64,000 bases of DNA from Streptomyces tailanensis. Lineage in GTDB: Bacteria > Actinomycetota > Actinomycetes > Streptomycetales > Streptomycetaceae. The translations under genes were made by a program, and so were the position numbers. The stretch is from contig NZ_VTHJ01000025.1 in the NCBI RefSeq assembly GCF_008386495.1, positions 1-64,000 of the forward strand, read 5' to 3'. Of the stretch, positions 1-64,000 are shown one piece after another. The notes under the pieces were generated by a model. The model saw only the letters and a program-made list of their open reading frames with translations. It had not been told where the DNA came from and ran no database searches. How positions within the stretch are numbered: the first letter of the stretch is position 1; each line of letters opens with the position of its first letter.

Positions 1-114
1 ACCCACATCACCCCCTCCCCCCTCCTCGGCCAACACACCGAGGAAATCCTCATCAGCGAACTCGGACTGGAGGAGAGCGAGTTGACGCTTCTCAAAGCCG
101 AGGGCGTGATCTGA
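1..114 (+). CDS. C-terminal end of a CaiB/BaiF (type III) CoA-transferase, cut by the window edge
   Basis: Only the last 37 codons are present. The reading frame is open from the first base and stops at TGA 112-114. The peptide contains LGQHTEEIL and ends in KAEGVI, which matches the conserved tail of family III CoA-transferases; the complete formyl-CoA transferase at 12704-13960 ends with LGEHSSEVL and ENGVIV in the same arrangement. The location beside the oxalate/formate genes suggests a second CoA-transferase of that pathway. Substrate cannot be read from the fragment. Confidence 0.7.
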   Translation, partial: THITPSPLLGQHTEEILISELGLEESELTLLKAEGVI

Positions 115-202
115 CCAGCCGCTTCCATCGCGTCCCGGGCACGGCGCCGACCGTGCCCGGGACGGTTCCCGTGCACACCCGACCGGAGTGAGGTAGCACA
201 GC

Positions 203-760
203 ATGTCGACACACGCCCCCCGTTTCGCCCAGTCCGCCCGCGGCGCGGCGGCACCCGGCGCAGAGACCGTCATCGACCGGCTCGTGGAGTCCAACCGCGC
301 CTACGCCGCCGGATTCACCGACCCTGGGATGGGCGCTCGCCCCGTCCTGGGCGTCGCCGTCGTGGCCTGCATGGACGCCCGTATCGACCTGCACGCCGCG
401 CTCGGCCTGCAACTCGGCGACTGCCATACCGTCCGCAACGCCGGCGGTGTGGTCACCGACGACACCATCCGGTCCCTGACGATCAGTCAGCGTGCGCTCG
501 GCACCAGCAGTGTCGTCCTCATCCACCACACCGGCTGCGGTCTGCAGACCCTGACCGAGGACTTCCGGCACGAGCTGGAGCTGGAGGTCGGCCAGCGCCC
601 CGCATGGGCGGTCGAGGCCTTCCGGGACGTCGACCAGGACGTACGGCAGTCGATGCAGCGGGTGCGCACCTCCCCGTTCCTGCCGCACACCGACGACGTC
701 CGGGGGTTCGTCTTCGATGTGACGACGGGTCTGCTGCGGGAGATCGACCCGCGGGTCTGA
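203..760 (+). CDS. beta-class carbonic anhydrase
   Basis: This 185-residue cytoplasmic protein should interconvert CO2 and bicarbonate using zinc. The beta-class signatures are visible: VACMDAR (first zinc Cys followed by the Asp-Arg dyad) near residue 55 and LIHHTGCG (zinc His and Cys) near residue 108. The length is typical of the short actinobacterial type. The ATG at 203 follows a GGAGTGAGG ribosome-binding site. It lies 88 bases after a CoA-transferase and upstream of a formate dehydrogenase and oxalyl-CoA decarboxylase, both of which release CO2, so a role in capturing or equilibrating that CO2 is a reasonable inference. The family is clear; the pathway link is inferred from position. 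Confidence 0.9.
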   Translation: MSTHAPRFAQSARGAAAPGAETVIDRLVESNRAYAAGFTDPGMGARPVLGVAVVACMDARIDLHAALGLQLGDCHTVRNAGGVVTDDTIRSLTISQRALGTSSVVLIHHTGCGLQTLTEDFRHELELEVGQRPAWAVEAFRDVDQDVRQSMQRVRTSPFLPHTDDVRGFVFDVTTGLLREIDPRV

Positions 761-783
761 GTTGCCTCGGGTCTGAGTTGCCT
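752..783 (+). repeat. 16-bp perfect tandem duplication spanning a stop codon
   Basis: CGGGTCTGAGTTGCCT occurs twice back to back (752-767 and 768-783). The first copy carries the stop codon of the carbonic anhydrase and the second copy places another in-frame-looking GTCTGA just downstream. It looks like a recent replication-slippage duplication with no effect on the protein. Confidence 0.85.
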
Positions 784-817
784 CGCGCCGCACTCTGGCG
801 CCCCGTGAAAGCATGCA

Positions 818-830
818 GCATACTGTATGC
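818..830. promoter_or_regulatory. palindromic operator GCATAC-T-GTATGC, likely GntR/FCD regulator site
   Basis: A perfect 6-1-6 inverted repeat lies 57 bases upstream of the acyl-CoA dehydrogenase-like gene. Related GTATAC/GTATGC half-sites recur upstream of the GntR gene (2595-2614), the formate dehydrogenase operon (2723-2745), the LysR gene (8088-8103) and the PAS gene (14494-14518). Short spaced palindromes of this kind are typical targets of FCD-type GntR regulators, two of which are encoded in this locus. Binding is inferred. Confidence 0.55.
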
Positions 831-886
831 AATCATCTCTTGCCGCCTGACGGCGGACCGGACACCGCTTCCGAAGGGGGCACTCC

Positions 887-1798
887 GTGTCGTACCGCAC
901 CGTGTCGTACCGCACCGCTCTCGCAGAAGTCCTGACCCGCGTCGTCGCGCCGTGCGCCGAACTGACCGGCACGGAGGGCAGGTTCCCGCGTGGCGCTGTG
1001 ACGGCCTTCGGGGCCACCGGGCTGCTGGGACTGACCGTCTCCACCGAGTTCGGCGGCGCCGGACTGGGCCTGCCGGAAGCCGCCGAGGTGGTGGCCCGGA
1101 CCGCCCGTATCTGCCCGGCCACGGCGGCGGTGCTCCGGTCCCACTACACGGCGGTCGCCGTCATCGAGTCGTACGGCAGTCCGTGGCTGCGCGGTGAGAT
1201 CGCCGCCGGACGCCACCTCAGCAGCCTCGCCCTCGCCGAGGACACGACCGGCGAGCAGGAGGCGGAGGCCCATCTGCTGATGCCGCGGTGCACCGCCTTC
1301 CGCTCCGGTGGCGTGGTCGCCCTGCGCGCTCGTAAACGCCAGGTGGTCGCGGCGGGAGAGGCCGACAGTTACGTCTGGTCCTCCCGGTCGCTCGGTGTGC
1401 CGGACGGTCTGAGTCTGTGGGGGGTCCCGGCACACGCCCCGGATCTCTTCGTCCCGGCGCGGCCCGATGACTCGGGGCCGCCGGGCAGTGCGACGTCCAC
1501 GGTGTTCGCCGACCCCGTTCTGGTGCCCGCCGACGCGATGCTCGGGAAGGACGGCGGCGGGCTCGACATCGTGCTGCGCACGGTACTGCCCTGGCTGCGC
1601 GAACTGTGGGCCGCGGGCGCGGGGGAACTCCACCTCGCCGCCGATGCCGGCCTCGGGCTTGCCGATGGCTCCCTCGCCACCGACACCGGCCGCCTGCCCG
1701 TCGACGGTTCCCTCGCCGTCGACGGCGCCCGCGAGTCGGCCGGCCACCTCTCGGCAGGCGTCCCCCGACGCCCCGCCGATTCCCTCGCGCCGTCCTGA
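887..1798 (+). CDS. acyl-CoA dehydrogenase-like protein, apparently lacking the C-terminal catalytic bundle
   Basis: The 303-residue product has the N-terminal helical and middle beta domains of the acyl-CoA dehydrogenase family (EFGGAGLGLPEAAEVV near residue 45; LSSLALAEDTTG near 108). Family members are usually about 380 residues; here the last part is short and rich in Asp/Gly/Ser, and no C-terminal four-helix bundle with the catalytic Glu is visible. It may therefore bind flavin or CoA ester without classical dehydrogenation, or be a decayed gene. The GTG at 887 is the first start in the frame; an in-frame GTG also follows nine bases later because the first 12 bases are nearly repeated. 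An operator-like palindrome lies upstream, and it converges with the GntR gene 27 bases downstream. Confidence 0.7.
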   Translation: MSYRTVSYRTALAEVLTRVVAPCAELTGTEGRFPRGAVTAFGATGLLGLTVSTEFGGAGLGLPEAAEVVARTARICPATAAVLRSHYTAVAVIESYGSPWLRGEIAAGRHLSSLALAEDTTGEQEAEAHLLMPRCTAFRSGGVVALRARKRQVVAAGEADSYVWSSRSLGVPDGLSLWGVPAHAPDLFVPARPDDSGPPGSATSTVFADPVLVPADAMLGKDGGGLDIVLRTVLPWLRELWAAGAGELHLAADAGLGLADGSLATDTGRLPVDGSLAVDGARESAGHLSAGVPRRPADSLAPS

Positions 1799-1825
1799 AC
1801 TGCCGCCCGGCAGCGGCCCGTTCGG

Positions 1826-2518
1826 TCAGTCCCTGCCCGCCGCCCCGGCGGTGATCTGCTTGCGGTAGAAGCCGGTCGTGCGCTCGGTGTGCTTGCGCAT
1901 GACCTCAGCCGCTCGGTCCGCGTCGCCCTTGGCGATGGCCTTGATGAGCTGGGTGTGCTCGTTCCAGGCCTCCTTGCCTCGGGGCTTGGCGATCGGTGTG
2001 TAGTACCAGCGCACCTTCTGGCTCACCTGCGCGAGCAGTTCGGCCAGTACGGCGTTGTCGGCCACGGAGGTGACGAAGGCATGCAGGGCCGTGTTGGCCT
2101 CGACCAGACGCTCGACGTCACCCGCGGCGAGCGCGTCGACGCCCTCCTGCTCCAGCTCCCAGAGGCGTTCCACGTCCTCTGGTCCCGCGTTCCTGGCGGC
2201 GAGCTGGGCCGAATAGGTCTCCAGCACCGAGCGGACGCCGAGAAGCTGGGCGGCCTCCTCCTCGGTGGGGGAGTGGACGAAGGCGCCCTGGGCGGGCCGC
2301 AGATCGACCCAGCCGGCGGTCTGCAGGCGCTGCAGGGCTTCGCGGACCGGCTGGCGGCTGACCCCGAGGTGCTCGGCGAGCTCGGCCTCGACCAGGTGCT
2401 GGCCGGGCTTGAGGGAGCCGTTGACGATGAGTTCGGTCAGGGTGTCGTACACGGCCTGGCGCAGGGGTGCCGGGCGGGCGACGCGCCGGGACGCTGCGGC
2501 CATGAGTGCCTCGCGCAT
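1826..2518 (-). CDS. GntR-family transcriptional regulator with FCD ligand domain
   Basis: The 230-residue product has an N-terminal winged helix (LRQAVYDTLTELIVNGSLKPG, then LGVSRQPVREALQRL) and an all-helical FCD domain with the His/Asp metal-type positions (ANTALHAFV, NEHTQLIKAI). FCD regulators usually bind small organic acids or acyl-CoA-derived metabolites and repress catabolic genes. It is closely similar to the regulator at 16001-16678 (shared GWVDLRPAQGAFVH segment), so the two are paralogues bracketing the locus. The ATG at 2518 was chosen (GGGACA upstream); ATG 2503 preceded by GCGAGG is an alternative. A palindrome at 2595-2614 upstream suggests autoregulation. It is divergent from the formate dehydrogenase operon and most likely controls it. 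Confidence 0.9.
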   Translation of the reverse strand: MREALMAAASRRVARPAPLRQAVYDTLTELIVNGSLKPGQHLVEAELAEHLGVSRQPVREALQRLQTAGWVDLRPAQGAFVHSPTEEEAAQLLGVRSVLETYSAQLAARNAGPEDVERLWELEQEGVDALAAGDVERLVEANTALHAFVTSVADNAVLAELLAQVSQKVRWYYTPIAKPRGKEAWNEHTQLIKAIAKGDADRAAEVMRKHTERTTGFYRKQITAGAAGRD

Positions 2519-2594
2519 GGTTGTCCCGTTCCGCCGCCGGGCCGACGGCTTTGCCGAGAGGAAGCCGCCGAGAGGGTTGTAGACGGCGGCTTTA

Positions 2595-2614
2595 GCATAC
2601 AGGTTTTGGTATGC
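2595..2614. promoter_or_regulatory. GCATAC-8-GTATGC inverted repeat upstream of the GntR gene
   Basis: Two perfect 6-base arms identical to those at 818-830 are separated by 8 bases, 77 bases upstream of the GntR start. The shared arms suggest the same regulator recognises both, including its own promoter. Confidence 0.5.
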
Positions 2615-2722
2615 AACATGGACCTGGCGGTCCGTCGGGTCCGCCGGGTCCGTCGGGCTTGGGGGCGCGGCCGTGTCGGGGCTCGGGCGGTCGTATTCGC
2701 CGCACGCCTTTACGGCTGTCGT

Positions 2723-2745
2723 CTGTATACAGAAGCCTGTATGGG
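2723..2745. promoter_or_regulatory. CTGTATACAG palindrome plus CTGTATG half-site before the formate dehydrogenase operon
   Basis: A perfect 10-base palindrome (2723-2732) is followed by a second CTGTATG half-site (2738-2744), about 60-80 bases upstream of fdsG. The GTATACAG word is found again twice at 14496-14517. This fits an operator for the divergent GntR regulator controlling the formate dehydrogenase genes. Confidence 0.5.
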
Positions 2746-2806
2746 GTATTGTTTCAGTCTCCTGCAACCCTCGCCGGGGACCCGTGTGACGGAAGGCGAA
2801 GCGATC

Positions 2807-3280
2807 ATGACGACCAGCGGGAGTGACGTGACGGTCGAGAGCGTGGTCCGGAGGGTGGTGGCCGATCACCGGGATCAGCGCGGCGCGCTGCTGCCCGTAC
2901 TGCACGCGGTCCAGGCCGAGTTGGGCCATGTGCCGCAGGAGGCGATACCGGTGCTCGCCGACGAGCTCAACCTCTCCCGGGCGGACGTCCACGGAGTGGT
3001 GACCTTCTACCACGACTTCCGCCGCGAGCCCGCGGGCCGCACCACGGTCCGCATCTGCCGTGCCGAGGCCTGTCAGGCGCTGGGCGCCGACCGCCTGGTG
3101 AGCTACGCGCGCGAGGCCGGACTGACGCTGGGCGAGACGACCGCAGACGGTTCCGTCACCGTCGAGCAGGTCTTCTGCCTGGGCAACTGCGCACTGGGGC
3201 CGTCGGTGGAGGCGAACGGACGGCTGTACGGACGAGTGGGCCCGGCCCGACTGGGCTCGATCCTCAACGGGACGGTCTGA
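2807..3280 (+). CDS. fdsG: NAD-dependent formate dehydrogenase gamma subunit (NuoE-like, 2Fe-2S)
   Basis: The 157-residue product belongs to the NuoE/HoxE/FdsG thioredoxin-like [2Fe-2S] family. The N-terminal helical part contains LPVLHAVQAELGHVP, and the four cluster cysteines are visible in CRAEAC and CLGNC. In the FdsABG-type enzyme this subunit passes electrons between the FeS chain and the flavin subunit FdsB. The ATG at 2807 is preceded by GGAAGG; the frame stays open far upstream, but that extension runs antisense through the GntR gene and is not coding. It is separated from fdsB by only two bases. The palindromes at 2723-2745 probably govern the operon. Confidence 0.92.
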   Translation: MTTSGSDVTVESVVRRVVADHRDQRGALLPVLHAVQAELGHVPQEAIPVLADELNLSRADVHGVVTFYHDFRREPAGRTTVRICRAEACQALGADRLVSYAREAGLTLGETTADGSVTVEQVFCLGNCALGPSVEANGRLYGRVGPARLGSILNGTV

Positions 3281-3282
3281 TC

Positions 3283-4914
3283 ATGAACAACTCTTCCCCG
3301 TTCGGTACCGCGTCGCACTCCGCGGTGACGGTCTACGTCCCCCGCGACTCGGCGGCCAGATCCGTCGGCGCGGACGAGGTCGCCGACGCCCTCCAACGCG
3401 CCGCCACACGCGGCGACTTCGCCATCGACGTCGTACGCAACGGATCGCGCGGCATGCTGTGGCTGGAGCCGATGGTCGAGGTCGTGACCCCGCAGGGCCG
3501 CGTCGGCTACGGACCGGTGACCCCCGAGGACGTGGACGGACTCCTGGCCGCCGGCATCCTGGACGGCGCGGACCATCCGCTGCGACTGGGCCTCGTCGAC
3601 GAACTGCCCTGGCTGGCCCGCCAGAACCGGGTCACCTTCGCCCGAGTCGGCGTGACCGATCCCCTGTCGCCCGAGGACTACGTCGAGCACGGCGGACTGA
3701 AAGGTCTGCGGGCCGCCTTGGAGATGGCCCCCGCCGACGTGGTCGCCGAGGTCACCGAGTCCGGACTGCGCGGCCGTGGCGGCGCCGGATTCCCGGCCGG
3801 CATCAAGTGGAAGACCGTGCTCGACTGCGCCGACGAGCTGAAGTTCGTCTGCTGCAACGCCGACGAGGGCGACAGCGGGACCTTCGCCGACCGCATGGTG
3901 ATGGAGGGCGACCCGTTCCTGCTCATCGAGGGCATGACCATCGCCGCGCACGCGGTCGGCGCGAGTGAGGGCTACCTCTACATCCGCTCCGAATACCCCG
4001 ACGCCGTCGCCACGATGCGCGAAGCGATCGAGCTCGCCCGTGAGCAGGGCTGGCTCGGCGAGAACATCCTCGGCTCCGGACTCCACTTCGACCTGCACGT
4101 ACGCGTCGGTGCCGGCGCGTACATCTGCGGCGAGGAGACCTCCATGCTGGAGAGCCTGGAGGGTAAGCGGGGCATGGTCCGCGCGAAGCCGCCGATCCCC
4201 GCGATCGAGGGCCTGTTCGGCAAGCCGACCGTGGTGAACAACGTACTGACCCTCACCACCGTCCCGGTCGTCCTCGCCGACGGAGCCAAGGCGTACCAGG
4301 ACCTCGGCGTCGGCCGCTCCCGCGGCACCCAGGTCTTCCAGCTCGGCGGCAACATCGCGCGCGGCGGCATCGTGGAGACGGCGTTCGGCATCACGCTGCG
4401 CGAGCTGATCGAGGAGTACGGCGGCGGGACACTGACCGGGCGCCCGGTGCGCACCGTGCAGGTCGGCGGGCCGCTGGGGGCGTACCTTCCCCAGGCGCAG
4501 TTCGACCTGCCGATGGACTACGAGGCGTTCGCCGAGGCCGGCGCGATGCTCGGGCACGGCGGGATCGTCGTGTTCGACGACACCGTCGACATGGCCGCGC
4601 AGGCCCGCTTCGCGATGGAGTTCTGCGCCGAGGAGTCGTGCGGCAAGTGCACCCCGTGCCGGGTCGGCGCGGTGCGCGGCGTCGAGGTGATCGACAGAAT
4701 CGTCGCCAGCACGCACCGGGACGAGAACCTGGCCCTGCTCGAGGACCTATGCGACCTGATGACCGAAGGCTCGCTGTGTGCGATGGGCGGGCTGACCCCG
4801 ATGCCCGTACGCAGCGCCCTCACCCACTTCCCCGACGACTTTCTCGGCGGCCGTCGGCTCCTGGAGATCCAACCCGTGACTGCGACCGGCATGAGGACGG
4901 AGGGCACGGCATGA
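3283..4914 (+). CDS. fdsB: NAD-dependent formate dehydrogenase beta subunit (NuoF-like, FMN and 4Fe-4S)
   Basis: The 543-residue cytoplasmic subunit should carry FMN and reduce NAD+ with electrons from formate. It shows the NuoF signatures: the NADH-binding glycine loop GRGGAGFPAGIKW near residue 167, the FMN site CNADEGDSGTFADR near 188, GAYICGEETSMLESLEGKRG near 280, and the cluster motif SCGKCTPCRVG near 450 with a fourth Cys in GSLCAMGG. An additional N-terminal domain of about 120 residues is the usual FdsB fusion. The start lies two bases after fdsG, and the stop overlaps the fdsA start as ATGA, so the subunits are translationally coupled. Confidence 0.93.
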   Translation: MNNSSPFGTASHSAVTVYVPRDSAARSVGADEVADALQRAATRGDFAIDVVRNGSRGMLWLEPMVEVVTPQGRVGYGPVTPEDVDGLLAAGILDGADHPLRLGLVDELPWLARQNRVTFARVGVTDPLSPEDYVEHGGLKGLRAALEMAPADVVAEVTESGLRGRGGAGFPAGIKWKTVLDCADELKFVCCNADEGDSGTFADRMVMEGDPFLLIEGMTIAAHAVGASEGYLYIRSEYPDAVATMREAIELAREQGWLGENILGSGLHFDLHVRVGAGAYICGEETSMLESLEGKRGMVRAKPPIPAIEGLFGKPTVVNNVLTLTTVPVVLADGAKAYQDLGVGRSRGTQVFQLGGNIARGGIVETAFGITLRELIEEYGGGTLTGRPVRTVQVGGPLGAYLPQAQFDLPMDYEAFAEAGAMLGHGGIVVFDDTVDMAAQARFAMEFCAEESCGKCTPCRVGAVRGVEVIDRIVASTHRDENLALLEDLCDLMTEGSLCAMGGLTPMPVRSALTHFPDDFLGGRRLLEIQPVTATGMRTEGTA

Positions 4915-7772
4915 GCCTGCTCAAGGAACCCGACTTCGGAACCCCGGAACGGCCCGGCCCGGCGACGGTGTCGGTGGAGATCGACGGCCTGCCGGTGACC
5001 GTCCCGGAGGGCACCTCCGTGATGCGCGCCGCCGCCGAGGCCGGCGTCGACATACCCAAACTCTGCGCCACCGACAGCCTGGAGGCGTTCGGCTCCTGCC
5101 GGCTGTGCGTGGTGGAGATCGACGGCCGGCGCGGCACCCCGGCGTCCTGCACCACACCATGCGCCGACGGGATGAAGGTGAGCACCCAGACCCCGAAGGT
5201 GGAGAAGCTCCGCCAGGGCGTCATGGAGCTCTACATCTCCGACCACCCGCTGGACTGCCTCACCTGCCCGGCCAACGGCGACTGCGAACTGCAGGACATG
5301 GCAGGCGTGGTGGGGCTCAGGCAGGTCCGCTACGGCTACGAGGGCGAGAACCACCTCGACGCCGAGAAGGACACCTCCAACCCCTACTTCGACTTCGACC
5401 CGTCCAAGTGCATCGCCTGCTCCCGCTGCGTCCGCGCCTGCGGCGAGATCCAGGGCACCTTCGCCCTCACCATCGAGGGCCGAGGCTTCGACTCCAAGGT
5501 CTCGCCCGGCGCCGGCGAGACCTTCATGGACTCCGAGTGCGTCTCCTGCGGTGCCTGTGTGCAGGCCTGCCCGACGTCCACGCTCCAGGAGCGCTCGGTC
5601 GTCGAACTCGGCATGCCCACCAGGTCGGTGGTGACCACCTGCGCGTACTGCGGCGTCGGCTGCTCCTTCAAGGCCGAGCTGCGCGGAGACGAACTCGTGC
5701 GCATGGTGCCCCACAAGGACGGCGGCGCGAACGAGGGCCACTCCTGTGTGAAGGGCCGCTTCGCCTTCGGCTACGCCACCCACCCCGACCGGGTCCTCAA
5801 GCCCATGGTCCGAGACCGGATCACCGACCCGTGGCGCGAGGTCGAGTGGGAAGAGGCCATCGGCACGGTCGCCCGGCGCATGCGGGAGATCCAGGGCCGG
5901 TACGGGTCGGGCGCGGTAGGCGCCATCACCTCTTCGCGCTGCACCAACGAAGAGGTCTACGTCGTACAGAAGATGGTCCGCGCGGCCTTCGGCAACAACA
6001 ACGTCGACACCTGCGCCCGGGTCTGCCACTCGCCGACGGGATACGGGCTCAAGCAGACCTTCGGCGAGTCCGCGGGCACCCAGGACTTCCGCTCGGTCGC
6101 CGAGGCCGACGTCATCATGGTGATCGGTGCCAACCCCACCGACGGACACCCGGTGTTCGCCTCCCGGATGAAGCGCCGGCTGCGCGAGGGCGCCAAGCTC
6201 ATCGTGGTCGACCCACGCCGCATCGACCTCGTGCGCTCCCCGCACATCGAGGCCCGGCACCACCTCCAGCTCCGGCCGAGCACCAACGTCGCCGTCGTCA
6301 ACGCCATGGCCCATGTCGTCGTCACCGAGGGCCTGGTCGACCGCTCCTTCGTGGACGCCCGGTGCGAAGGCTTCGACGAGTGGGCGGAGTTCATCGCCCG
6401 CCCGGAGAACAGCCCGGAGGCCGTGGAACCCATCACCGGCGTCCCGGCCGCCGAACTCCGCGCCGCGGCAAGGCTGTACGCCGAAGCACCCAACGGCGCC
6501 ATCTACTACGGCCTCGGCGTCACCGAACACAGCCAGGGCTCCACCATGGTCATGGGAATGGCCAACCTCGCGATGGCATGCGGCAACATCGGCCGCGACG
6601 GCGTCGGCGTGAACCCACTGCGCGGCCAGAACAACGTTCAGGGCTCCTGCGACATGGGCTCGTTCCCTCACGAACTCCCCGGCTACCGGCACGTCTCCGA
6701 CGACGCAGTGCGCACCGTGTTCGAGAACCTCTGGGGCGGCACCCTCCTCGCCGAGCCCGGACTGCGCATTCCGAACATGTTCGACGCGGCGATCGACGGA
6801 ACCTTCCGCGGGCTCTTCGTCCACGGCGAGGACATCGCCCAGTCCGACCCGAACCTCAAACACGTCACCGCCGCGCTCGAAGCCATGGAACTGGTCGTCG
6901 TCCAGGACCTGTTCCTCAACGAGACGGCCAAGTTCGCGCACGTCTTCCTGCCCGGCGCGTCCTTCCTGGAGAAAGACGGCACCTTCACCAACGCCGAACG
7001 ACGCATCAACCGGGTGCGCGCGGTCATGAAACCGAAGACGGGCAAGCACGAGTGGCAGATCGTCAGCGAGATCGCCACCGCCATGGGGTATCCGATGGCG
7101 TACGACCATCCGAGCCAGATCATGGACGAGATCGCCTCGGTCACACCGACGTTCACCGGGGTCTCCTTCGAGCTGCTGGACAAGCTCGGCAGCGTCCAGT
7201 GGCCGTGCAACGAGCAGGCGCCGGAGGGGACGCCCATCATGCACGTGGACGAGTTCGTGCGCGGCAAAGGCAGGTTCGTGGTCACCTCCTACGTGCCGAC
7301 GAACGAGCGCAGCACCCGCCGCTTCCCGCTGGTCCTCACCACGGGGCGGATCCTCAGCCAGTACAACGTCGGCGCGCAGACCCGCCGTACGGGCAATGTC
7401 GCCTGGCACCCCGAGGACATCCTGGAACTGCACCCGCACGACGCCGAGGTCCGCGGCGTCAAGGACGGCGACATGGTCACCCTGGCCAGCCGGGTGGGGG
7501 AGACGACGCTGCGCGCGGAGATCTCCGACCGGATGCCGACCGGGGTCGTGTACACGACCTTCCACCACCCGGTGACCGGCGCCAACGTGGTGACCACGGA
7601 GAACTCCGACTGGGCGACCAACTGCCCGGAGTACAAGGTGACCGCCGTCCAGGTCGGCCTCGCCCGCCCGGACCGGCACAGCGACACCGAGCCCACCGAA
7701 GTCACCGAAGTCACCGAAGTCACCGAAGTCACCGAAGTCACCGAGAACGAGCTCGTGACGGTGGTGGACTGA
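4911..7772 (+). CDS. fdsA: NAD-dependent formate dehydrogenase catalytic alpha subunit (Mo-bis-MGD, Cys type)
   Basis: This 953-residue subunit oxidises formate to CO2. In order it has an N-terminal [2Fe-2S] domain (FGSCRLCVVEIDG), a NuoG-type Cys/His cluster region (DHPLDCLTCPANGDCELQ), two ferredoxin-like 4Fe-4S motifs (CIACSRCVRAC and CVSCGACVQACP), the molybdopterin-domain 4Fe-4S motif (CAYCGVGC) and the bis-MGD oxidoreductase domains. The active-site ligand is Cys at about residue 372 in ARVCHSPTG, where other enzymes use selenocysteine, so no Sec insertion is needed. The ATG at 4911 overlaps the fdsB stop. The last residues are a repeated V-T-E tail encoded by a 9-bp tandem repeat. No fdhD-type sulfurtransferase gene is present in the window. 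Confidence 0.95.
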   Translation: MSLLKEPDFGTPERPGPATVSVEIDGLPVTVPEGTSVMRAAAEAGVDIPKLCATDSLEAFGSCRLCVVEIDGRRGTPASCTTPCADGMKVSTQTPKVEKLRQGVMELYISDHPLDCLTCPANGDCELQDMAGVVGLRQVRYGYEGENHLDAEKDTSNPYFDFDPSKCIACSRCVRACGEIQGTFALTIEGRGFDSKVSPGAGETFMDSECVSCGACVQACPTSTLQERSVVELGMPTRSVVTTCAYCGVGCSFKAELRGDELVRMVPHKDGGANEGHSCVKGRFAFGYATHPDRVLKPMVRDRITDPWREVEWEEAIGTVARRMREIQGRYGSGAVGAITSSRCTNEEVYVVQKMVRAAFGNNNVDTCARVCHSPTGYGLKQTFGESAGTQDFRSVAEADVIMVIGANPTDGHPVFASRMKRRLREGAKLIVVDPRRIDLVRSPHIEARHHLQLRPSTNVAVVNAMAHVVVTEGLVDRSFVDARCEGFDEWAEFIARPENSPEAVEPITGVPAAELRAAARLYAEAPNGAIYYGLGVTEHSQGSTMVMGMANLAMACGNIGRDGVGVNPLRGQNNVQGSCDMGSFPHELPGYRHVSDDAVRTVFENLWGGTLLAEPGLRIPNMFDAAIDGTFRGLFVHGEDIAQSDPNLKHVTAALEAMELVVVQDLFLNETAKFAHVFLPGASFLEKDGTFTNAERRINRVRAVMKPKTGKHEWQIVSEIATAMGYPMAYDHPSQIMDEIASVTPTFTGVSFELLDKLGSVQWPCNEQAPEGTPIMHVDEFVRGKGRFVVTSYVPTNERSTRRFPLVLTTGRILSQYNVGAQTRRTGNVAWHPEDILELHPHDAEVRGVKDGDMVTLASRVGETTLRAEISDRMPTGVVYTTFHHPVTGANVVTTENSDWATNCPEYKVTAVQVGLARPDRHSDTEPTEVTEVTEVTEVTEVTENELVTVVD
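7695..7744 (+). repeat. in-frame 9-bp tandem repeat (ACCGAAGTC x5 plus partial) at the end of fdsA
   Basis: Five perfect copies occupy 7695-7739, followed by a partial ACCGA. Each unit encodes Thr-Glu-Val, giving an acidic, probably disordered extension just before the C-terminus of the formate dehydrogenase alpha subunit. Copy number changes would alter length without shifting the frame. Confidence 0.9.
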
Positions 7773-7773
7773 G

Positions 7774-7986
7774 ATGACAGCCACCGTGCCGTCGGAGCGC
7801 AGGATGGCGAACGACATCGCCAGGAACCTCGCACACCTGCCGGGGGACCGGGCCGCCGAGGAGATCGCCGGGCACATCGGCCGGTTCTGGGACCCACGGA
7901 TGCGCAACCGGCTCTACGAGTACGTCGACGCCGGAGCCGACGGCCTCGACCCCCTGGTGGTGGCGGCCGTGAAGCTCCTGCGCTGA
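7774..7986 (+). CDS. fdsD: formate dehydrogenase delta subunit
   Basis: The 70-residue product matches the small FdsD family found at the end of NAD-dependent formate dehydrogenase operons. Diagnostic features are RMANDIARNLAHLP at the N-terminus, HIGRFWDPRMRNRLYEY in the middle and a short helical tail. FdsD is thought to act in assembly or stability of the molybdenum enzyme together with FdsC/FdhD; it carries no cofactor motif itself. It starts one base after the fdsA stop, so it is the last gene of the fdsGBAD operon, followed by a strong hairpin. Confidence 0.9.
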   Translation: MTATVPSERRMANDIARNLAHLPGDRAAEEIAGHIGRFWDPRMRNRLYEYVDAGADGLDPLVVAAVKLLR

Positions 7987-8000
7987 CCGTCCGCGCCCGC

Positions 8001-8037
8001 GCCCGCGACCGCCGAGGGACGTGCGGCGGTCGCGGGC
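8001..8037 (+). terminator. hairpin terminator after the formate dehydrogenase operon
   Basis: A perfect 14-bp stem (8001-8014 with 8024-8037) and a 9-base loop lie 15 bases after the fdsD stop. There is no T tract, as is usual in Streptomyces. Confidence 0.75.
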
Positions 8038-8087
8038 GTCGGGTTACGTGTCGAGCAGCATGACTACGGCCCCTGTACATATCTCAA

Positions 8088-8103
8088 ATACTGCATACAG
8101 TAT
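8088..8103. promoter_or_regulatory. ATACTG-CATA-CAGTAT palindrome upstream of the LysR gene
   Basis: A 6-4-6 perfect inverted repeat lies 35 bases before the LysR start and contains the GCATAC word shared with the other GntR-type sites of the locus. It may place the LysR gene in the same regulon. Confidence 0.5.
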
Positions 8104-8138
8104 GGAGTGTGGCCACCTCGGGCAGAGAGGAGTCGTTC

Positions 8139-9080
8139 ATGCTGTTCCGGCAGCTCGAATACTTCGTGGCGGTGGCGAGGGAACGGCACTTCGCCCGGGC
8201 GGCGCAGTCCTGCTACGTCTCCCAGCCCGCGCTCTCGGCGGCGATCGCCAAACTGGAGCGGGAGCTGAACGTCACGCTCATCAACCGGGGACACAACTAC
8301 CAGGGCCTCACTCCCGAGGGTGAACGGCTCGTGGTGTGGGCCAAGCGCATCCTCGCCGAACAGGACGCGTTCAAGGCCGAGGTGGCCGCCGTGCAGTCCG
8401 GCATCACCGGCACGCTGCGGCTCGGTACCGACCCCACGGCCTCCACGACCCTGGCGCTTCCCGTGGCCGCGTTCTGCGCGGCGCACCCGCTGGCCAAGGT
8501 GCAGGTACGGTCCCGGCTGTCGACGAAGGAACTCCACCGCCAGCTGCGCGACTACGAACTCGATGTCGCGATCGCCCACTTCGACTCGGGCGACCAGGAA
8601 GGCCTGCAGGTCGTCCCCCTCTACCAGGAGCGCTACATGCTGCTGGTGTCGGACGACCATCTGGTGGCCCAGTCCGCCACCGTGACCTGGGCGGACGCCG
8701 CCCAGCTCCCCCTCGCGCTGCTGACTCCCGACATGCGGATCCGCCAGATCGTCGACACCGTCTTCGCGGAGAAGGGGTTCGTGGTGACCCCGCAGGTGGA
8801 GACGGATTCCATTGCCTCCCTCTACGCGCACGTGGGCGGAGGCGAATGGGCGAGCATCGTGCCGCACACCTGGCTGCGGGCGATGCCGGTGATCGGCCGG
8901 ACGAGAGCGCTGCCCCTGGTCGACCCGGAGGCCGGCGCCCAGGTCTCGGTGGTGATCCACGCGGCGACCCCCGGCTCGGTGGCCGCCCGTGCCTTCGTCA
9001 ACGCGGCGACGGGTCTGTCCCTGGACGACTTCTTCGCCCGGCCGCTCCCGGACGGGCACCGGGTCCGAACCGCCTCCTGA
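8139..9080 (+). CDS. LysR-family transcriptional regulator
   Basis: The 313-residue product has the standard N-terminal winged helix of LysR regulators (FRQLEYFVAVARERHFARAA, then SQPALSAAIAKLERELN) and a C-terminal periplasmic-binding-protein-like effector domain with GTLRLGTDPT at the domain hinge. ATG 8139 follows GAGAGGAG. The palindrome at 8088-8103 lies upstream. It converges with the acyl-CoA synthetase gene with a 9-base gap, so its own target may be any of the oxalate/formate promoters; the divergent region at 10665-10925 is a candidate. Ligand unknown; an organic acid such as oxalate or formate would fit the context. Confidence 0.92.
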   Translation: MLFRQLEYFVAVARERHFARAAQSCYVSQPALSAAIAKLERELNVTLINRGHNYQGLTPEGERLVVWAKRILAEQDAFKAEVAAVQSGITGTLRLGTDPTASTTLALPVAAFCAAHPLAKVQVRSRLSTKELHRQLRDYELDVAIAHFDSGDQEGLQVVPLYQERYMLLVSDDHLVAQSATVTWADAAQLPLALLTPDMRIRQIVDTVFAEKGFVVTPQVETDSIASLYAHVGGGEWASIVPHTWLRAMPVIGRTRALPLVDPEAGAQVSVVIHAATPGSVAARAFVNAATGLSLDDFFARPLPDGHRVRTAS

Positions 9081-9089
9081 AAGCCCCGG

Positions 9090-10664
9090 TCAGGGCGCGT
9101 ACAGGGCCTGCACGGCCCTCCGGTCCAGACCGCCCTTCGCGGTGTACGGCAGCGTGGCGACCAGCTCGATCCGGTCGGGCACCTCGAACGCGGCCAGCCG
9201 GTCCCGGCAGTACCGCAGGATCTGCGCGGGCCCGACGCTCTCGCCCTCGCGCACGACCACGGCGGCCCCGACCCGCTGCCCGTACACCGTGTCGGGGACG
9301 GCGAACACGGCCGCCTCGGCCACCCCCGGGCATCCGGCGAGGATGTCCTCGACATACTCGGGCGAGATCTTCTCGCCGCCACGGTTGATGAGGTTCTTGA
9401 TCCGCCCGGTCAGGGACAGCTGGCCGTCCCCGTCCAGCGCGCCCAGGTCGCCGGTGCGCAGCCACCCGTCGACGAACGTGTACGCCGTTCCCTCACGGTC
9501 GGCGAGATAGCCGCGGGCGACGGTGGGCCCCTGCACCCACACCTCGCCCTCGACACCCACGGGACAGACCCGCCCGTTCCTGTCCACGACCCGGACCTCG
9601 ACCCCCGTCGGCCGGCCGACCGACCCGTGCTTCAGCGCCCCCCGGCCGGGCAGCGGCTCACTGGTCGCCTGGTGCGAGGACTCGGTCATCCCGTACGCGG
9701 ACAGCAGCGGCACGCCCAACGTGCGCTCAAGCGCCCGTTGTGTGGCCGTGTTGAGGGGAGCGCTGCAACTGCGTACGAACTTCAGCGGTGGCGCCTGTGG
9801 GCCCGGATCCTCCCGCTCGGAACGGTCCAGCAGGATCTCGTGGATGGCCGGGACCGCGGTGAACCAGGTGGCCGACACGGCACGCATGTCGTCCCAGAAC
9901 GTGCCCGCCGAGAACCGTCCCCGCTCGGGCAGCAGCACACGGCCTCCGCTGGCCAGGGTGGCCAGCAGCGCCGCGAACAGCCCATGGCCGTGGAAGAACG
10001 GCATCACCGCGACCGTCGCGTCATCGGGGCCCAACTCGTAGGCGCCACAGGTGTTCTGGACCGATGCCGCCACGTTGGAGTGGGTCAGCGGGACCATCTT
10101 CGCCCGGCCGGTGGTTCCGGCGGTGAACAGGACGAGGGCGTCCTGATCCGACAACTCCTCCGCCGCACCCCGTACATGAGGAGCGGCACCGGGATCGAGT
10201 GCGATCGTCGCCGTGCCCGCCCGGGAGACGTCCACGCGCAGCGGCCACGCCGGGACGGGCAGCGCGACACCCGTCGCTTCGGGCCCCACCAGCACGGCCC
10301 GTGCTCCCAACGCCGCAAGGCGCTCGGAGAGTTGGGACGCGGGCAGTGCCGGATCCAGCGGAGCGACCACCAGCCCGGCGCGCGCCGCACCGAGCAACGC
10401 GACGACGAACTCCGCGGTGTTGGCACAGATCAGGCCGACCGCGTCACCGCGGCGCAACCCGGTGCCGCGGAGCCGGGCGGCCACGTCGTCGGCCAGTGCG
10501 CCGAGACCCCGGTAGGACAGGTGCACCCGCTCGCCCGTGACGACGAGGGCCTGGGCGTACGGGCGGGTCCGCACGTGTGCGTCGAGGAGATCGGCGAGGC
10601 CCGTGACCGTCGGAGGCCGGTACCCGTCCGCGTCCCGCACGGATGCCGCGGCCGCAACGGCCAT
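9090..10664 (-). CDS. AMP-forming acyl-CoA synthetase, probable oxalate-CoA ligase
   Basis: The 524-residue enzyme belongs to the ANL superfamily. Visible motifs are the P-loop FTAGTTGRAKMVPLTHSN near residue 170, YGMTESSHQ near 325, the TGD hinge region (GWLRTGDLG near 405) and GRIKNLINRGGEKISP near 425, with the adenylation lysine region near the C-terminus (PYTAKGGLDRR). The sequence is of the oxalyl-CoA synthetase/Pcs60-like subgroup by feel, and the gene is divergent from oxalyl-CoA decarboxylase, so activation of oxalate with ATP and CoA is the most likely role. ATG 10664 has a G-rich Shine-Dalgarno. Substrate is inferred from context, not proven. Confidence 0.85.
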   Translation of the reverse strand: MAVAAAASVRDADGYRPPTVTGLADLLDAHVRTRPYAQALVVTGERVHLSYRGLGALADDVAARLRGTGLRRGDAVGLICANTAEFVVALLGAARAGLVVAPLDPALPASQLSERLAALGARAVLVGPEATGVALPVPAWPLRVDVSRAGTATIALDPGAAPHVRGAAEELSDQDALVLFTAGTTGRAKMVPLTHSNVAASVQNTCGAYELGPDDATVAVMPFFHGHGLFAALLATLASGGRVLLPERGRFSAGTFWDDMRAVSATWFTAVPAIHEILLDRSEREDPGPQAPPLKFVRSCSAPLNTATQRALERTLGVPLLSAYGMTESSHQATSEPLPGRGALKHGSVGRPTGVEVRVVDRNGRVCPVGVEGEVWVQGPTVARGYLADREGTAYTFVDGWLRTGDLGALDGDGQLSLTGRIKNLINRGGEKISPEYVEDILAGCPGVAEAAVFAVPDTVYGQRVGAAVVVREGESVGPAQILRYCRDRLAAFEVPDRIELVATLPYTAKGGLDRRAVQALYAP

Positions 10665-10760
10665 GACCCCACCCCCTCGCCTCGCGCCGGATCCGATGAA
10701 GCAGTCCTCTGCGAGCCTGCGGTGGCACACGGCGCACGTCCAATACCCGCTGGCGAACGG

Positions 10761-10829
10761 TCGATAGCAGCCGTCTATCAAGCAAGCTGCGAAGCCCCTG
10801 AGCAGCCGTCGATAGATGCTGTTTATCGG
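10761..10829. promoter_or_regulatory. two 19-21-bp operator-like dyads in the synthetase/decarboxylase divergent promoter
   Basis: The consensus TCGATAGNNGCNGTNTATC occurs at 10761-10779 and again at 10809-10827, both in the same orientation and 48 bases apart. Each contains the dyad GATA...TATC. The 48-bp period is between four and five helical turns. The pair lies in the 261-bp region between the divergent acyl-CoA synthetase and oxalyl-CoA decarboxylase genes and differs from the GTATAC-type sites, so a second regulator, for instance the LysR protein at 8139, may act here. Confidence 0.6.
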
Positions 10830-10925
10830 CTGGTCGCCGATGGGTCTTGGACGTGGGCGGGCGCGCTGCGGATCGTGAGAGAAGTAGCCGCTCCGGCAGG
10901 ACCTGCCCAAGGAGGACCTCGGACC

Positions 10926-12674
10926 ATGACCGCCCCCTCGCCACTGGAGACCGCGGCAGCAGCCGACGTTCCGACCGAGCTCACCGACGGGTACCACCTG
11001 GTCGTCGACGCGCTCAAGATGAACGACGTCGACACCATCTACGGGGTGGTCGGCATCCCGATCACCGACCTGGCCCGACTCGCCCAGGCCCAGGGCATCC
11101 GCTACGTCGGTTTCCGTCACGAGAGCAACGCCGGACACGCGGCGGCCATCGCCGGCTACCTCAACAAGAAACCGGGCGTGGCGCTGACGGTGTCGGCACC
11201 GGGCTTCCTCAACGGTCTGGTCGCGCTGGCGAACGCGACCACCAACTGCTTCCCGATGGTCCAGATCTCCGGCTCCAGCGAGCGCCACCTCGTCGACCTC
11301 AAGCAGGGCGACTACGAGGAGATGGACCAGCTCGCCGCCGCGCAGCCGTTCGTCAAGGCCGCGTACCGGGTCAGCCGGGTCGAGGACATCGGCCGCGGCA
11401 TCGCCCGCGCGCTGCGCACCGCGATCTCCGGGCGCCCCGGCGGGGTGTACCTCGACATCCCCGCGGCGGTGCTCGGCTCCATCATGCCCAAGGAGGAGGG
11501 TGACAGGACGCTGAGCCGTCTCGTCGACCCTGCCCCGCGCCAGCTGCCCGCGCCGGAGGCCGTGGACCGGGCGATCGAGCTCCTGGCCTCCGCCGAGCGC
11601 CCGCTGGTGGTGCTCGGCAAGGGCGCCGCGTACGCCCAGGCCGACGCCAAGGTACGGGAGTTCATCGAGTCCACCGGCATCCCGTACGTACCGATGTCGA
11701 TGGCCAAGGGCCTGCTGCCCGACGACCACCCGCAGTCGGCCGCCACAGCCCGCTCCCTGGCCCTGAAGAAGGCCGACGTCGTGATGCTGATCGGCGCCCG
11801 CCTCAACTGGCTGCTGGGCCACGGTCAGACGGGCTGGAACCCCGACGCCAAGTTCGTCCAGATCGACATCGACCCCAAGGAGATGGACAGCAACCAGCCC
11901 ATCGCCGCTCCGCTCGTCGGGGACATCGAGTCGGTGCTCGACGCGCTTGCCGACCGCACCAAGCCCGGCCAGATCCAGGCCCCCTCGGCCTGGCGGGACG
12001 AACTCGGGGCGCGCTCGGCGCAGAACGTCGCCAAGATGGCCAAGCGTCTGGAGGCCGACCCGCACCCCATGCAGTTCATGGGCGCCCTGAAGGCCGTACG
12101 CGACGTCGTGCACCAGCACCCGGAGACGTACATCGTCAACGAGGGCGCCAACGCCCTGGACATCGCACGCAACGTCATCGACATGCACGTCCCGCGCCAC
12201 CGCCTCGACAGCGGCACCTGGGGCGTCATGGGCATCGGCATGGGCTACGCCATCGCCGCCGCCGTCGAGAGCGGCGCCCCGGTCGTGGCCATCGAGGGTG
12301 ACAGCGCCTTCGGGTTCAGCGGCATCGAGATCGAGACGATCTGCCGCTACAACCTGCCCGTCGTCACCGTGATCATGAACAACGGCGGCGTCTACCGCGG
12401 CGACGACGTCAACCCGTACGACGAGGCCCCCTCGCCCACGACCCTCATGGCGGCCGCCCGCCACGACCTGCTGATCGAGGCGTTCGGCGGCAAGGGCTAC
12501 CGCGCCACCACGCCCGCCGAGGTCACCGCCGCCCTCACCGAGGCCCTCGCCTCCGGCGGCCCGGCGCTCATCGACTGCGTGATCGACCCCTCGGCCGGCA
12601 CCGAGAGCGGCCACATCTCGCACCTGAACCCCAAGGGCATCACCGTCGGCAACATCACGCCGGCCAAGAAGTGA
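10926..12674 (+). CDS. oxc: oxalyl-CoA decarboxylase (thiamine diphosphate dependent)
   Basis: The 582-residue enzyme decarboxylates oxalyl-CoA to formyl-CoA and CO2. It is a three-domain ThDP enzyme: the PYR domain has the activating Glu in [12 protein letters not shown] near residue 60, the central domain has [19 protein letters not shown], and the PP domain has the Mg/ThDP motif [14 protein letters not shown] with the downstream MNNGG near residues 455-490. [16 protein letters not shown] near the N-terminus and the NPYDEAPSP segment are typical of oxalyl-CoA decarboxylases. ATG 10926 follows AGGAGGACCTCGGACC. It sits directly upstream of the formyl-CoA transferase with a 29-base gap; two dyads at 10761-10829 lie in its promoter region. 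Confidence 0.95.
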
Positions 12675-12703
12675 CCACGCAACTTCACGAAAAGGAAGCA
12701 GAC

Positions 12704-13960
12704 ATGAGTGAAAAGCCGCTCGCCGGAATCAAGGTGATCGACTTCACCGGGGTCCAGGCCGGTCCCGCCTGCACGCAGATGCTCGCCTGGTTCGGCGCCG
12801 ACGTCCTGAAGGTGGAGCGCCCCAACGGCGGCGACGTGACGCGCCGTCAACTCAGGGACATCGAGGACCTGGACGCTCTCTACTTCACGATGCTCAACAG
12901 CAACAAGCGCTCCCTCGCCATCAACACCAAGACCCCCGAGGGCAAGGAGGTCCTGGAAAAGCTCATCAGGGAAGCCGACGTCCTGGTGGAGAACTTCGGC
13001 CCGGGCGCGATGGACCGGATGGGCTTCCCCTGGGAGCGCATCCAGGAGCTCAACCCGCGCCTGATCTTCGGCTCGGTCAAGGGCTTCAACGACCAGTCGT
13101 CCTGGAACGACCTCAAGGTCTATGAGAACGTCGCCCAGTGCGCGGGCGGCGCCGCCTCCACCACCGGCTTCTGGGACGGCCCGCCGACCATCTCCGGCGC
13201 CGCCATCGGTGACACCAACACCGGTATGCACCTGGCGATCGGCATCCTCACCGCGATCATCGACCGGAACAGGACCGGCAAGGGCCAGAAGGTGTCCGTC
13301 TCCATGCAGGACGCCGTGCTCAACCTCTGCCGCGTCAAGCTGCGCGACCAGCAGCGCCTGGAGCGGGTCGGCTACCTGGAGGAGTACCCGCAGTACCCCA
13401 ACGGCGAGTTCACCGACGTGGTGCCGCGCGGCGGCAACGCGGGCGGCGGCGGCCAGCCCGGCTGGGTGCTCAAGTGCAAGGGCTGGGAGACCGACCCGAA
13501 CGCGTACATCTACTTCACCATCCAGGAGCAGAACTGGAAGCGCACCGCCGAGGCGATCGGTCACCCCGAGTGGGCCGAGGACCCGGAGTACGCCACCGCG
13601 CGCGCCCGCCAGAACCACATCTTCGAGATCTTCGAGGAGATCGAGAAGTGGCTCGCGGACAAGACCAAGTACGAGGCGGTCAACATCCTGCGTGAGTGGG
13701 AGGTGCCCTGTGCCCCGGTGATGAGCATGAAGGAGATCGCCTACGACGAGGACCTGCGCAAGAGCGGCACGGTCGTCGAGGTCGACCAGAAGGGCCGCGG
13801 CACCTACCTGACCGTCGGCAGCCCGGTGAAGTTCTCCTCCTTCAAGCCGGATGTCGCCGGTGCCCCGCTCCTCGGCGAGCACAGCTCCGAGGTCCTGGTC
13901 GAACTGGGCTACGACGAGGAGACCATCGGCCGGCTGAAGGAGAACGGCGTCATCGTCTGA
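12704..13960 (+). CDS. frc: formyl-CoA:oxalate CoA-transferase
   Basis: The 418-residue enzyme moves CoA from formyl-CoA to oxalate, releasing formate. It is a family III CoA-transferase of the Frc type: [14 protein letters not shown] at the N-terminus, the catalytic Asp at about residue 170 in [10 protein letters not shown], and the glycine loop [11 protein letters not shown] near residue 247 that closes over the active site in Oxalobacter Frc. Length and C-terminus (LKENGVIV) are normal. ATG 12704 is preceded by AAGGAAG. It is co-transcribed with oxc and ends at a strong terminator. Formate produced here would feed the fds-encoded dehydrogenase. Confidence 0.95.
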
Positions 13961-13979
13961 CCCCGGCCGTCCCACGCGA

Positions 13980-14011
13980 AAGCGGCCGTGGCCTTCGGGC
14001 CACGGCCGCTT
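13980..14011 (+). terminator. strong hairpin terminator after oxc-frc
   Basis: A perfect 14-bp stem (13980-13993 with 13998-14011) closes on a stable TTCG tetraloop, 19 bases after the frc stop and between convergent genes, so it may serve both strands. Confidence 0.9.
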
Positions 14012-14030
14012 CTCCCTTGTCCGGTGCGGC

Positions 14031-14450
14031 TCAGACCGTGGCCTCGGCCCGCCGCCGCATCAGCTCCCGCTCGCGTCGCGCGGTGACGTCCCGGATGACC
14101 GCACCGCAGTACGTGCTGCCGTCGGGGCCCGGCAGCATCACCACGCTGAACTCGATGGACAGCTTGCGGCCGTCCGCCGCCAGCGCGGGAACGTTCAGCA
14201 GGTCCGCCTCCCCGTACTTGCTGGACCCCCGGTCCATGGCCTCCTGGAAGCCGTCCCAGTGACGCTTGCGATGCCTCTCGGGGATGATGACGTCCAGACT
14301 GCGACCGTCCACATCGGCCGCCGGGAACCCGAAGATGCGCTCCGCACCCCGGTTCCAGTAGCGGATCAGTCCTTCACCGTCGATGATCACGATGCCGTCG
14401 GGCGCCTGGGCGGCCATTCCCAGCACCACCTCGGGATTCAGATCTTCCAT
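14031..14450 (-). CDS. small single PAS-domain protein
   Basis: The 139-residue product is essentially one PAS domain: PDGIVIIDGEGLIRYWNRGAE near residue 17, RIFGFPAADVDGRSLDVIIP following, and a PAC-like segment ending in GAVIRDVTARRERE. There is no kinase, cyclase or DNA-binding domain, so it is probably a stand-alone sensor that works with a partner. The ATG at 14450 follows GGAGGCGAC. The doubled GTATACAG operator upstream suggests that it belongs to the same regulon as the oxalate/formate genes. What it senses (redox, haem, flavin or ligand) cannot be told. Confidence 0.8.
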   Translation of the reverse strand: MEDLNPEVVLGMAAQAPDGIVIIDGEGLIRYWNRGAERIFGFPAADVDGRSLDVIIPERHRKRHWDGFQEAMDRGSSKYGEADLLNVPALAADGRKLSIEFSVVMLPGPDGSTYCGAVIRDVTARRERELMRRRAEATV

Positions 14451-14493
14451 GTCGCCTCCGAGCCGGGGCCATTGGATACTGAACGTACGACGG

Positions 14494-14518
14494 CAGTATA
14501 CAGATAATCGTATACAGG
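14494..14518. promoter_or_regulatory. doubled GTATACAG operator upstream of the PAS gene
   Basis: GTATACAG occurs at 14496-14503 and 14510-14517, and the first copy is part of the palindrome CTGTATACTG on the opposite strand. The same word occurs at 2725-2732 before fdsG. The site is 44-68 bases upstream of the PAS gene start. Confidence 0.5.
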
Positions 14519-14563
14519 ATCCACTTCGCCTGATCGCCATCCGCGCCCGGCTCACATGACGGA

Positions 14564-14613
14564 GGCGGGACCCCGCCGACGCAGGGGGCGCTCCCCGCCG
14601 CAGAGGTCCCGCC
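14564..14613 (-). terminator. possible terminator downstream of the ketopantoate reductase-like gene
   Basis: GGCGGGACC (14564-14572) pairs with GGTCCCGCC (14605-14613) around a GC-rich loop. It lies just after the small minus-strand frame ending at 14634. Confidence 0.4.
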
Positions 14614-14633
14614 GTCGTGCAGCGGGGGGCCGG

Positions 14634-14732
14634 TCAGCCCTGGGTGGCCGCGCCCCGCAGGGTGATGCGGTCCGCTCCCGCGTACACGTTCATGGAAGTG
14701 CCGTCCGGTATCGGCGAGTCGAGCCGTCTCAT
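14634..14732 (-). CDS. possible 32-residue ORF coupled to the ketopantoate reductase-like gene
   Basis: An ATG at 14732 overlaps the stop of the upstream gene as ATGA and opens a 32-codon frame that contains MNVYAGADRITLRG. The composition looks protein-like, and the overlap would give translational coupling, but no family is recognised. It may be the C-terminal remnant of a larger gene. Low confidence. Confidence 0.3.
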   Translation of the reverse strand: MRRLDSPIPDGTSMNVYAGADRITLRGAATQG

Positions 14733-15700
14733 GCGGCGGTCCGGTGGGCGAGGAGGTCGCTGATGGCGTGGACGGTTCGGAGGGTGGGGACGTGGGTGCC
14801 GGTGATGTCGGCGAGTTCGATGACGGCCGTGAGGAGGACGTCGAGTTCGAGTGGTTTGCCGGCTTCGAGGTCCTGGAGGGTGGAGGTGCGGTGGTCGCCG
14901 ACGCGTTCGGCGCCGGCGAGGCGGCGTTCGATGGATACGCCGACCTCGCAGCCGAGGGCTTCGGCGACGGCGAGGGTTTCTCGCATCATGGTTTGGATGA
15001 CGTGGCGGGTGCCGCCGTGGTGGCACATCTGGCGCATGGTGGCGCGGGCCAGTGCGCTGATCGGGTTGAAGCTGATGTTGCCGAGCAGTTTGAGCCAGAT
15101 GTCGTTGCGCAGGTCTTTTTCGACCGGGCATTTCAGCCCGCCGGCCTGCATGGCCTCGCTGAACGCACGGCAGCGGGCCGAACTGCTGCGGTCGGGTTCG
15201 CCGACGGAGAAGCGGGTGCCTTCCAGGTGGCGGACCACGCCGGGGGCGTCGAGTTCTGTGGCGGCGTAGACGACGCAGCCGATGGCGCGCCGCGGGGCGA
15301 GCACGGCGCTGACCGCCCCGCCGGGGTCGACGCTTTCGATGCGGTGGCCGTCGTGGGGTCCCCCGTGGCGGTGGAAGTACCACCAGGGGATGCCGTTCTG
15401 GGCGGCGATGACCGAGGTGTCCTTGTGGAGCAGGGGCTCGATGAGCGGCCCGCACGCCGCGTACGAGTTGGCCTTCAGCCCGAGGAAGACGTAGTCGACC
15501 GGGCCGATGTCGGTCGGGTTGTCGGTGGCGTGAGCGTGGGCGGTGAAGTCGCCGCGAGGGCTGAGGATCTTCACGCCGTGGCGCCTCATGGCCGCGAGGT
15601 GCGGTCCACGGGCGATGAGGTGGACGTCGGCTCCTGCGCGGTGCAGGGCGGCGCCGACGTAGGCGCCGATGGCTCCGGCGCCGAGAACTGCGACTTTCAC
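14729..15700 (-). CDS. 2-dehydropantoate 2-reductase (PanE/ApbA) family oxidoreductase
   Basis: The 323-residue protein has the N-terminal NADPH-binding loop VAVLGAGAIGAYVG and a C-terminal helical domain with the conserved Lys/Asn region WLKLLGNISFNPISAL. Family members reduce ketopantoate to pantoate, but many paralogues act on other 2-oxo acids; location beside the oxalate locus argues for a catabolic 2-oxo or hydroxy acid rather than pantothenate synthesis, which is inference. Start is GTG 15700 preceded by GGAGCG. It is divergent from the GntR gene at 16001, with an imperfect TTGTCTACAGG element near 15761-15771 resembling the locus operator. Confidence 0.85.
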   Translation of the reverse strand: MKVAVLGAGAIGAYVGAALHRAGADVHLIARGPHLAAMRRHGVKILSPRGDFTAHAHATDNPTDIGPVDYVFLGLKANSYAACGPLIEPLLHKDTSVIAAQNGIPWWYFHRHGGPHDGHRIESVDPGGAVSAVLAPRRAIGCVVYAATELDAPGVVRHLEGTRFSVGEPDRSSSARCRAFSEAMQAGGLKCPVEKDLRNDIWLKLLGNISFNPISALARATMRQMCHHGGTRHVIQTMMRETLAVAEALGCEVGVSIERRLAGAERVGDHRTSTLQDLEAGKPLELDVLLTAVIELADITGTHVPTLRTVHAISDLLAHRTAA

Positions 15701-16000
15701 TGGATGGCGCTCCGTTCGGTCGAGGGTGTACCGCGGAACTTGGAAAGTGTTGACGAAATATTGTCTACAGGATGGAACGTGGTGCAGCAAGGGTTCAGGA
15801 CGGCGCCGGGCGGTCCTCGCATGCCTCGCGAGGTGCCCCGATCGCCTGCCCCACCGCGCCCGTGAGCTGCCGCCGCGCCTCGCCGCGACCGGCCCGACTC
15901 TGCTGTGTCCAGGCGTTTTGTGCGCCGTAGACTGTAGGCGAAAGCCAATTCATACTTGGCTCTCGCACACAGCGATGCCGCTGCTGACAAGGGGGCCGTG

Positions 16001-16678
16001 ATGTTGTCGACGACAGGACTGCCGCAGGGTGCGGTGCCCAAGCTCGAACGACCCGGCCCGCTGCGTGACCGCGTCTACGAGGCGCTGCTCGAACTCATCA
16101 CCACCCGTGCCCTCCAGCCCGGCCAGCACCTGGTCGAGAACGAGCTCGCGGGCCACCTCGGGGTCTCCCGGCAGCCGGTGCGCGAGGCACTCCAGCGGCT
16201 GAACACCGAGGGGTGGGTCGATCTCCGGCCTGCCCAGGGCGCGTTCGTGCACGAGCCCACCGAGGAGGAGGCCGACCAACTCCTCACCGTGCGCACACTG
16301 TTGGAGGCTGAGGCCGCCCGGCTCGCCGCCGCCAACGCGGGGGCCGCCGCCATCGACGCGCTGGAGGAGATGTGCGCGGAGGGCGAGCGCGCGGTCGCCG
16401 ACGACGATGTGGACGCCGCGGTCGCGATGAACGCCCGGCTGCACGCGAAGGTGATGGAGCTGGCGGGCAACGCCGTACTGGCGGAGCTGGCCGCACAGGT
16501 CGACCGACGTGTCCGCTGGTACTACACACCGGTCGCCCGGCAGCGCGGCCGCCAGTCCTGGAACGAGCACCGTGAGCTGATCGCGGCGATCGCGGACCGC
16601 GACGAGCAGCGCGCCACGGCCGTCATGCGTGCCCACACCGAACACACACGGAAGAGCTACCACGAGCGGGAGAAGTAG
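16001..16678 (+). CDS. GntR-family transcriptional regulator with FCD domain (second paralogue)
   Basis: The 225-residue product has the GntR winged helix (LRDRVYEALLELITTRALQPG; LGVSRQPVREALQRLN) and an FCD helical domain (MNARLHAKVME; NEHRELIAAIADRD). It is strongly similar to the regulator at 1826-2518 throughout, including GWVDLRPAQGAFVH, so the pair arose by duplication. ATG 16001 follows AAGGGGGCC; an in-frame ATG 45 bases upstream is less likely. It is divergent from the ketopantoate reductase-like gene, the obvious local target. The two paralogues may recognise overlapping operators with different ligands. Confidence 0.92.
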   Translation: MLSTTGLPQGAVPKLERPGPLRDRVYEALLELITTRALQPGQHLVENELAGHLGVSRQPVREALQRLNTEGWVDLRPAQGAFVHEPTEEEADQLLTVRTLLEAEAARLAAANAGAAAIDALEEMCAEGERAVADDDVDAAVAMNARLHAKVMELAGNAVLAELAAQVDRRVRWYYTPVARQRGRQSWNEHRELIAAIADRDEQRATAVMRAHTEHTRKSYHEREK

Positions 16679-16838
16679 GGATCCGGCCGCGGTCGGCTAG
16701 GGGGAGGGCTGCCTGGCCCGAGCGCGCGTCCGGGATCACTGCCGGGCCACGGATATGCAGGTGAAGGGCGCTCCGAAAGCTTGGTATTGTTGTCCATGTC
16801 GCCGCGGGGAACACCCCCGGCAAGGCGACAGACACCTG

Positions 16839-16923
16839 GTCCGGGTGGCGGAATGGCAGACGCGCTAGCTTGAGGTGCTAGTGCCCTTTATCGGGCGTGG
16901 GGGTTCAAGTCCCCCCTCGGACA
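16839..16923 (+). tRNA. tRNA-Leu (anticodon GAG)
   Basis: The 7-bp acceptor stem GTCCGGG/CTCGGAC, an anticodon stem CTAGC/GCTAG around the loop TTGAGGT (anticodon GAG at 16872-16874), a long class II variable arm and the GGTTCAAGTCC T-loop region are all visible. The length of 85 bases is right for a leucine tRNA. CCA is not encoded. It reads CUC codons. Confidence 0.93.
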
Positions 16924-16927
16924 CATC

Positions 16928-16961
16928 AACCCCATCGACCGGTTTCCGGTCGGTGGGGTTT
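16928..16961 (+). terminator. hairpin terminator after tRNA-Leu
   Basis: AACCCCA-T-CGACCGG pairs with CCGGTCG-G-TGGGGTT around a TTC/TTTC loop, starting five bases after the tRNA and ending in TTTCTCGTT. Confidence 0.8.
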
Positions 16962-17078
16962 CTCGTTGTCCCGGGCCCGGCGCGGTCCGTCGCGTGCCCT
17001 CGAAAAATGCGGTGACCCCGCCCCGTCGTCCTCCCTAGACTCACCCCACCGAACGACGAGAGAGAGGGGAATCCGGCC

Positions 17079-17195
17079 ATGCGTGAGCGCCCCGCTGTCG
17101 TCGTTCCCCGTTCCCTGTACGAGGTGATCCTCGTGTCCTCGTTCGTCCGGTGCCCGCTGCGCGGCCGGTACCGGATGTCCGTGACGAACGTCTGA
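17079..17195 (+). CDS. possible 38-residue leader peptide upstream of the EF-G paralogue
   Basis: ATG 17079 follows AGAGAGGGGA and opens a 38-codon frame ending 121 bases before the EF-G-like start. It contains VPRSLYEVILVSSFVRC and resembles no family known to me. The leader is followed by a small hairpin (GGAGC-GACA-GCTCC, near 17219-17232). Translation-coupled attenuation is common before genes that act on the ribosome, so a regulatory uORF is possible. It may also be chance. Confidence 0.35.
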   Translation: MRERPAVVVPRSLYEVILVSSFVRCPLRGRYRMSVTNV

Positions 17196-17316
17196 CGTCG
17201 AACCCATGTGACTGCGGCGGAGCGACAGCTCCGTCCGCGCGCATGCCCTTGCCGTCCGCCGTCCTCTTACGGGAATCGCGCTGTCCTGAAACAGAGCGTC
17301 CGAAAGGCCACGGGCC

Positions 17317-19305
17317 ATGCGCAACAACATCGACAACCCTCTGACCGCCGTCCGCAACCTGGGCATCCTCGCCCATGTCGACGCCGGAAAGACGACCGTC
17401 ACTGAGCGGTTCCTGTACGTGACCGGGACCACGCACAAGCGGGGTGAGGTCCATGACGGCACGACCGTCACCGACTTCGATCCGCAGGAGCGGGATCGCG
17501 GGATCACGATCTTCGCGGCGGCGGTGAGCTGTGACTGGGACGGTCATCGGATCAACCTGATCGATACGCCGGGCCACGTCGACTTCGCCGATGAGGTGGA
17601 GCGCTCGCTCCGGGTGCTCGACGGCGCGATCGCGGTGTTCGACGCGGTCGCGGGGGTCGAGCCGCAGAGCGAGTCGGTGTGGCGGCAGGCCGACCGGCAC
17701 GGCGTACCGCGGATCGCCTTCGTCAACAAGCTGGACCGCGCGGGCGCCGACCTCGACGCGGCGGTCGAGTCCATCCGGGAGCGGCTGCATCCGGCGCCGC
17801 TGGTGGTGCAGTTGCCGATCGGCGCGGAGGACGGGTTCACGGGTGTCGTGGATCTGCTGCGTATGCGGGCGCTGGTCTGGGCCGACGGCGGTGACGTGGT
17901 CGAGGAGGGCCCGGTGCCGGACGCCTTGCGCGACGAGGCACAGCGACGTCGACGACGGCTGGAGGAAGCGGTGGCGGAACTCCATCCCGTGGCGCTGGAC
18001 GAGTTCTGCGCCGAGTCGACGCTCTCCGCGGACACGCTGACCTCGGCGCTGCGCGACCTTACCCACACGGGTGAGGGCGTGGTCGTGCTGTGCGGCTCGG
18101 CCTACCGCAACCGCGGTATCGAACCGCTGCTCGACGCCGTCGTGGCCTATCTGCCGTCGCCGCTCGACGTACCGGCCGTACGCGGGACGCACGACGGTGC
18201 GGAACAGGAACGGGCCGCCGATGCTCAAGTACCGCTCGCGGCACTGGCGTTCAAGGTGAGCGCGACGGCCACGGGACGGCTGACCTACCTGCGGCTGTAC
18301 TCGGGAACGATGCGGAAGGGAGACACCGTGCAGGACGCGGGTACGCGGCGCACCGAGCGGATCGGACGGATCCTGCGGGTCCAGGCCGACCGGCACGCCG
18401 AGTTGGACCGGGCGGTGGCCGGGGACATCGTCGCGGTGATCGGGCTGAAGTCGGCGCGCGCCGGGACGACGCTGTGCGCACCGGCGGCTCCGCTGCTCCT
18501 CGAACCGCCGTCCGTCGCCGATCCGGTGGTGTCGGTGGCGGTCGAGGCCCGCAGGAGTACGGACACCGACCGGCTGGCGACGGCGCTGGCACGGCTGGTC
18601 GAGGAGGATCCCTCGCTGGTCGCGCGGACCGACCCCGAGACCGGGCAGACGGTGCTGTCCGGCATGGGTGAACTGCATCTGGAGGTGGCGGTGGAGAAGA
18701 TCCGGCAGACGTACTGCCTTGAGGTCGCCGTCGGCCGGCCGCGGGTGGCCTATCGCGAGACGGTCGTCCGTGGGGTGTCCGGGCTGGTCTTCCGGCACGT
18801 CAAACAGGACGGTGGGGCGGGGCAGTTCGCGCATGTCGTCCTGGATGTGGAGCCCCTGGAGGAGGCTGACGGCGGCGGCAGCGCCACTGGCTTCGCCTTC
18901 CGCTCGACCGTCGTCGGTGGTCGGGTGCCGCAGGAGTTCGTCCGCGCCGTCGAGGCGGGGTGTCGTGACGCCCTCGTCGAGGGGCCGCTCGGCGGTCACC
19001 CGGTGACCGGGGTGAGTGTCACCCTGACCGACGGCCACGCACTCCAAGGACTCCTCGGAGATGGCGTTCCGTACGGCTGGGCGGCTTGCGCTGCGGGAGG
19101 CGATGCGCGCGGGTGTGATGGGCCTGTTGGAGCCCGTCGCCGACGTCACCGTCACCGTGCCGGCGGATGCTGTGGGCGGGGTACTCGGCGATCTCGCGGC
19201 GCGGCGTGGCCGGGTGACGGACTCGGTCGCCCGGGCGGGGTCGGTGGTGATCACTGCCACCGTGCCGCTGGCGGAGCTGTTCGGGTACGCGACGAGGTTG
19301 CGTAG
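17317..19305 (+). CDS. elongation factor G paralogue, frameshifted near the C-terminus
   Basis: The protein is a translational GTPase of EF-G type. It has the P-loop [15 protein letters not shown], the G2/G3 region ([29 protein letters not shown]), NKLDRAG (G4), then domains II, III ([12 protein letters not shown]) and IV ([20 protein letters not shown]). It lacks a long G' insert and is a second EF-G or ribosome-protection-like paralogue rather than the housekeeping FusA, which normally lies in the str operon. Codons 1-574 are normal. At about 19036-19045 the reading frame departs from the family: the expected [16 protein letters not shown] appears only in the +1 frame. The in-frame stop at 19303 therefore follows an aberrant Arg/Gly-rich tail. 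A GC dinucleotide loss would explain it; sequencing error or programmed shifting are alternatives. Confidence 0.8.
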
Positions 19306-19387
19306 CCGGACGCAGGGGCGGGGGACGTTCACGACTCGGCCCGCGGGGTACGCTCCGGCGCCGAGTGCGGTGACCAGTGACCGCTGA
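19046..19387 (+). pseudogene. out-of-frame domain V of the EF-G paralogue
   Basis: In the +1 frame relative to 17317 the sequence reads [19 protein letters not shown] and continues through a normal EF-G domain V ([45 protein letters not shown]) to the stop at 19385-19387. This is clearly the true C-terminus of the preceding gene. It has no ribosome-binding site of its own, so it is expressed only if the frame is restored or shifted. Confidence 0.85.
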
Positions 19388-19504
19388 GTGAGGTACGACG
19401 GCCCCACCTGCCCGGTGAGGCCGTCCGCCAGAGGGTTTTCGCCCCCGCCGCCCCTACCCGTCCCATCCCCAGGGGCGGGCGGCGGGGGCGAGATCATCGT
19501 GCGG

Positions 19505-20887
19505 TCAGGACCAGGGGCTCACCGCCGTGAAGGAGCTGTCGGCTCGGAAGGTGTCTGTGGCCTGGTACACGTCCACGCGCAGCTCGTAGTTGTAGTGGCG
19601 GAGGTAGCGGCCCGGGTAGTTGTACGACTCCAGACGGACGGAGCCGGACGTCGTGCCCGGGCGGGCGCAGTACGTGGCGTCCTTGTCGAAGACCGTCGTG
19701 CCGTTGTCCGTGTCGAAGCGGACGCGGAAGTCCCAGTGCCGCAGATAGCGGCCGGCGGAGTCTCGGAAGGAGTAGCAGTTGGCGTCCGCGAGGCCGGGCA
19801 CGATCGTGAAGGTCGCGCTCTGCTTGACGGCGGTGGTGCTGGACGAGGTGACCGGGTCGACGTAACCGAGGCTGTCGGAGCGGACCACGGTGTAGCGGCT
19901 CGGGTAGTTCACGGACTGCAACGACCGGGTGGTGTTGGTCGGGAGCGTGACCCCGCCGGACACCGTCTCCTTCAGGACGGTCAGATGCCGTACGAAGCCG
20001 GTGAGGCCGGGCAGTTCGGTCGGGGTCGACCAGGTCGCGAAGTTGTCGTAGCTGTCGCTGTACCAGTACTTCCCGGCGCCGTAGGCGTCGTAGTAGATCC
20101 GCCAGCCGCCGTTGTCGAGCTGGACGAGCGCGGGACCCTCCATGCCGGAGCCGAAGCCCGCCCAGTTGCCCGTCTTCTGGAAGGTGTACGGGCCGGTGAG
20201 GCTGGAGGCGGTGGCGTACTCGATGTACTTCGTCGTCTCGTTCTTGGTGAACGCGTGGTACGTGGAGCCGATCTTGACGATGAAGGTGTCGATGTAGTTC
20301 GGGCTGATACCGGACAGCACGGTCGGCGTGGACCAGGCGGTGAGGGAGGAGTTCGTCGCCGTCAGCTTGTACGGCTTGAAGATCCACTCGCCGTCGGCCG
20401 CGATGGACGCGGACAGGATGATGTTGACGCTGCCGTTGCTGTCGACGAACCACTCCGGTGCCCAGGCGCGCTGGAGACCGCTGATCGGGACCGTGTAGTC
20501 GTACAGGAAGGTCCAGTTGAGGCGGTCGGTGGAGCGGGCGAAGCCGATGGTGGTGGACAGCGCCGACCAGGTGCGGGTGGTGTAGGTCAGGTAGTAGTAG
20601 CCGTCCGTGTGCTTGAAGATGCTGGGGTCACGGATCAGGCCGGACGGCGGGGTGTACGCCGGGCCCTTGCGGAGCGTGAACCCGGTCGCGTCCGGCGAGT
20701 CGTAGACGTACATGTTCGACTCGCTGCTGTTGGTGAACGCGGTCATCGTGTACCGCGTCGCCTGCCCGGCCGGCGGGTGGGCGGCTCCGGCCGGCCCGGC
20801 GAAGGCGGTGGTGAGGCCCAGCAGGGCGGCCACCGAGGTGAGGAGGGCGAGGACCGCCCTGAGGGTTCTGTTCAACGCTCGTCCCAT
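19505..20887 (-). CDS. secreted GH43-type alpha-L-arabinofuranosidase with C-terminal CBM42 (AbfB) domain
   Basis: The 460-residue protein starts with a Sec signal peptide (LNRTLRAVLALLTSVAALLG, cleavage after AGPAGAA). The catalytic beta-propeller shows IRDPSIFKHTDGYYYL, RAWAPEWFVDSNG, SPNYIDTFIVK and SGMEGPALVQ, matching the Asp-Asp-Glu layout of GH43. From about residue 300 there is an arabinose-binding CBM42 trefoil (SVNYPSRYTVVRSD; SAGRYLRHWDFRVRFD; SYNYPGRYLRHYNYELR). This architecture matches the exo-1,5-alpha-L-arabinofuranosidase of Streptomyces, which releases arabinose from arabinan outside the cell. The start is ATG 20887. A CGAAATTTCG palindrome lies 48 bases upstream. It stands alone. 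Confidence 0.85.
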   Translation of the reverse strand: MGRALNRTLRAVLALLTSVAALLGLTTAFAGPAGAAHPPAGQATRYTMTAFTNSSESNMYVYDSPDATGFTLRKGPAYTPPSGLIRDPSIFKHTDGYYYLTYTTRTWSALSTTIGFARSTDRLNWTFLYDYTVPISGLQRAWAPEWFVDSNGSVNIILSASIAADGEWIFKPYKLTATNSSLTAWSTPTVLSGISPNYIDTFIVKIGSTYHAFTKNETTKYIEYATASSLTGPYTFQKTGNWAGFGSGMEGPALVQLDNGGWRIYYDAYGAGKYWYSDSYDNFATWSTPTELPGLTGFVRHLTVLKETVSGGVTLPTNTTRSLQSVNYPSRYTVVRSDSLGYVDPVTSSSTTAVKQSATFTIVPGLADANCYSFRDSAGRYLRHWDFRVRFDTDNGTTVFDKDATYCARPGTTSGSVRLESYNYPGRYLRHYNYELRVDVYQATDTFRADSSFTAVSPWS

Positions 20888-20932
20888 TTCTGCGTGAACT
20901 GCCCTGAGGCGTGGGGTGTTGGTGGGGTGTTG

Positions 20933-20945
20933 TTCGAAATTTCGG
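20933..20945. promoter_or_regulatory. palindrome CGAAATTTCG upstream of the arabinofuranosidase gene
   Basis: A perfect 10-base palindrome (20935-20944) sits 48 bases upstream of the start codon. From memory, short GAAA-TTTC type repeats occur near Streptomyces xylan and arabinan genes and bind sugar-responsive repressors; this site is compatible with such a role but is short. Confidence 0.35.
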
Positions 20946-21211
20946 CTCTTGTGCGGAACTTCGATCAGAAGATAAGAGGGGGGCATGTGCGCGTCAATGG
21001 ATCGCGCAGGGATTGTGCGAGACGAGATTCCGTTTACTCCCCGCCCACGTCACCTGCGTTGCCTCCGGACCGGTGTTTGCCCAGGTCGTGACCGGTTTCC
21101 CGGGCGCTTCACAGGCGGGCAACAGGAAACCCGTCGACCCCGGTGAACAGCGGGGCAACTCTGGATTCGTCAGCACGCAGCGAGACGGACCAGCGAGGCC
21201 AAGGGGGACCC

Positions 21212-22153
21212 ATGAGACGCACGCTCATGTCTCTGTGGGCAGTCGTGACGGTCGTGACGGCGGCCGCCGCGACCGGATGCACCGAGGACACCGACACGGG
21301 CAAGCCCGGTTCGGCCACCACGGCCGCCCGCCAGGCCCGGCCCCAGCCGCTGACCTGGCAGCAGGAACTGCGCGTCGACGACGCCCAGCAGCGCCTGACG
21401 AAGCAGTGCATGAACCGCCAGGGCTTCGACTACTGGGAGGATCGCACCCTGACCCTGCGCGAGAGCCGCCCGGTGCGCTACGTCCAGGACGACGTGGAGT
21501 GGGCCCGTACGTACGGGTACGGCGGCCGGCTCGACGCGAAGAACCAGAAGGTCCGTGAAAGCAACCCCATCGGCACCTACCGCCAGAGCCTCTCCGCGTC
21601 CCGGCGCGCCGCCTTCGACATCGCGCTCGACGGAGGCGACGACGCCCGCATGCTCACCGCGCCGCTGCCGGGGGGCAGCGGCGAGATCCGCAAGCGCATC
21701 GGCGGCTGTACGGAGGAGGCCGAGCGCAAGCTCTACGGCGACCCGGCCGAATGGTTCCGCACGGGCAAGGTCGCCACGGGCCTCAACGGCCTCTACGGCG
21801 AAGACCTGATGAAAGACCGCCGGCTCACTGCGGCGATCACGGCATGGTCCCGGTGCATGAAGAAGGCGGGACAGTCCTACAAGGACCCCCAGGCGGCCCG
21901 CGACGCCGTCCGGGTCAACACGAGCCGGCTGGGCGAGGCCCGCGCGGACGAGGCGTTCGCCGCCGAGCGGAAGACCGCCGTCGCGGACGCGACCTGCGCC
22001 CGCGAGACGTCCCTGCGGTCCGTGGCCTCGGCCCGGGAGACGTACTACGAAGACCGCCTGCGCGACCGATACGGCAAGGACGTCGACACCTACCGACGCC
22101 TCGGTCAGCAGGCCTACGACCGGGCGGTGCGCATCGTTCCGGAGCGCGACTGA
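21212..22153 (+). CDS. putative lipoprotein of unknown function
   Basis: The 313-residue product begins with a signal sequence ending in a lipobox-like AAAATGC, so it is probably anchored to the outer face of the membrane through Cys. The rest is charged and helical, with pairs of cysteines (KQCMNRQGFDYWE, GGCTEEAERK, AWSRCMKKAG, DATCARE). Regularly spaced CMxxxG segments are typical of a Streptomyces lipoprotein family with no assigned function. ATG 21212 follows AAGGGGGACC. It lies alone between the arabinofuranosidase and the two I36-like genes. Confidence 0.75.
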   Translation: MRRTLMSLWAVVTVVTAAAATGCTEDTDTGKPGSATTAARQARPQPLTWQQELRVDDAQQRLTKQCMNRQGFDYWEDRTLTLRESRPVRYVQDDVEWARTYGYGGRLDAKNQKVRESNPIGTYRQSLSASRRAAFDIALDGGDDARMLTAPLPGGSGEIRKRIGGCTEEAERKLYGDPAEWFRTGKVATGLNGLYGEDLMKDRRLTAAITAWSRCMKKAGQSYKDPQAARDAVRVNTSRLGEARADEAFAAERKTAVADATCARETSLRSVASARETYYEDRLRDRYGKDVDTYRRLGQQAYDRAVRIVPERD

Positions 22154-22227
22154 CCAACTCCCGTGCTCCGGGAGCGTTCACCGCCCTGCACCACCCACGC
22201 ACACCAAACGAAACGAGGGGAAACACC

Positions 22228-22677
22228 ATGCGCAAGTTCACCGTCACGGCAGCGCTCCTCGGGCTCACCGCCCTGGGCGTCGTCGTACCCGCCGCCACCT
22301 CGCAGGCGGCCGAGAGCACCGTCACCGGCCCCGTCTGTGACAGCAAGTGGGGTGCCCGCAACGGCTACATGTACGCCTGGGAGAACCTGGACTGCTCGGG
22401 CACCCTGCTGATCAGCACGGCGGGCAACAGCGACTGGTGGGTCGGCTCGCAGGACAGGGCCACGTCCGTCATGAACCGCGGCTACGTCGGCAGCCTGGAC
22501 CACGTCGCGTTCTACCAGCACTCCGGCTACGGCGGCGGCCACGCCTGCCTCGCGCCGGGTGAGCTGTACGCCGACAACCTGACCGACAACCGGCTCACCG
22601 GCGGTGTCAGCGCGAACGACACCATCTCCTCGCACCGTTGGGTGAACCGGAGCGCCTGTGGGGCCTTCCTGACCTGA
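22228..22677 (+). CDS. secreted peptidase inhibitor family I36-like protein (copy 1)
   Basis: The 149-residue product has a signal peptide (FTVTAALLGLTALGVVVPAA, cleavage near SQAAE) and a mature domain of about 115 residues with paired cysteines. YAWENLDCSGTLL, HVAFYQHSGYGGGHACLAPG and NRLTGGVSANDTISSHRWV match the small beta-gamma-crystallin-like I36 inhibitor family (SMI type) of Streptomyces, which block extracellular proteases. ATG 22228 follows GAGGGGAAACACC. The next gene is a tandem duplicate of identical length, 100 bases downstream. Protease target unknown. Confidence 0.75.
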   Translation: MRKFTVTAALLGLTALGVVVPAATSQAAESTVTGPVCDSKWGARNGYMYAWENLDCSGTLLISTAGNSDWWVGSQDRATSVMNRGYVGSLDHVAFYQHSGYGGGHACLAPGELYADNLTDNRLTGGVSANDTISSHRWVNRSACGAFLT

Positions 22678-22777
22678 TCCGTCCGACCGGTTGCGGGCGG
22701 CCCGGCGCCGACCACCCCGGGCTGCCCCGCCTCGTTCAATGGCACGTGAAGACTCCATCGCAAGGGGGGAACGTACG

Positions 22778-23227
22778 ATGCGCAAGTTCGTCGTCACCGC
22801 GGCGGTCCTGGGGTTCGCCGCCCTCGGCCTCGCCCTGCCCGCCACGGTCGCGCAGGCGGCCGAAAGTGTCGTGGCCGGTCCCGTCTGTGACAGCAAGTGG
22901 GGTGCGCGCAACGGCATGTTCTACGCCTGGGACCTGCCGGACTGCCAGGGCGAACTCCTGATCGCCACCTCGGGGAACAACCCCGACTGGGGCGACGCCG
23001 GTAACAGGGCCTCTTCCTTCATGATTCGGGGCTACACCGGTGGCAGGGACCACGTCGCGTTGTACGACGGCGTCAACTACAGCGGCGGCTACGCCTGCCT
23101 CGCGCCGGGCGGGTTGTACGCCGACAACCTGACCGACAACCGGCTCAGCAGCGGCATCCTGGCGGACAACACCATCAGCTCGCACCAGTGGGTGACCAGG
23201 AACGCCTGCCCGGCCTTCCTGACCTGA
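22778..23227 (+). CDS. secreted peptidase inhibitor family I36-like protein (copy 2)
   Basis: Also 149 residues and aligned end to end with the preceding gene: the same MRKF signal peptide start, the shared segment GPVCDSKWGARNG, and LYADNLTDNRLSSGI near the C-terminus. Differences concentrate in the middle (TSGNNPDWGDAGNRASSF; LYDGVNYSGGYACLAPG), as expected if the two inhibitors have diverged toward different proteases. ATG 22778 follows AAGGGGGGAACGTACG. A strong terminator follows. The pair is a local duplication. Confidence 0.75.
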   Translation: MRKFVVTAAVLGFAALGLALPATVAQAAESVVAGPVCDSKWGARNGMFYAWDLPDCQGELLIATSGNNPDWGDAGNRASSFMIRGYTGGRDHVALYDGVNYSGGYACLAPGGLYADNLTDNRLSSGILADNTISSHQWVTRNACPAFLT

Positions 23228-23250
23228 CCCCACCGACCCGAGAGCACGGA

Positions 23251-23284
23251 CGTCCGGAACCGCATCGGCCCGCGGTTCCGGACG
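23251..23284 (+). terminator. terminator after the I36-like pair
   Basis: A perfect 13-bp stem (23251-23263 with 23272-23284) with an 8-base loop lies 23 bases after the stop and is followed by TTCGTGTTTTCG. Confidence 0.85.
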
Positions 23285-23390
23285 TTCGTGTTTTCGCCAC
23301 TCCGGGTGAAAGGCTTGGTTGTCCTTACCACCCCACCAGTAACCTTTGGCATCCGCCGTATCACGGCCCGTACTGCCTTGGGGGACACCT

Positions 23391-26300
23391 ATGGGGGACC
23401 CGCAGCTCGGAGACGAAGCAGACCACCGGAACGAACGGAACCGGAATGCGCCGACCACGCACTCCTTCCCCGCGCAACTGAGAAGACTCCGGCAGGAACG
23501 CGGCCTGTCGCTCACCGACCTCGCCCGGCAGACGCACTACAGCAAGGGCTACCTCAGCAAGATCGAGACCGGCACGAAGCGCGCGACCGTCGACGTCGCC
23601 CGCCTCTGTGACCAAGTCCTGTGTGCCGAGGGGGAGTTGCTGCGGCTGGTGGAGCAGGCGCAGCCCTCCGACGGCGATGTCTCGGCACCCTCCGAGCAGC
23701 AGTCCGGCGAGGCGTGTTCGTGTCCCTACCGCGGCCTGTCGGCGTTCACCCCGCAGGACGCGGAATGGTTCTTCGGCCGGGAGCGGGCGACGGCCGCACT
23801 GGTGGAGCGGATCTTCGAACGGGTCGGCAGCGGACCGCTGATGCTCGTCGCCCCGTCGGGCGCGGGCAAGTCGTCCCTGCTCAACGCCGGTCTCGTACCG
23901 GCCCTCCGACGCGGCGACCTCCCGATGGCCGGGGCCGACCGATGGCCGGTGGTGACGCTCACCCCCACCTCACGGCCGCTGGACGAACTGCTGGAGCGCA
24001 CCGCCAAGGCGCTGGGCAGCGACCTCGGCATCACCGTGGACGACGTGCGGGAGAACCCCGACGCGCTGCTCGACGCCGTACGCGTCAGATCGGACGAGCC
24101 GCCGCCGGGCCCTGAGGGGCGGCGGCCACCGCACCCTCGACCGGTGCTGATCGTCGACCAGTTCGAGGAGTTGTTCACCCTCTGCTCCGACGAGGACGAA
24201 CGTCGCTCCTTCGTCCGGGTGTTGAGCGCCCTGGCGACCTCCCGGCCGGAGGAGAGCGCGCACGATCCGGCCGTCGTGGTGCTCGGCGTACGCGCCGACT
24301 TCACCGGCAGCTGTCTGGAACTCCCCGAACTGGCCCCGGTCTTCACCGACGGGTTGTTCGTCCTGTCCCCGATGTCCGTGGCCGAGCTGCGGGAATCGAT
24401 CACACGCCCGGCGGAACTCGCCGGGATCACCCTCGAACCCGGCCTCGTCCCGCTGCTTCTGCGCGACGCCGGGCTGCGCGACGAACCGGGCATGTCACAG
24501 CAGGACATGGGGATCGGCGCCGACGAGACGCCCTCCGGCGCGCTCCCCCTCGTCTCCCACGCACTGCTCGCCACCTGGCAGCGGCGCGAGGGGACCGCGC
24601 TGACCGTCGACGGGTACGAGCGGGCGGGCGGCATCCAGGGCGCGGTCGCGCGCACCGCCGAGAACGTGTTCGCGCGGCTGTACCCGGCTGAGCAGCGGAC
24701 CATCCGCCGCATCCTGTCCCGGCTGGTGTTCGTCGCGGACGGAGCCGGGGCGACCCGCCGTCGGATGAGCCGGGTCGCCCTCATGGCCCAACTCGCCGAC
24801 GCCGACGGGGCCGCCGCCGCGCTCGACGCCTTCGTCCGGGCTCGGCTCATCACCATGGACAGCGACACCGTCGAGATCACCCACGAGGCCCTGCTGCATG
24901 CCTGGCCCCGGCTGCGCGACTGGATCCACGCCGACCGGGCCGGACTGCTGCTGCACCAGCAACTGGCCCACGCGGCCGGCGAATGGGAGCGCGAGAACCG
25001 CGACCCGTCCGCCCTCTACCGGGGCACCCGGCTGGACACCGTACGGACCTGGGCCGACGAGTCGGACGGCCGGCGCAGGCTCGCACCCGGCGAGGAGGCC
25101 TTCCTGAGGGCCAGCCAGGCCGAGGAGGACGCCCGCCGGAAGCAGACCGTACGTCAGGTCCGGCTGCGGCAGTCCATGCTCGCCACGCTCGCCGTCCTGC
25201 TGGGGCTCGCCGTCACCGCCGGGGGGCTCGCCTACCAGCAGCGCGAGGGCGCCCTCGACCAGGAACGCGTCGCCCGTTCCCAGGCACTCGCCGTACGGTC
25301 CGCGTCCCTCGCGGGGGGCCAGCCGGAGGCGTCGATGCTGCTCGCGGAGGAGGCCTACCGGGCCGACACCACCGCCGAGGCGCGCGGCGCCCTGCTCAGC
25401 ACCCAGTCGCAGCCCTTCTCCGCCCGGCTCGGCGGACACCGGGGGCCTGTCAACTGGGTGGCATTCTCGCCGGACGACCGGTTGCTGGCGACGGCCAGCT
25501 CCGACGGCACCGTCACCCTGCGGAGCGTCGCCGAAGGCCACCGGAGGCTCGCCGAGTTCACCGTCCCCGGGCGCGTGCGCTCGGTCGCCTTCAGCTCCGA
25601 CAGCCGTACGGTCGCGGTGACGTCGACGGACGGGCCGGTGAGCCTGTGGGGCGTGGCCGACCACCAGCGGAAGGCGGTGCTCGCGGCGAGCACCAAGGGC
25701 GCCCGGGTGGTGTCCTTCGACCCCCGAGGCGGCGCGCTCGCCGTCGCGACCGCCGACGGAACGGTCGAACTCTGGGACACCGGGCGCACACCCCGGCTGA
25801 CCGCCTCGCTCCCCGGCCACGAGGGAAGACTCAACGCGCTGCACCACTCGCCCGACGGCCGCACCCTGGTCTCCGCCGGCGCCGACCGGACCGTACGGCT
25901 CTGGGACACCGACCGCGCCCGCCCGCTCGCCGTGCTCAAGGGACACACCGACGAGGTGCTCGGCGCCGCGTTCTCCCCCGACGGGCGGAGCGTTGCCTCC
26001 GGGGGGATCGACCGGACCGTACGGCTGTGGAACGTGCGCGGGGGCAGTTTGACGGCGACCTTCGCCGGGAGCAGCGACGACATCAACGCCGTCGCCTACA
26101 CACCCGACGGCACGACGGTCGCCGGCGCGGTCGGCGACGGAACGACCCGGCTGTGGGACGTGCGCAGCGGCAGGCAGACCGTCGTCCTCGCCGGGCACAC
26201 CGACTACGTCCTCGGGGTGGCCGTGAACTCCGACGGTACCCTGCTGGCCACGGCCGGCTTCGACCAGTCCGTGGTCCTCTGGGACCTCGGCGGCCAGGTG

Positions 26301-27281
26301 CTGACGGCACGTCCGTTCACCGAGGTCTGGCAGGTCGCGTACAGCCGCGACGGGAAACTGCTGGCCAGCGCCGACGCCGATCACACCGTGCGGCTGTGGG
26401 ACACGGCGAAACGCAGCCTCCTGAAGCAGTTCGAGGGGCACACCGAAACGGTCTTCTCCGTCGCCTTCTCCCCGGACGGCAAGATCCTGGCCTCGGCGAG
26501 CTCCGACGGCACCGTCCGTCTGTGGAACGTGACGAAACGCGAGCCCCTGGCGAAGCTGACGGGCCATGAGGGGGAGGTCTTCTCGGTGGCCTTCGCCCCG
26601 GACGGCCGGACCCTGTCCTCGGTCGGCGCGGACAACACGGTCCGCCTCTGGGACGTCTCCTCACGCCGGGGGCTCGCCACCCTCGACGGCCACGAGGACT
26701 ACGCCAACGATGTTGCGTTCAGCCCCGACGGCCGCACTCTGGCCAGCGCCGGCGACGACCTGACCGTACGGCTCTGGGACGTCTCCACGCACCGCCCGCT
26801 GACCGCCCTCACCGGACACACCGGCGCGGTACGGGGCGTCGCGTTCAGCCCCGACGGCCGAACCCTCGCCAGCAGCGGCAACGACGGCACCGTACGCCTG
26901 TGGGACGTCCGCGAACGCCGCTTCGAGGCCGCCCTCACCGGCCACACCGGCTCCGCCCGGGCCATCGCCTTCAGCCCCGACGGCCGAACCCTCGCCAGCA
27001 GCGGCAACGACCGTACGGTGCGCCTGTGGGACGTCGCCGGACGGCGGCCCTGGGCGATGCTCACGGGCCACACGAACGCCGTCTGGGGTGTGGACTTCGC
27101 CCCGGACGGGCGGACGGTGGCGAGCAGCAGCACCGACGGCACCGTACGGCTGTGGGACCTCGACCCCGGGACCCGGCTGGCGGAGATCTGCCGGCTGCGC
27201 GCCGACCTCGGCCCCGACGAACGCGAGTCACTGCTGCCCGGGGTGCCCCTCTCGGCGGGAACGGCCTGTCCCCGCGGCTGA
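23391..27281 (+). CDS. XRE-HTH / nSTAND1 NTPase / transmembrane / 14x WD40 protein
   Basis: The 1296-residue protein has four parts. Residues 26-82 are an XRE-type helix-turn-helix (LRRLRQERGLSLTDLARQ, GYLSKIETG). Residues 110-560 are a novel STAND NTPase (CPYRGLSAF, FFGRE, P-loop VAPSGAGKSSLLNAG, Walker B LIVDQFEELF). A hydrophobic helix lies at about 595-615 (MLATLAVLLGLAVTAGGLAY). Residues 680-1270 are 14 WD40 repeats, mostly ending in TVRLWD, enough for two seven-bladed propellers. Such proteins are large regulated switches in which the propeller senses a ligand and the NTPase assembles; several related proteins act in phage defence, others in development. ATG 23391 follows TTGGGGGACACCT; an in-frame TTG 45 bases upstream is less likely. 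No effector domain is fused. Confidence 0.9.
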   Translation: MGDPQLGDEADHRNERNRNAPTTHSFPAQLRRLRQERGLSLTDLARQTHYSKGYLSKIETGTKRATVDVARLCDQVLCAEGELLRLVEQAQPSDGDVSAPSEQQSGEACSCPYRGLSAFTPQDAEWFFGRERATAALVERIFERVGSGPLMLVAPSGAGKSSLLNAGLVPALRRGDLPMAGADRWPVVTLTPTSRPLDELLERTAKALGSDLGITVDDVRENPDALLDAVRVRSDEPPPGPEGRRPPHPRPVLIVDQFEELFTLCSDEDERRSFVRVLSALATSRPEESAHDPAVVVLGVRADFTGSCLELPELAPVFTDGLFVLSPMSVAELRESITRPAELAGITLEPGLVPLLLRDAGLRDEPGMSQQDMGIGADETPSGALPLVSHALLATWQRREGTALTVDGYERAGGIQGAVARTAENVFARLYPAEQRTIRRILSRLVFVADGAGATRRRMSRVALMAQLADADGAAAALDAFVRARLITMDSDTVEITHEALLHAWPRLRDWIHADRAGLLLHQQLAHAAGEWERENRDPSALYRGTRLDTVRTWADESDGRRRLAPGEEAFLRASQAEEDARRKQTVRQVRLRQSMLATLAVLLGLAVTAGGLAYQQREGALDQERVARSQALAVRSASLAGGQPEASMLLAEEAYRADTTAEARGALLSTQSQPFSARLGGHRGPVNWVAFSPDDRLLATASSDGTVTLRSVAEGHRRLAEFTVPGRVRSVAFSSDSRTVAVTSTDGPVSLWGVADHQRKAVLAASTKGARVVSFDPRGGALAVATADGTVELWDTGRTPRLTASLPGHEGRLNALHHSPDGRTLVSAGADRTVRLWDTDRARPLAVLKGHTDEVLGAAFSPDGRSVASGGIDRTVRLWNVRGGSLTATFAGSSDDINAVAYTPDGTTVAGAVGDGTTRLWDVRSGRQTVVLAGHTDYVLGVAVNSDGTLLATAGFDQSVVLWDLGGQVLTARPFTEVWQVAYSRDGKLLASADADHTVRLWDTAKRSLLKQFEGHTETVFSVAFSPDGKILASASSDGTVRLWNVTKREPLAKLTGHEGEVFSVAFAPDGRTLSSVGADNTVRLWDVSSRRGLATLDGHEDYANDVAFSPDGRTLASAGDDLTVRLWDVSTHRPLTALTGHTGAVRGVAFSPDGRTLASSGNDGTVRLWDVRERRFEAALTGHTGSARAIAFSPDGRTLASSGNDRTVRLWDVAGRRPWAMLTGHTNAVWGVDFAPDGRTVASSSTDGTVRLWDLDPGTRLAEICRLRADLGPDERESLLPGVPLSAGTACPRG

Positions 27282-27441
27282 GGGCCAACTGCCCTGTTCG
27301 GAGGGGGTTTCCCAGATGTTTCCCGGTTGCCCGATTCGGTGGGGCGACACCTGGACCTCGACGAGCGGGGCGTACGCCCAGCAGGCTGCTGCTCGACCAC
27401 TCCACACACGTCGGCACCGACTACGAAACGGGGGTCCCGGC

Positions 27442-28302
27442 ATGGAGCGCCGGACCGGACTCATCCGCACACTGATCGCGTTGTCCGTCTTCCTCTTCTG
27501 GGCGCCGGTGTCCACGGCCACCGCGGCGCCGGCGGCCGCCGCCGGCGAATGCGGCGTCCTCGCGCCGGGCGCCTCGGCGGCCGCCGAGAGAGCGATCGCC
27601 GCCGCCTGCGCCGAGGTCGACGCCGGCACCTGGTACACCTGGGGCGGCGGCCACGGCGCCCAACCCGGCCCCACCTACGGGCAGGTGGACCCCAGCGACC
27701 CGGAGGACAGCAAGCACGACCCCGAGCGGCGGGGCTTCGACTGCTCCGGTCTGGTCCGCCACGCCTACGCCGAGGCCACCGGCTCGGACATCCTCAACGG
27801 CGTCGTCGGCCAGCAGCACTACACACACCGTGCCGCCGAACGCTTCACCGCCGCCCAGGGCCTCGCCCCGCTGCTCCCCGGCGACCTGCTGACCTGGGGC
27901 ACCTCGAAGGACCTGCACCACATCGCCATCTACCTCGGCGCCGGCAAGATGGTCGAGGCCAAGGAGTCCGGCACCAAGCTCATGGTCAGCGACGTGCGCC
28001 TGAACGGCACCTACTACGGCGCCGTCCGCGTCAACACCGGCCAGGTCACCGGTCACATCCACCAGACCTGGGGCACCGCCGTCTGGACCAAGGCCGAGCC
28101 GTTCCTCAAGGCCGCCCGCGTCTACGCCTTCCCCGGTTCCACCACGATCCGCGTCGAGTGCCAGAAGCACTCCGAGATGGTCGAGTCCGACGGCTACAAG
28201 AACGACGTCTGGTCCTACCTCCCCGACTACAAGGCCTGGGTCACCAACATCTACATCAAGGGCCCGGCCTGGCTGGAAGACGTCCCCGAGTGCAAGTCCT
28301 GA
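27442..28302 (+). CDS. secreted NlpC/P60-family cell-wall peptidase-like protein
   Basis: The 286-residue product has a signal peptide (IRTLIALSVFLFWAPVSTAT, cleavage after ATAAPAAA) followed by an NlpC/P60-like catalytic domain: the nucleophile Cys in RRGFDCSGLVRHAY near residue 100 and the His in LHHIAIYLGAGKMVEA near 158. The enzyme class cleaves peptide cross-links or amides in peptidoglycan. The C-terminal 75 residues (VWTKAEPF, TTIRVECQKHSEMVE, NDVWSYLPDYKAWVTNIYI) look like an SH3-type wall-binding domain. ATG 27442 follows GGGGGTCCCGG. It ends at a hairpin. Confidence 0.85.
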   Translation: MERRTGLIRTLIALSVFLFWAPVSTATAAPAAAAGECGVLAPGASAAAERAIAAACAEVDAGTWYTWGGGHGAQPGPTYGQVDPSDPEDSKHDPERRGFDCSGLVRHAYAEATGSDILNGVVGQQHYTHRAAERFTAAQGLAPLLPGDLLTWGTSKDLHHIAIYLGAGKMVEAKESGTKLMVSDVRLNGTYYGAVRVNTGQVTGHIHQTWGTAVWTKAEPFLKAARVYAFPGSTTIRVECQKHSEMVESDGYKNDVWSYLPDYKAWVTNIYIKGPAWLEDVPECKS

Positions 28303-28320
28303 CACCCGCACCGTGAAGCC

Positions 28321-28364
28321 ACTCGCGCCGGTGACCGCCCGGGGGGACGGTCGCCGGTGCGAGT
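28321..28364 (+). terminator. imperfect hairpin terminator after the NlpC/P60 gene
   Basis: 28321-28337 pairs with 28348-28364 with 15 of 17 matches, 18 bases after the stop. Confidence 0.7.
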
Positions 28365-28454
28365 CTGTCCGACACGGGGGAGGGCGCCGGACGACCCGAC
28401 TCCGCGCAAGAAGTATGGGCCCATTCACGGTCCGTATGCGACCTGCACGTCCTC

Positions 28455-28473
28455 TTGTTGACGATGTCAACAA
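28455..28473. promoter_or_regulatory. perfect 8-3-8 palindrome upstream of the N6-methylase gene
   Basis: TTGTTGAC-GAT-GTCAACAA lies 47 bases before the methylase start. The methylase carries an N-terminal helix-turn-helix, so autoregulation by binding here is plausible. A TACGGT hexamer 8 bases before the ATG could be a -10 element giving a leaderless transcript. Confidence 0.6.
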
Positions 28474-28519
28474 AGTGTCTCGTTGAGGTCGGGCGACTGT
28501 GCTGTGTACGGTGGTGGGT

Positions 28520-30178
28520 ATGGCAGACATCCCTGCGGCTCCCGTCAGCGCACTGGTCACCGGCGCAGAGATCGCCCGGCTCGCAGGCGTCACCCGTGCC
28601 GCGGTCTCCAACTGGAGGCGGCGGTACGACGACTTTCCTGCCCCTGCGGGCGGCGGAGCCAACAGCCCGCTCTTCGACCTGGCCGAAGTGCAGGCATGGC
28701 TGGACAGACAGCGCAAGGGGAAGGACGTCTCGGAGAAGGTCCAACTGTGGCAGGCGCTGCGCGGGGCGTACGGCGACGACATGGTCGGCGCCCTCGCTGA
28801 CGTCGCGCAGTGCCTCGCCAAGGCCGAGGGGGAGATGCCGACCGGGCTGCCGGAGGACGCCGTCGGGCTGGCGCGGCGTCTTGCCGCGAGCGAGTCCGCG
28901 ACTGAAGTCGTCCATGACCTCGCCGAACGCTTCACCGACTCCGTGCGCCGGGCCGGATCCGACCAGGTCACACCACCGCGCGTGGTCCGTGCCGTGCGGC
29001 ACTTCGCGGGTGAGGTGTCGACCGATGCGACCCTCTTCGACCCAGCCTGCGGTATCGGCACGCTGTTGCTGGCCGTAGGACCGGAACGCGGGCCCAGGCG
29101 ATACGGCCAGGAGTCCGACGCCCGCAGCGCGTCCTTCGCGCAACTGCGCGCCGATCTCACCGGACGCGGCGGCGTCGACATCGCCACGGGCGACTCCTTG
29201 CGTGACGACCGCTGGGCGGACCTCAAGGCCGACCTCGTCGTCTGTGACCCGCCCGTCGGCGACACGGACTGGGGCCGTGAGGAACTGCTGCTCGACTCCC
29301 GATGGGAACTCGGCACCCCCTCGCGGGCCGAAGGCGAACTCGCCTGGCTGCAACACGCGTACGCGCACACCGCGCCCGGCGGCCGCGTTCTCATGGTCAT
29401 GCCGGCTTCGGTGGCCTACCGCAAGGCCGGCCGCCGCATCCGCGCCGAACTCGTACGGCGCGGCATCCTCACCCGGGTCACCGCTCTCCCGCCCGGCACC
29501 GCGTCCTCGCACGCTCTCCCCGTCCACCTCTGGCACCTGCGCCGCCCGCAGACTCTCGGCGACACGGCGAGCACTGTCCACATGGTCGACCTGACCGCGA
29601 GCGATCCCGACGGCTCATGGGAACCCGGCTCCGACCAAGTGGCGGATGTGCCGCTGATCGACCTGTTGGACGACACCGTGGACCTCACCCCTGGCCGTCA
29701 TGTCGAGGAGTCCCATCGTGACTACGCGGCCGAATACGAGAACCTACGGCGGGAGTTGACGGAGCAAGTACGGCTGCTGACCGAGCTGTTGCCGACACTG
29801 ACCGCGGGCGAGGGCCCCGACGTTGCGGACGGGCCCTCCGTCAGCGTCGCCGACCTCGCCCGCGCCGGGCTCGTCGAATACGGCGATCCGGAACCGGTCT
29901 CGGTCAGCGATCAGCTCGACACCGACTACCTCCAGGGTTTTCTGCGCAGCGCGGTGAACACCCGGCGCTCCACGAGTACGAGTGGCACCTTCCGGCTCGA
30001 CGGCAAGGGCGCCCGCATCCCTCAGATGGACATCGCCGAACAGCGCCGGTTCGGAGCCGCCTTCCGAGCGCTTCAGGAGTTCGAGGAGCGGGCGCGGAGG
30101 GTGGCCGAGCTCAGCCGGGAGGCGGCGGCCCTGGCGCGGGACGGGCTGGGGAACGGATCTCTCACTCCGGGGAGCTGA
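28520..30178 (+). CDS. N6-adenine DNA methylase-like protein with N-terminal helix-turn-helix
   Basis: The 552-residue protein begins with a MerR-like helix-turn-helix (GAEIARLAGVTRAAVSNWRRR, FDLAEVQAWLDRQ; residues 14-66), then a helical region and an N6-methylase Rossmann domain of HsdM type. The SAM motif is FDPACGIGTLLLAVG near residue 173 (GIG instead of the common GSG). The catalytic motif IV reads VVCDPPVGD near 243, with Val where the aromatic residue of (N/D)PP(Y/F) is expected, so activity is uncertain. The C-terminal 130 residues may contact DNA or a specificity partner, but no hsdS is present. It converges with the McrBC-helicase operon, 28 bases apart. ATG 28520 has at best a weak ribosome-binding site. 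Confidence 0.85.
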   Translation: MADIPAAPVSALVTGAEIARLAGVTRAAVSNWRRRYDDFPAPAGGGANSPLFDLAEVQAWLDRQRKGKDVSEKVQLWQALRGAYGDDMVGALADVAQCLAKAEGEMPTGLPEDAVGLARRLAASESATEVVHDLAERFTDSVRRAGSDQVTPPRVVRAVRHFAGEVSTDATLFDPACGIGTLLLAVGPERGPRRYGQESDARSASFAQLRADLTGRGGVDIATGDSLRDDRWADLKADLVVCDPPVGDTDWGREELLLDSRWELGTPSRAEGELAWLQHAYAHTAPGGRVLMVMPASVAYRKAGRRIRAELVRRGILTRVTALPPGTASSHALPVHLWHLRRPQTLGDTASTVHMVDLTASDPDGSWEPGSDQVADVPLIDLLDDTVDLTPGRHVEESHRDYAAEYENLRRELTEQVRLLTELLPTLTAGEGPDVADGPSVSVADLARAGLVEYGDPEPVSVSDQLDTDYLQGFLRSAVNTRRSTSTSGTFRLDGKGARIPQMDIAEQRRFGAAFRALQEFEERARRVAELSREAAALARDGLGNGSLTPGS

Positions 30179-30206
30179 CGGTCAGTCATCTGCCATGCCT
30201 GGTCTG

Positions 30207-32342
30207 TCAGTTCGGCTGCGGTACGAACGGGCTGGCGACCCCGCTCCACGAGACGGCCAACGCTTCCCGCGCCCGCGTGCACGCCACGAAGAGCAGGCAC
30301 CGCTCCCGCAACAGGTCCGAGTCGTGCTGGAGCGCGTCCACGGAGGCCGGTGTCACCTCACGGGCGAACGGTACGGCGCTCGCCGTCACCCCCAGGACGG
30401 CGACGCAGCGGAATTCCAGCCCCTTCATGGCGTGCATGGTGGCCAGCCGGACCCCGTCCACGCTCGGCCCGGGGTTGTCCCTGACCCGGACGACCGGGAC
30501 CTTGGCCGCGGCGAGCTTGTCGCGGACCTTGTCGAGCAGGACGTTGAAGCGGGCACACACGCCGATCTCCGACGGCCGGATGCCCTGGGCGATCCAGTCC
30601 TGGACACGGCCGACGAGCGCCGCGACCTCCGCCTGCTCGGAGCCGTACCCGTCCACATGCGGTCTGCGGCCGTGCAGCAGCGAGCGGTAGCCGGCCAGAC
30701 TGTCGCTGCCCTCGCCACCCAGGTCGTCGATCGTCACCGGGCTCAGAATGCCGGTCGACCAGCCGAGGATCTCTTCCGTACTCCGGTAGTTGATGCGCAG
30801 ACGATGGGTGCGCCCGGTTACCGAGATGCCCAGTGAGCCGAGCGACACCTTCGAGTCGTAGATCCGCTGGTGCGGGTCGCCCGTGATGAACAGGTCGTCG
30901 CTGCCGGGCGTCACCGCGCCGCGCAACACGCGCCACTGGGCGGGGTGCAGGTCCTGCGCCTCGTCGACCACGACGTGGTCGTGGGTGGGCGTCGAGCCGC
31001 CCAGCAGGTCCGCCGCACGCGCGCACACCTTGAGGTGCGTGGTGGCTCGCTGTTCGCGGAGCATCGTCTCGAACAGCTCGACAGCGGGCCACAGCTGCTC
31101 GCGGCGCGCCGACGGCAGCGCGCTGCCGCGACCGCGCCGGGAGGCGGTCCGGTAGGCCTCCAGCGTCTGCAGATTCTGAGCGAGGATGACGTGCCGGTAC
31201 TCCTGGGCCAGGAACTGCTCCGTCCACGGCAGCCCGAGTTTCTTGACGATGCGCTCCCACAACTGCCGTTCCTCCCGGTCATTGATGGGAGAAGGCGCCC
31301 TGCCGTCGAGGCGGGTCACGACACCGTGCGCGTAGGCGTTGACCGTGGTCACGTCCACTCGACCGAGCAGAGACTCGTCGCCGTCGAGGAGCAGGGACAG
31401 GTTCTCGCGAAGGGAGGAGGCCAGCGCGTTGGTGTACGTGGTGAGCAGGATGCGGGCGTCAGGGGAACGCGTGAGAAGGTGTTTGACCCGGTGCAGGGCC
31501 GCGACCGTCTTGCCCGTGCCCGGACCGCCCGTCATCTGCACCGGTCCGCCGTACGACACCCGGTAGGCGACCCGGCGCTGCGACGGGTGCAGGAACACCC
31601 GCCAGGCCGCGAACGGCTTCTCCAGGATGTCGGCGAGTTCCTCCGGGCCGGTGACCAGGGTGATACGGCTGGTGGTGTTGGCGATGGCGACGGCCAGGCT
31701 CTCGTCCGGGTCGGGGCCCGCGTCGACCGGCCGCCGCACGGCCACCACGTCCCGGTAGACTTCTTCTGCGCCGAACCCCTCCGCGAGGTACTGCAACACC
31801 TCGAACTGGTCCTCGGGCAGCAGTGTGCCGAACGCCTCCAGCTGCGGCTTGTCGACAATGGTCCGCACGGCTCTGAGTACCTGGTCGTCGATGCCCAGTT
31901 CGCGCAGCACGGTGTCGGAGTACTTCGTGAACAGCAGCGAGGGTGCGGCGGCCGCCGCCTTCTCCAGGGCCGGGGTCAGCTGCTCGATGGCGACCACGTT
32001 GCGGACTTCCAGCGCCCGCGTCGCGGAGTTCGTCGTGTACAGGCGCCTGGCCGCCCACGTGTACGCGTCGTCATGCCGGACGACGTTGACGAGCAGGAAC
32101 ACATCGCTGCCGTCGTCCGGTGCGAGGACCACACCCCGCCAGAAGTCGTTGATGCGGATCGTCCGCATTCGCGGGTCGCGGGAGTTCTCCACGGACTCCA
32201 GGTGCAGCCCTTTGTCCGAATGCAGTTCGGGTACGGTGAGCTGCTGGAACTTCTGCATCGCCTTGCGCACGCCGGCCCTGACGGGCTTCTCCAGGACGTC
32301 GTAGCTCTCCCAGAAGCTGTTGGCGAACGCGAGCTGTGGCAC
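30207..32342 (-). CDS. UvrD/Rep-type SF1 helicase with a RelE/ParE-like N-terminal domain
   Basis: The 711-residue protein has a UvrD-family ATPase core: P-loop QMTGGPGTGKTVAALHRV near residue 272, VVDEAQDLHPAQW near 460, ITGDPHQRIYDS near 485, LRINYRSTEEIL near 515 and ATMHAMKGLEFRCV near 640. The first 105 residues are not helicase: FWESYDVLEKPVRAGVRKAM followed by RTIRINDFWRGVVL and NVVRHDDAYTWAARR resemble the RelE/ParE toxin fold. Start is GTG 32342 after GGGGAG. It is the last gene of the mrr-like-mcrB-mcrC operon, 39 bases after mcrC, and probably aids DNA processing in restriction. Confidence 0.88.
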   Translation of the reverse strand: MPQLAFANSFWESYDVLEKPVRAGVRKAMQKFQQLTVPELHSDKGLHLESVENSRDPRMRTIRINDFWRGVVLAPDDGSDVFLLVNVVRHDDAYTWAARRLYTTNSATRALEVRNVVAIEQLTPALEKAAAAAPSLLFTKYSDTVLRELGIDDQVLRAVRTIVDKPQLEAFGTLLPEDQFEVLQYLAEGFGAEEVYRDVVAVRRPVDAGPDPDESLAVAIANTTSRITLVTGPEELADILEKPFAAWRVFLHPSQRRVAYRVSYGGPVQMTGGPGTGKTVAALHRVKHLLTRSPDARILLTTYTNALASSLRENLSLLLDGDESLLGRVDVTTVNAYAHGVVTRLDGRAPSPINDREERQLWERIVKKLGLPWTEQFLAQEYRHVILAQNLQTLEAYRTASRRGRGSALPSARREQLWPAVELFETMLREQRATTHLKVCARAADLLGGSTPTHDHVVVDEAQDLHPAQWRVLRGAVTPGSDDLFITGDPHQRIYDSKVSLGSLGISVTGRTHRLRINYRSTEEILGWSTGILSPVTIDDLGGEGSDSLAGYRSLLHGRRPHVDGYGSEQAEVAALVGRVQDWIAQGIRPSEIGVCARFNVLLDKVRDKLAAAKVPVVRVRDNPGPSVDGVRLATMHAMKGLEFRCVAVLGVTASAVPFAREVTPASVDALQHDSDLLRERCLLFVACTRAREALAVSWSGVASPFVPQPN

Positions 32343-32381
32343 GATGTGAACTCCCCACCCGGACGGACACTCCGCAGTCGA

Positions 32382-33626
32382 TCATATGCGCGGGGTGTTC
32401 ACCAACCGGAGGGCGACCTCCTCGATTTCCGTGAGCAGCCCGGCCGGTTCCTGGTCCAGGTCGAGGGCGTGCTGATGGATGAGGATTCCCGCATGGCGCA
32501 CTTCATGGGCGGCGTGCGGGGCGTTGCCCTTCGCGTACAGCAGGTGTCCCTCGCGCAGGCCGAGCGCGGTGCAGTACGCCAGCATCTGGTACAGGTCGGC
32601 GTCCGGGTAGCCGCCCCGTTTCTCTGCCTTGTACTTGGCGTCGGCCACCGCGCACGGGGTGCCGTCCGGCCCGTACAGCACGAAGTCCGGCTTCATCCGG
32701 ATCACGGCGGCCTCGTCGAGGTGGTGCGGGTCCTGGAGCCGCGCGGTGTGACCCGAGCCCGTGCCTGGGAAGGCCTCCCGCAAGGCGACCGTCACAAAGT
32801 CCTCGAAGAGCTTGTTCATGTCGAACAGGAACCCGTCGATGCGCAGCCCGCCGGGCTTGTGCTCGGCGGAGATACCGTCGATGACCGCACGGGCGAGGTG
32901 CAGGGAGTGGTGGTACCGGGCGTTGAGGCGGGAGGGCCGCCAGTCGGGAAGCGGCTGCCCGCGCACGATCGCCGTGACGGCGGCCAGGCGAGCGCGCTGG
33001 TGGAGCAGCCTGCGGCGCACGTCGCGCGGGACGCCGGGCAGCCGTAGGAGACGCTCGACGGCCGTACGCAGGATGCGGTTCTCCGCGATGTCGGTGGTGA
33101 ACTCGTCGTACGCCACCTCCACCGGCAGCGTCGCCCCGAAGCGGCGTCGTATCTGCTCGGCCTCCTGGAGCCGTCCGCGTACGACGAGAGCGGTCTCCTC
33201 GGTCGCCCGGTACCCCTGCAGCAGTCCTTGCCGCAGGGCCCGGTCCACCTGCCGCTCCACCGCGTGGGCGAGCGCGGGCAGCAGATCGCGGTGCTCGGCC
33301 ACGTCTACGTCGCCGTCCCGCCAGCTCCCCTTCGGATCAAGGCTGTAGCCGAGCAGGAAGAAGAGACGGACGATGGGCACCTTGGGCGTGACGCGCACGG
33401 TGACCGGCTCGCCGCCACCCGGTACGGTCACGGCCATCGCCCCGACCTTGCTGCCCGCCCGCAGAGACCAGTGCCCCGGCGCGTACGGGTCGGGTGTCGC
33501 GTCCACAATGTCGGCGGCGGCGAGCGCGCGGCCGACGGGGCCGGGGAGGGCCTTGCGGACGGCCGGCGCGTGCTCCACCAACTCGACGGGACCGACAGGG
33601 TTCACGGCTTCCGCGGCGGACGTCAC
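32382..33626 (-). CDS. mcrC: McrC-type 5-methylcytosine-specific restriction nuclease subunit
   Basis: The 414-residue protein is an McrC homologue. The C-terminal PD-(D/E)xK nuclease is visible as MKPDFVLYG near residue 310 and AVADAKYKAE near 328 with the following DLYQMLAYC helix. The N-terminal half (TVRVTPKVPIVRLFFLLGYS; DEFTTDIAENRILRTAVERL; ARYHHSLHLARAVID) is the typical McrC scaffold. McrB GTPase rings activate McrC to cut modified DNA. GTG 33626 overlaps the mcrB stop by four bases (GTGA). An N6-methylase gene faces the operon. Confidence 0.92.
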   Translation of the reverse strand: MTSAAEAVNPVGPVELVEHAPAVRKALPGPVGRALAAADIVDATPDPYAPGHWSLRAGSKVGAMAVTVPGGGEPVTVRVTPKVPIVRLFFLLGYSLDPKGSWRDGDVDVAEHRDLLPALAHAVERQVDRALRQGLLQGYRATEETALVVRGRLQEAEQIRRRFGATLPVEVAYDEFTTDIAENRILRTAVERLLRLPGVPRDVRRRLLHQRARLAAVTAIVRGQPLPDWRPSRLNARYHHSLHLARAVIDGISAEHKPGGLRIDGFLFDMNKLFEDFVTVALREAFPGTGSGHTARLQDPHHLDEAAVIRMKPDFVLYGPDGTPCAVADAKYKAEKRGGYPDADLYQMLAYCTALGLREGHLLYAKGNAPHAAHEVRHAGILIHQHALDLDQEPAGLLTEIEEVALRLVNTPRI

Positions 33627-35476
33627 CCCAGCGACTCCCGCAGCGCGGCCAGCCCGTACCGTTTCTCGATGTCCACACCCTCCCCGTAGTGGTGTTCCTC
33701 CAGCAGCGGCAGGATCTTCGTCCGCCAGGTCCGCTCCAGACCACCTTCCCGGTAGACACCCCGCTTCATCAGATACGAGGGCCCTATGCGGAAGTCGGCG
33801 TCGTCGATACGGGAGTTGAGCGCGTCGAGCAGATCGGCGGGCTCGCTGTCCTTGCCCTCCTTCGCCAGCCAGCGGCGCAGCAGACCGCTCGTCGGCTCCG
33901 TACGCGGGGACAGCTCGACGAAGGCGAACCGGCGGCGCATCGCCGCGTCCACGAGGGCGATCGAACGGTCGGCGGTGTTCATCGTGCCGATCACGAACAG
34001 GTTCGGCGGCAGCGCGAAGTCGTCGCCCGAGTACGTCAGCCGCACAGACTTGTTGCGGTACTCCAACAGGAAGTACAGCTCGCCGAAGACCTTCGCCAGG
34101 TTGGCACGGTTGATCTCGTCGATGATCAGGAAGTGCGGGATGTGCCGGTTACCCTCACGGGAGGCCAGGTCGGCGAGTTCGCGCAGCGGGCCCGCGGTGA
34201 GCCGAAACGCGACCTCCCTCGTCTGCGGGTCCTCCTGGGGCCGGAAGCCCTCGAAGAAGTCCTCATACGCGTACGACGGATGGAACTGCACGAGCTTGAC
34301 CTGCTCGGGTCCGCCGCCGAGGAACTCGGCGAGCTTCAGCGCCAGGTACGTCTTGCCGGTGCCCGGCGGCCCGTACAGCACCAACTGCCGCTCGTCCCAC
34401 AACAGATCACGGACTTCACGCAGCCAGTCGGCGTCGTGCACGAGAAGCTCGGCGGCGAGTTCGTCCGTCGGCTCGGGCAGCTCCAGTTCACGGCGGGCGG
34501 CGAGCGCGGGGATCGCCACGCTGAGGTCCCTGTCGGCGGCCTCGGCCTCCTCGATCAGGTCCTCGTCGCTTATCCCGAGGCCGTCGACGAGGTCCTTCAC
34601 CGCGGACAGATCGACCACGTCGTGCTGGGCGGAGAGCTTTTGCTGGAGCGCCTCGGGCAGGTCCTCGTACGCGTGCCCCTCCTCCGCCCAGTCCACCGGT
34701 CGGCGCAGATCGGACCTGCCGTCGTCCGAGGCGAGCTGCTCTGCCTCACCGGTGATCTTGCCGACGTAGAGACGACCGCCGGAGATGGTGCACATGGTGT
34801 CGCCGGGGCGCATCCGGGAGAGGAACATATGCAGCTCCTCGACCAGCTGGACCTTCTGGTTGTACGTCGCAGTGGAGGCGTAGTCCTCCTCGACTGCGGT
34901 CCGCAGCCGGTCCTTGCTGATGCCCTGTTCGACCCCTTGTCGCAGGTGTCGGGCCCGCAGGGTGACCAGACCCTCGGGCAGCCACAGGCGCTGGACGAGG
35001 TCGAGCCCGGAGACATTGGAGCCACGCACCAGCCAGACACGGTTGGGGCCCCACCACACCTGATCGAGATAGTCGGAGAGCGGATGACCGTCGGCGGTCT
35101 TCCACTCCAGCCATCCGTTGGCGCTGCGACAGACCAGGATCTCGGCTGCGGCCGACGGCGAGTTGCACTCGACGTCCTGCGTCGTCTCCAGCCATCCGGG
35201 CCAGGCGGCCGACTTCGTGAGGATCCCCTCGTCGAGCAGGCGTTGCCTCAACCGGTACGACGACGGCATGCGGACCGGGAACGAGGGCACCACCTCGGAG
35301 CGGCCGGGGGAGCCGGCCAGGACGATGAACTTCTGGCTTCCGTTCGTCCCCTTCTCGGTCAGCAGTCGTCCGCGTGCCTCGGGGCCACCGTTCGGCAGCC
35401 GCAGCCGGAACTCCGGATAGGACGTGTCGTCCTCGGTCACCGTCACCACTCCCCCACTCGTACGCAGCGCAGTCAC
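33623..35476 (-). CDS. mcrB: McrB-type GTPase of a modification-dependent restriction system
   Basis: The 617-residue protein has a C-terminal AAA+ GTPase of McrB type: P-loop LYGPPGTGKTYLALKLAEFL near residue 366, IIDEINRANLAKVFGELYFL near 455 and the GTP-specific IGTMNTADRSIALVDAAMRR near 498. The N-terminus holds a DUF4357-like segment (TEKGTNGSQKFIVLAG, YRLRQRLLDEGILT) and a further adaptor with MRPGDTMCTISGGRLYVGKI, reminiscent of EVE/PUA-like modified-base readers, though this assignment is tentative. GTG 35476 is the first start; a GTG near 35437 preceded by GGGGGAG is an alternative. It lies 36 bases after the Mrr-like gene. Confidence 0.92.
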   Translation of the reverse strand: MTALRTSGGVVTVTEDDTSYPEFRLRLPNGGPEARGRLLTEKGTNGSQKFIVLAGSPGRSEVVPSFPVRMPSSYRLRQRLLDEGILTKSAAWPGWLETTQDVECNSPSAAAEILVCRSANGWLEWKTADGHPLSDYLDQVWWGPNRVWLVRGSNVSGLDLVQRLWLPEGLVTLRARHLRQGVEQGISKDRLRTAVEEDYASTATYNQKVQLVEELHMFLSRMRPGDTMCTISGGRLYVGKITGEAEQLASDDGRSDLRRPVDWAEEGHAYEDLPEALQQKLSAQHDVVDLSAVKDLVDGLGISDEDLIEEAEAADRDLSVAIPALAARRELELPEPTDELAAELLVHDADWLREVRDLLWDERQLVLYGPPGTGKTYLALKLAEFLGGGPEQVKLVQFHPSYAYEDFFEGFRPQEDPQTREVAFRLTAGPLRELADLASREGNRHIPHFLIIDEINRANLAKVFGELYFLLEYRNKSVRLTYSGDDFALPPNLFVIGTMNTADRSIALVDAAMRRRFAFVELSPRTEPTSGLLRRWLAKEGKDSEPADLLDALNSRIDDADFRIGPSYLMKRGVYREGGLERTWRTKILPLLEEHHYGEGVDIEKRYGLAALRESLG

Positions 35477-35512
35477 CGAGAACGATAGGGGCTGCCACTG
35501 ACAACGGTCGGG

Positions 35513-36622
35513 TCACCAGGGATCGAGGCCTCTCCGGACCGGGTCCTTGGTGGGCAGAAGTGCCTCGTGGGCGCGGGTGTTCTCGGCGAACAGCCCGCCG
35601 GACGTGCGGTCCAGATAGAACGCGAACGCTTTGGCGTGGTTCGCAAAGTCGGAAGCCGGGCGGGTGAGGCCCGTACCTGTGATCACTATCAGCCGCTTGG
35701 GCACGTCCTCGCCGGCCGCCGCGGCCATGCCGTTGAGCCTCTGGACCTCCGAGGTCGACAGGGGCCTGCGGCCGCTGTGCCACGCGATGTGGAACGTGTC
35801 GGACTCGATGGGTGTGTCGGCGTCGCCTTCGCTGAGGTCCCCGAAGCCGAAGTCCCTGAGCTGGTGAAGGACCGCTTCCGCGATCTCGGACGCACACGGC
35901 GTACGAGACCGACCGGGTCGTGTCCCGTCCTCGCCTCCGTCGTTCCAGAGCTTGGCGAAACCCGCGAACCAGTTCGGCGCAGCGACCTCAACCGGGATGT
36001 CCGCGAACAGCGGCTCCTGAAGCGCGAATATCGACTCGGGGGAGTGCGGCGTGGCGGGCCGTGGAGGCTCCCACGTCGACTCGACGTCCCACGCCTCCCA
36101 CCCCTGGCACAGCAACTCGGCGATCTCCCGCACTGAAACGCTCGCGCGCGGCATGCCCGGTACGGCAGATGATCGGCCTCTTAGACACCAGTCGAGCTCG
36201 ACTCGGCCCCAGCCGTCCCAGAGCGGGCTGTGCACGTCCACCATCCACCCGAGGGCAGGCTTGAGCGATACACGGACGAAAACCTCGGGGAACTCGGCCT
36301 CCAGGACGGAACCACCGCGTCCGCTGTCCATGAAGTCGAGCTTCGGCTCGTAGCGCGGCCCGTAGGGGAAATACCCGTTGTCCACCGCCACGCGCCGCAC
36401 CCGCACCCCTTGCGCGTCGAGCAGGTCGGCCAGCCCGGTCATCTCGGAGGGCTGGCTCTCATGCCAGCGCCACGGTGAGGGCACCGGCTCGCCGGCCAGG
36501 TGAGCCGAGGCCACGGCGTGCAGGGCGTCGATGAGGACCACGTCGGGCGTGCGGACAGGCCAGACGGACGGGTCACTGTCCAGGTCAGGATCCACGATCG
36601 CCCAGACAATGGTGTGCCCCAT
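35513..36622 (-). CDS. Mrr-like restriction-associated protein, frame-interrupted near its N-terminus
   Basis: The frame from ATG 36622 encodes 369 residues. The C-terminal 110 residues (DTFHIAWHSGRRPLSTSEVQ; KRLIVITGTGLTRPASDFA; KAFAFYLDRTSGGLF) resemble the restriction-endonuclease fold of Mrr-like proteins, but the expected Q/ExK is not obvious. The N-terminal part starts at MGHTIVWAIVDPDLDSD, and a natural continuation upstream (GRQAVGLANVR) is separated from a further 64-residue N-terminal segment by a GGCA x4 repeat that breaks the frame. The ATG at 36622 has no good ribosome-binding site, so expression may depend on the repeat. It is the first gene of the McrBC operon. Confidence 0.65.
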   Translation of the reverse strand: MGHTIVWAIVDPDLDSDPSVWPVRTPDVVLIDALHAVASAHLAGEPVPSPWRWHESQPSEMTGLADLLDAQGVRVRRVAVDNGYFPYGPRYEPKLDFMDSGRGGSVLEAEFPEVFVRVSLKPALGWMVDVHSPLWDGWGRVELDWCLRGRSSAVPGMPRASVSVREIAELLCQGWEAWDVESTWEPPRPATPHSPESIFALQEPLFADIPVEVAAPNWFAGFAKLWNDGGEDGTRPGRSRTPCASEIAEAVLHQLRDFGFGDLSEGDADTPIESDTFHIAWHSGRRPLSTSEVQRLNGMAAAAGEDVPKRLIVITGTGLTRPASDFANHAKAFAFYLDRTSGGLFAENTRAHEALLPTKDPVRRGLDPW

Positions 36623-36815
36623 CCGGACGTTGGCCAGCCCGACTGCCTGCCTGCCTGCCAGACAGAGCGACCTTCAGGAGCATCCGTCCGTTCGAGTCGT
36701 CGAAGCGGACCCGGTCGGCCAACTCGGGGTGGCGCTCGCACAGAGCACGCTCCAGGCTCTGGAAGTGCATGTGCCTGCTGAAGGCGCTGAGCATGTCACT
36801 GGTCGGGAAGGACAA
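36585..36815 (-). pseudogene. out-of-frame N-terminal segment of the Mrr-like gene
   Basis: A TTG at 36815 (GGAG eight bases upstream) or ATG 36794 begins MLSAFSRHMHFQSLERALCE and runs through RVRFDDSNGRMLLKVALSGRQA before the frame is lost. With three instead of four GGCA units the sequence would continue LKVALSGRQAVGLANVRMGH into the downstream gene. The fit is convincing: hydrophobicity and codon bias are continuous across the junction. The remaining out-of-frame codons to the stop at 36585 are antisense to nothing and not meaningful. Confidence 0.65.
36644..36659 (-). repeat. tetranucleotide repeat GGCA x4 (TGCC on the plus strand) breaking the Mrr-like gene
   Basis: Four perfect units occur inside the coding sequence. 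The gene is in frame with three (or six) units and out of frame with four, so slipped-strand changes would switch it on and off. Confidence 0.8.
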
Positions 36816-37198
36816 GGGGGACGCTCCTGTCGCGGACGGGCGAGTGGGCAGGCCGGGAGACTGGGGCAAGGCGTGATCGTTTGGCCGAGCGTAAGCTCTC
36901 TGATCGCCCGTTCAAAGGAGTTGCCGAGGTTTCGGACATGGGCCGGTCGGCCTCGGGCAGTGAACGTCGCCGAGGGTGTTGGTCGGAGACCGACCCGTTC
37001 CGGTTCGTCGGGGCCGCGCGCCGTTCCAGCGGTCCAGTACGGCCTCACGCAATGTCTTTACCGCGATTTCCTGCTGACGGGTGGAAGTGTCGGAGGGGCT
37101 GACCGAGGAGTCCTGCGCCCTGCGGAAGGGGGGACCACGACGCCTCCCTCACCCCCGATGCGCTGCGTGTCGCGGTCGAGCGACTGACACCGAGCCGT
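36816..37198. other. 383-base non-coding stretch between divergent genes
   Basis: It holds the promoter region of the Mrr-McrBC operon and, from 37103 onward, an open frame continuous with the DUF6247-like gene but without any ATG, GTG or TTG start. No RNA gene or strong hairpin is evident. Confidence 0.5.
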
Positions 37199-37444
37199 AT
37201 GCAGGCTTTCGTTCGTGATCTCGTCGACGCGACCACCAGTGCTCAGCAAACCCAGTCCCTCGCGCCGCTGCGCACCTTCGTTCACACGTGGGCTGTGTTC
37301 GTCGCGATCCAGCGGTACCCCTCACGTGCCACACGCCTGCGGCATCTGGAGGAGGTCGTGAGCGCCGGTGTCGAGGATCCGGCGGACGCCATCGCGGAGA
37401 TCAGGAAGATCCACGCTGACGCGGAGGCCGAGGCCGGGCTGTGA
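37199..37444 (+). CDS. DUF6247-like small protein, N-terminus probably lost
   Basis: From ATG 37199 the frame gives 81 residues: APLRTFVHTWAVFVAIQRYP, RATRLRHLEEVV and IRKIHADAEAEAGL match the Streptomyces DUF6247 family. The family N-terminus (LTPDALRVAVERLTPSR) is also present in frame upstream (37148-37198), but there is no start codon back to the stop at 37100-37102, so the original start has been lost or is non-canonical. The stop overlaps the GTG of the next small gene. Such pairs look like toxin-antitoxin modules, with this protein as the antitoxin-like partner; that role is inference. Confidence 0.6.
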   Translation: MQAFVRDLVDATTSAQQTQSLAPLRTFVHTWAVFVAIQRYPSRATRLRHLEEVVSAGVEDPADAIAEIRKIHADAEAEAGL

Positions 37445-37703
37445 CCGACTGGAAGTGGGACTACAACCCGAGTGAGGAATACCTGACCGCTGGGCTCCCT
37501 GCCGGCGTGACGCTGAGGTGGAGCGGATCGCCACCGAGCTCGCCGCACTCGGGACCGACGCGGAAACGGCGGGCAGCAGGCCGGAGGACAGACCCGGCGG
37601 GTTGAGGAACGTCCCCATCCCCGGTGGGCGCGGCTTCATTCAGTTCCTCGCGGTCCCTCGACACGAGTCCCTCTACATCTGCAACATCGTCTGGAACGGG
37701 TGA
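37441..37703 (+). pseudogene. small RelE-like toxin family gene with a one-base frameshift
   Basis: GTG 37441 overlaps the previous stop (GTGA) and reads DWKWDYNPSEEYLTAGLPAG, then the frame is lost near 37507. The C-terminal half appears one frame over: DAEVERIATELAALGTDAE, GGRGFIQFLAVP and LYICNIVWNG, to the stop at 37701-37703. Restoring one base (for example GTGAC to GTCGAC) would give a normal protein of about 87 residues. The gene order with the DUF6247-like protein is a recurring Streptomyces pair that resembles a type II toxin-antitoxin module. Confidence 0.6.
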
Positions 37704-38017
37704 CCGCACCCAACCCGGGTGAGGGCCGCCTGACCTTCGAAACGCGGCAGGAGCACAGTCCAAATCGGCCATCAGTCAAACCCGTACGACCACATACGGT
37801 GAGCACCGGTGCTGCTCATGTGTAGCGGCTGGAGCCGGCATGGCCGTAAAGATCGTGTTCGGGGTGCTGTGCCCATACGACTGGGATTCCTTGCCCTCTG
37901 TCGCGTTCTCCCAAGCGCACGTCTCACGGGACGCCGAAGCACGACCTGACGGGGCACGGGTGCTCGCCCGCAAGTGGGGACCCGCAGAGGCTGCATCGTG
38001 GACCCAGCGGCCATCAC
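37704..38017. other. 314-base intergenic stretch
   Basis: No supported gene, RNA or repeat is visible. Open frames here are short and have poor codon bias. Confidence 0.4.
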
Positions 38018-38441
38018 TTACGTGGCGTCGGTCCGGGGGTCGTCGTCCCGGTCGGTCGCCAGTGCGGCCGGCAGCGGCAGCCCGTACTTGTCGCACAGGA
38101 ATCGGGTCTGGCAGTACCGCTGGGCGTCGGCGCGGCCAAGTCGTTGACCAGCTCGAGCAGCGCTGTCGCGGCTCCGAGCGCTGGTTGCAGGGCCGTGTGG
38201 CGACCGCGTCGCCTGCGCGACGGATAGGTTCCGTGACTGCCTCTGGCACAGCGTCTGTAACCCGTCTCACGGCGTTTCCTGCGACCTCACCGGTGCGACA
38301 GAGCGCGGCGCTCGCCCAGTTCGGCAGACCACGGCGGTTGTTGCGGCGCTGCCAGTGCTCGTTGAGCGTGTCCCATACCTGCCCCTCGTACGCGCTCATC
38401 AGGGTTGCACCGTCGACGAGTGGGTCGGCGTAAGTGCTCAC
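38018..38441 (-). pseudogene. EcsC-like hypothetical protein with two one-base deletions
   Basis: GTG 38441 (after GGAGAACCTCA) reads STYADPLVDGATLMSAYEG, LPNWASAALCRTGEVAGNAV and AVTEPIRRAGDAVATR. The frame then shifts (LQPALGAATALLELVND) and shifts again (DAQRYCQTRFLCDKYGLPLP, ending RTDAT, stop TAA 38018-38020). Each junction is explained by loss of a single G or C, near 38205 and 38135. The restored protein would be about 141 residues. The front part resembles EcsC-family proteins; the function of that family is unknown to me. Confidence 0.6.
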
Positions 38442-38509
38442 TGAGGTTCTCCATTTCGACTGTGATCGGTGGGGTAACGATGCCCTACCGTTTCTGGGGT
38501 CGTGCGGGG

Positions 38510-39601
38510 TCAGGAGGAGCGCCAGCGGTTGCGGCCGTCGGAGCCGGGGCCGCAGACCATGGGGGTTCCCTTGTTGGTTACGCCGGTCGCGCCTTGCGGA
38601 GAACAGTACGAGCCGGGGTGGACGGTGCCGACGCTGCCGCCGCCGGTGGAGCCGCCGGATGAGGAGGAGGAACTGCCGCCTGTCGAACCGTCCTCCTCGC
38701 CGGTGCTGTTGTCGCTCTCGTAATCGGGGTCGTTGGCCGGGATCTTGTAAGTCGTGCCCTTCGCCTTCGGGCATTCCTGAACGAGGTCGGCGTCGCTCCA
38801 CCGGCCCAGGTCGAGGCTGACCGTGGTGGTAGAAGTGACCTTGGTTCCCTCGTCCGGGGACTGGAAGCACACCCGCCACTCGTCGCCGTCCTCGGCGGCC
38901 TCCTCGGCGGTGGGAGTGCCGATGTCGAGGTAGACGTCGTCGAGCGTGACGCTGTCGAGGCCGATGCCAGCCTGCTTCAGATCCTTGGTCGCCGCGTTGT
39001 AGGTGGCGCCGACGACGTCCGGCATCTTCGGCCACGGGAGTGGGCCGCCGTCCTTCTCGGGGCACGGTTCGTCGCTCTTGACGGCCGCGAAGTCGAGGGC
39101 CTTCGCGGTCGTGTCGGCCTCCTGGAAGCACACCGTCCATCCGGACCGCATGATGATCGAGCGGTCATCCTCGGCCGCGTCGTGGTGACCAGTGGTGAAG
39201 CCTGCGGAGCGCGCCAGCTTCTCCGCCTCGTCGAGTGGCTTGCCGGTGTAGTTGGCGGCCTTGACGACCTTCGCGGGGGTCGGGGACGACGCGGCCTCGG
39301 CGCTTGCTTTGCTGTCTTCGCGTGCCTTTGCGTCGGGCTGCTTCGTGCTGCTCTCGTCGAGCTGCCCGCCCAGGCCTGCGCCGACCGTCAGCAGAAGGAA
39401 GGCTCCGAACGTCGCGCCGATCTTGGCGAACCGGCGCCAGGGCGGCAGCACCCACACCGCCACCATGGCGGCGATCATCACGATGAAGCCGAGCCCGAAG
39501 CTGAACGCGCCGAGCAGGGCGACAAGAGCGAGGAGCCCGAGCACGGCGGGGGTGGTCTTCCACCAAAGGTGCGGCGGGGAAAGGGTGTTGTAAGGGTTCA
39601 C
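38510..39601 (-). CDS. membrane protein with two PASTA-like domains
   Basis: The 363-residue product has two N-terminal membrane helices (VLGLLALVALLGAFSFGLGF; IGATFGAFLLLTVGAGLGG). Outside there are two PASTA-like units: the first from YTGKPLDEAEKLARSAGF, the second from PDVVGATYNAATKDLKQAGI with WRVCFQSPDEGT. Each has a Cys near WTVCFQ/WRVCFQ, as in many actinobacterial PASTA lipoproteins. A Ser/Gly-rich linker follows, then a small C-terminal module (HPGSYCSPQGATG; NKGTPMVCG). PASTA domains bind peptidoglycan fragments, so envelope sensing is likely. Start is GTG 39601. Confidence 0.75.
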   Translation of the reverse strand: MNPYNTLSPPHLWWKTTPAVLGLLALVALLGAFSFGLGFIVMIAAMVAVWVLPPWRRFAKIGATFGAFLLLTVGAGLGGQLDESSTKQPDAKAREDSKASAEAASSPTPAKVVKAANYTGKPLDEAEKLARSAGFTTGHHDAAEDDRSIIMRSGWTVCFQEADTTAKALDFAAVKSDEPCPEKDGGPLPWPKMPDVVGATYNAATKDLKQAGIGLDSVTLDDVYLDIGTPTAEEAAEDGDEWRVCFQSPDEGTKVTSTTTVSLDLGRWSDADLVQECPKAKGTTYKIPANDPDYESDNSTGEEDGSTGGSSSSSSGGSTGGGSVGTVHPGSYCSPQGATGVTNKGTPMVCGPGSDGRNRWRSS

Positions 39602-39714
39602 GTGGCTCTGTGCTCCTCGGGTACGGACTGGGCCGGGCCCGGTCCGGGCCTGGACTCGTATGGCCTGGGGTCGGACTGTCGGCCGGGGCGCGGCGGTCGT
39701 TGCGGGTGGACGCC

Positions 39715-41352
39715 TCAGGTCATGGTGTTGGTCAGATGCGGGCCCATGTAGCCGACGTAGATTCCGTGATCGGTACAGGCTCCGTCGTAGTAGTGCAGGC
39801 GTGGCGCGATGGTGTTGCCTCCGCCGATCCGCAGGTGGGCGCCCATGAACAGCTTGCCGCCCGGATGCACGTGGCGGGGCACGGGGAACGTCCGTGCCCG
39901 GCTCCAGTCACCGTTCGCCTTCACGGACTTCGACTCGTCCCTGACGACCTTGCGGGGGGAGATGACGTGCGCTCCCTCGGGCGCGTCCGCACACCACTGC
40001 TTGAAGTCGCTGTTCGCCTTGCCGCTCGCGACGGCTTCCGCGAAGTCCTGGAGTGCCAGCAGGGCGTCCCAGGCCATGCGGACCCAGGACGAGCCGTACG
40101 CCTGGTCGTCGAGTTCCAGGGTGTACTTGCGCCGGCCGCTGAAGTGGACGCGTCGCATGTCGACGATCCGGTCCAGGATCTCGGCGAAGGACGTGGGCGC
40201 GTTCACCGAGGGGTCCACCGTCGCGTACGCCTGCTCGGCGGCGCCCAGCCTCAAGAGTTCTCTCTGCAGTTCCCGTATCTGCGCCTTGGCCCGGTGGAGT
40301 TCCTTGTACTGCTCGTCGTAGTCGACGACGACCTGGGCCTCGTTGTTCTCCGCCTGACGCAGTTCCCGCTTGAGGTCACTGATCTCGTCGGCTCTGACGC
40401 GCTGTTCGCGTGCCGCCTCCTCCAGGATCTCGTGCAGGGCGTCGTTCTCGTCGCGCAGCCGTTCCTGTTCGGAGCCGCCGACCCCGTCCCTGGCCCGTGT
40501 GCGCATGAGTGGCACGGAATCCAGGGCGTCGGGCAGCGGCAGTCGGGTGGCGAGTCCCTGAGGGAGCTGGTTCAGGATGCGGGCGGCCAGCCGTGGGTTC
40601 TCGGTGATCAGCCGTTTCGACATCACACGGTGCCGCTGGCCGTCGGCGGGCCAGGCCGGGTCGACGCCGGGCAGGTAGGTGCGGATCCCTCCGTTGTACA
40701 CGCGGTGGTGTTCCAACGCCCGGTTGAAGACCGACTCGGCTCCCGGGGTGAGCACGTAGAGGATCGCCAACCCGACCAGGGGTCGGACGAGAGGGTCGAC
40801 CGTTCCCTCCAACCAGGCGTCGAAGTCGACGTCGTTCGGTGTGCTCGCCATGACGACGGGAAGGCGTCGCCCGGCGTCGCACAGTTCGTCTATGACCGCC
40901 TCGACATCCTCCGCCTCGACCACTTGGGGCATGGCCGTCACGTCCGCCAGACCGTCGTGTGCGTCGAGCGCCTCCAGCAGGTGTTTCGCGAGCCGGGGCG
41001 TCTTGGCGGGCACGGGGGCCGCCTCGGCGTCGTCGGGGAGGTGCTCGACGTCGAGCTGGACCCAGGTCGGCCCGTCGGCGATCTGCCGCGTCACGACGGT
41101 GGTCTGCCAGGTGCCGCCGGGCGCGGTCTCCCGGAGCCGCCATCGTCCGTAGGCGCCGGTGACACCCGTGACGGAGTCGTGGTCGAGGGTGACTCCGCGG
41201 GCTATCTCGTTGCGGCCCTCGGCGAAGGCATCGACGTTGTAGCGCTTGGGCGGTTGGGCGAGCCAGTGGCGCAACTGCTCGTCGACGAGTGCACCGGTCC
41301 GCACGTAATCGGTCCGGCTGGTGACCACCATGCGGTAGCGGCGGGCGTCCAT
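39715..41352 (-). CDS. large hypothetical protein with central coiled coil
   Basis: The 545-residue product is not assigned to a named family. The N-terminal 270 residues are alpha/beta (WVQLDVEHLPDD, VVMASTPNDVDFDAWLEG, LVRPLVGLAILYVLTPGAES). Residues 292-365 form a strong coiled coil (EQERLRDENDALHEILEEAA; LHRAKAQIRELQRELLRL). The C-terminal domain ends APRLHYYDGACTDHGIYVGY followed by MGPHLTN, a tail that recurs in uncharacterised proteins of accessory regions. ATG 41352 follows GAGGAGCAGCACG. On the minus strand it lies downstream of the solo McrC-like nuclease (41717-42211), so the two may be remains of one modification-dependent system; this is inference. Confidence 0.55.
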   Translation of the reverse strand: MDARRYRMVVTSRTDYVRTGALVDEQLRHWLAQPPKRYNVDAFAEGRNEIARGVTLDHDSVTGVTGAYGRWRLRETAPGGTWQTTVVTRQIADGPTWVQLDVEHLPDDAEAAPVPAKTPRLAKHLLEALDAHDGLADVTAMPQVVEAEDVEAVIDELCDAGRRLPVVMASTPNDVDFDAWLEGTVDPLVRPLVGLAILYVLTPGAESVFNRALEHHRVYNGGIRTYLPGVDPAWPADGQRHRVMSKRLITENPRLAARILNQLPQGLATRLPLPDALDSVPLMRTRARDGVGGSEQERLRDENDALHEILEEAAREQRVRADEISDLKRELRQAENNEAQVVVDYDEQYKELHRAKAQIRELQRELLRLGAAEQAYATVDPSVNAPTSFAEILDRIVDMRRVHFSGRRKYTLELDDQAYGSSWVRMAWDALLALQDFAEAVASGKANSDFKQWCADAPEGAHVISPRKVVRDESKSVKANGDWSRARTFPVPRHVHPGGKLFMGAHLRIGGGNTIAPRLHYYDGACTDHGIYVGYMGPHLTNTMT

Positions 41353-41716
41353 CGTGCTGCTCCTCACGTGTACGGGGAAGGGCGGCGTGGTTCAGGCGTG
41401 GCGGCGGTCAGAGCAGGTCACTGAGGCTGGTGTCGCTCATGGCTCGGATTCCTTGGGTGCTCGGGATGGCTGTGGCGGGCGTGCCCAAGGCGATGCGAGG
41501 GGACCGTGAGCCGTTGTCAATTCGAGCATGACGGAAGCCCGTTGGCGACGTCAACAGGCTTATGTGAATTCCCGACTGGCCGGTGTGTGTACATGTGTTC
41601 GGGTGTCTTGCCCGGAATGGAAATGCGTCGCTCGGCCGACCGATCTACCGAGCCGACCGTCCCTCAGGCGCCTCACCGCCCACGGCTGCTGTCGCCGACC
41701 GGGCAGCGTGTGATGG
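41353..41716. other. 364-base region between minus-strand genes
   Basis: It contains a TTGACA hexamer on the minus strand (41515-41520) with no good -10 partner, and a 10-codon minus-strand frame (ATG 41440, ending SLSDLL) that could be a leader peptide or the tail of a lost gene. Nothing else is supported. Confidence 0.3.
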
Positions 41717-42211
41717 TCAGCGGAGTACTGCGCCGATCCACGCCATCGCCTGCTCGGGCGTGCTGCGGGTGTTGACACCGAGGACGTGGACGATGCCCAA
41801 CAGGCCTTTGGGGCCGCGCACCTGGAGGGCTCGCCGGGCGTGACTGCCCGGTTGGGGATGGACGATGACGGCCGTCGGGGCGTCGGCGGACGCGTAGCCG
41901 CTGCTGTAGGTCAGGAGCTGGTGGACGTCGGCCGCGCTCACGCCGTGGCGGTCGTAACGCCTGTACTTGGCGTCCACGGGCAGCAGCGTGCGATGTGCCG
42001 TGTCGTGTCTTGGAAGTCCTGGAAGGCTGAGCAGGAGATCGGGTCGGAAGGTCGAGGCGCTGCCCAGGTCTCCGCGGACTGTGAGCGCGGCTTCAGTGTC
42101 GAGCACCGCATCATCGAGCGACGGCTGACGGATGAGAGCGAGGAAGGCGGTCTCTTCGGGTTCCGCTTCTGAGCTGATCCGGCCAGGAGGAGCTCTGCCG
42201 CCGTGTGTCAT
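41717..42211 (-). CDS. solo PD-(D/E)xK nuclease domain, McrC/DUF2357-like fragment
   Basis: From ATG 42211 the product is 164 residues and consists almost only of a nuclease core: FRPDLLLSLPG near residue 62, LLPVDAKYRRYDRHGVSAAD near 85 (the D...DxK pattern), HQLLTYSSGYA helix and a VIVHPQP strand. Full McrC or DUF2357 proteins have a 250-residue N-terminal part that is missing here, so it is either a truncated gene or a minimal nuclease subunit. It is divergent from the small wHTH-like gene at 42243 and upstream of the coiled-coil protein. Confidence 0.6.
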   Translation of the reverse strand: MTHGGRAPPGRISSEAEPEETAFLALIRQPSLDDAVLDTEAALTVRGDLGSASTFRPDLLLSLPGLPRHDTAHRTLLPVDAKYRRYDRHGVSAADVHQLLTYSSGYASADAPTAVIVHPQPGSHARRALQVRGPKGLLGIVHVLGVNTRSTPEQAMAWIGAVLR

Positions 42212-42242
42212 GCTGTGGCGGTTTTCGGAAGGGGAGGGTGAG

Positions 42243-42470
42243 ATGACCGAGAAGCCGCTGACGCACAAGCAGGCGCTCGCCGCGGTGATCCAGGTGCTGG
42301 GAGGCACCTGGGACACCGAACGTGCCGTACTGGCTCTACGAGTCGCCGGGTACCGGCCGGCGGACGACGAAGCCGCGGGCAAGGAGGCCCGCCGCAACCT
42401 GCGCGAGCTCGCTGAGGACGGTGTGATCGTGAGGCCGGACCCGGACCAGGCCGTGTATCGGCCGGCGTAG
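42243..42470 (+). CDS. small winged-helix-like protein
   Basis: The 75-residue product (LTHKQALAAVIQVLGGTWDT, ARRNLRELAEDGVIVRPDPD) has the pattern of a winged helix: three helices and a charged wing. ATG 42243 is preceded by GGAAGGGGAGGG. It is divergent from the nuclease-domain gene, with starts 31 bases apart, and could regulate it. No family name is recognised. Confidence 0.5.
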   Translation: MTEKPLTHKQALAAVIQVLGGTWDTERAVLALRVAGYRPADDEAAGKEARRNLRELAEDGVIVRPDPDQAVYRPA

Positions 42471-42588
42471 TCGCCGCCGCAGGGCTCCGGCACTGCCCCG
42501 TCCTCGGGGTGACCGCACCAGGCTCCACAGGCGAGAGCGGCAACCACCCGCGAGGCGGAACGAGTGCCCGCGGCCTTGTCCGTCCAGC

Positions 42589-42690
42589 TCATCCGATTGC
42601 TGGGGCGGTCCTCACTTCGGGGCTGTCGATCTCGGCCCAGGCGGTCTTGCCGCTCGGCGGGTACGGCTCCACGCCCCAGTGGTCGGCGCC
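42589..42690 (-). pseudogene. C-terminal remnant of an RsbW-like ATP-binding protein
   Basis: The minus frame ending at TGA 42591-42589 reads HWGVEPYPPSGKTAWAEIDS, the typical C-terminus of Streptomyces anti-sigma-type ATP-binding proteins that accompany XRE and DUF397 genes. The N-terminal ATPase part is absent. Together with the broken DUF397 gene at 45765 it suggests an ancestral trio was dismantled here. Confidence 0.4.
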
Positions 42691-42730
42691 TGGAAGCCCG
42701 TTGCCGCGTCGGCGCCGTTAGCCTGTGGGC

Positions 42731-44092
42731 ATGTCGGAGCGTGTCATGCCCGGTCGCACGGACGGCCTGATCACCCTGGGTGCCGCGGACGCTCTGTGGG
42801 TCGATCTGACGGCCGACAGTGCTGTGCCGACGGCTTCTGGGGCATTCACCTGCTCTCCTGCCCATGCCCGGGTGGGGTACGTCCTGCTCGGCGGCCATGT
42901 GGTGGCGACGGTGAGGGCGAGCGGCGGTCAGTGGAGTGTCCCGGAGGGTGAGGTGCGCCGGGCGGCCGCGGAACTGAACGCGGTGGGGATGGACCGGCAG
43001 GACCTGGTCCGCATCGGTCCGTTTCGTGGGGCGCCGAGGCAGGAGTGCGACGAGGAGACGCCGCTGCGTTGGCGCCGGCGCATCACGGGGGAACTGCGGG
43101 AGCTGAGCGGCCCCGAGCGGGCAGCACGACGTGAAGTCGGCCGGCCGTACCATCTGGCGGGGATCGACTGGCGACAGATGCTCGTGGAGCAGACCCGCGA
43201 CGGGACGCAGCGGACGTGGTGGCTGCCGCGCGCCGTGGTCAGGCTGCTCGACGCGGCCGAGCACGCCGAAGCGCGGTGGGTGCAAGCCGCGCGGACCCGC
43301 CGGGCAGGCGCAGCCGCCACCGGGCCGCCCTCCCACCCCCGGCGGGCCCGAGACGCCGACGGTCGGCGAGACGTCGACGGTCGGCAGACGACGAGCCCCG
43401 AGGGTCCCACCGCCTCACCGCGCCCGTACAACGCAGAGCTGGAAGGCCAGCTGTACTCGGTGCTCAGCAGGAAGCCGGGTACCTCCCGCAGGGTGGCCGG
43501 GTGGGCGTGCGCCGTCTGCCGCGGCGCGCCCGCCGCAGTCCTCGACCACTGCCACGAACACGGCTACGTCCGCGCCCCCGTCTGCCAGTCCTGCAACACA
43601 CTGGAACGTCCCGACCACCTGTACAGCAACGACATCCGGGTGGCGAACCGCTACACACGCCTCTTCCACACCGACACCGACGACTGGCTCCGCCACTGGC
43701 ACCGCTGCCCCGGCTGCCGCGCCCGCACCACCCTGCCCCTGCCGCACCTCGCCGCATGGACCGCCCACATAGCCTGCCGATCGCTGCGCCCGACCCATCG
43801 AGCCCCCCGCGGGCGCACACCCTGCGGTGTCCTGCGCGTGTCCTGGACGGGCAGTCAGAACGCGCCCCGTTCCTGCCTGCTCACTGTCGCCGTCGACTGC
43901 TGCCCCTCCGGCGAGCACCGTGTCCTGGCGCGAGTCCCCTACCGAGAAGCCGTCGAGCGGTTTCGCGTCTGGTTGGCCGAGACGGCCCCTGCCGTGGCCG
44001 CCGCGGCCGGTCCTGACCGCGTGGACGGCCTCCCCGCCCAGTCCCGGCCAGTCATCGCGGACACCAGCGGCGAGGGCCTGGCACTGTTCTGA
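42731..44092 (+). CDS. HNH / recombination endonuclease VII-type protein
   Basis: The 453-residue product has a zinc-binding endonuclease VII-type HNH module near residues 257-290: WACAVCRGAPAAVLDHCHEH, then VCQSCNTLE, giving the two CxxC pairs and the DHCH centre. The N-terminal 220 residues include WWLPRAVVRLLDAAEHAEAR and an Arg/Asp-rich linker; the C-terminal part has a further cysteine pair (HRCPGCRARTTLP). Such proteins cut branched or phage DNA, or are stand-alone homing-type nucleases. ATG 42731 is preferred; GTG 42725 is two codons upstream. It has no partner gene nearby. Confidence 0.7.
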   Translation: MSERVMPGRTDGLITLGAADALWVDLTADSAVPTASGAFTCSPAHARVGYVLLGGHVVATVRASGGQWSVPEGEVRRAAAELNAVGMDRQDLVRIGPFRGAPRQECDEETPLRWRRRITGELRELSGPERAARREVGRPYHLAGIDWRQMLVEQTRDGTQRTWWLPRAVVRLLDAAEHAEARWVQAARTRRAGAAATGPPSHPRRARDADGRRDVDGRQTTSPEGPTASPRPYNAELEGQLYSVLSRKPGTSRRVAGWACAVCRGAPAAVLDHCHEHGYVRAPVCQSCNTLERPDHLYSNDIRVANRYTRLFHTDTDDWLRHWHRCPGCRARTTLPLPHLAAWTAHIACRSLRPTHRAPRGRTPCGVLRVSWTGSQNAPRSCLLTVAVDCCPSGEHRVLARVPYREAVERFRVWLAETAPAVAAAAGPDRVDGLPAQSRPVIADTSGEGLALF

Positions 44093-45071
44093 GCGGGCAC
44101 CAGGAGACCTGACACCCCAACGTCCCCCCGCAGCCACCGGCCCCCGACACGGTCACCCGGCACGCCCGGCGAAACGCGCGGCAGAAACTCGTACCGGGAC
44201 TCCTGAAGAAGGCCCCAGCGTTCACACCGGGGGTGAACGCTCGATCCTCGCCAATGTCGGCTGGCTCAACTCCGTGCCGCACGGCCAACTCCCGCCGGCT
44301 CGGCACCGCCCGCGCCCGCTCCCGGCGAACCTTTCGCCACCAACACGGACGATCTGCTGATCCAGAGCTACCAGGCCGACGACGAGACGACCGCGACATG
44401 CGACGCGTTGTCCCCGGCGAGGGCGCCGATCCCGTCCGGCGAGACTGTCATCAGGATCCCGGCCCGTATGATCCCGATCATCAGGAAGATGACGCTCTCG
44501 GTACCTTCGGCGCGTGCCGTCGACTTGCGGGTTGAACCGGTTGACGACGTTCTTGATCGCGTGGAGCGGTCCCTGCAGGTCCACTTGGATCAGGGCACGG
44601 TTGTCCGCAAACGGCGCCCGCCAAGACGACCCGGCAGCTCCTCCTTCAGGGAGCGCGGGCAAGGCGCCGTTCGTCGTGTCTCGGTCGGGTCGGGGGACGG
44701 CATCAGGAGGGATCTGCCCTTGTCAGGCCGCCGTGACCTGCTGACGCAGGCGTTGGACGTCCGCCGTACCGACGGTGGAGCGTGCGGCGTGCCCGTGTCG
44801 GGGGCGTACGCGGTCGGCTCCGCCACGCCGACCCGGCGCCCGTCGCCATCGAGGCGGTAGGTGCTGATGGTCATGCGGGACTTGCCCGGTTCGGGAGGAG
44901 TTCCGGCGTTCATCGCTCGCCCCCCGATGTGTGGCAGGCGCGCGGGGAGCGCCGCATCGGCAGGAGACCGACCGCTGCGGGCCGGGGCGCGTCGCGCGTC
45001 TGACGGTACGCCTCGCGCACCGGGCCGTGGTCGAGGGCCGGCACCCTCACCGTGCGCCCGCCGCTCACCGC
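44093..45071. other. about 1 kb with no convincing gene
   Basis: Only short, overlapping frames with poor bias are found. The best candidate is a minus-strand frame from ATG 44913 (listed separately). A minus-strand fragment near 44520-44610 (ADNRALIQVDLQGPLHAIKN) looks protein-like but matches nothing I recognise. The stretch appears to be eroded coding DNA. Confidence 0.4.
44590..44913 (-). CDS. possible small protein, only the first part looks genuine
   Basis: ATG 44913 (GGAACTCCTCCC-type purine-rich context is weak) reads GKSRMTISTYRLDGDGRRVG and VAEPTAYAPDTG, a pattern seen in small Streptomyces proteins near XRE/DUF397 clusters. After about 50 residues the sequence becomes Arg/Ser-rich and probably out of frame. 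Low confidence. Confidence 0.25.
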   Translation of the reverse strand: MNAGTPPEPGKSRMTISTYRLDGDGRRVGVAEPTAYAPDTGTPHAPPSVRRTSNACVSRSRRPDKGRSLLMPSPDPTETRRTAPCPRSLKEELPGRLGGRRLRTTVP

Positions 45072-45308
45072 TCACCGCTCGCGACCGCTGCGGCGGGATG
45101 CGGGCGGCAGCGACAACACATCCGGCACGCGCGGGAAGTGCGGAGCGCACTCCCGGCACGCGTACACCGTGAAGCCGGGACCGGAGCCCTGGTGCACCTC
45201 GGAGACGACGACCGGCGTATCGGTGATCGCGCAGCAGCGCACACACATACGCACCGGCGCACGCGTCCCACCCGGGGCCGTCTCGGAACGCTCGCTGCGC
45301 TCGCTCAT
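45072..45308 (-). CDS. small cysteine-rich hypothetical protein
   Basis: The 78-residue product has two CxxC pairs (RMCVRCCAI and YACRECAPH) and the segment VVVSEVHQGSGPGFTVYACR, matching a short Streptomyces family that probably binds zinc. Its ATG 45308 overlaps the stop of the upstream small gene as ATGA. Pairs of these genes are regularly found near XRE-DUF397 units; function unknown. Confidence 0.6.
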   Translation of the reverse strand: MSERSERSETAPGGTRAPVRMCVRCCAITDTPVVVSEVHQGSGPGFTVYACRECAPHFPRVPDVLSLPPASRRSGRER

Positions 45309-45625
45309 CGGGCCACCGCCTCAGCGCCGATCACATGCCGGTCGAGGTCGATGCCGAAGTCGGCGGCCAAGAGCATGGCGACACGGCGCTGCCGCTGCCG
45401 CGTCCGCTCACACTCCCGCTCAGCGAGAACGACATACGGTCGGACCACGGCCGTCGCCTCGCCGGGGAGCGGTTCTTCGAGGCCGTACGGCGACCGCCGC
45501 ACCGGAGGCCACGGCGCAGACGGGCGGGGCGCCTCCGGCATACGCGCGGGGGTCTGCCCGGCGGGGCGGGTGTCCGCCCGGCGCCTGCCGGTACCGGGCG
45601 CGAACAGGCCCAGGATCCGCAGCAC
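45305..45625 (-). CDS. small hypothetical protein, partner of the cysteine-rich gene
   Basis: The 106-residue product has a disordered Pro/Arg-rich N-terminus and a conserved C-terminal half (AVVRPYVVLAERECERTRQR, MLLAADFGIDLDRHVIGAE). The same C-terminal pattern is common in short Streptomyces proteins encoded next to DUF397 genes. GTG 45625 lacks a clear ribosome-binding site. It is coupled to the next gene through a 4-base overlap and is divergent from the DUF397 remnant. Confidence 0.6.
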   Translation of the reverse strand: MLRILGLFAPGTGRRRADTRPAGQTPARMPEAPRPSAPWPPVRRSPYGLEEPLPGEATAVVRPYVVLAERECERTRQRQRRVAMLLAADFGIDLDRHVIGAEAVAR

Positions 45626-45764
45626 GAAGGTGTGGGGTGACCGGCGCGGTGTGCCCTGGCGACTCTGCGCCCGTTCATGGTCACTCCATCGAACGCCGCG
45701 AGGTTGCAGCAGGGTAGGAGCCTGGCAGGGGGCCAGGGACCATACGGGAGGGGTCGGCGTAGAC

Positions 45765-45959
45765 CATGAGCACGACGGAACTCGCCTGGTTCAAGTCCAG
45801 CTACAGCGGCAGTGCAGGCGACGACTGTGTGGAGGTCGCCGTCACCGAACAGGTCATCTCGTACGGGACTCCAAGGATGTGACGCGACCTCACTTCGCCG
45901 TCGGGCGCGAGGAGTGGTCGCGGTTCGTGGGGTTCCTGGGGTTCGCGGCGAGGGCCTGA
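45765..45959 (+). pseudogene. DUF397 protein gene with a one-base deletion
   Basis: ATG 45765 (GGGAGGGGTCGGCGTAGACC upstream) reads TTELAWFKSSYSGSAGDDCV and EVAVTEQVIS, then stops at 45879-45881. The rest of the family appears one frame over: VRDSKDVTRPHFAVGREEWS, RFVGFLGFAARA, stop 45957-45959. Loss of a single C near 45860 (ATCTCCGTACGG to ATCTCGTACGG) explains it. DUF397 genes normally follow an XRE regulator, which is absent here. Confidence 0.75.
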
Positions 45960-45968
45960 GCCGTGTTC

Positions 45969-46005
45969 GTCCCGGCGGTCGCGTGGTGACGTTCACCGCC
46001 GGGAC
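45969..46005. terminator. bidirectional hairpin between the DUF397 remnant and the GTPase gene
   Basis: GTCCCGGCGGT (45969-45979) pairs perfectly with ACCGCCGGGAC (45995-46005); the loop contains a second short stem. It closes the long minus-strand operon, 15 bases after the last stop. Confidence 0.75.
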
Positions 46006-46019
46006 ACCGGCCCGCCGGG

Positions 46020-47765
46020 TCAGTCGGCGGCAGGCCTGACAAGCTTCTCGGCCTCGTCGCGGAGGCTCTTGATTCCCTCCAACGCTGTTTCACGCTCAGC
46101 GCTGATCTCCGCACCCTGCTTCGTGAGACCGCTGAGCGACTGTTCCACTTCGGCGATCCACTCGCTCAGGTGCTGATCACCGGCGTCAATGAGACTGGTC
46201 CGCTGTCTGCGTGCCGCTTCGTCGAAGTGATCCCTGATCATCTTCCGGTTCTCGTTGATTGCCTTCCACTTGCCCTGGTCCTGCGCGACGCTCTTCAAGT
46301 CCATCAGCGGCCCCATGACCATCAGCGCCCACTGCACCTTGCCGGCCGCGCCGGCGACTTTGCTGGCCGCCTTGCCCTTGCCCCACGGCTTGAACTTGCC
46401 CACGCCGTTGGTGATCTTTCCCCCGGCGTCGAGCACCTTCTGGCCCACTCGGTTCTTGTTGAGCCAGTTCGCGACGTCGGCGGCAGCGCTTCCCTGCTCG
46501 CTACCGCCGGTTGTAACCTTCCCGATCCACTCGTGCATCTTTCTGGCGCCCGCCTTCGCGGCTTTCTCCGCGGCTTCCCTGACCGCACGTGCAAACGGTG
46601 ACTCGTCATCCGAGGGCGCGTCGATCGTCATCTCGGGTGAGTCGAGGTCGTTCACCCAGGCTTCAGGCTCAGGCACACCGGTTCCGTACTCGGCGACCAG
46701 CGCATCGAAAGCTGTCCTCACCGATGAGGAGAACGTGGCGTCGAACTCGGTGTTCGCGCTTACCAGTTCCTCGCTGACGGCACGAGCGAGGTCGACGGGG
46801 ACGACGCCGTCCTTCTCCGAGACGCCGGCGGCGGCTCTGCCTCCCGCCGTTCTGATCTTGGAAGCGACGACCTCGCTCTCCCTCTTCAGGGCGCTCAGCA
46901 CACCCTCCTTCGCCCGGGAGATCGACTCCTCGACCTTCTTCGCCGTCTCCGCGGCGCCGAGTTCCTCGCCGTCCAGTACCCACTTCTGTTCGGCGTCCGT
47001 CAGAACCCGGAGGAGTTCGAATGCCTGCGCCTTGGGACGGACGCCGCTGACACCTGGTGCGATGATTCTCCGCAACTCGGCTGTCAGAACGTCGATACCG
47101 CTCTCCGCGCCAAGCAACTCACGCTGAGCAACCGTGAGGTCGGGGTCATTGGCAGCGTCGACGTAGTCGCGCGCGTCGGTCGGGACGATCGGGACGCGGT
47201 CGGCAAAGGGACCGAGTCGCTTGCGAATCTCATCGAGGATGACGTCGCGATCACTGTTCTCGGCGTTCATCTTGTTGACGACGACCACGCTTCGGTCAGC
47301 GAACCCGTCGGTATCGAGGGCCTGCAGAATCGCCTTGGTCTCCGCTTCGCCTGGTAGTTCGCTCGTTGTCACGATCATCAGCGCGTCCGCACCCCGCACG
47401 CCGCGCCGCGCCGCACTGGAATGTTCGTCGTTGCCTGAAAGCGTCCCGGGCAGGTCGACGAGCGTCACGTCGTTCCACGGGTACGGCGTCGGCTCGTGCG
47501 TCTTGGGCGCCGCGTGGACGAGTTCATCGACAGCGGCCGGCGGGAGCCGGAGCAGTGCCGCGATGAGCATCGACTTCCCCGCACTGTACGGACCCAGGAG
47601 CGCGATCCGCAGCGGGCTCGTGTCCGCATGAGGCAGGCTCGCTGTCAGGCCCCGAGTACGAGGGTGAGCGTTCAGGGCACTCTCAGCCCGTGCGATCAGC
47701 GCGGGTACGAGGGCCTTCAGACCCCCGTCGCTCTCCGACGCGTCCACCGGATTGCCGTCAGTCAT
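46020..47765 (-). CDS. dynamin-like GTPase (second of a pair)
   Basis: The 581-residue product has a large-GTPase core: P-loop IALLGPYSAGKSMLIAALLR at about residues 54-73, switch/G3 VTLVDLPGTLSGNDEHSSA near 100, and VVVVNKMNAENSDRD (G4) near 162. After the G domain come long helices (KKVEESISRAKEGVLSALKR), a weakly hydrophobic stretch (VQWALMVMGPLMDL) and a C-terminal coiled coil (AEVEQSLSGLTKQGAEISAE). The layout fits bacterial dynamin-like proteins such as LeoA of Eleos-type defence. ATG 47765 overlaps the stop of the larger GTPase by eight bases. It is the last gene of the operon and ends before a terminator. A membrane-acting effector is plausible but inferred. Confidence 0.8.
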   Translation of the reverse strand: MTDGNPVDASESDGGLKALVPALIARAESALNAHPRTRGLTASLPHADTSPLRIALLGPYSAGKSMLIAALLRLPPAAVDELVHAAPKTHEPTPYPWNDVTLVDLPGTLSGNDEHSSAARRGVRGADALMIVTTSELPGEAETKAILQALDTDGFADRSVVVVNKMNAENSDRDVILDEIRKRLGPFADRVPIVPTDARDYVDAANDPDLTVAQRELLGAESGIDVLTAELRRIIAPGVSGVRPKAQAFELLRVLTDAEQKWVLDGEELGAAETAKKVEESISRAKEGVLSALKRESEVVASKIRTAGGRAAAGVSEKDGVVPVDLARAVSEELVSANTEFDATFSSSVRTAFDALVAEYGTGVPEPEAWVNDLDSPEMTIDAPSDDESPFARAVREAAEKAAKAGARKMHEWIGKVTTGGSEQGSAAADVANWLNKNRVGQKVLDAGGKITNGVGKFKPWGKGKAASKVAGAAGKVQWALMVMGPLMDLKSVAQDQGKWKAINENRKMIRDHFDEAARRQRTSLIDAGDQHLSEWIAEVEQSLSGLTKQGAEISAERETALEGIKSLRDEAEKLVRPAAD

Positions 47766-50739
47766 CTGCCTTCCCTTCGCTTGCTCCGCGGGTGCTGAGG
47801 CTCCCGGATTCCGAACAGATCTCGATTCGCTCGGTGAGAACATCCACGAATTGGTCCTGTACACACGCCCGCACTTCCGCGATGCGGGATACGTCGGTCC
47901 AGACGCGAAGTTCGACGCCCGGCGTACGGCGTACCCGACGGATCGCCGCCGGGTCCCCGCCCGCAAGGGCCAGTAGTCGGCGTACCAGGACGAGGTCGAT
48001 GGCATCAAGGGCGGACCGCACGGACGACCGCAGCCGACGGACCCGCTCGAACCGTTTCCGTGTGCTCCTGATGTCCGCGGACTGCGCTTCGAACTGGGCG
48101 TCGACTTGAGCCGTCGCGTCATCGACGATTCGAGCCAACTGTGCTTCGACTGTGTCGAACAGCTCATCGAGCCTGGCCTCGGCCGCGGCCGTGGTCTCGC
48201 CAGTCCACTTGTCCTTGGCCTGTCGCAGGCGATCAACCTCACTGCTCACCGCTTTCGCCGCTCCGACCAGGGGGTCCAGCGCGTAGCTCACTGCCACCAC
48301 AGCAGGGTTGGCCGTACTGGCACCCGCAGCGAGTTTCTTGGCGATCCCATGGGCAGCGAAGGAACTCAAGAGGGCTGTCGCCGCCCCCTTGGCAGCCGCC
48401 GCGCTCAGGCTCCCGACCGTCGCGTCAGGACGCGGTCGTACACGCAGGTGCGCGTCGTCCTGCCGCTCCGCGGTGCTTGGCTGCGCGCGCAGAACCCTCT
48501 CCCGTTTCCGCATCTCCTCCTCGAACTCGTCCCCGAGACTCGAGACAAGTCCCTCCAACTCCAGGCCGGTGATGAAGTCGCTCCATCGCTGCGCGTGATC
48601 CACGCCGTCCAGGTCCCGAACCACATCCGGCAACCGCTCCTTGGCATGGTGACGCTTGGCTTCGAGTCGGTCGCGAGTCTTCTGACCCGCGATCCGGAAA
48701 ACATCGAGCAACGCAGCCCGTTGACTCGGCGCCGAGCGTTCGAGTTCGCCGAGCGCGAGACCGATCTGAGGGAGTTCCTCAACCGCCCGGTCGTGGAACG
48801 CGGCGAGCGGCGCCCGCACGCCTTCGGCCAGCCGAACGGCACGAAGCGGAATCGCGCGCTCGGCCAGGAGTTGGGCGAGGGACTGCTCCAGGTCGGGCAA
48901 CCTGCTCGCCCGAAGGGCCCTGTCTCCCAGCTCGCGATCCCCCGTGGACAAGGCTTCGTGCGCGGCACCGGAGTGGACCGCGAGGACGACGGGCGATGCG
49001 ACTCCGACCGCTCTGGAGACCTGCTCGATCCGGACGGCGTGACCCGGCGCCGACGCGAACGCTCTCTCCGGGCGCTGGGCGAAGAGTTGAAGGCGGTCCG
49101 GTGTGTCGACTCGTTCCTTCACGTTGACGACAGCGAGCAGAGGTTTTCCCGAGAGGAGGAGTCGTTGGAGTTCGGATGACTCCTCGTCGCGCAGCGTGTC
49201 GGCGTAGTTCCATATGACCGCGTCGGCGATGTCGCACGCGGCCCGAGCGTGTTGGGCGTCGAGGTCGTCGTCCTTCGCGGCGACGCCGGGCGTGTCGAGG
49301 TAGGTCACGGAGCCGAGCTCGAACGCGGAGGTCTTCCGTGTGGTGCGGTGCGCACCTCGCCCGATCCCGGTTCGGTCCGCGTCACGGGTGAGGGCTTTGC
49401 GGAGCGTGGTCTTCCCGGACTTGGTTCTTCCGGCGATGGCCACGAGAAGCCTGCCTCTCACCGCGGGCATGGCCCGCACGGCATCGCGCAGTTCGCGTTC
49501 GAGCGCCCCGATGTGGCTGATGGCCCCGACGAGATCCTCGCTCTCGATTACGTGCGCGGAGTACGACGTTGGCTGAAGGCGAGCCTCGACCTCGGCCCGG
49601 AGCCTGGACTGAATATCGCGGCAGGCCGATCGGCTCGCGCCCACCGCCCCGGACGGGTGTGCGAATCGGTCGACCAGGAGCTGAAGGGCCTCGCGGAGAT
49701 CTGGTTCGGTTCGCCGCACGTCCATGGCCGCTGCCACGCGGTCGAACAACTCGACGTTTTTCGTGTACCAGGACTCAAACGCTCGCAGCTCGCTGAGGGC
49801 GGTCCGAGAGGCGACCGCCGGCAGCCCCGCCACGAGCCGTGCAGCCGAACTCGTGGCAGGCGCGGCCAGGGACGCGGTCGTGCTCAGGGGCGTCGTCGCG
49901 AGCCCGTGCTCGATCACCGCCCGCGCGCTGTCGTCCGCGAACATGTCCAGAGCGCTCCCCGAAACGGCGCCGGTGTCGCGAGCCTTGATCGCCCACACCA
50001 GGGCATCACACCGATCCGATCTGAACCCCAACCGCCCGTCCGGCCCGAGCCAGCGCCACCACTCCGGTCGCACGGACAGGAGCGCCTCGTACGACTTCTC
50101 CGCGGCGACGAAGTCCCGCACCTTCTCAAGCCGCGTCACCAGATCCCGGTTCCGCAGATCACGAGCTGCCGAGACACTGTGCCTGAGCACGAGCTCACGC
50201 GCATCTGCAGCCTGCCGGGTTCTTCGGCGACGACTCAGGTCGGTCAGCGCGCCTTCGATATCGATCTCACGGATCGAACGCCAGATCTCCTTGGGCCATT
50301 CCTGATCCGCACGACGACACGGCTCAAGGGCTCCAGGCAGTAGCCGTTCCGCGATCGCCACAGCCGCGAGGTCCGCCCGAAGCGCTTCCACCGGCACACC
50401 CTCAAGCGCCTGGAGATGCGACCGTACTCCTTCGAGCCGCATCAACTCCCGGAGGAATCTGGCCCCGTCGGGCGTCAGAGTGCGGCCCCGAGCTGTTGCC
50501 AGGCGGACCAGTTCCTGTTCTTCGACGCACGCCGCCACGGCTTCGGACACCCACCGAAGGGTGCTCCCGGACGGTGGCAGACCGGCACACCCGCACGCTT
50601 GGGCAACCGCGTCCACGTCCTTTGCGAGCCGCTGGAGCGCGGCCGGCCCGGCCGTGGCGTCTACACCCAATGGCTCGAGCAGCAGGGCCAACATCTCGCC
50701 TCTGAGACTCGTCCTGTCATTCACTGCCGTGTCATTCAC
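47758..50739 (-). CDS. large dynamin-like GTPase (first of a pair)
   Basis: The 993-residue product has about 400 residues of helical N-terminus (ALQRLAKDVDAVAQACGC; RRRRTRQAADARELVLRHSV) followed by a GTPase domain: P-loop LLVAIAGRTKSGKTTLRKAL near residue 433, G3 VTYLDTPGVAAKDDDLD near 478, and LLAVVNVKERVDTPDRLQ (G4-like NVKE rather than NKxD) near 530. Helical stalk segments follow, with a hydrophobic hairpin near 773-815 (AAAKGAATALLSSFAAHGIA; PAVVAVSYALDPLVG) that could insert in membrane. The start is GTG 50739 (or GTG 50742, overlapping the TAG stop of the Hsp70 gene), preceded by GAGGAG. The two GTPases overlap and probably act together. Confidence 0.78.
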   Translation of the reverse strand: MNDTAVNDRTSLRGEMLALLLEPLGVDATAGPAALQRLAKDVDAVAQACGCAGLPPSGSTLRWVSEAVAACVEEQELVRLATARGRTLTPDGARFLRELMRLEGVRSHLQALEGVPVEALRADLAAVAIAERLLPGALEPCRRADQEWPKEIWRSIREIDIEGALTDLSRRRRTRQAADARELVLRHSVSAARDLRNRDLVTRLEKVRDFVAAEKSYEALLSVRPEWWRWLGPDGRLGFRSDRCDALVWAIKARDTGAVSGSALDMFADDSARAVIEHGLATTPLSTTASLAAPATSSAARLVAGLPAVASRTALSELRAFESWYTKNVELFDRVAAAMDVRRTEPDLREALQLLVDRFAHPSGAVGASRSACRDIQSRLRAEVEARLQPTSYSAHVIESEDLVGAISHIGALERELRDAVRAMPAVRGRLLVAIAGRTKSGKTTLRKALTRDADRTGIGRGAHRTTRKTSAFELGSVTYLDTPGVAAKDDDLDAQHARAACDIADAVIWNYADTLRDEESSELQRLLLSGKPLLAVVNVKERVDTPDRLQLFAQRPERAFASAPGHAVRIEQVSRAVGVASPVVLAVHSGAAHEALSTGDRELGDRALRASRLPDLEQSLAQLLAERAIPLRAVRLAEGVRAPLAAFHDRAVEELPQIGLALGELERSAPSQRAALLDVFRIAGQKTRDRLEAKRHHAKERLPDVVRDLDGVDHAQRWSDFITGLELEGLVSSLGDEFEEEMRKRERVLRAQPSTAERQDDAHLRVRPRPDATVGSLSAAAAKGAATALLSSFAAHGIAKKLAAGASTANPAVVAVSYALDPLVGAAKAVSSEVDRLRQAKDKWTGETTAAAEARLDELFDTVEAQLARIVDDATAQVDAQFEAQSADIRSTRKRFERVRRLRSSVRSALDAIDLVLVRRLLALAGGDPAAIRRVRRTPGVELRVWTDVSRIAEVRACVQDQFVDVLTERIEICSESGSLSTRGASEGKADD

Positions 50740-50741
50740 CA

Positions 50742-52838
50742 CTACTCCTCGTGGGGGCGGTGGTATCTGAACTCGGGGAGCGGGCCGGGGCTCGGGGGAA
50801 TCAAGGCCCGGGACTGCTGAGGCACCTCCGCTCGTACGATCCGGTGGCGAGGCAGTACGCAGGTGCGCGGTGTGAAAACCCACATACCTTGCGACAAAGT
50901 GACCCCGAGCACTCGTTCCTTGTCCCGCAACCAGGGATATCTGTTCTGCAACTCGACATAGTTGTCGTTGGTGACGACGGTTCCGCCGGTGTCCTCTGCG
51001 ATTGCCGTGACAAGCGCATCGCCCTTGCCCTCGGTTCCGGCCGGAGGCTGGATGAGATCGCCTTTGCTGAGCGCCGCATCCACAGCCGCACGTTCTTCCT
51101 CCGCGACCTTGTGCCTGAAGGTGGCGTCGACGACCACGTGGAGCATGGCGTCGGGGTACTTCGATGTCAGGGCGTCGCGCGCGGACAGCAGTTGAGCGTA
51201 GGACGGTCGGTCGTCGCTGCCGTACACACCAGGTTGCCGCGGCGACCTGCCGATCCACGCCAGGTTGGAGCCGTCTACCACGAGCGCCGCAGGCGCTGAA
51301 CCCGTGGCTCGCTTCCGAGCCGACGCCGACAGCGGCCTGGTGACCGTGTTGCCAGCGAGCAGATCATTGAGTTCCTTGCGAACCGCCGGCGTCGGACCAC
51401 CAGAGCTGAAACTCTTGATCTCCTCGTTCAGTACCTCCTCGCCGGTGCGTTCAAGGGTCGCCTTGACGTGCAGGAGCCCGTTCGTGTCGTACGTGTACTC
51501 CAGCAGGAAGCGGGAGTCCTCACGAGCCCGGGGGTCCCGATAGGTGAGTCGGAGGTCTGTCAACTTCACGTTGTCGGGGTGGTCCAGAGGCCGGTCCGGG
51601 TCACCCTCCCAGATCTCCACGGTGAGACTGCTGGCGTTGTCCAGGCGCGGTGTGTAGTTCTTGCGCTCCTTCCACGGCAGCGGTGAGTTGCGCGGAATGA
51701 TCTGACTGAACTTCCGCTGGCCGGTGTCGTCTGTGACGACCGTACCCAGGGCATGGCTTGTCGCCACCTGGATCACGCCGTCAGCCTCCCCCGACAGCAC
51801 AGCTGCCGCAATGGAGGCACCGCGGGCGACCGCCGTCATGGGATCGCACACGCCGACCTCGACAGGCTGCTGCTGCATGACCTCGGCGACCGCCATCCGG
51901 ACGCTCGGGATCTGACTGGTGCCGCCAATCATCAGCACCGCGTCCACGTCCAGAGGTGCCATATGCAGGTCGGTGAGGCACTGCTGGACCGGTGCGAGGG
52001 CGCGGTCCACGAGGTCGGTGATGGCGTCCTCCAGCTCCTCCTGCCACACCTCGACGGTGTCACCGTCCGGAGTCCTGACGGTGACGGAGTCCTCGGAGGA
52101 CAGACGGATCTTGCTGCGCTCCACGTCCAGCCCGAACTGCCGCTCCTGCGCAGGCGTCCACGCCGATCGCGCCGGAGCCCGTTCGAGGACGAGGTCACGC
52201 AGACGACGGTCGATCTCCAGACCGCCAAGCTCGGTTACACCCCGTGACGCAAGCTCCTCGAAGAACCCGTCCTGGTAGTCGAGCACGGTGACGTCGATCG
52301 TGCCGCCACCCCAGTCGAAGACCAAGATGGTGCGGGCTTCTTGTAGCTCGTGCACGTACGAGATCGCGGCTGCCGTCGGTTCGTTGAGCAGCGCCAGGAC
52401 GTCGATGCCCGCGAACTGCGCTGCGGCGCGCGTGCGATAGCGCGCGGCGCCCGTGGCGTTGGCGGGCACGGTGATCACGGCCTGGTCGATGGCGGTGAGG
52501 TTGTGCTCCGCGCCCTTCCGCATGGCCTGGAAGACACCGGCGGCCACCGTCGTGGCCGCGAACCTGCGGCCGTGAATCGTGACGTACTCGTCGCTCTTGA
52601 GGAGTCTTTTGCAGGCCTCGGCCGCCTCTTCGGAGCGGAGCTTGGCCTCCCAGCCGAACAACGCCCCCCGACGCAGCGAACTCATGCCCACCACCGACGG
52701 GAAGAGGTACTCGAAGCCGGGATGGCGCCAGTCGGCGTCGATGTGGTGGGCGTCCAGTAGCAGTACGTCAGCGTCGGCGCCCAGCCACTGGGCCACCACG
52801 GAGTTGGTGGTGCCGAAATCGATCCCGGTGGCGGTCAC
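50742..52838 (-). CDS. Hsp70 (DnaK-like) chaperone fused to a C-terminal NYN/PIN-type ribonuclease domain
   Basis: The 698-residue protein starts with a complete Hsp70 ATPase: GIDFGTTNSVVAQWLG, AVITVPANATGAARYRTRAA, NEPTAAAISYVHE, LVFDWGGGTIDVTVLD and MIGGTSQIPSVR. A short substrate-binding beta domain follows (IIPRNSPLPWKERKNYTPR; GLLHVKATLERTGEE), to about residue 475. The helical lid is missing. Instead, from about 516, there is a nuclease-like domain: ALVVDGSNLAWIG, MLHVVVDATFRHKVAEEE, GKGDALVTAIAEDTGG and TVVTNDNYVELQ, which carry the acidic positions (D, N, D, D) of the Zc3h12a/NYN and PIN RNases. This fusion is unusual. ATG 52838 overlaps the GrpE-like gene by four bases, and the stop overlaps the GTPase start. 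Confidence 0.85.
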   Translation of the reverse strand: MTATGIDFGTTNSVVAQWLGADADVLLLDAHHIDADWRHPGFEYLFPSVVGMSSLRRGALFGWEAKLRSEEAAEACKRLLKSDEYVTIHGRRFAATTVAAGVFQAMRKGAEHNLTAIDQAVITVPANATGAARYRTRAAAQFAGIDVLALLNEPTAAAISYVHELQEARTILVFDWGGGTIDVTVLDYQDGFFEELASRGVTELGGLEIDRRLRDLVLERAPARSAWTPAQERQFGLDVERSKIRLSSEDSVTVRTPDGDTVEVWQEELEDAITDLVDRALAPVQQCLTDLHMAPLDVDAVLMIGGTSQIPSVRMAVAEVMQQQPVEVGVCDPMTAVARGASIAAAVLSGEADGVIQVATSHALGTVVTDDTGQRKFSQIIPRNSPLPWKERKNYTPRLDNASSLTVEIWEGDPDRPLDHPDNVKLTDLRLTYRDPRAREDSRFLLEYTYDTNGLLHVKATLERTGEEVLNEEIKSFSSGGPTPAVRKELNDLLAGNTVTRPLSASARKRATGSAPAALVVDGSNLAWIGRSPRQPGVYGSDDRPSYAQLLSARDALTSKYPDAMLHVVVDATFRHKVAEEERAAVDAALSKGDLIQPPAGTEGKGDALVTAIAEDTGGTVVTNDNYVELQNRYPWLRDKERVLGVTLSQGMWVFTPRTCVLPRHRIVRAEVPQQSRALIPPSPGPLPEFRYHRPHEE

Positions 52839-53449
52839 ACGCCCTCCCCGTTCGACGCCTCGTCGTCCCCGGCAGAGTGGTCTCCTCCGCCGGGCCCGGG
52901 CAGGCGGCGCAGTTGTCCGGAGAGCACCAGCTTGCCGGTGGCCTGGTCCACGTAGGCCGGGCGCAGCACCTCGAACGCCTCACCATCGCCTTCCACCACC
53001 ACGAAGAGCTCGCTTTCGCCGTCGGGTGAGTCCACGCACCGCACGCCTTGGTCCAGCAAGGCAGTACGGATGCCCTTCCGAAGCGAACTGGCACTCTGGT
53101 TGGGCGCGCCGGCGAGCAGATCGACCTCGACCATCCGGGCCACGTACTCCTCCCTGGAGCGAAACGCCTCCAGTACGGCCTGGCGCAAGGCAGCCGTCAC
53201 AGCGGCCTGTGTGGGTCGCTCCTCTTCCGGGACAGCGGTCAGGAGGCCGGTCGCCCGCTCGGCGAAACGGGAGAGCAGTATGTGAGGGCTGAGTAGCTCC
53301 TCGGGGCGGTAGGTGCGAGGGGAGTCCTTGGGGACATCGGCCGCCGCCCGCTGCTTCTCCCGACGATGTTTGAGGCCGTTGTTCCCCTTGGGGGTAATGC
53401 GCTTGGGGGCCGCTGTGGTCTTCCGCTGGCTGCGGGGCACCTTTTTCAC
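52835..53449 (-). CDS. small protein encoded before Hsp70, possibly a GrpE-like exchange factor
   Basis: The 204-residue product has a very basic N-terminus (KKVPRSQRKTTAAPKRITPK), a helical middle (VTAALRQAVLEAFRSREEYV) and a beta-rich C-terminus (LLDQGVRCVDSPDGESELFV; EVLRPAYVDQATGKLVLSGQ). The helix-then-beta layout with GV at the start of the beta part and an LRPA-V motif recalls GrpE, the Hsp70 nucleotide exchange factor, and the position next to Hsp70 supports it. Sequence similarity is too weak to be sure. GTG 53449 overlaps the upstream stop by four bases. Confidence 0.5.
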   Translation of the reverse strand: MKKVPRSQRKTTAAPKRITPKGNNGLKHRREKQRAAADVPKDSPRTYRPEELLSPHILLSRFAERATGLLTAVPEEERPTQAAVTAALRQAVLEAFRSREEYVARMVEVDLLAGAPNQSASSLRKGIRTALLDQGVRCVDSPDGESELFVVVEGDGEAFEVLRPAYVDQATGKLVLSGQLRRLPGPGGGDHSAGDDEASNGEGV

Positions 53450-55100
53450 TGTGTGTGCATCCTTGCGTTGCGATCGGGGCGCCGGGGGGTGCTGAGCAGG
53501 TGGGGCAGCAGATCCGCCACCGCTCGCTGCCGCACGAGCCCGAGGCCTTCGGGAGAGTGAGGGATCGTTCGCCTGGTCAGCGGGGCCAGGGGCGGGATCA
53601 GCGTGACCGGCACCTCGTCCGGAAGCTCGAACACGTCCGCGTCGAGCGGTAGCACGAAGAAGCCGGACGAGTCCTCGTCGCGTTCGGCGTCTCTGATGCG
53701 TTTCATCGCGCTGTTGAGCCGCGCGCTCATGTCCACGTCGTGCACATGCTCCCGGCGGAGGTCCCGGTACCGGGTCTCCCAGCTCGGCGCGCCGTGCGGT
53801 AGCCCGAGGTCCAGATAGGGGTTGGACGCTGCCGGTCTGTCGTTACGGGGAACCGTCCGACGCTGCTCGACCATGCGGAGGTTGGACTCGGCCAGCTCGA
53901 GCGATCCGCTGATCCCCTTCAGGACGACGGCCGCCGCGTTCAGTTCCTCCCGGAGAAACAGCGTGTACGCATGGAAGTTGAGCGCCTCGGCCCGGTAGGC
54001 CGGATCAGCGGTCTCGAACGACACCAGCTTGTCTATCTGGGACGACGCACGGGCGAGGTCGTTCAGGCACAGCAGGTCGTAGGCCTGACGCAGGGCCATG
54101 AGCGCGTGCAGGGGTGACCGCGACGGGTTGACGGCTGCCTTGGGTTCCCACAGAGAGAAAATGAGCCGCCACAGCCCCCTGTCCTCCCATATGTCCCGGT
54201 CCCAGTTGCCGACATCGACCCCGTCCAGAAGCCGGCGCAGCCGGAGCACCAGATCGCGGGGCAGCTTCCTTTCGAGCTCCTTCACCACCGAAGCGTCGCC
54301 GTCGGCAACTCGCTCCAAGAGGTCGTAGACGTCGCCGACCGAGGGCAGCGGCTCGCCCCCGGCGAGAAACGCGTTCCGCCGCTGCCGGGCCGTCCACTCC
54401 AGCGCAGTTGCCTGCTCGGCGGTTACCTGATCGGGAACCAGCCGGGCTTTGAGGTACGCGTGCTCCGGCTCATCGGCCCGGTACTGCCAGGGCTGATGCT
54501 CGGGGCCGACCGCTCCGGTGTCAATGAGATCGTCGAGGACGCTCAGCGGTATCCAGGGAAGCACACGCGGCAGCATCCGAGGCGGGAAGGTGGCCGTACC
54601 ATCCGTCGCGAGCGCCGAGAGGAGGGCGAAGGCCCCGGAGGGGGCCTCGCTCCCGGAGGCGGCGAGCGTGTCGTCGCCCGCTGTCAGGGCGGTGAGCCGT
54701 TGCTCCCCGACCTCGGTCAGCCATAGGAAGCCGCCCGCGTGGACCGCCGTAAGTGCCGCGGCGACCGTGGCTGGGTCGGCTCGTTCGAGGACGGTCCGCA
54801 CAGCAGGCAGCAGCCGGTCGTCCGGTTCGTCGCGCAGGGCGTCGGCCAGGGCGTCGTGCGTCGCGTCCTGTGTGAGGGATACGAGTTGTTGGAGCAGAGC
54901 GTGGGCCTGCAGTACCGCCTGGGCTCCGAACACCCCCACCTTCCGCCACCTGCGTACGGTGAACCCGTCGACCCCCGCGTCCGCACTCTGGGCGTCGCGG
55001 CGCTCCCTGAGCGCCCTCAGCCGCTCCCGCTCCCGTGCGACCGCCTCGGCCCGTGCCCCCGACACCGGCTGCCCCGCCCCGCCGGCCGACGGCGGACTCG

Positions 55101-55104
<4 letters not shown>
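53446..55104 (-). CDS. uncharacterised helical protein with a degenerate C-terminal J-like domain
   Basis: The 552-residue product is largely helical (RERERLRALRERRDAQSADA; VLQAHALLQQLVSLTQDATH; AYDLLCLNDLARASSQIDKL), with a TPR-like stretch near residues 330-400 (EALNFHAYTLFLREELNAAA). At about 428-480, NPYLDLGLPHGAPSWETRYR, DLRREHVHDVDMSARLN and SAMKRIRDAERDE follow the pattern of a DnaJ J-domain (YxxLG, YRxLRxxxHPD, AxxxIxxA), but the HPD triad reads as VHD. It lies two genes before an Hsp70 and is coupled to its neighbours by GTGA overlaps on both sides, which supports a co-chaperone or adaptor role. GTG 55104 is the start. Confidence 0.6.
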
Positions 55105-59134
<4,030 letters not shown>

Positions 59135-59135
<1 letters not shown>

Positions 59136-62113
59136 CAGGCGGACACTCCAGTGGCAACGGCCCCAGTAGCAACGGCCCCAGTAGCAACGGCCGGGGCTGC
59201 GGCAGGGGCGGCGGGCAGGTACACGTACGCGCCGAGGATGTCGGCGGGCTTCTGCACGGTGACGGACAGGCCACGCACGATCTCACCGGAGGCCTGGCGA
59301 ACCCGGCGGTGGGAGGCATCCAGCTCGGCGGCCAACTCCTCGCCGTACGTCTCCAAATGGCCGTACACATCGGGGAGTTGGGTGAGCAGACGGGTCATCG
59401 TGCGCTCGCCGAAGTGGCGGTCCGTGCTCTCGGACGCCGTCGCGTCGAGCAGGTCCCGGGCCCGCTTCGGCGGCAGCCACTCCGCCTTCCTCGCGGAGCC
59501 TTCGAAGGCGATCAGCCGCGCGTCCTCCGCGACCACCTGCTTCTCGCCGCTGCGCGAGGGCAGCGTGAGGTGGAAGCGGTAACGGACGAGGAGGAGGGTC
59601 GTGAGGGTGCCGACCGCGTCCGTCGTGACCACGCCGCAGCGCCGCGCCGGGCGGGCGCCGTCCGCCTGGGTGTCCAGGGCGGCGTTCAGGACGTGGGACG
59701 CGAGGGCGCCCACGACCGGGTCCGTCCGGACGAGGGCCGCCTCGCCCCTCGCCACCGCCGGGTTCGCGCGGAACGGGATCGGGCGGTCCTTCTCGATCAC
59801 CTCCGCGCCGACCGTCGGCGCGAGCGCGTCCCGCAGGCCGATGGGCGTGCCGCCCACCTGGGCCGTGAAGTCCTCGCCGTCGCCGCGGAGGACGGCACCG
59901 AGGGCGCCCAGTGACTCCCGTACGAACGTGTCGATCTCGTCCGCGCCGCCCAGAGCCTCCCGGACTGCCGCGACCTCGCGGGCCACCTCCTGCGGACGCA
60001 CGGAACGCTGCGCGAATCGCGAACGCGACGCCTTCTCGCGCTCGGCCGCGGAGTTCCAGTCGCTGTCCAGCTTCGCCGTGCTCACCTTGAACGCGTCCGC
60101 GCTGAAGAGCGCGTCCTCGTCCTCGCGCCCCCGCATCAGCAGCCACTCGACGATCGCGTCCGTCACGCCCGTCGACAGTTCGTCGGGGACGGAGACGGAG
60201 ATGCCGAGGTCCTTCTTGATCTGGCGGTGCTTCTTGATGAGGACTTCGAGGACCTTGCCGTCGATGCCGTTGTCGTCGCCGTACAGGGTGATGACGCGGA
60301 CCTGGTCCTTGCGCTGGCCGTAGCGGTCGACGCGGCCCTCGCGCTGGTCGTGACGGGTCGGGTTCCAGGCCAGGTCGTAGTGGACGACGGCGTCGAAGTG
60401 GTGCTGGAGGTTCACGCCCTCCGACAGACAGTCCGTCGCGATCAGGACGCGGCGGGCGGCGGCGTCCTCGCCGGCCTCCTCGGCGAGCTTCTCGATGCGC
60501 TCCAGGCGCTGCTGCGGGGAGAGCGTGCCGGTGACCGCCTTCACGACGGTCTTGGCGCCGAGCGGGCCGCGCCTGCCGGACTCCTTGTCGTTCTCCAACT
60601 GGGCGGCGAGGTACTCGGCCGTCGGGATGTAGCGGCAGAACACGATCGGGTTGTGGCCGTCCGCGAGGAGCGCCTTGAGGTGCTTGATCAGCGCCTTGAG
60701 CTTGAGGTCCTTGGCCGGGCCTTCCAACTGCTCGGCGATGTCGGCGAGTTCGGCGAGGTAGGAGCGTGGGTCCTCGGTCGTCTCCGCGCCCGGTGCGACG
60801 TCCATGCCCTCCATCGCGTCACTGTCGGCGGCGTCGCTGTTGAGCGGGGCGCCCAGCTTGTCGGCCTCCTCCGCCGACGCGGCGATCGCCGCCGCCGAAC
60901 GCGTCCGCAGCGTCTGCGCGGCGGCGCGCGGCGACGACACCAGGGAGCGGAGCAGCGCGATCGCCGACCACCAGGCGATGCGCGCCTCCCGCTTGCCCTG
61001 GCTGCCCGCCTGCTCGACGCGCTCACTCGCGTACGCGATCGCGTCGTCGAGCAGGGCCCGGTACTCCGGCGACAGCTTGTACGTCTCGTCCTTGAAGTAA
61101 CGGTCCGAGGGGAACGCGGTCCGCTCCGCGAGGGAGTCGTCGGTGAGACCGTCCTCCTTGGTGAGGTACTGGCGTACGTCGGCCCGCTTGCGCGCCACGA
61201 AGTGCTGGGCGAGGAGCTTCCTGCCCGCCTCCGAATCCAGGCTCACGTCGGCCAGTTCGGGCTTGACCAGGCCGAGGAGGTTGCGGAACGCGGACTCCTT
61301 GCCGCTGTGCGGGGTCGCCGTCACGAGCAGCAGGTGCCGGGTCTCGTCCTGCGAGACGCGGCGCAGCAGCTCGTAGCGGAGCTGGTTCTGCGAAGCCGTG
61401 GAGGTGTCGTCGGCGACCACGCAGGTGTGGGCCTCGTCGACGATCACGAGGTCGGGGCAGTGGCGTACGAAGTCGTCCCGGTGGCGCGGGGACTTGATGA
61501 AGTCCGTCGAGACGATCACGTGTGGGTACTTGTCGAAGAGGGACTGGCCCAGGTCCAGGCCCCGTTCGAGGCGCGAGACCGTCGAGGAGAGGACCAGCTC
61601 CGCGTCGATGCCGAACTTCGTGCGCAGCTCCTGCTGCCACTGCTCGGCGAGCGCGGGGGAGCAGAGGACTGCCAGGCCGGTCGCCTCGCCCTGCGCGAGG
61701 AGTTCGCTCGCGACCAGGCCCGCCTCGATCGTCTTGCCGATGCCGACGTCGTCCGAGATCAGCATGCGGACCGTCTTCTGCCGCAGGGCCATCAGCAGTG
61801 GAACCAGCTGATACGCGCGCGGCTCCACCGCGATCCCGGCCAGCGAGCGGAACGGGCCCGCGCCCGAGCGGAAGCCGACGCGCAGCGCCGTACGCAGCAG
61901 GCCTGCCGCCCGCTGGTCACCGAGGTCGCTCGGCTCCGGCGGCGCGAACTTCGCCTCGTCCACCGTCTCGAACGCCGGGAACACGGCAGCGATGTCGTCG
62001 TCCGAGCCGCCCAGCGGACGCAGGACGAGCAGATCGGGCTTGCTCTCGGGGAGCACGACCCATTCCCGGCCGCGGGCCTTCACCAGGGAACCGGCGGAGT
62101 ACGTGAGTGCCAT
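59135..62113 (-). CDS. SNF2-like helicase, class 1 DISARM DrmD-like
   Basis: The 992-residue protein is an SF2 helicase of SNF2/RapA type: Q-motif region EPRAYQLVPLLMALRQ, P-loop ISDDVGIGKTIEAGLVASEL near residue 117, LVIVDEAHTCVV near 222, LLLVTATPHSGKESAFRNLL near 262, and the second RecA lobe with IVFCRYIPTAEYLAAQLEND, ATDCLSEGVNLQHHFDAVVH and NPTRHDQREGRVDRYGQ. The C-terminal third is helical. The last residues repeat Ala-Val-Ala-Thr-Gly, encoded by a 15-bp tandem repeat. DrmD proteins translocate on DNA in class 1 DISARM. It precedes the methylase with a one-base overlap. Confidence 0.87.
59148..59192 (-). repeat. 15-bp tandem repeat (3 copies) at the end of the SNF2 helicase gene
   Basis: Units CCAGTRGCAACGGCC at 59148-59162, 59163-59177 and 59178-59192 (plus strand) differ at one base. 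They encode a short Ala/Val/Thr/Gly tail in frame, so copy number can vary without disrupting the gene or the overlapping methylase start. Confidence 0.85.
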
Positions 62114-62168
62114 GTGAGTCTTCGAGTCCTCGTGTTGGGTCCGACCGGATGGTGGATGGGGCGGGCGG

Positions 62169-64000
62169 TCAGTTGGCGGCCGGAGAGCCGAAGTAGCGGG
62201 AGTTGGCGGCGGCGACGGCGTCCCAGTCGACGTCGTGCGCGAAGCGGATGACGTCCCAGCGGGCGTTGAACAGGCGGTCCTCGGCGTCCTCGTCCCGGAA
62301 GGTGTCCTGCTCCTTGTCCGGTAGGTCTACGAAGACCGCTACGTTCACGCCGGGCAGGCGGTACACGTAGTCGGGGGTCGCCATCGCCTCGGTGAGGAAC
62401 GAGCCCGGTTCGTCCGGCAGCCGCAGGCCGCGCGCCTTCGCCCAGCCAAGGAAGTCGCCCTGAGCGGCCAGCTCGGCCGCCGATGCCTCGACCGGTGTCG
62501 GCTCGGCGGGGTCGGGGTCGGGGTCGGGGTCGGGGGAGACCTGGTCGAGCAGTCGCCGGTACTGCTCCGAGCGCGACTCGCCGCGCGACTCCCGCCGGGC
62601 CGTCGCCGACGCGAGCCGCACCAGCAGGTCCCGCACCGAGTGGCGGTTGATGAGCGCGTGGTTGAGCTGGTTGCCGTAGGTCAGCAGGCACTCGTAGCAG
62701 CCGAGCGCGCACGGCCGGTCCGGGTGCGGGCCGCCCTGGTCGGTGCCGTCCGCGGCGAAGTGGCAGATGTCCAGGGCGCGTACGGCCGCCTTCGCCAGGG
62801 CGTCGGGCTCGGCCTGGAGGCGGCGCAGCACACCCGCCCCGCCCTCGGCGGCCTCCGTGAACAGGATGCGGTTGCGGGGGCCGTCGTCCGGCGGCAGCAG
62901 CTCGCTGGACAGTTCGGCGTCCTCCAGCTCGAACGCGGCCTCGATGCCCCGTTCCAGGGCGTACATCAAGGAGAGCGCCACCGGCTCCGGCAGCGGCTCG
63001 TCGAGGGTGACGACGAGGATGTTGCGGCGGTCCTCCACGTACGGGATGACCCGCTTCTTGCGGCGTCGCTCATTGCCGTCCGAGTCGATCACGGGCAGCT
63101 CGCTGGAGTCGCCGGACGCCTCTGACGCGTCCTTGTCGTTCATCCAGCGGCCGTCCGCGAGGTCCAGCCAGTACCCGGCCGGCTCGTCGCTCTTGGCGCG
63201 CACCCGCCCGATGTTGGTGATGCGGACTGTCGCCGAGTCGCCGTACGCCACGTCGGCGAGCGGCGCGCCCGAGGCGTCGGTGACCGCCGCGTTCAGGCGG
63301 CCCTTGCGGGTGCCGTGGTCCTGGAAGCGGTACGACGTCTCCAGCTTGAAGCCGGCGCGGCGCCGCTCCTCCTCGTCGGAGGAGATCCGCTCACGGCGGG
63401 TGGTGTACACGGTGTGCAGGTGCAGCAGGCCGTACGTCGCCGCGCCCAGCGGCTCGTGGCACATGGCGCAGCGGTCCTCCAACTGCTCCGGATCGTGGTG
63501 GTAGCCGCAACTCGCGCAGCGGCGGGCCTCGCTGGTCGCCAGCTCGCCCGAGGAGTCCGGTGGCAGCTGGATGCGGGTCACCTGGTAGCGGGCGCCCTCG
63601 TGGTAGATCAGCGCACCGGGGCCGAACTCGCGGATCGCGAGGAAGCGCGGGCGCTGGAGGTAGTCGCCGTCCCCGCGGCGGCGGCCGACGGTCGGGATGT
63701 ACGCGGCGAGCGGGAGCCGCGGGAAGCTGTAGCCGGGCAGGAAGCCCTCGGATGCCAGATAGCGGTACGGGTTGAAGTCGGAGAGGACCGACTTGCTGTC
63801 GACGCTCTCGTTCATCAACAGGTTCAGTTGTGTCTCGGCCTCACGGCGGCGGGCGTTGGCACGGATGCGGTCGCCCTCGGTGAGGCTGTAGTCGAGGCGG
63901 CGCCTGTTCTGGATGTACTGGTCGTCGAGGGCGGAGCGGAACAGTTGCCGCCAGCGGTCGAAGGCCCGGTCGAAGCGGGTCGCCACGGTCCGCACACGGT
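62169..64000 (-). CDS. C-terminal part of a DUF1998-containing helicase (DrmA/DrmB-like), cut by the window edge
   Basis: About 610 residues are present and the frame is open to the last base, so the N-terminal helicase lobes lie outside. The visible part contains RRRLDYSLTEGDRIRANARR, YLQRPRFLAIREFGPGALIY, a zinc knuckle (CASCGYHHDPEQLEDRCAMC), and a DUF1998 region with ILFTEAAEGGAGVLRRLQ and the cysteine/His signature CALGCYECLLTYGNQLNH. The final 110 residues resemble a nuclease-like tail (VYRLPGVNVAVFVDLPDKEQ). DUF1998 proteins are the hallmark of DISARM (DrmB) and Druantia. It is first in the visible part of the operon, 55 bases before the SNF2 helicase. Confidence 0.75.
   Translation of the reverse strand, partial: RVRTVATRFDRAFDRWRQLFRSALDDQYIQNRRRLDYSLTEGDRIRANARRREAETQLNLLMNESVDSKSVLSDFNPYRYLASEGFLPGYSFPRLPLAAYIPTVGRRRGDGDYLQRPRFLAIREFGPGALIYHEGARYQVTRIQLPPDSSGELATSEARRCASCGYHHDPEQLEDRCAMCHEPLGAATYGLLHLHTVYTTRRERISSDEEERRRAGFKLETSYRFQDHGTRKGRLNAAVTDASGAPLADVAYGDSATVRITNIGRVRAKSDEPAGYWLDLADGRWMNDKDASEASGDSSELPVIDSDGNERRRKKRVIPYVEDRRNILVVTLDEPLPEPVALSLMYALERGIEAAFELEDAELSSELLPPDDGPRNRILFTEAAEGGAGVLRRLQAEPDALAKAAVRALDICHFAADGTDQGGPHPDRPCALGCYECLLTYGNQLNHALINRHSVRDLLVRLASATARRESRGESRSEQYRRLLDQVSPDPDPDPDPAEPTPVEASAAELAAQGDFLGWAKARGLRLPDEPGSFLTEAMATPDYVYRLPGVNVAVFVDLPDKEQDTFRDEDAEDRLFNARWDVIRFAHDVDWDAVAAANSRYFGSPAAN
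62508..62531 (-). repeat. hexanucleotide repeat GGGGTC x4 in the DUF1998 gene
   Basis: Four perfect units encode an in-frame Asp-Pro repeat linker between the DUF1998 region and the C-terminal tail. Length changes would not shift the frame. Confidence 0.8.

What the first reader, a model, noticed from the sequence alone, without database searches (positions are those of the whole stretch)
46020..64000. A DISARM-like modification/helicase set joined to an Hsp70-nuclease, co-chaperone-like and dual dynamin-like GTPase module
Seen directly: eight minus-strand genes from 64000 to 46020. Every gene from the SNF2 helicase onward overlaps or abuts its neighbour (TGATG, GTGA, GTGA, ATGA, TAGTG, 8-bp overlap), so they are translationally coupled, and a terminator closes the unit. 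Known families: DUF1998 helicase, SNF2 helicase and Eco57I-type adenine methylase are the core of class 1 DISARM; paired dynamin-like GTPases occur in Eleos-type defence. I know of no described system that couples these to an Hsp70 fused to a NYN-like nuclease, with J-like and GrpE-like neighbours. Inference: the helicase/methylase part recognises invading DNA, and the chaperone-nuclease-GTPase part is an abortive effector or a folding-controlled switch.
Basis: partly seen in the sequence, partly recalled or inferred. Interest (0 to 1): 0.92.

Follow-up and report, generated by a model that had tools for sequence, protein, structure and literature searches.

The report
Portable chaperone-nuclease cassette in defence operon
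A Streptomyces chromosome carries an operon that joins a kinase-helicase-methylase set and a pair of dynamin-like GTPases to a miniature Hsp70/J/GrpE-like chaperone machine whose Hsp70 bears an RNase-like domain; the same three-gene chaperone machine is found beside several different antiviral gene sets, so chaperones may be working there as infection sensors or switches.

Summary
Eight tightly packed genes run on the minus strand; the first continues past the window to contig position 68495 and is a Ser/Thr kinase fused to a DruE-like helicase. The block is three separable modules: (1) kinase-helicase, SNF2 helicase, adenine methylase; (2) a degenerate J-like protein, a GrpE-fold protein and an Hsp70 with a C-terminal NYN nuclease domain; (3) two LeoA/LeoBC-like GTPases. 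Module 2 is the real find. Of 42 genomes with the J-like gene, 41 have the Hsp70 in the same stretch, but the neighbours change: Druantia type IV in 12, the kinase-helicase core in 8, a type I methylase somewhere in the fetched stretch in 15, an SF1 helicase in 3; 12 have none of these or the GTPases. Six Hsp70 ATPase residues are invariant in 40 of 40; the four nuclease aspartates are intact in 23, decayed in 3, lost in 14, including all 12 Druantia-linked copies (one clade). So the chaperone part is what is kept and the nuclease is optional. It is not DISARM by curated cut-offs. I found no description of this cassette in the papers searched. Function is inferred from sequence, predicted fold and context only.

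The parts
62169..64000 (-). C-terminal part of KinHel (continues to contig position 68495; 2108 aa in all): Ser/Thr kinase + DEAD helicase + Helicase_C + MrfA-type Zn-binding (MZB) region, DruE-like
   Evidence: Whole protein: Pfam Pkinase 155 bits, DEAD 96, Helicase_C 50, MZB 38; PADLOC DruE3 342 bits; HRDLKPAN and DFG present
59135..62113 (-). SNF2-family helicase, 992 aa
   Evidence: Pfam; PADLOC model labelled DpdE 1948 bits, DrmD 283; NCBIfam DrmD 314 of cut-off 610
55101..59135 (-). Eco57I-type adenine methylase, 1344 aa
   Evidence: Pfam Eco57I 56.8 bits; PADLOC DrmMI 223 bits
53446..55104 (-). J-like protein, 552 aa: all-helical model, TPR-like middle (weak), degenerate J domain at residues 428-476 (about 53677-53823) without HPD
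   Evidence: hhalign of segment 421-490 to 17 J domains E 4.8e-4, probability 32%; seven other segments E 0.14 or more; HPD in 0 of 44 rows; model pLDDT 86
52835..53449 (-). GrpE-like protein, 204 aa (helical, then beta domain)
   Evidence: VIA-align on the predicted model: top five rows all GrpE, Z 8.2-9.5, next row 5.5; no sequence match
50742..52838 (-). Hsp70 (ATPase and beta substrate-binding part) fused to a NYN/Zc3h12a-type nuclease domain at residues 515-666 (about 50841-51296)
   Evidence: Pfam; profile to ZC3H12B E 1.8e-4 and KHNYN 4.5e-4; D522, D571, D607, D625 and the ATPase residues
47758..50742 (-). GTPase B, dynamin-like (LeoBC-like), 994 aa if it starts at the GTG of TAGTG (50742), 993 if at the next GTG
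   Evidence: PADLOC LeoBC 131 bits; MMR_HSR1 33 bits; junction
46020..47765 (-). GTPase A, dynamin-like (LeoA-like), 581 aa
   Evidence: PADLOC LeoA 165 bits; MMR_HSR1 31.3 (cut-off 21.9) and Dynamin_N 27.8 (cut-off 27)
45969..46006 (-). G+C-rich hairpin after the last gene, no T run; possible end of the unit
   Evidence: fold; terminator scan negative

Best explanation
The operon is a composite antiviral locus made of three exchangeable modules. The DNA-handling core (kinase-helicase, SNF2 helicase, adenine methylase) marks self DNA and attacks unmarked DNA, as DISARM- or Druantia-like sets are thought to. The three-gene chaperone cassette is a dedicated Hsp70 cycle: the J-like helical protein selects a client (a phage protein, or a component of the partner system), Hsp70 binds it in an ATP-dependent way, and the GrpE-like protein resets it. 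The client-bound or nucleotide state is then read out. Where the C-terminal NYN domain is intact, it gates RNA cleavage and stops the infected cell; where the cassette is wired to Druantia type IV, it gates the Druantia helicase and the nuclease has been lost. The GTPase pair is a further optional, probably membrane-acting, arm. Shown here: composition, gene order, coupling, conserved catalytic residues, fixed trio with changing partners, nuclease loss in the Druantia clade. Inferred: antiviral role, identity of the client, direction of control, RNA as the target.
For: The trio is together in nearly all genomes found: Hsp70 in 41 of 42 stretches with the J-like gene, and all three in 40 of 40 named loci, a sample that overlaps the first. 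Partners are defence genes: Druantia IV (DruF 348, DruL 307, DruE 2175 bits) in 12 of 42, kinase-helicase core in 8, type I methylase in 15, SF1 helicase in 3. In two Druantia loci whose frames I read (G295, G195) the helicase stop and the J start share one base by my frame calls. Core and trio lie side by side in 8 of 13 genomes that hold both, in three arrangements. On the Hsp70 tree the core label needs 4 changes, at least 3 forced by well supported branches. ATPase residues D7, K66, E153, D175, T180 and D182 in 40 of 40; nuclease aspartates intact in 23, decayed in 3, lost in 14. GrpE fold and degenerate J domain. Kinase and methylase motifs present (DPACGSG, NPPW; HRDLKPAN, DFG; meaning of the motifs recalled). 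Precedent that a J protein can mediate phage sensing: DnaJ and bNACHT25, PMC12169576 (abstract and outline read).
Against: No experiment shows defence by any of these genes. The J-like protein lacks HPD in all 44 rows, so it cannot be assumed to stimulate Hsp70 in the usual way, and the J profile match has only 32% probability. Twelve of the 42 stretches (one of them G301, a fragment; some short contigs) have no recognised partner by my thresholds, and five of 13 genomes hold core and trio apart. The GrpE assignment has no sequence support, the model is moderate (pLDDT 72, pTM 0.52), Foldseek alone gives E 0.18 and another GrpE chain scores only Z 3.6. The nuclease loss is one event in one clade. 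Neighbourhood in defence islands can arise without functional coupling.
Confidence: 0.5

Rival explanations
1. The trio is an independent, self-sufficient toxin-like defence system (Hsp70-NYN as abortive RNase, J-like and GrpE-like as controls) that merely lodges in defence islands; its neighbours are unrelated passengers.
For: Several loci hold the trio without a recognised partner (for example G221, G240, G336). The nuclease residues are intact in 23 of 28 Hsp70s outside the Druantia clade. Three loci lost the helicase core but kept trio and GTPases (in one of them, L116, J-like and Hsp70 frames are short).
Against: In 12 of 12 Druantia-linked copies the nuclease is gone while the six ATPase residues stay. 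Start/stop overlaps couple the trio to DruE (G295, G195) and to the methylase. Core and trio are adjacent in 8 of 13 genomes with both, against about 0.4% per genome for random placement.
Confidence: 0.25
2. The trio is a helper that folds or stabilises large helicase proteins of the partner systems; it has no sensing role.
For: Partners are often very large helicases (about 1200 to 2100 aa) and the cassette looks like an Hsp70/J/GrpE set.
Against: The same core is found without the trio in most genomes (47 of 60 with SNF2 lack the J-like gene), including five whose SNF2 is 96-97% identical to the window's. A pure folding helper does not explain the nuclease domain.
Confidence: 0.15
3. Chance or island-level juxtaposition of three unrelated mobile units.
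For: All three modules also occur apart. On the methylase tree the trio label is as scattered as shuffled labels (6 changes, shuffled mean 6.5, 216 of 500 shuffles as low; 7 of 26 rows).
Against: Repeated core-trio adjacency, overlaps or abutments at all six junctions from SNF2 to GTPase A, and a single Druantia-trio clade of 12 genomes in two families.
Confidence: 0.1

Closest known systems
Druantia type IV (PADLOC models DruE4/DruF4/DruL4)
   Same: DruE-like helicase; in 12 related stretches DruF and DruE lie directly upstream of the J-GrpE-Hsp70 trio, with DruL between them where a frame was called
   Different: The window shows no DruF or DruL; its DruE-like helicase carries a kinase and is followed by SNF2 and a methylase. 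Trio proteins from the window and from a Druantia locus have no PADLOC match beyond a weak Csx1 hit to the window's NYN part.
DISARM class 1
   Same: SNF2 helicase like DrmD, Eco57I-type methylase like DrmMI, helicase with an MZB (DUF1998-type, recalled) region
   Different: DrmD curated cut-off missed by half; no PLD domain (DrmC, recalled) in the eight proteins by Pfam; kinase fusion
GAP1-N2 DO-GTPase conflict systems with HSP70, GrpE and DnaJ (Kaur et al. 2020, PMC7159879; passages read)
   Same: Actinobacterial conflict systems that include HSP70, GrpE and a DnaJ domain
   Different: There the core is DO-GTPase plus GAP1 with FNIII proteins; no such family appears in the Pfam scans of the eight proteins. 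The passages read mention no NYN fusion, Druantia or SNF2/methylase core.
CoCoNuT type III and NxD McrB systems with Hsp70-like domains (PMC11090510; section 11 and passages read)
   Same: Hsp70-like protein next to restriction systems, suggested role in RNA targeting
   Different: Those Hsp70s are fused to or encoded with McrB/McrC, and the authors think the CnuD type hydrolyses ATP poorly; here six ATPase residues are invariant, no McrB/McrC domain is seen by Pfam, and the nuclease is NYN
Eleos / LeoABC dynamin-like GTPases (PMC4159319, listing seen; that Eleos is the LeoA/LeoBC system is recalled)
   Same: Two adjacent dynamin-like GTPases matching LeoA and LeoBC
   Different: NCBIfam LeoA cut-off 325, score 38.6; embedded in a larger operon
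DnaJ-dependent sensing by bNACHT25 (PMC12169576, abstract and outline read)
   Same: A J protein links phage infection to a defence effector
   Different: Uses the host's housekeeping DnaJ; here a private J-like/GrpE-like/Hsp70 set is encoded in the locus

Membership tests
DISARM | DrmD SNF2 helicase over the curated NCBIfam cut-off | tested here: not met
   314.2 bits against 610 (NF038317); 128.6 against 950 (NF038318)
DISARM | DrmC phospholipase-D protein beside separate DrmA and DrmB (definition recalled) | tested here: not met
   No PLD domain by Pfam in the eight proteins; one fused kinase-helicase whose best helicase label is DruE
Druantia | DruE helicase | tested here: inconclusive
   342 bits to DruE3 over part of the protein, no curated cut-off in PADLOC
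Druantia | Type-specific partner genes (DruF, DruL and so on) | tested here: not met
   None for the window's eight proteins in the rows shown (lists capped at 25 for the helicases and methylase); DruE and DruF present in 12 related stretches
Dpd | DpdE over the curated cut-off, with the Dpd set | tested here: not met
   174 bits against 500; no other Dpd gene as best label in the operon. A PADLOC model named DpdE gives 1948 bits over the whole protein, so that label is probably inherited from this helicase family (inference).
Eleos (LeoA/LeoBC) | LeoA subfamily model over its cut-off | tested here: not met
   38.6 bits against 325; PADLOC LeoA 165 and LeoBC 131 bits without cut-off
Housekeeping DnaK | DnaK equivalog cut-off | tested here: not met
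   223.7 against 648 and 219.3 against 822.55; the genome has two other strong DnaK places, 807 and 745 bits
J-domain protein | HPD motif | tested here: not met
   0 of 44 J-like rows
J-domain protein | J-domain sequence profile | tested here: inconclusive
   hhalign E 4.8e-4, probability 32%, register of helices I-II and HPD loop; controls E 0.14 or more; no Pfam match
GrpE | GrpE fold | tested here: met
   Predicted model only: five GrpE entries on top, Z 8.2-9.5, 87-110 residues aligned, rmsd 3.0-6.5; next 5.5. Foldseek alone E 0.18, GrpE first.
GrpE | Sequence match (PF01025) | tested here: not met
   No Pfam match; hhalign to the genome's own GrpE E 0.19 and 0.028
NYN/Zc3h12a RNase | Four conserved aspartates (which ones: recalled from Regnase-1) | tested here: met
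   D522, D571, D607, D625 in 23 of 40 Hsp70s, window included
CoCoNuT / McrBC | McrB GTPase and McrC DUF2357 | tested here: not met
   No such Pfam match in the eight proteins

The most novel reading that the evidence does not exclude
A private Hsp70 cycle is used by bacteria as an infection sensor: a degenerate J protein hands a phage or host client to an Hsp70 that carries an RNase where a lid would be expected, so that a chaperone conformational cycle directly switches a nuclease; the same sensing head has been plugged into Druantia IV and other helicase systems, where the RNase became dispensable.
Probability: 0.3. Interest if true: 0.88.

Novelty: new variant of a known kind. Interest (0 to 1): 0.74.

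Why it matters
Chaperones have been proposed as components of bacterial conflict systems, and one host J protein has been shown to mediate phage sensing, but I know of no portable three-gene Hsp70/J/GrpE-like cassette shared between Druantia and other helicase systems. If the cassette senses or gates, the question of how Druantia and DISARM-like helicases are switched on becomes directly testable with a small genetic module. The graded loss of the nuclease (intact, decayed, vestigial, gone) gives a natural experiment on sensor against effector function.

Tried and rejected
Rejected: class 1 DISARM as a label. Rejected: one fixed eight-gene system, because the core and the GTPase pair occur apart from the trio. 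Dropped: 'Hypnos', an Hsp70 defence system half-remembered; the searches gave nothing usable.

Led nowhere: profile search of J-like and GrpE-like alignments against PDB sequences (for J-like only designed Pizza proteins came under E 0.001, over 39 residues, which I take as chance); GrpE profile comparison; J-like gene on plasmids (no match); Hsp70 in phages (35 records, none covering 80% of the query; the J-like gene was not searched there); Foldseek for the J-like model (no E under 0.001). In one search no row reached Z 8; TPR proteins led, P58(IPK) among them, so the TPR label is weak, and the J domain was not picked out by fold.

Limits. How common Druantia IV is without the trio could not be measured (searches failed), so the 12 Druantia cases are counted from the trio side only. 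The Hsp70 and methylase trees are quick trees (SH-aLRT only). In the Hsp70 tree G613, G371, G002, G479 and G336 have long branches, and G002 is one of the three places where the core appears. The methylase tree uses open frames with overhangs (G002's row is 2353 aa) and lacks G160. Gains and losses are not told apart. Gene calls around loci are my own GC-frame calls. The J domains used are the 17 of 30 loci that a script pattern with HPD picked out. Stubs in L116, L120 and L121 were read from translations and tblastn. Type I RM 'near' means within the fetched 20-31 kb, not in the same operon. The chance figure assumes a 30-kb target in 8 Mb and no relatedness.
Full report
What is there. The window ends inside the first gene. 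Reading on along the contig gives a 2108-aa protein, window 62169 to contig position 68495: Ser/Thr kinase (155 bits), DEAD helicase, Helicase_C and MZB region, with HRDLKPAN and DFG. PADLOC labels the helicase DruE (342 bits to DruE3, 293 to DruE1) and the kinase PD-T4-6. The next recognisable genes upstream, on the same strand but more than 1 kb away, are metabolic (oxidoreductase, short-chain dehydrogenase, PhyH), so the operon probably starts at the kinase-helicase. Then follow an SNF2 helicase, an Eco57I-type methylase, and five further genes down to 46020. All six junctions from SNF2 on overlap or abut.

What the five downstream proteins are. The Hsp70 matches Pfam HSP70 up to about residue 469; beyond about residue 515 it has a NYN domain where a lid would be expected. 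Pfam gives the NYN domain 24.2 bits against a cut-off of 23, and a profile of 15 relatives matches ZC3H12B, ZC3H12C and KHNYN (best E 1.8e-4; the single sequence alone only E 0.38). The 204-aa protein has no sequence match, but its model (pLDDT 72) aligns best to GrpE: five entries at Z 8.2-9.5, the next at 5.5. The 552-aa protein is all helical (pLDDT 86). Its residues 421-490 align to 17 actinobacterial J domains at E 4.8e-4 (probability 32%) in the right register, while seven other segments give E 0.14 or worse; HPD is absent in all 44 rows. The last two are dynamin-like GTPases matching LeoBC and LeoA.

The trio is a fixed unit. The J-like gene occurs in 36 of 343 genomes of the order, 10 of 394 of the class (6 of them new) and 2 of 396 of the phylum (both already counted). 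I fetched stretches around all 42 (the window). By the BLAST thresholds, Hsp70 is present in 41, J in 38, GrpE-like in 36; profiles add GrpE-like in G613 and G416, so it was not seen in G371, G430, G434 and G301. The one locus without Hsp70 is G301, a J fragment with a stop. Where all three were seen the order is J, GrpE-like, Hsp70; in G416 a further gene of 137 aa after Hsp70 matches the J profile, so the J-like protein seems split there. A scan of named genomes gave 40 loci, Streptomyces and Actinacidiphila apart from one titled only Actinobacteria bacterium, all 40 with the trio; this sample overlaps the first.

The partners change. Within the fetched 7.6-38 kb: Druantia IV (DruE and DruF) in 12 of 42 (one of them, G479, in another family); kinase-helicase with SNF2 in 8; type I methylase in 15 (HsdR passes in 7); SF1 helicase in 3; GTPase pair in 6. 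Thirty of 42 have at least one of these; twelve have none. The core is upstream in the same operon (G000, G192, G222, G176, G061), downstream on the same strand (G330, G160) or on the other strand (G002). Of 13 genomes with both core SNF2 and J-like gene, 8 have them side by side; random placement would give about 0.4% per genome (relatedness not corrected). On the Hsp70 tree the core label needs 4 changes, at least 3 on well supported branches, and Druantia is one clade. On the methylase tree the trio label needs 6 changes, at least 5 forced, for 7 of 26 rows, no fewer than shuffled labels, so the cassette moves in and out of the core. Of 20 core loci whose downstream side I fetched, none has the trio there; in G330 it lies upstream of the core, in G067 and G258 elsewhere, and the other 17 genomes have no J-like gene. 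After the methylase, some of these carry genes such as EcsC and PASTA proteins. L116, L120 and L121 keep trio and GTPases but only stubs of the kinase-helicase (L116 and L120 also of the methylase end). GTPase A is in 10 of 343 genomes, 6 beside the trio, one of the other four a fragment.

The nuclease is optional, the ATPase is not. In 40 Hsp70s the residues D7, K66, E153, D175, T180 and D182 are invariant and shared with the genome's two DnaK proteins (that these are catalytic is recalled from DnaK). All four NYN aspartates are present in 23; G180, G335 and G190 keep a decayed domain (D, G, gap, E); all 12 Druantia-linked copies and G416 and G430 lack it, the Druantia copies that I looked at (G295, G195, G268, G479) ending in a short VNG remnant where the first strand would be. 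Because the Druantia copies are one clade, this is one loss, not twelve.

How it probably works. The constant part is a chaperone cycle, so the likely common task is to bind a client and report it. With an intact NYN domain the report could be RNA cleavage; with Druantia it could be control of the helicase. The HPD-less J domain suggests that it docks or delivers rather than drives hydrolysis. The kinase-helicase core probably has its own discrimination and attack functions. A host J protein is known to mediate phage sensing (PMC12169576, abstract and outline). All functional steps are inference.

Literature. Searches held: Hsp70 with dynamin and DISARM, with LeoA, with NYN domain and conflict systems, with Druantia (only the CoCoNuT paper and its preprint), kinase with DUF1998 and SNF2, Streptomyces defence with Druantia, kinase and chaperone, Eleos and LeoA. 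I read passages and section 11 of PMC11090510, passages of PMC7159879 and passages and outline of PMC12839542 ('Hsp70' occurs 0 times in its main text). None of what I read describes this cassette. Subscription papers are mostly missing from the library, and the tool says that bioRxiv preprints are not held as such.

Noticed in passing
window 39715-41367: Protein with a PADLOC HEC-07 match (81 bits) and a weaker NsnC match (34 bits), a few kb beyond the operon: possibly another defence gene.
   Followed up: no
window 42725-44092: Frame with a recombination endonuclease VII domain (35 bits) between the operon and the HEC-07-like gene.
   Followed up: no
L116:9544-9924, L120:9615-9983, L121:9735-9923: Stubs of the kinase-helicase N-terminus, followed in L116 and L120 by the methylase C-terminus; left ends at roughly residues 50-70 of the kinase, right ends different: the core seems to have been deleted more than once.
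   Followed up: partly
L157:11026-14761, L156:5171-8503, L159:5256-6506: Core loci without the trio carry other genes right after the methylase: EcsC-family, PASTA-domain, and families without Pfam match (about 740-820 aa and 416 aa): a variable cargo position.
   Followed up: partly
L173:3843-6716: A 957-aa protein 33% like the distant Hsp70s, downstream of the core in G330, so a second Hsp70-like gene near the trio.
   Followed up: no
own genome C132:52085-53236 (L004, L007): A further divergent Hsp70 in a 1049-aa open frame elsewhere in the same genome.
   Followed up: no
L112:12154-16053: CHAT-NACHT-TPR protein after the trio in G190, whose NYN domain is decayed.
   Followed up: no
L107 and L069: Type I RM with two HsdM genes, HsdS, HsdR and a DndB-like gene lies next to several trios, perhaps a shared defence hotspot.
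   Followed up: partly
L187/L188 (G305): A 112-aa frame 76% like the methylase lies about 4 kb upstream of a GTPase B/A pair with no trio: another possible trace of module exchange.
   Followed up: no
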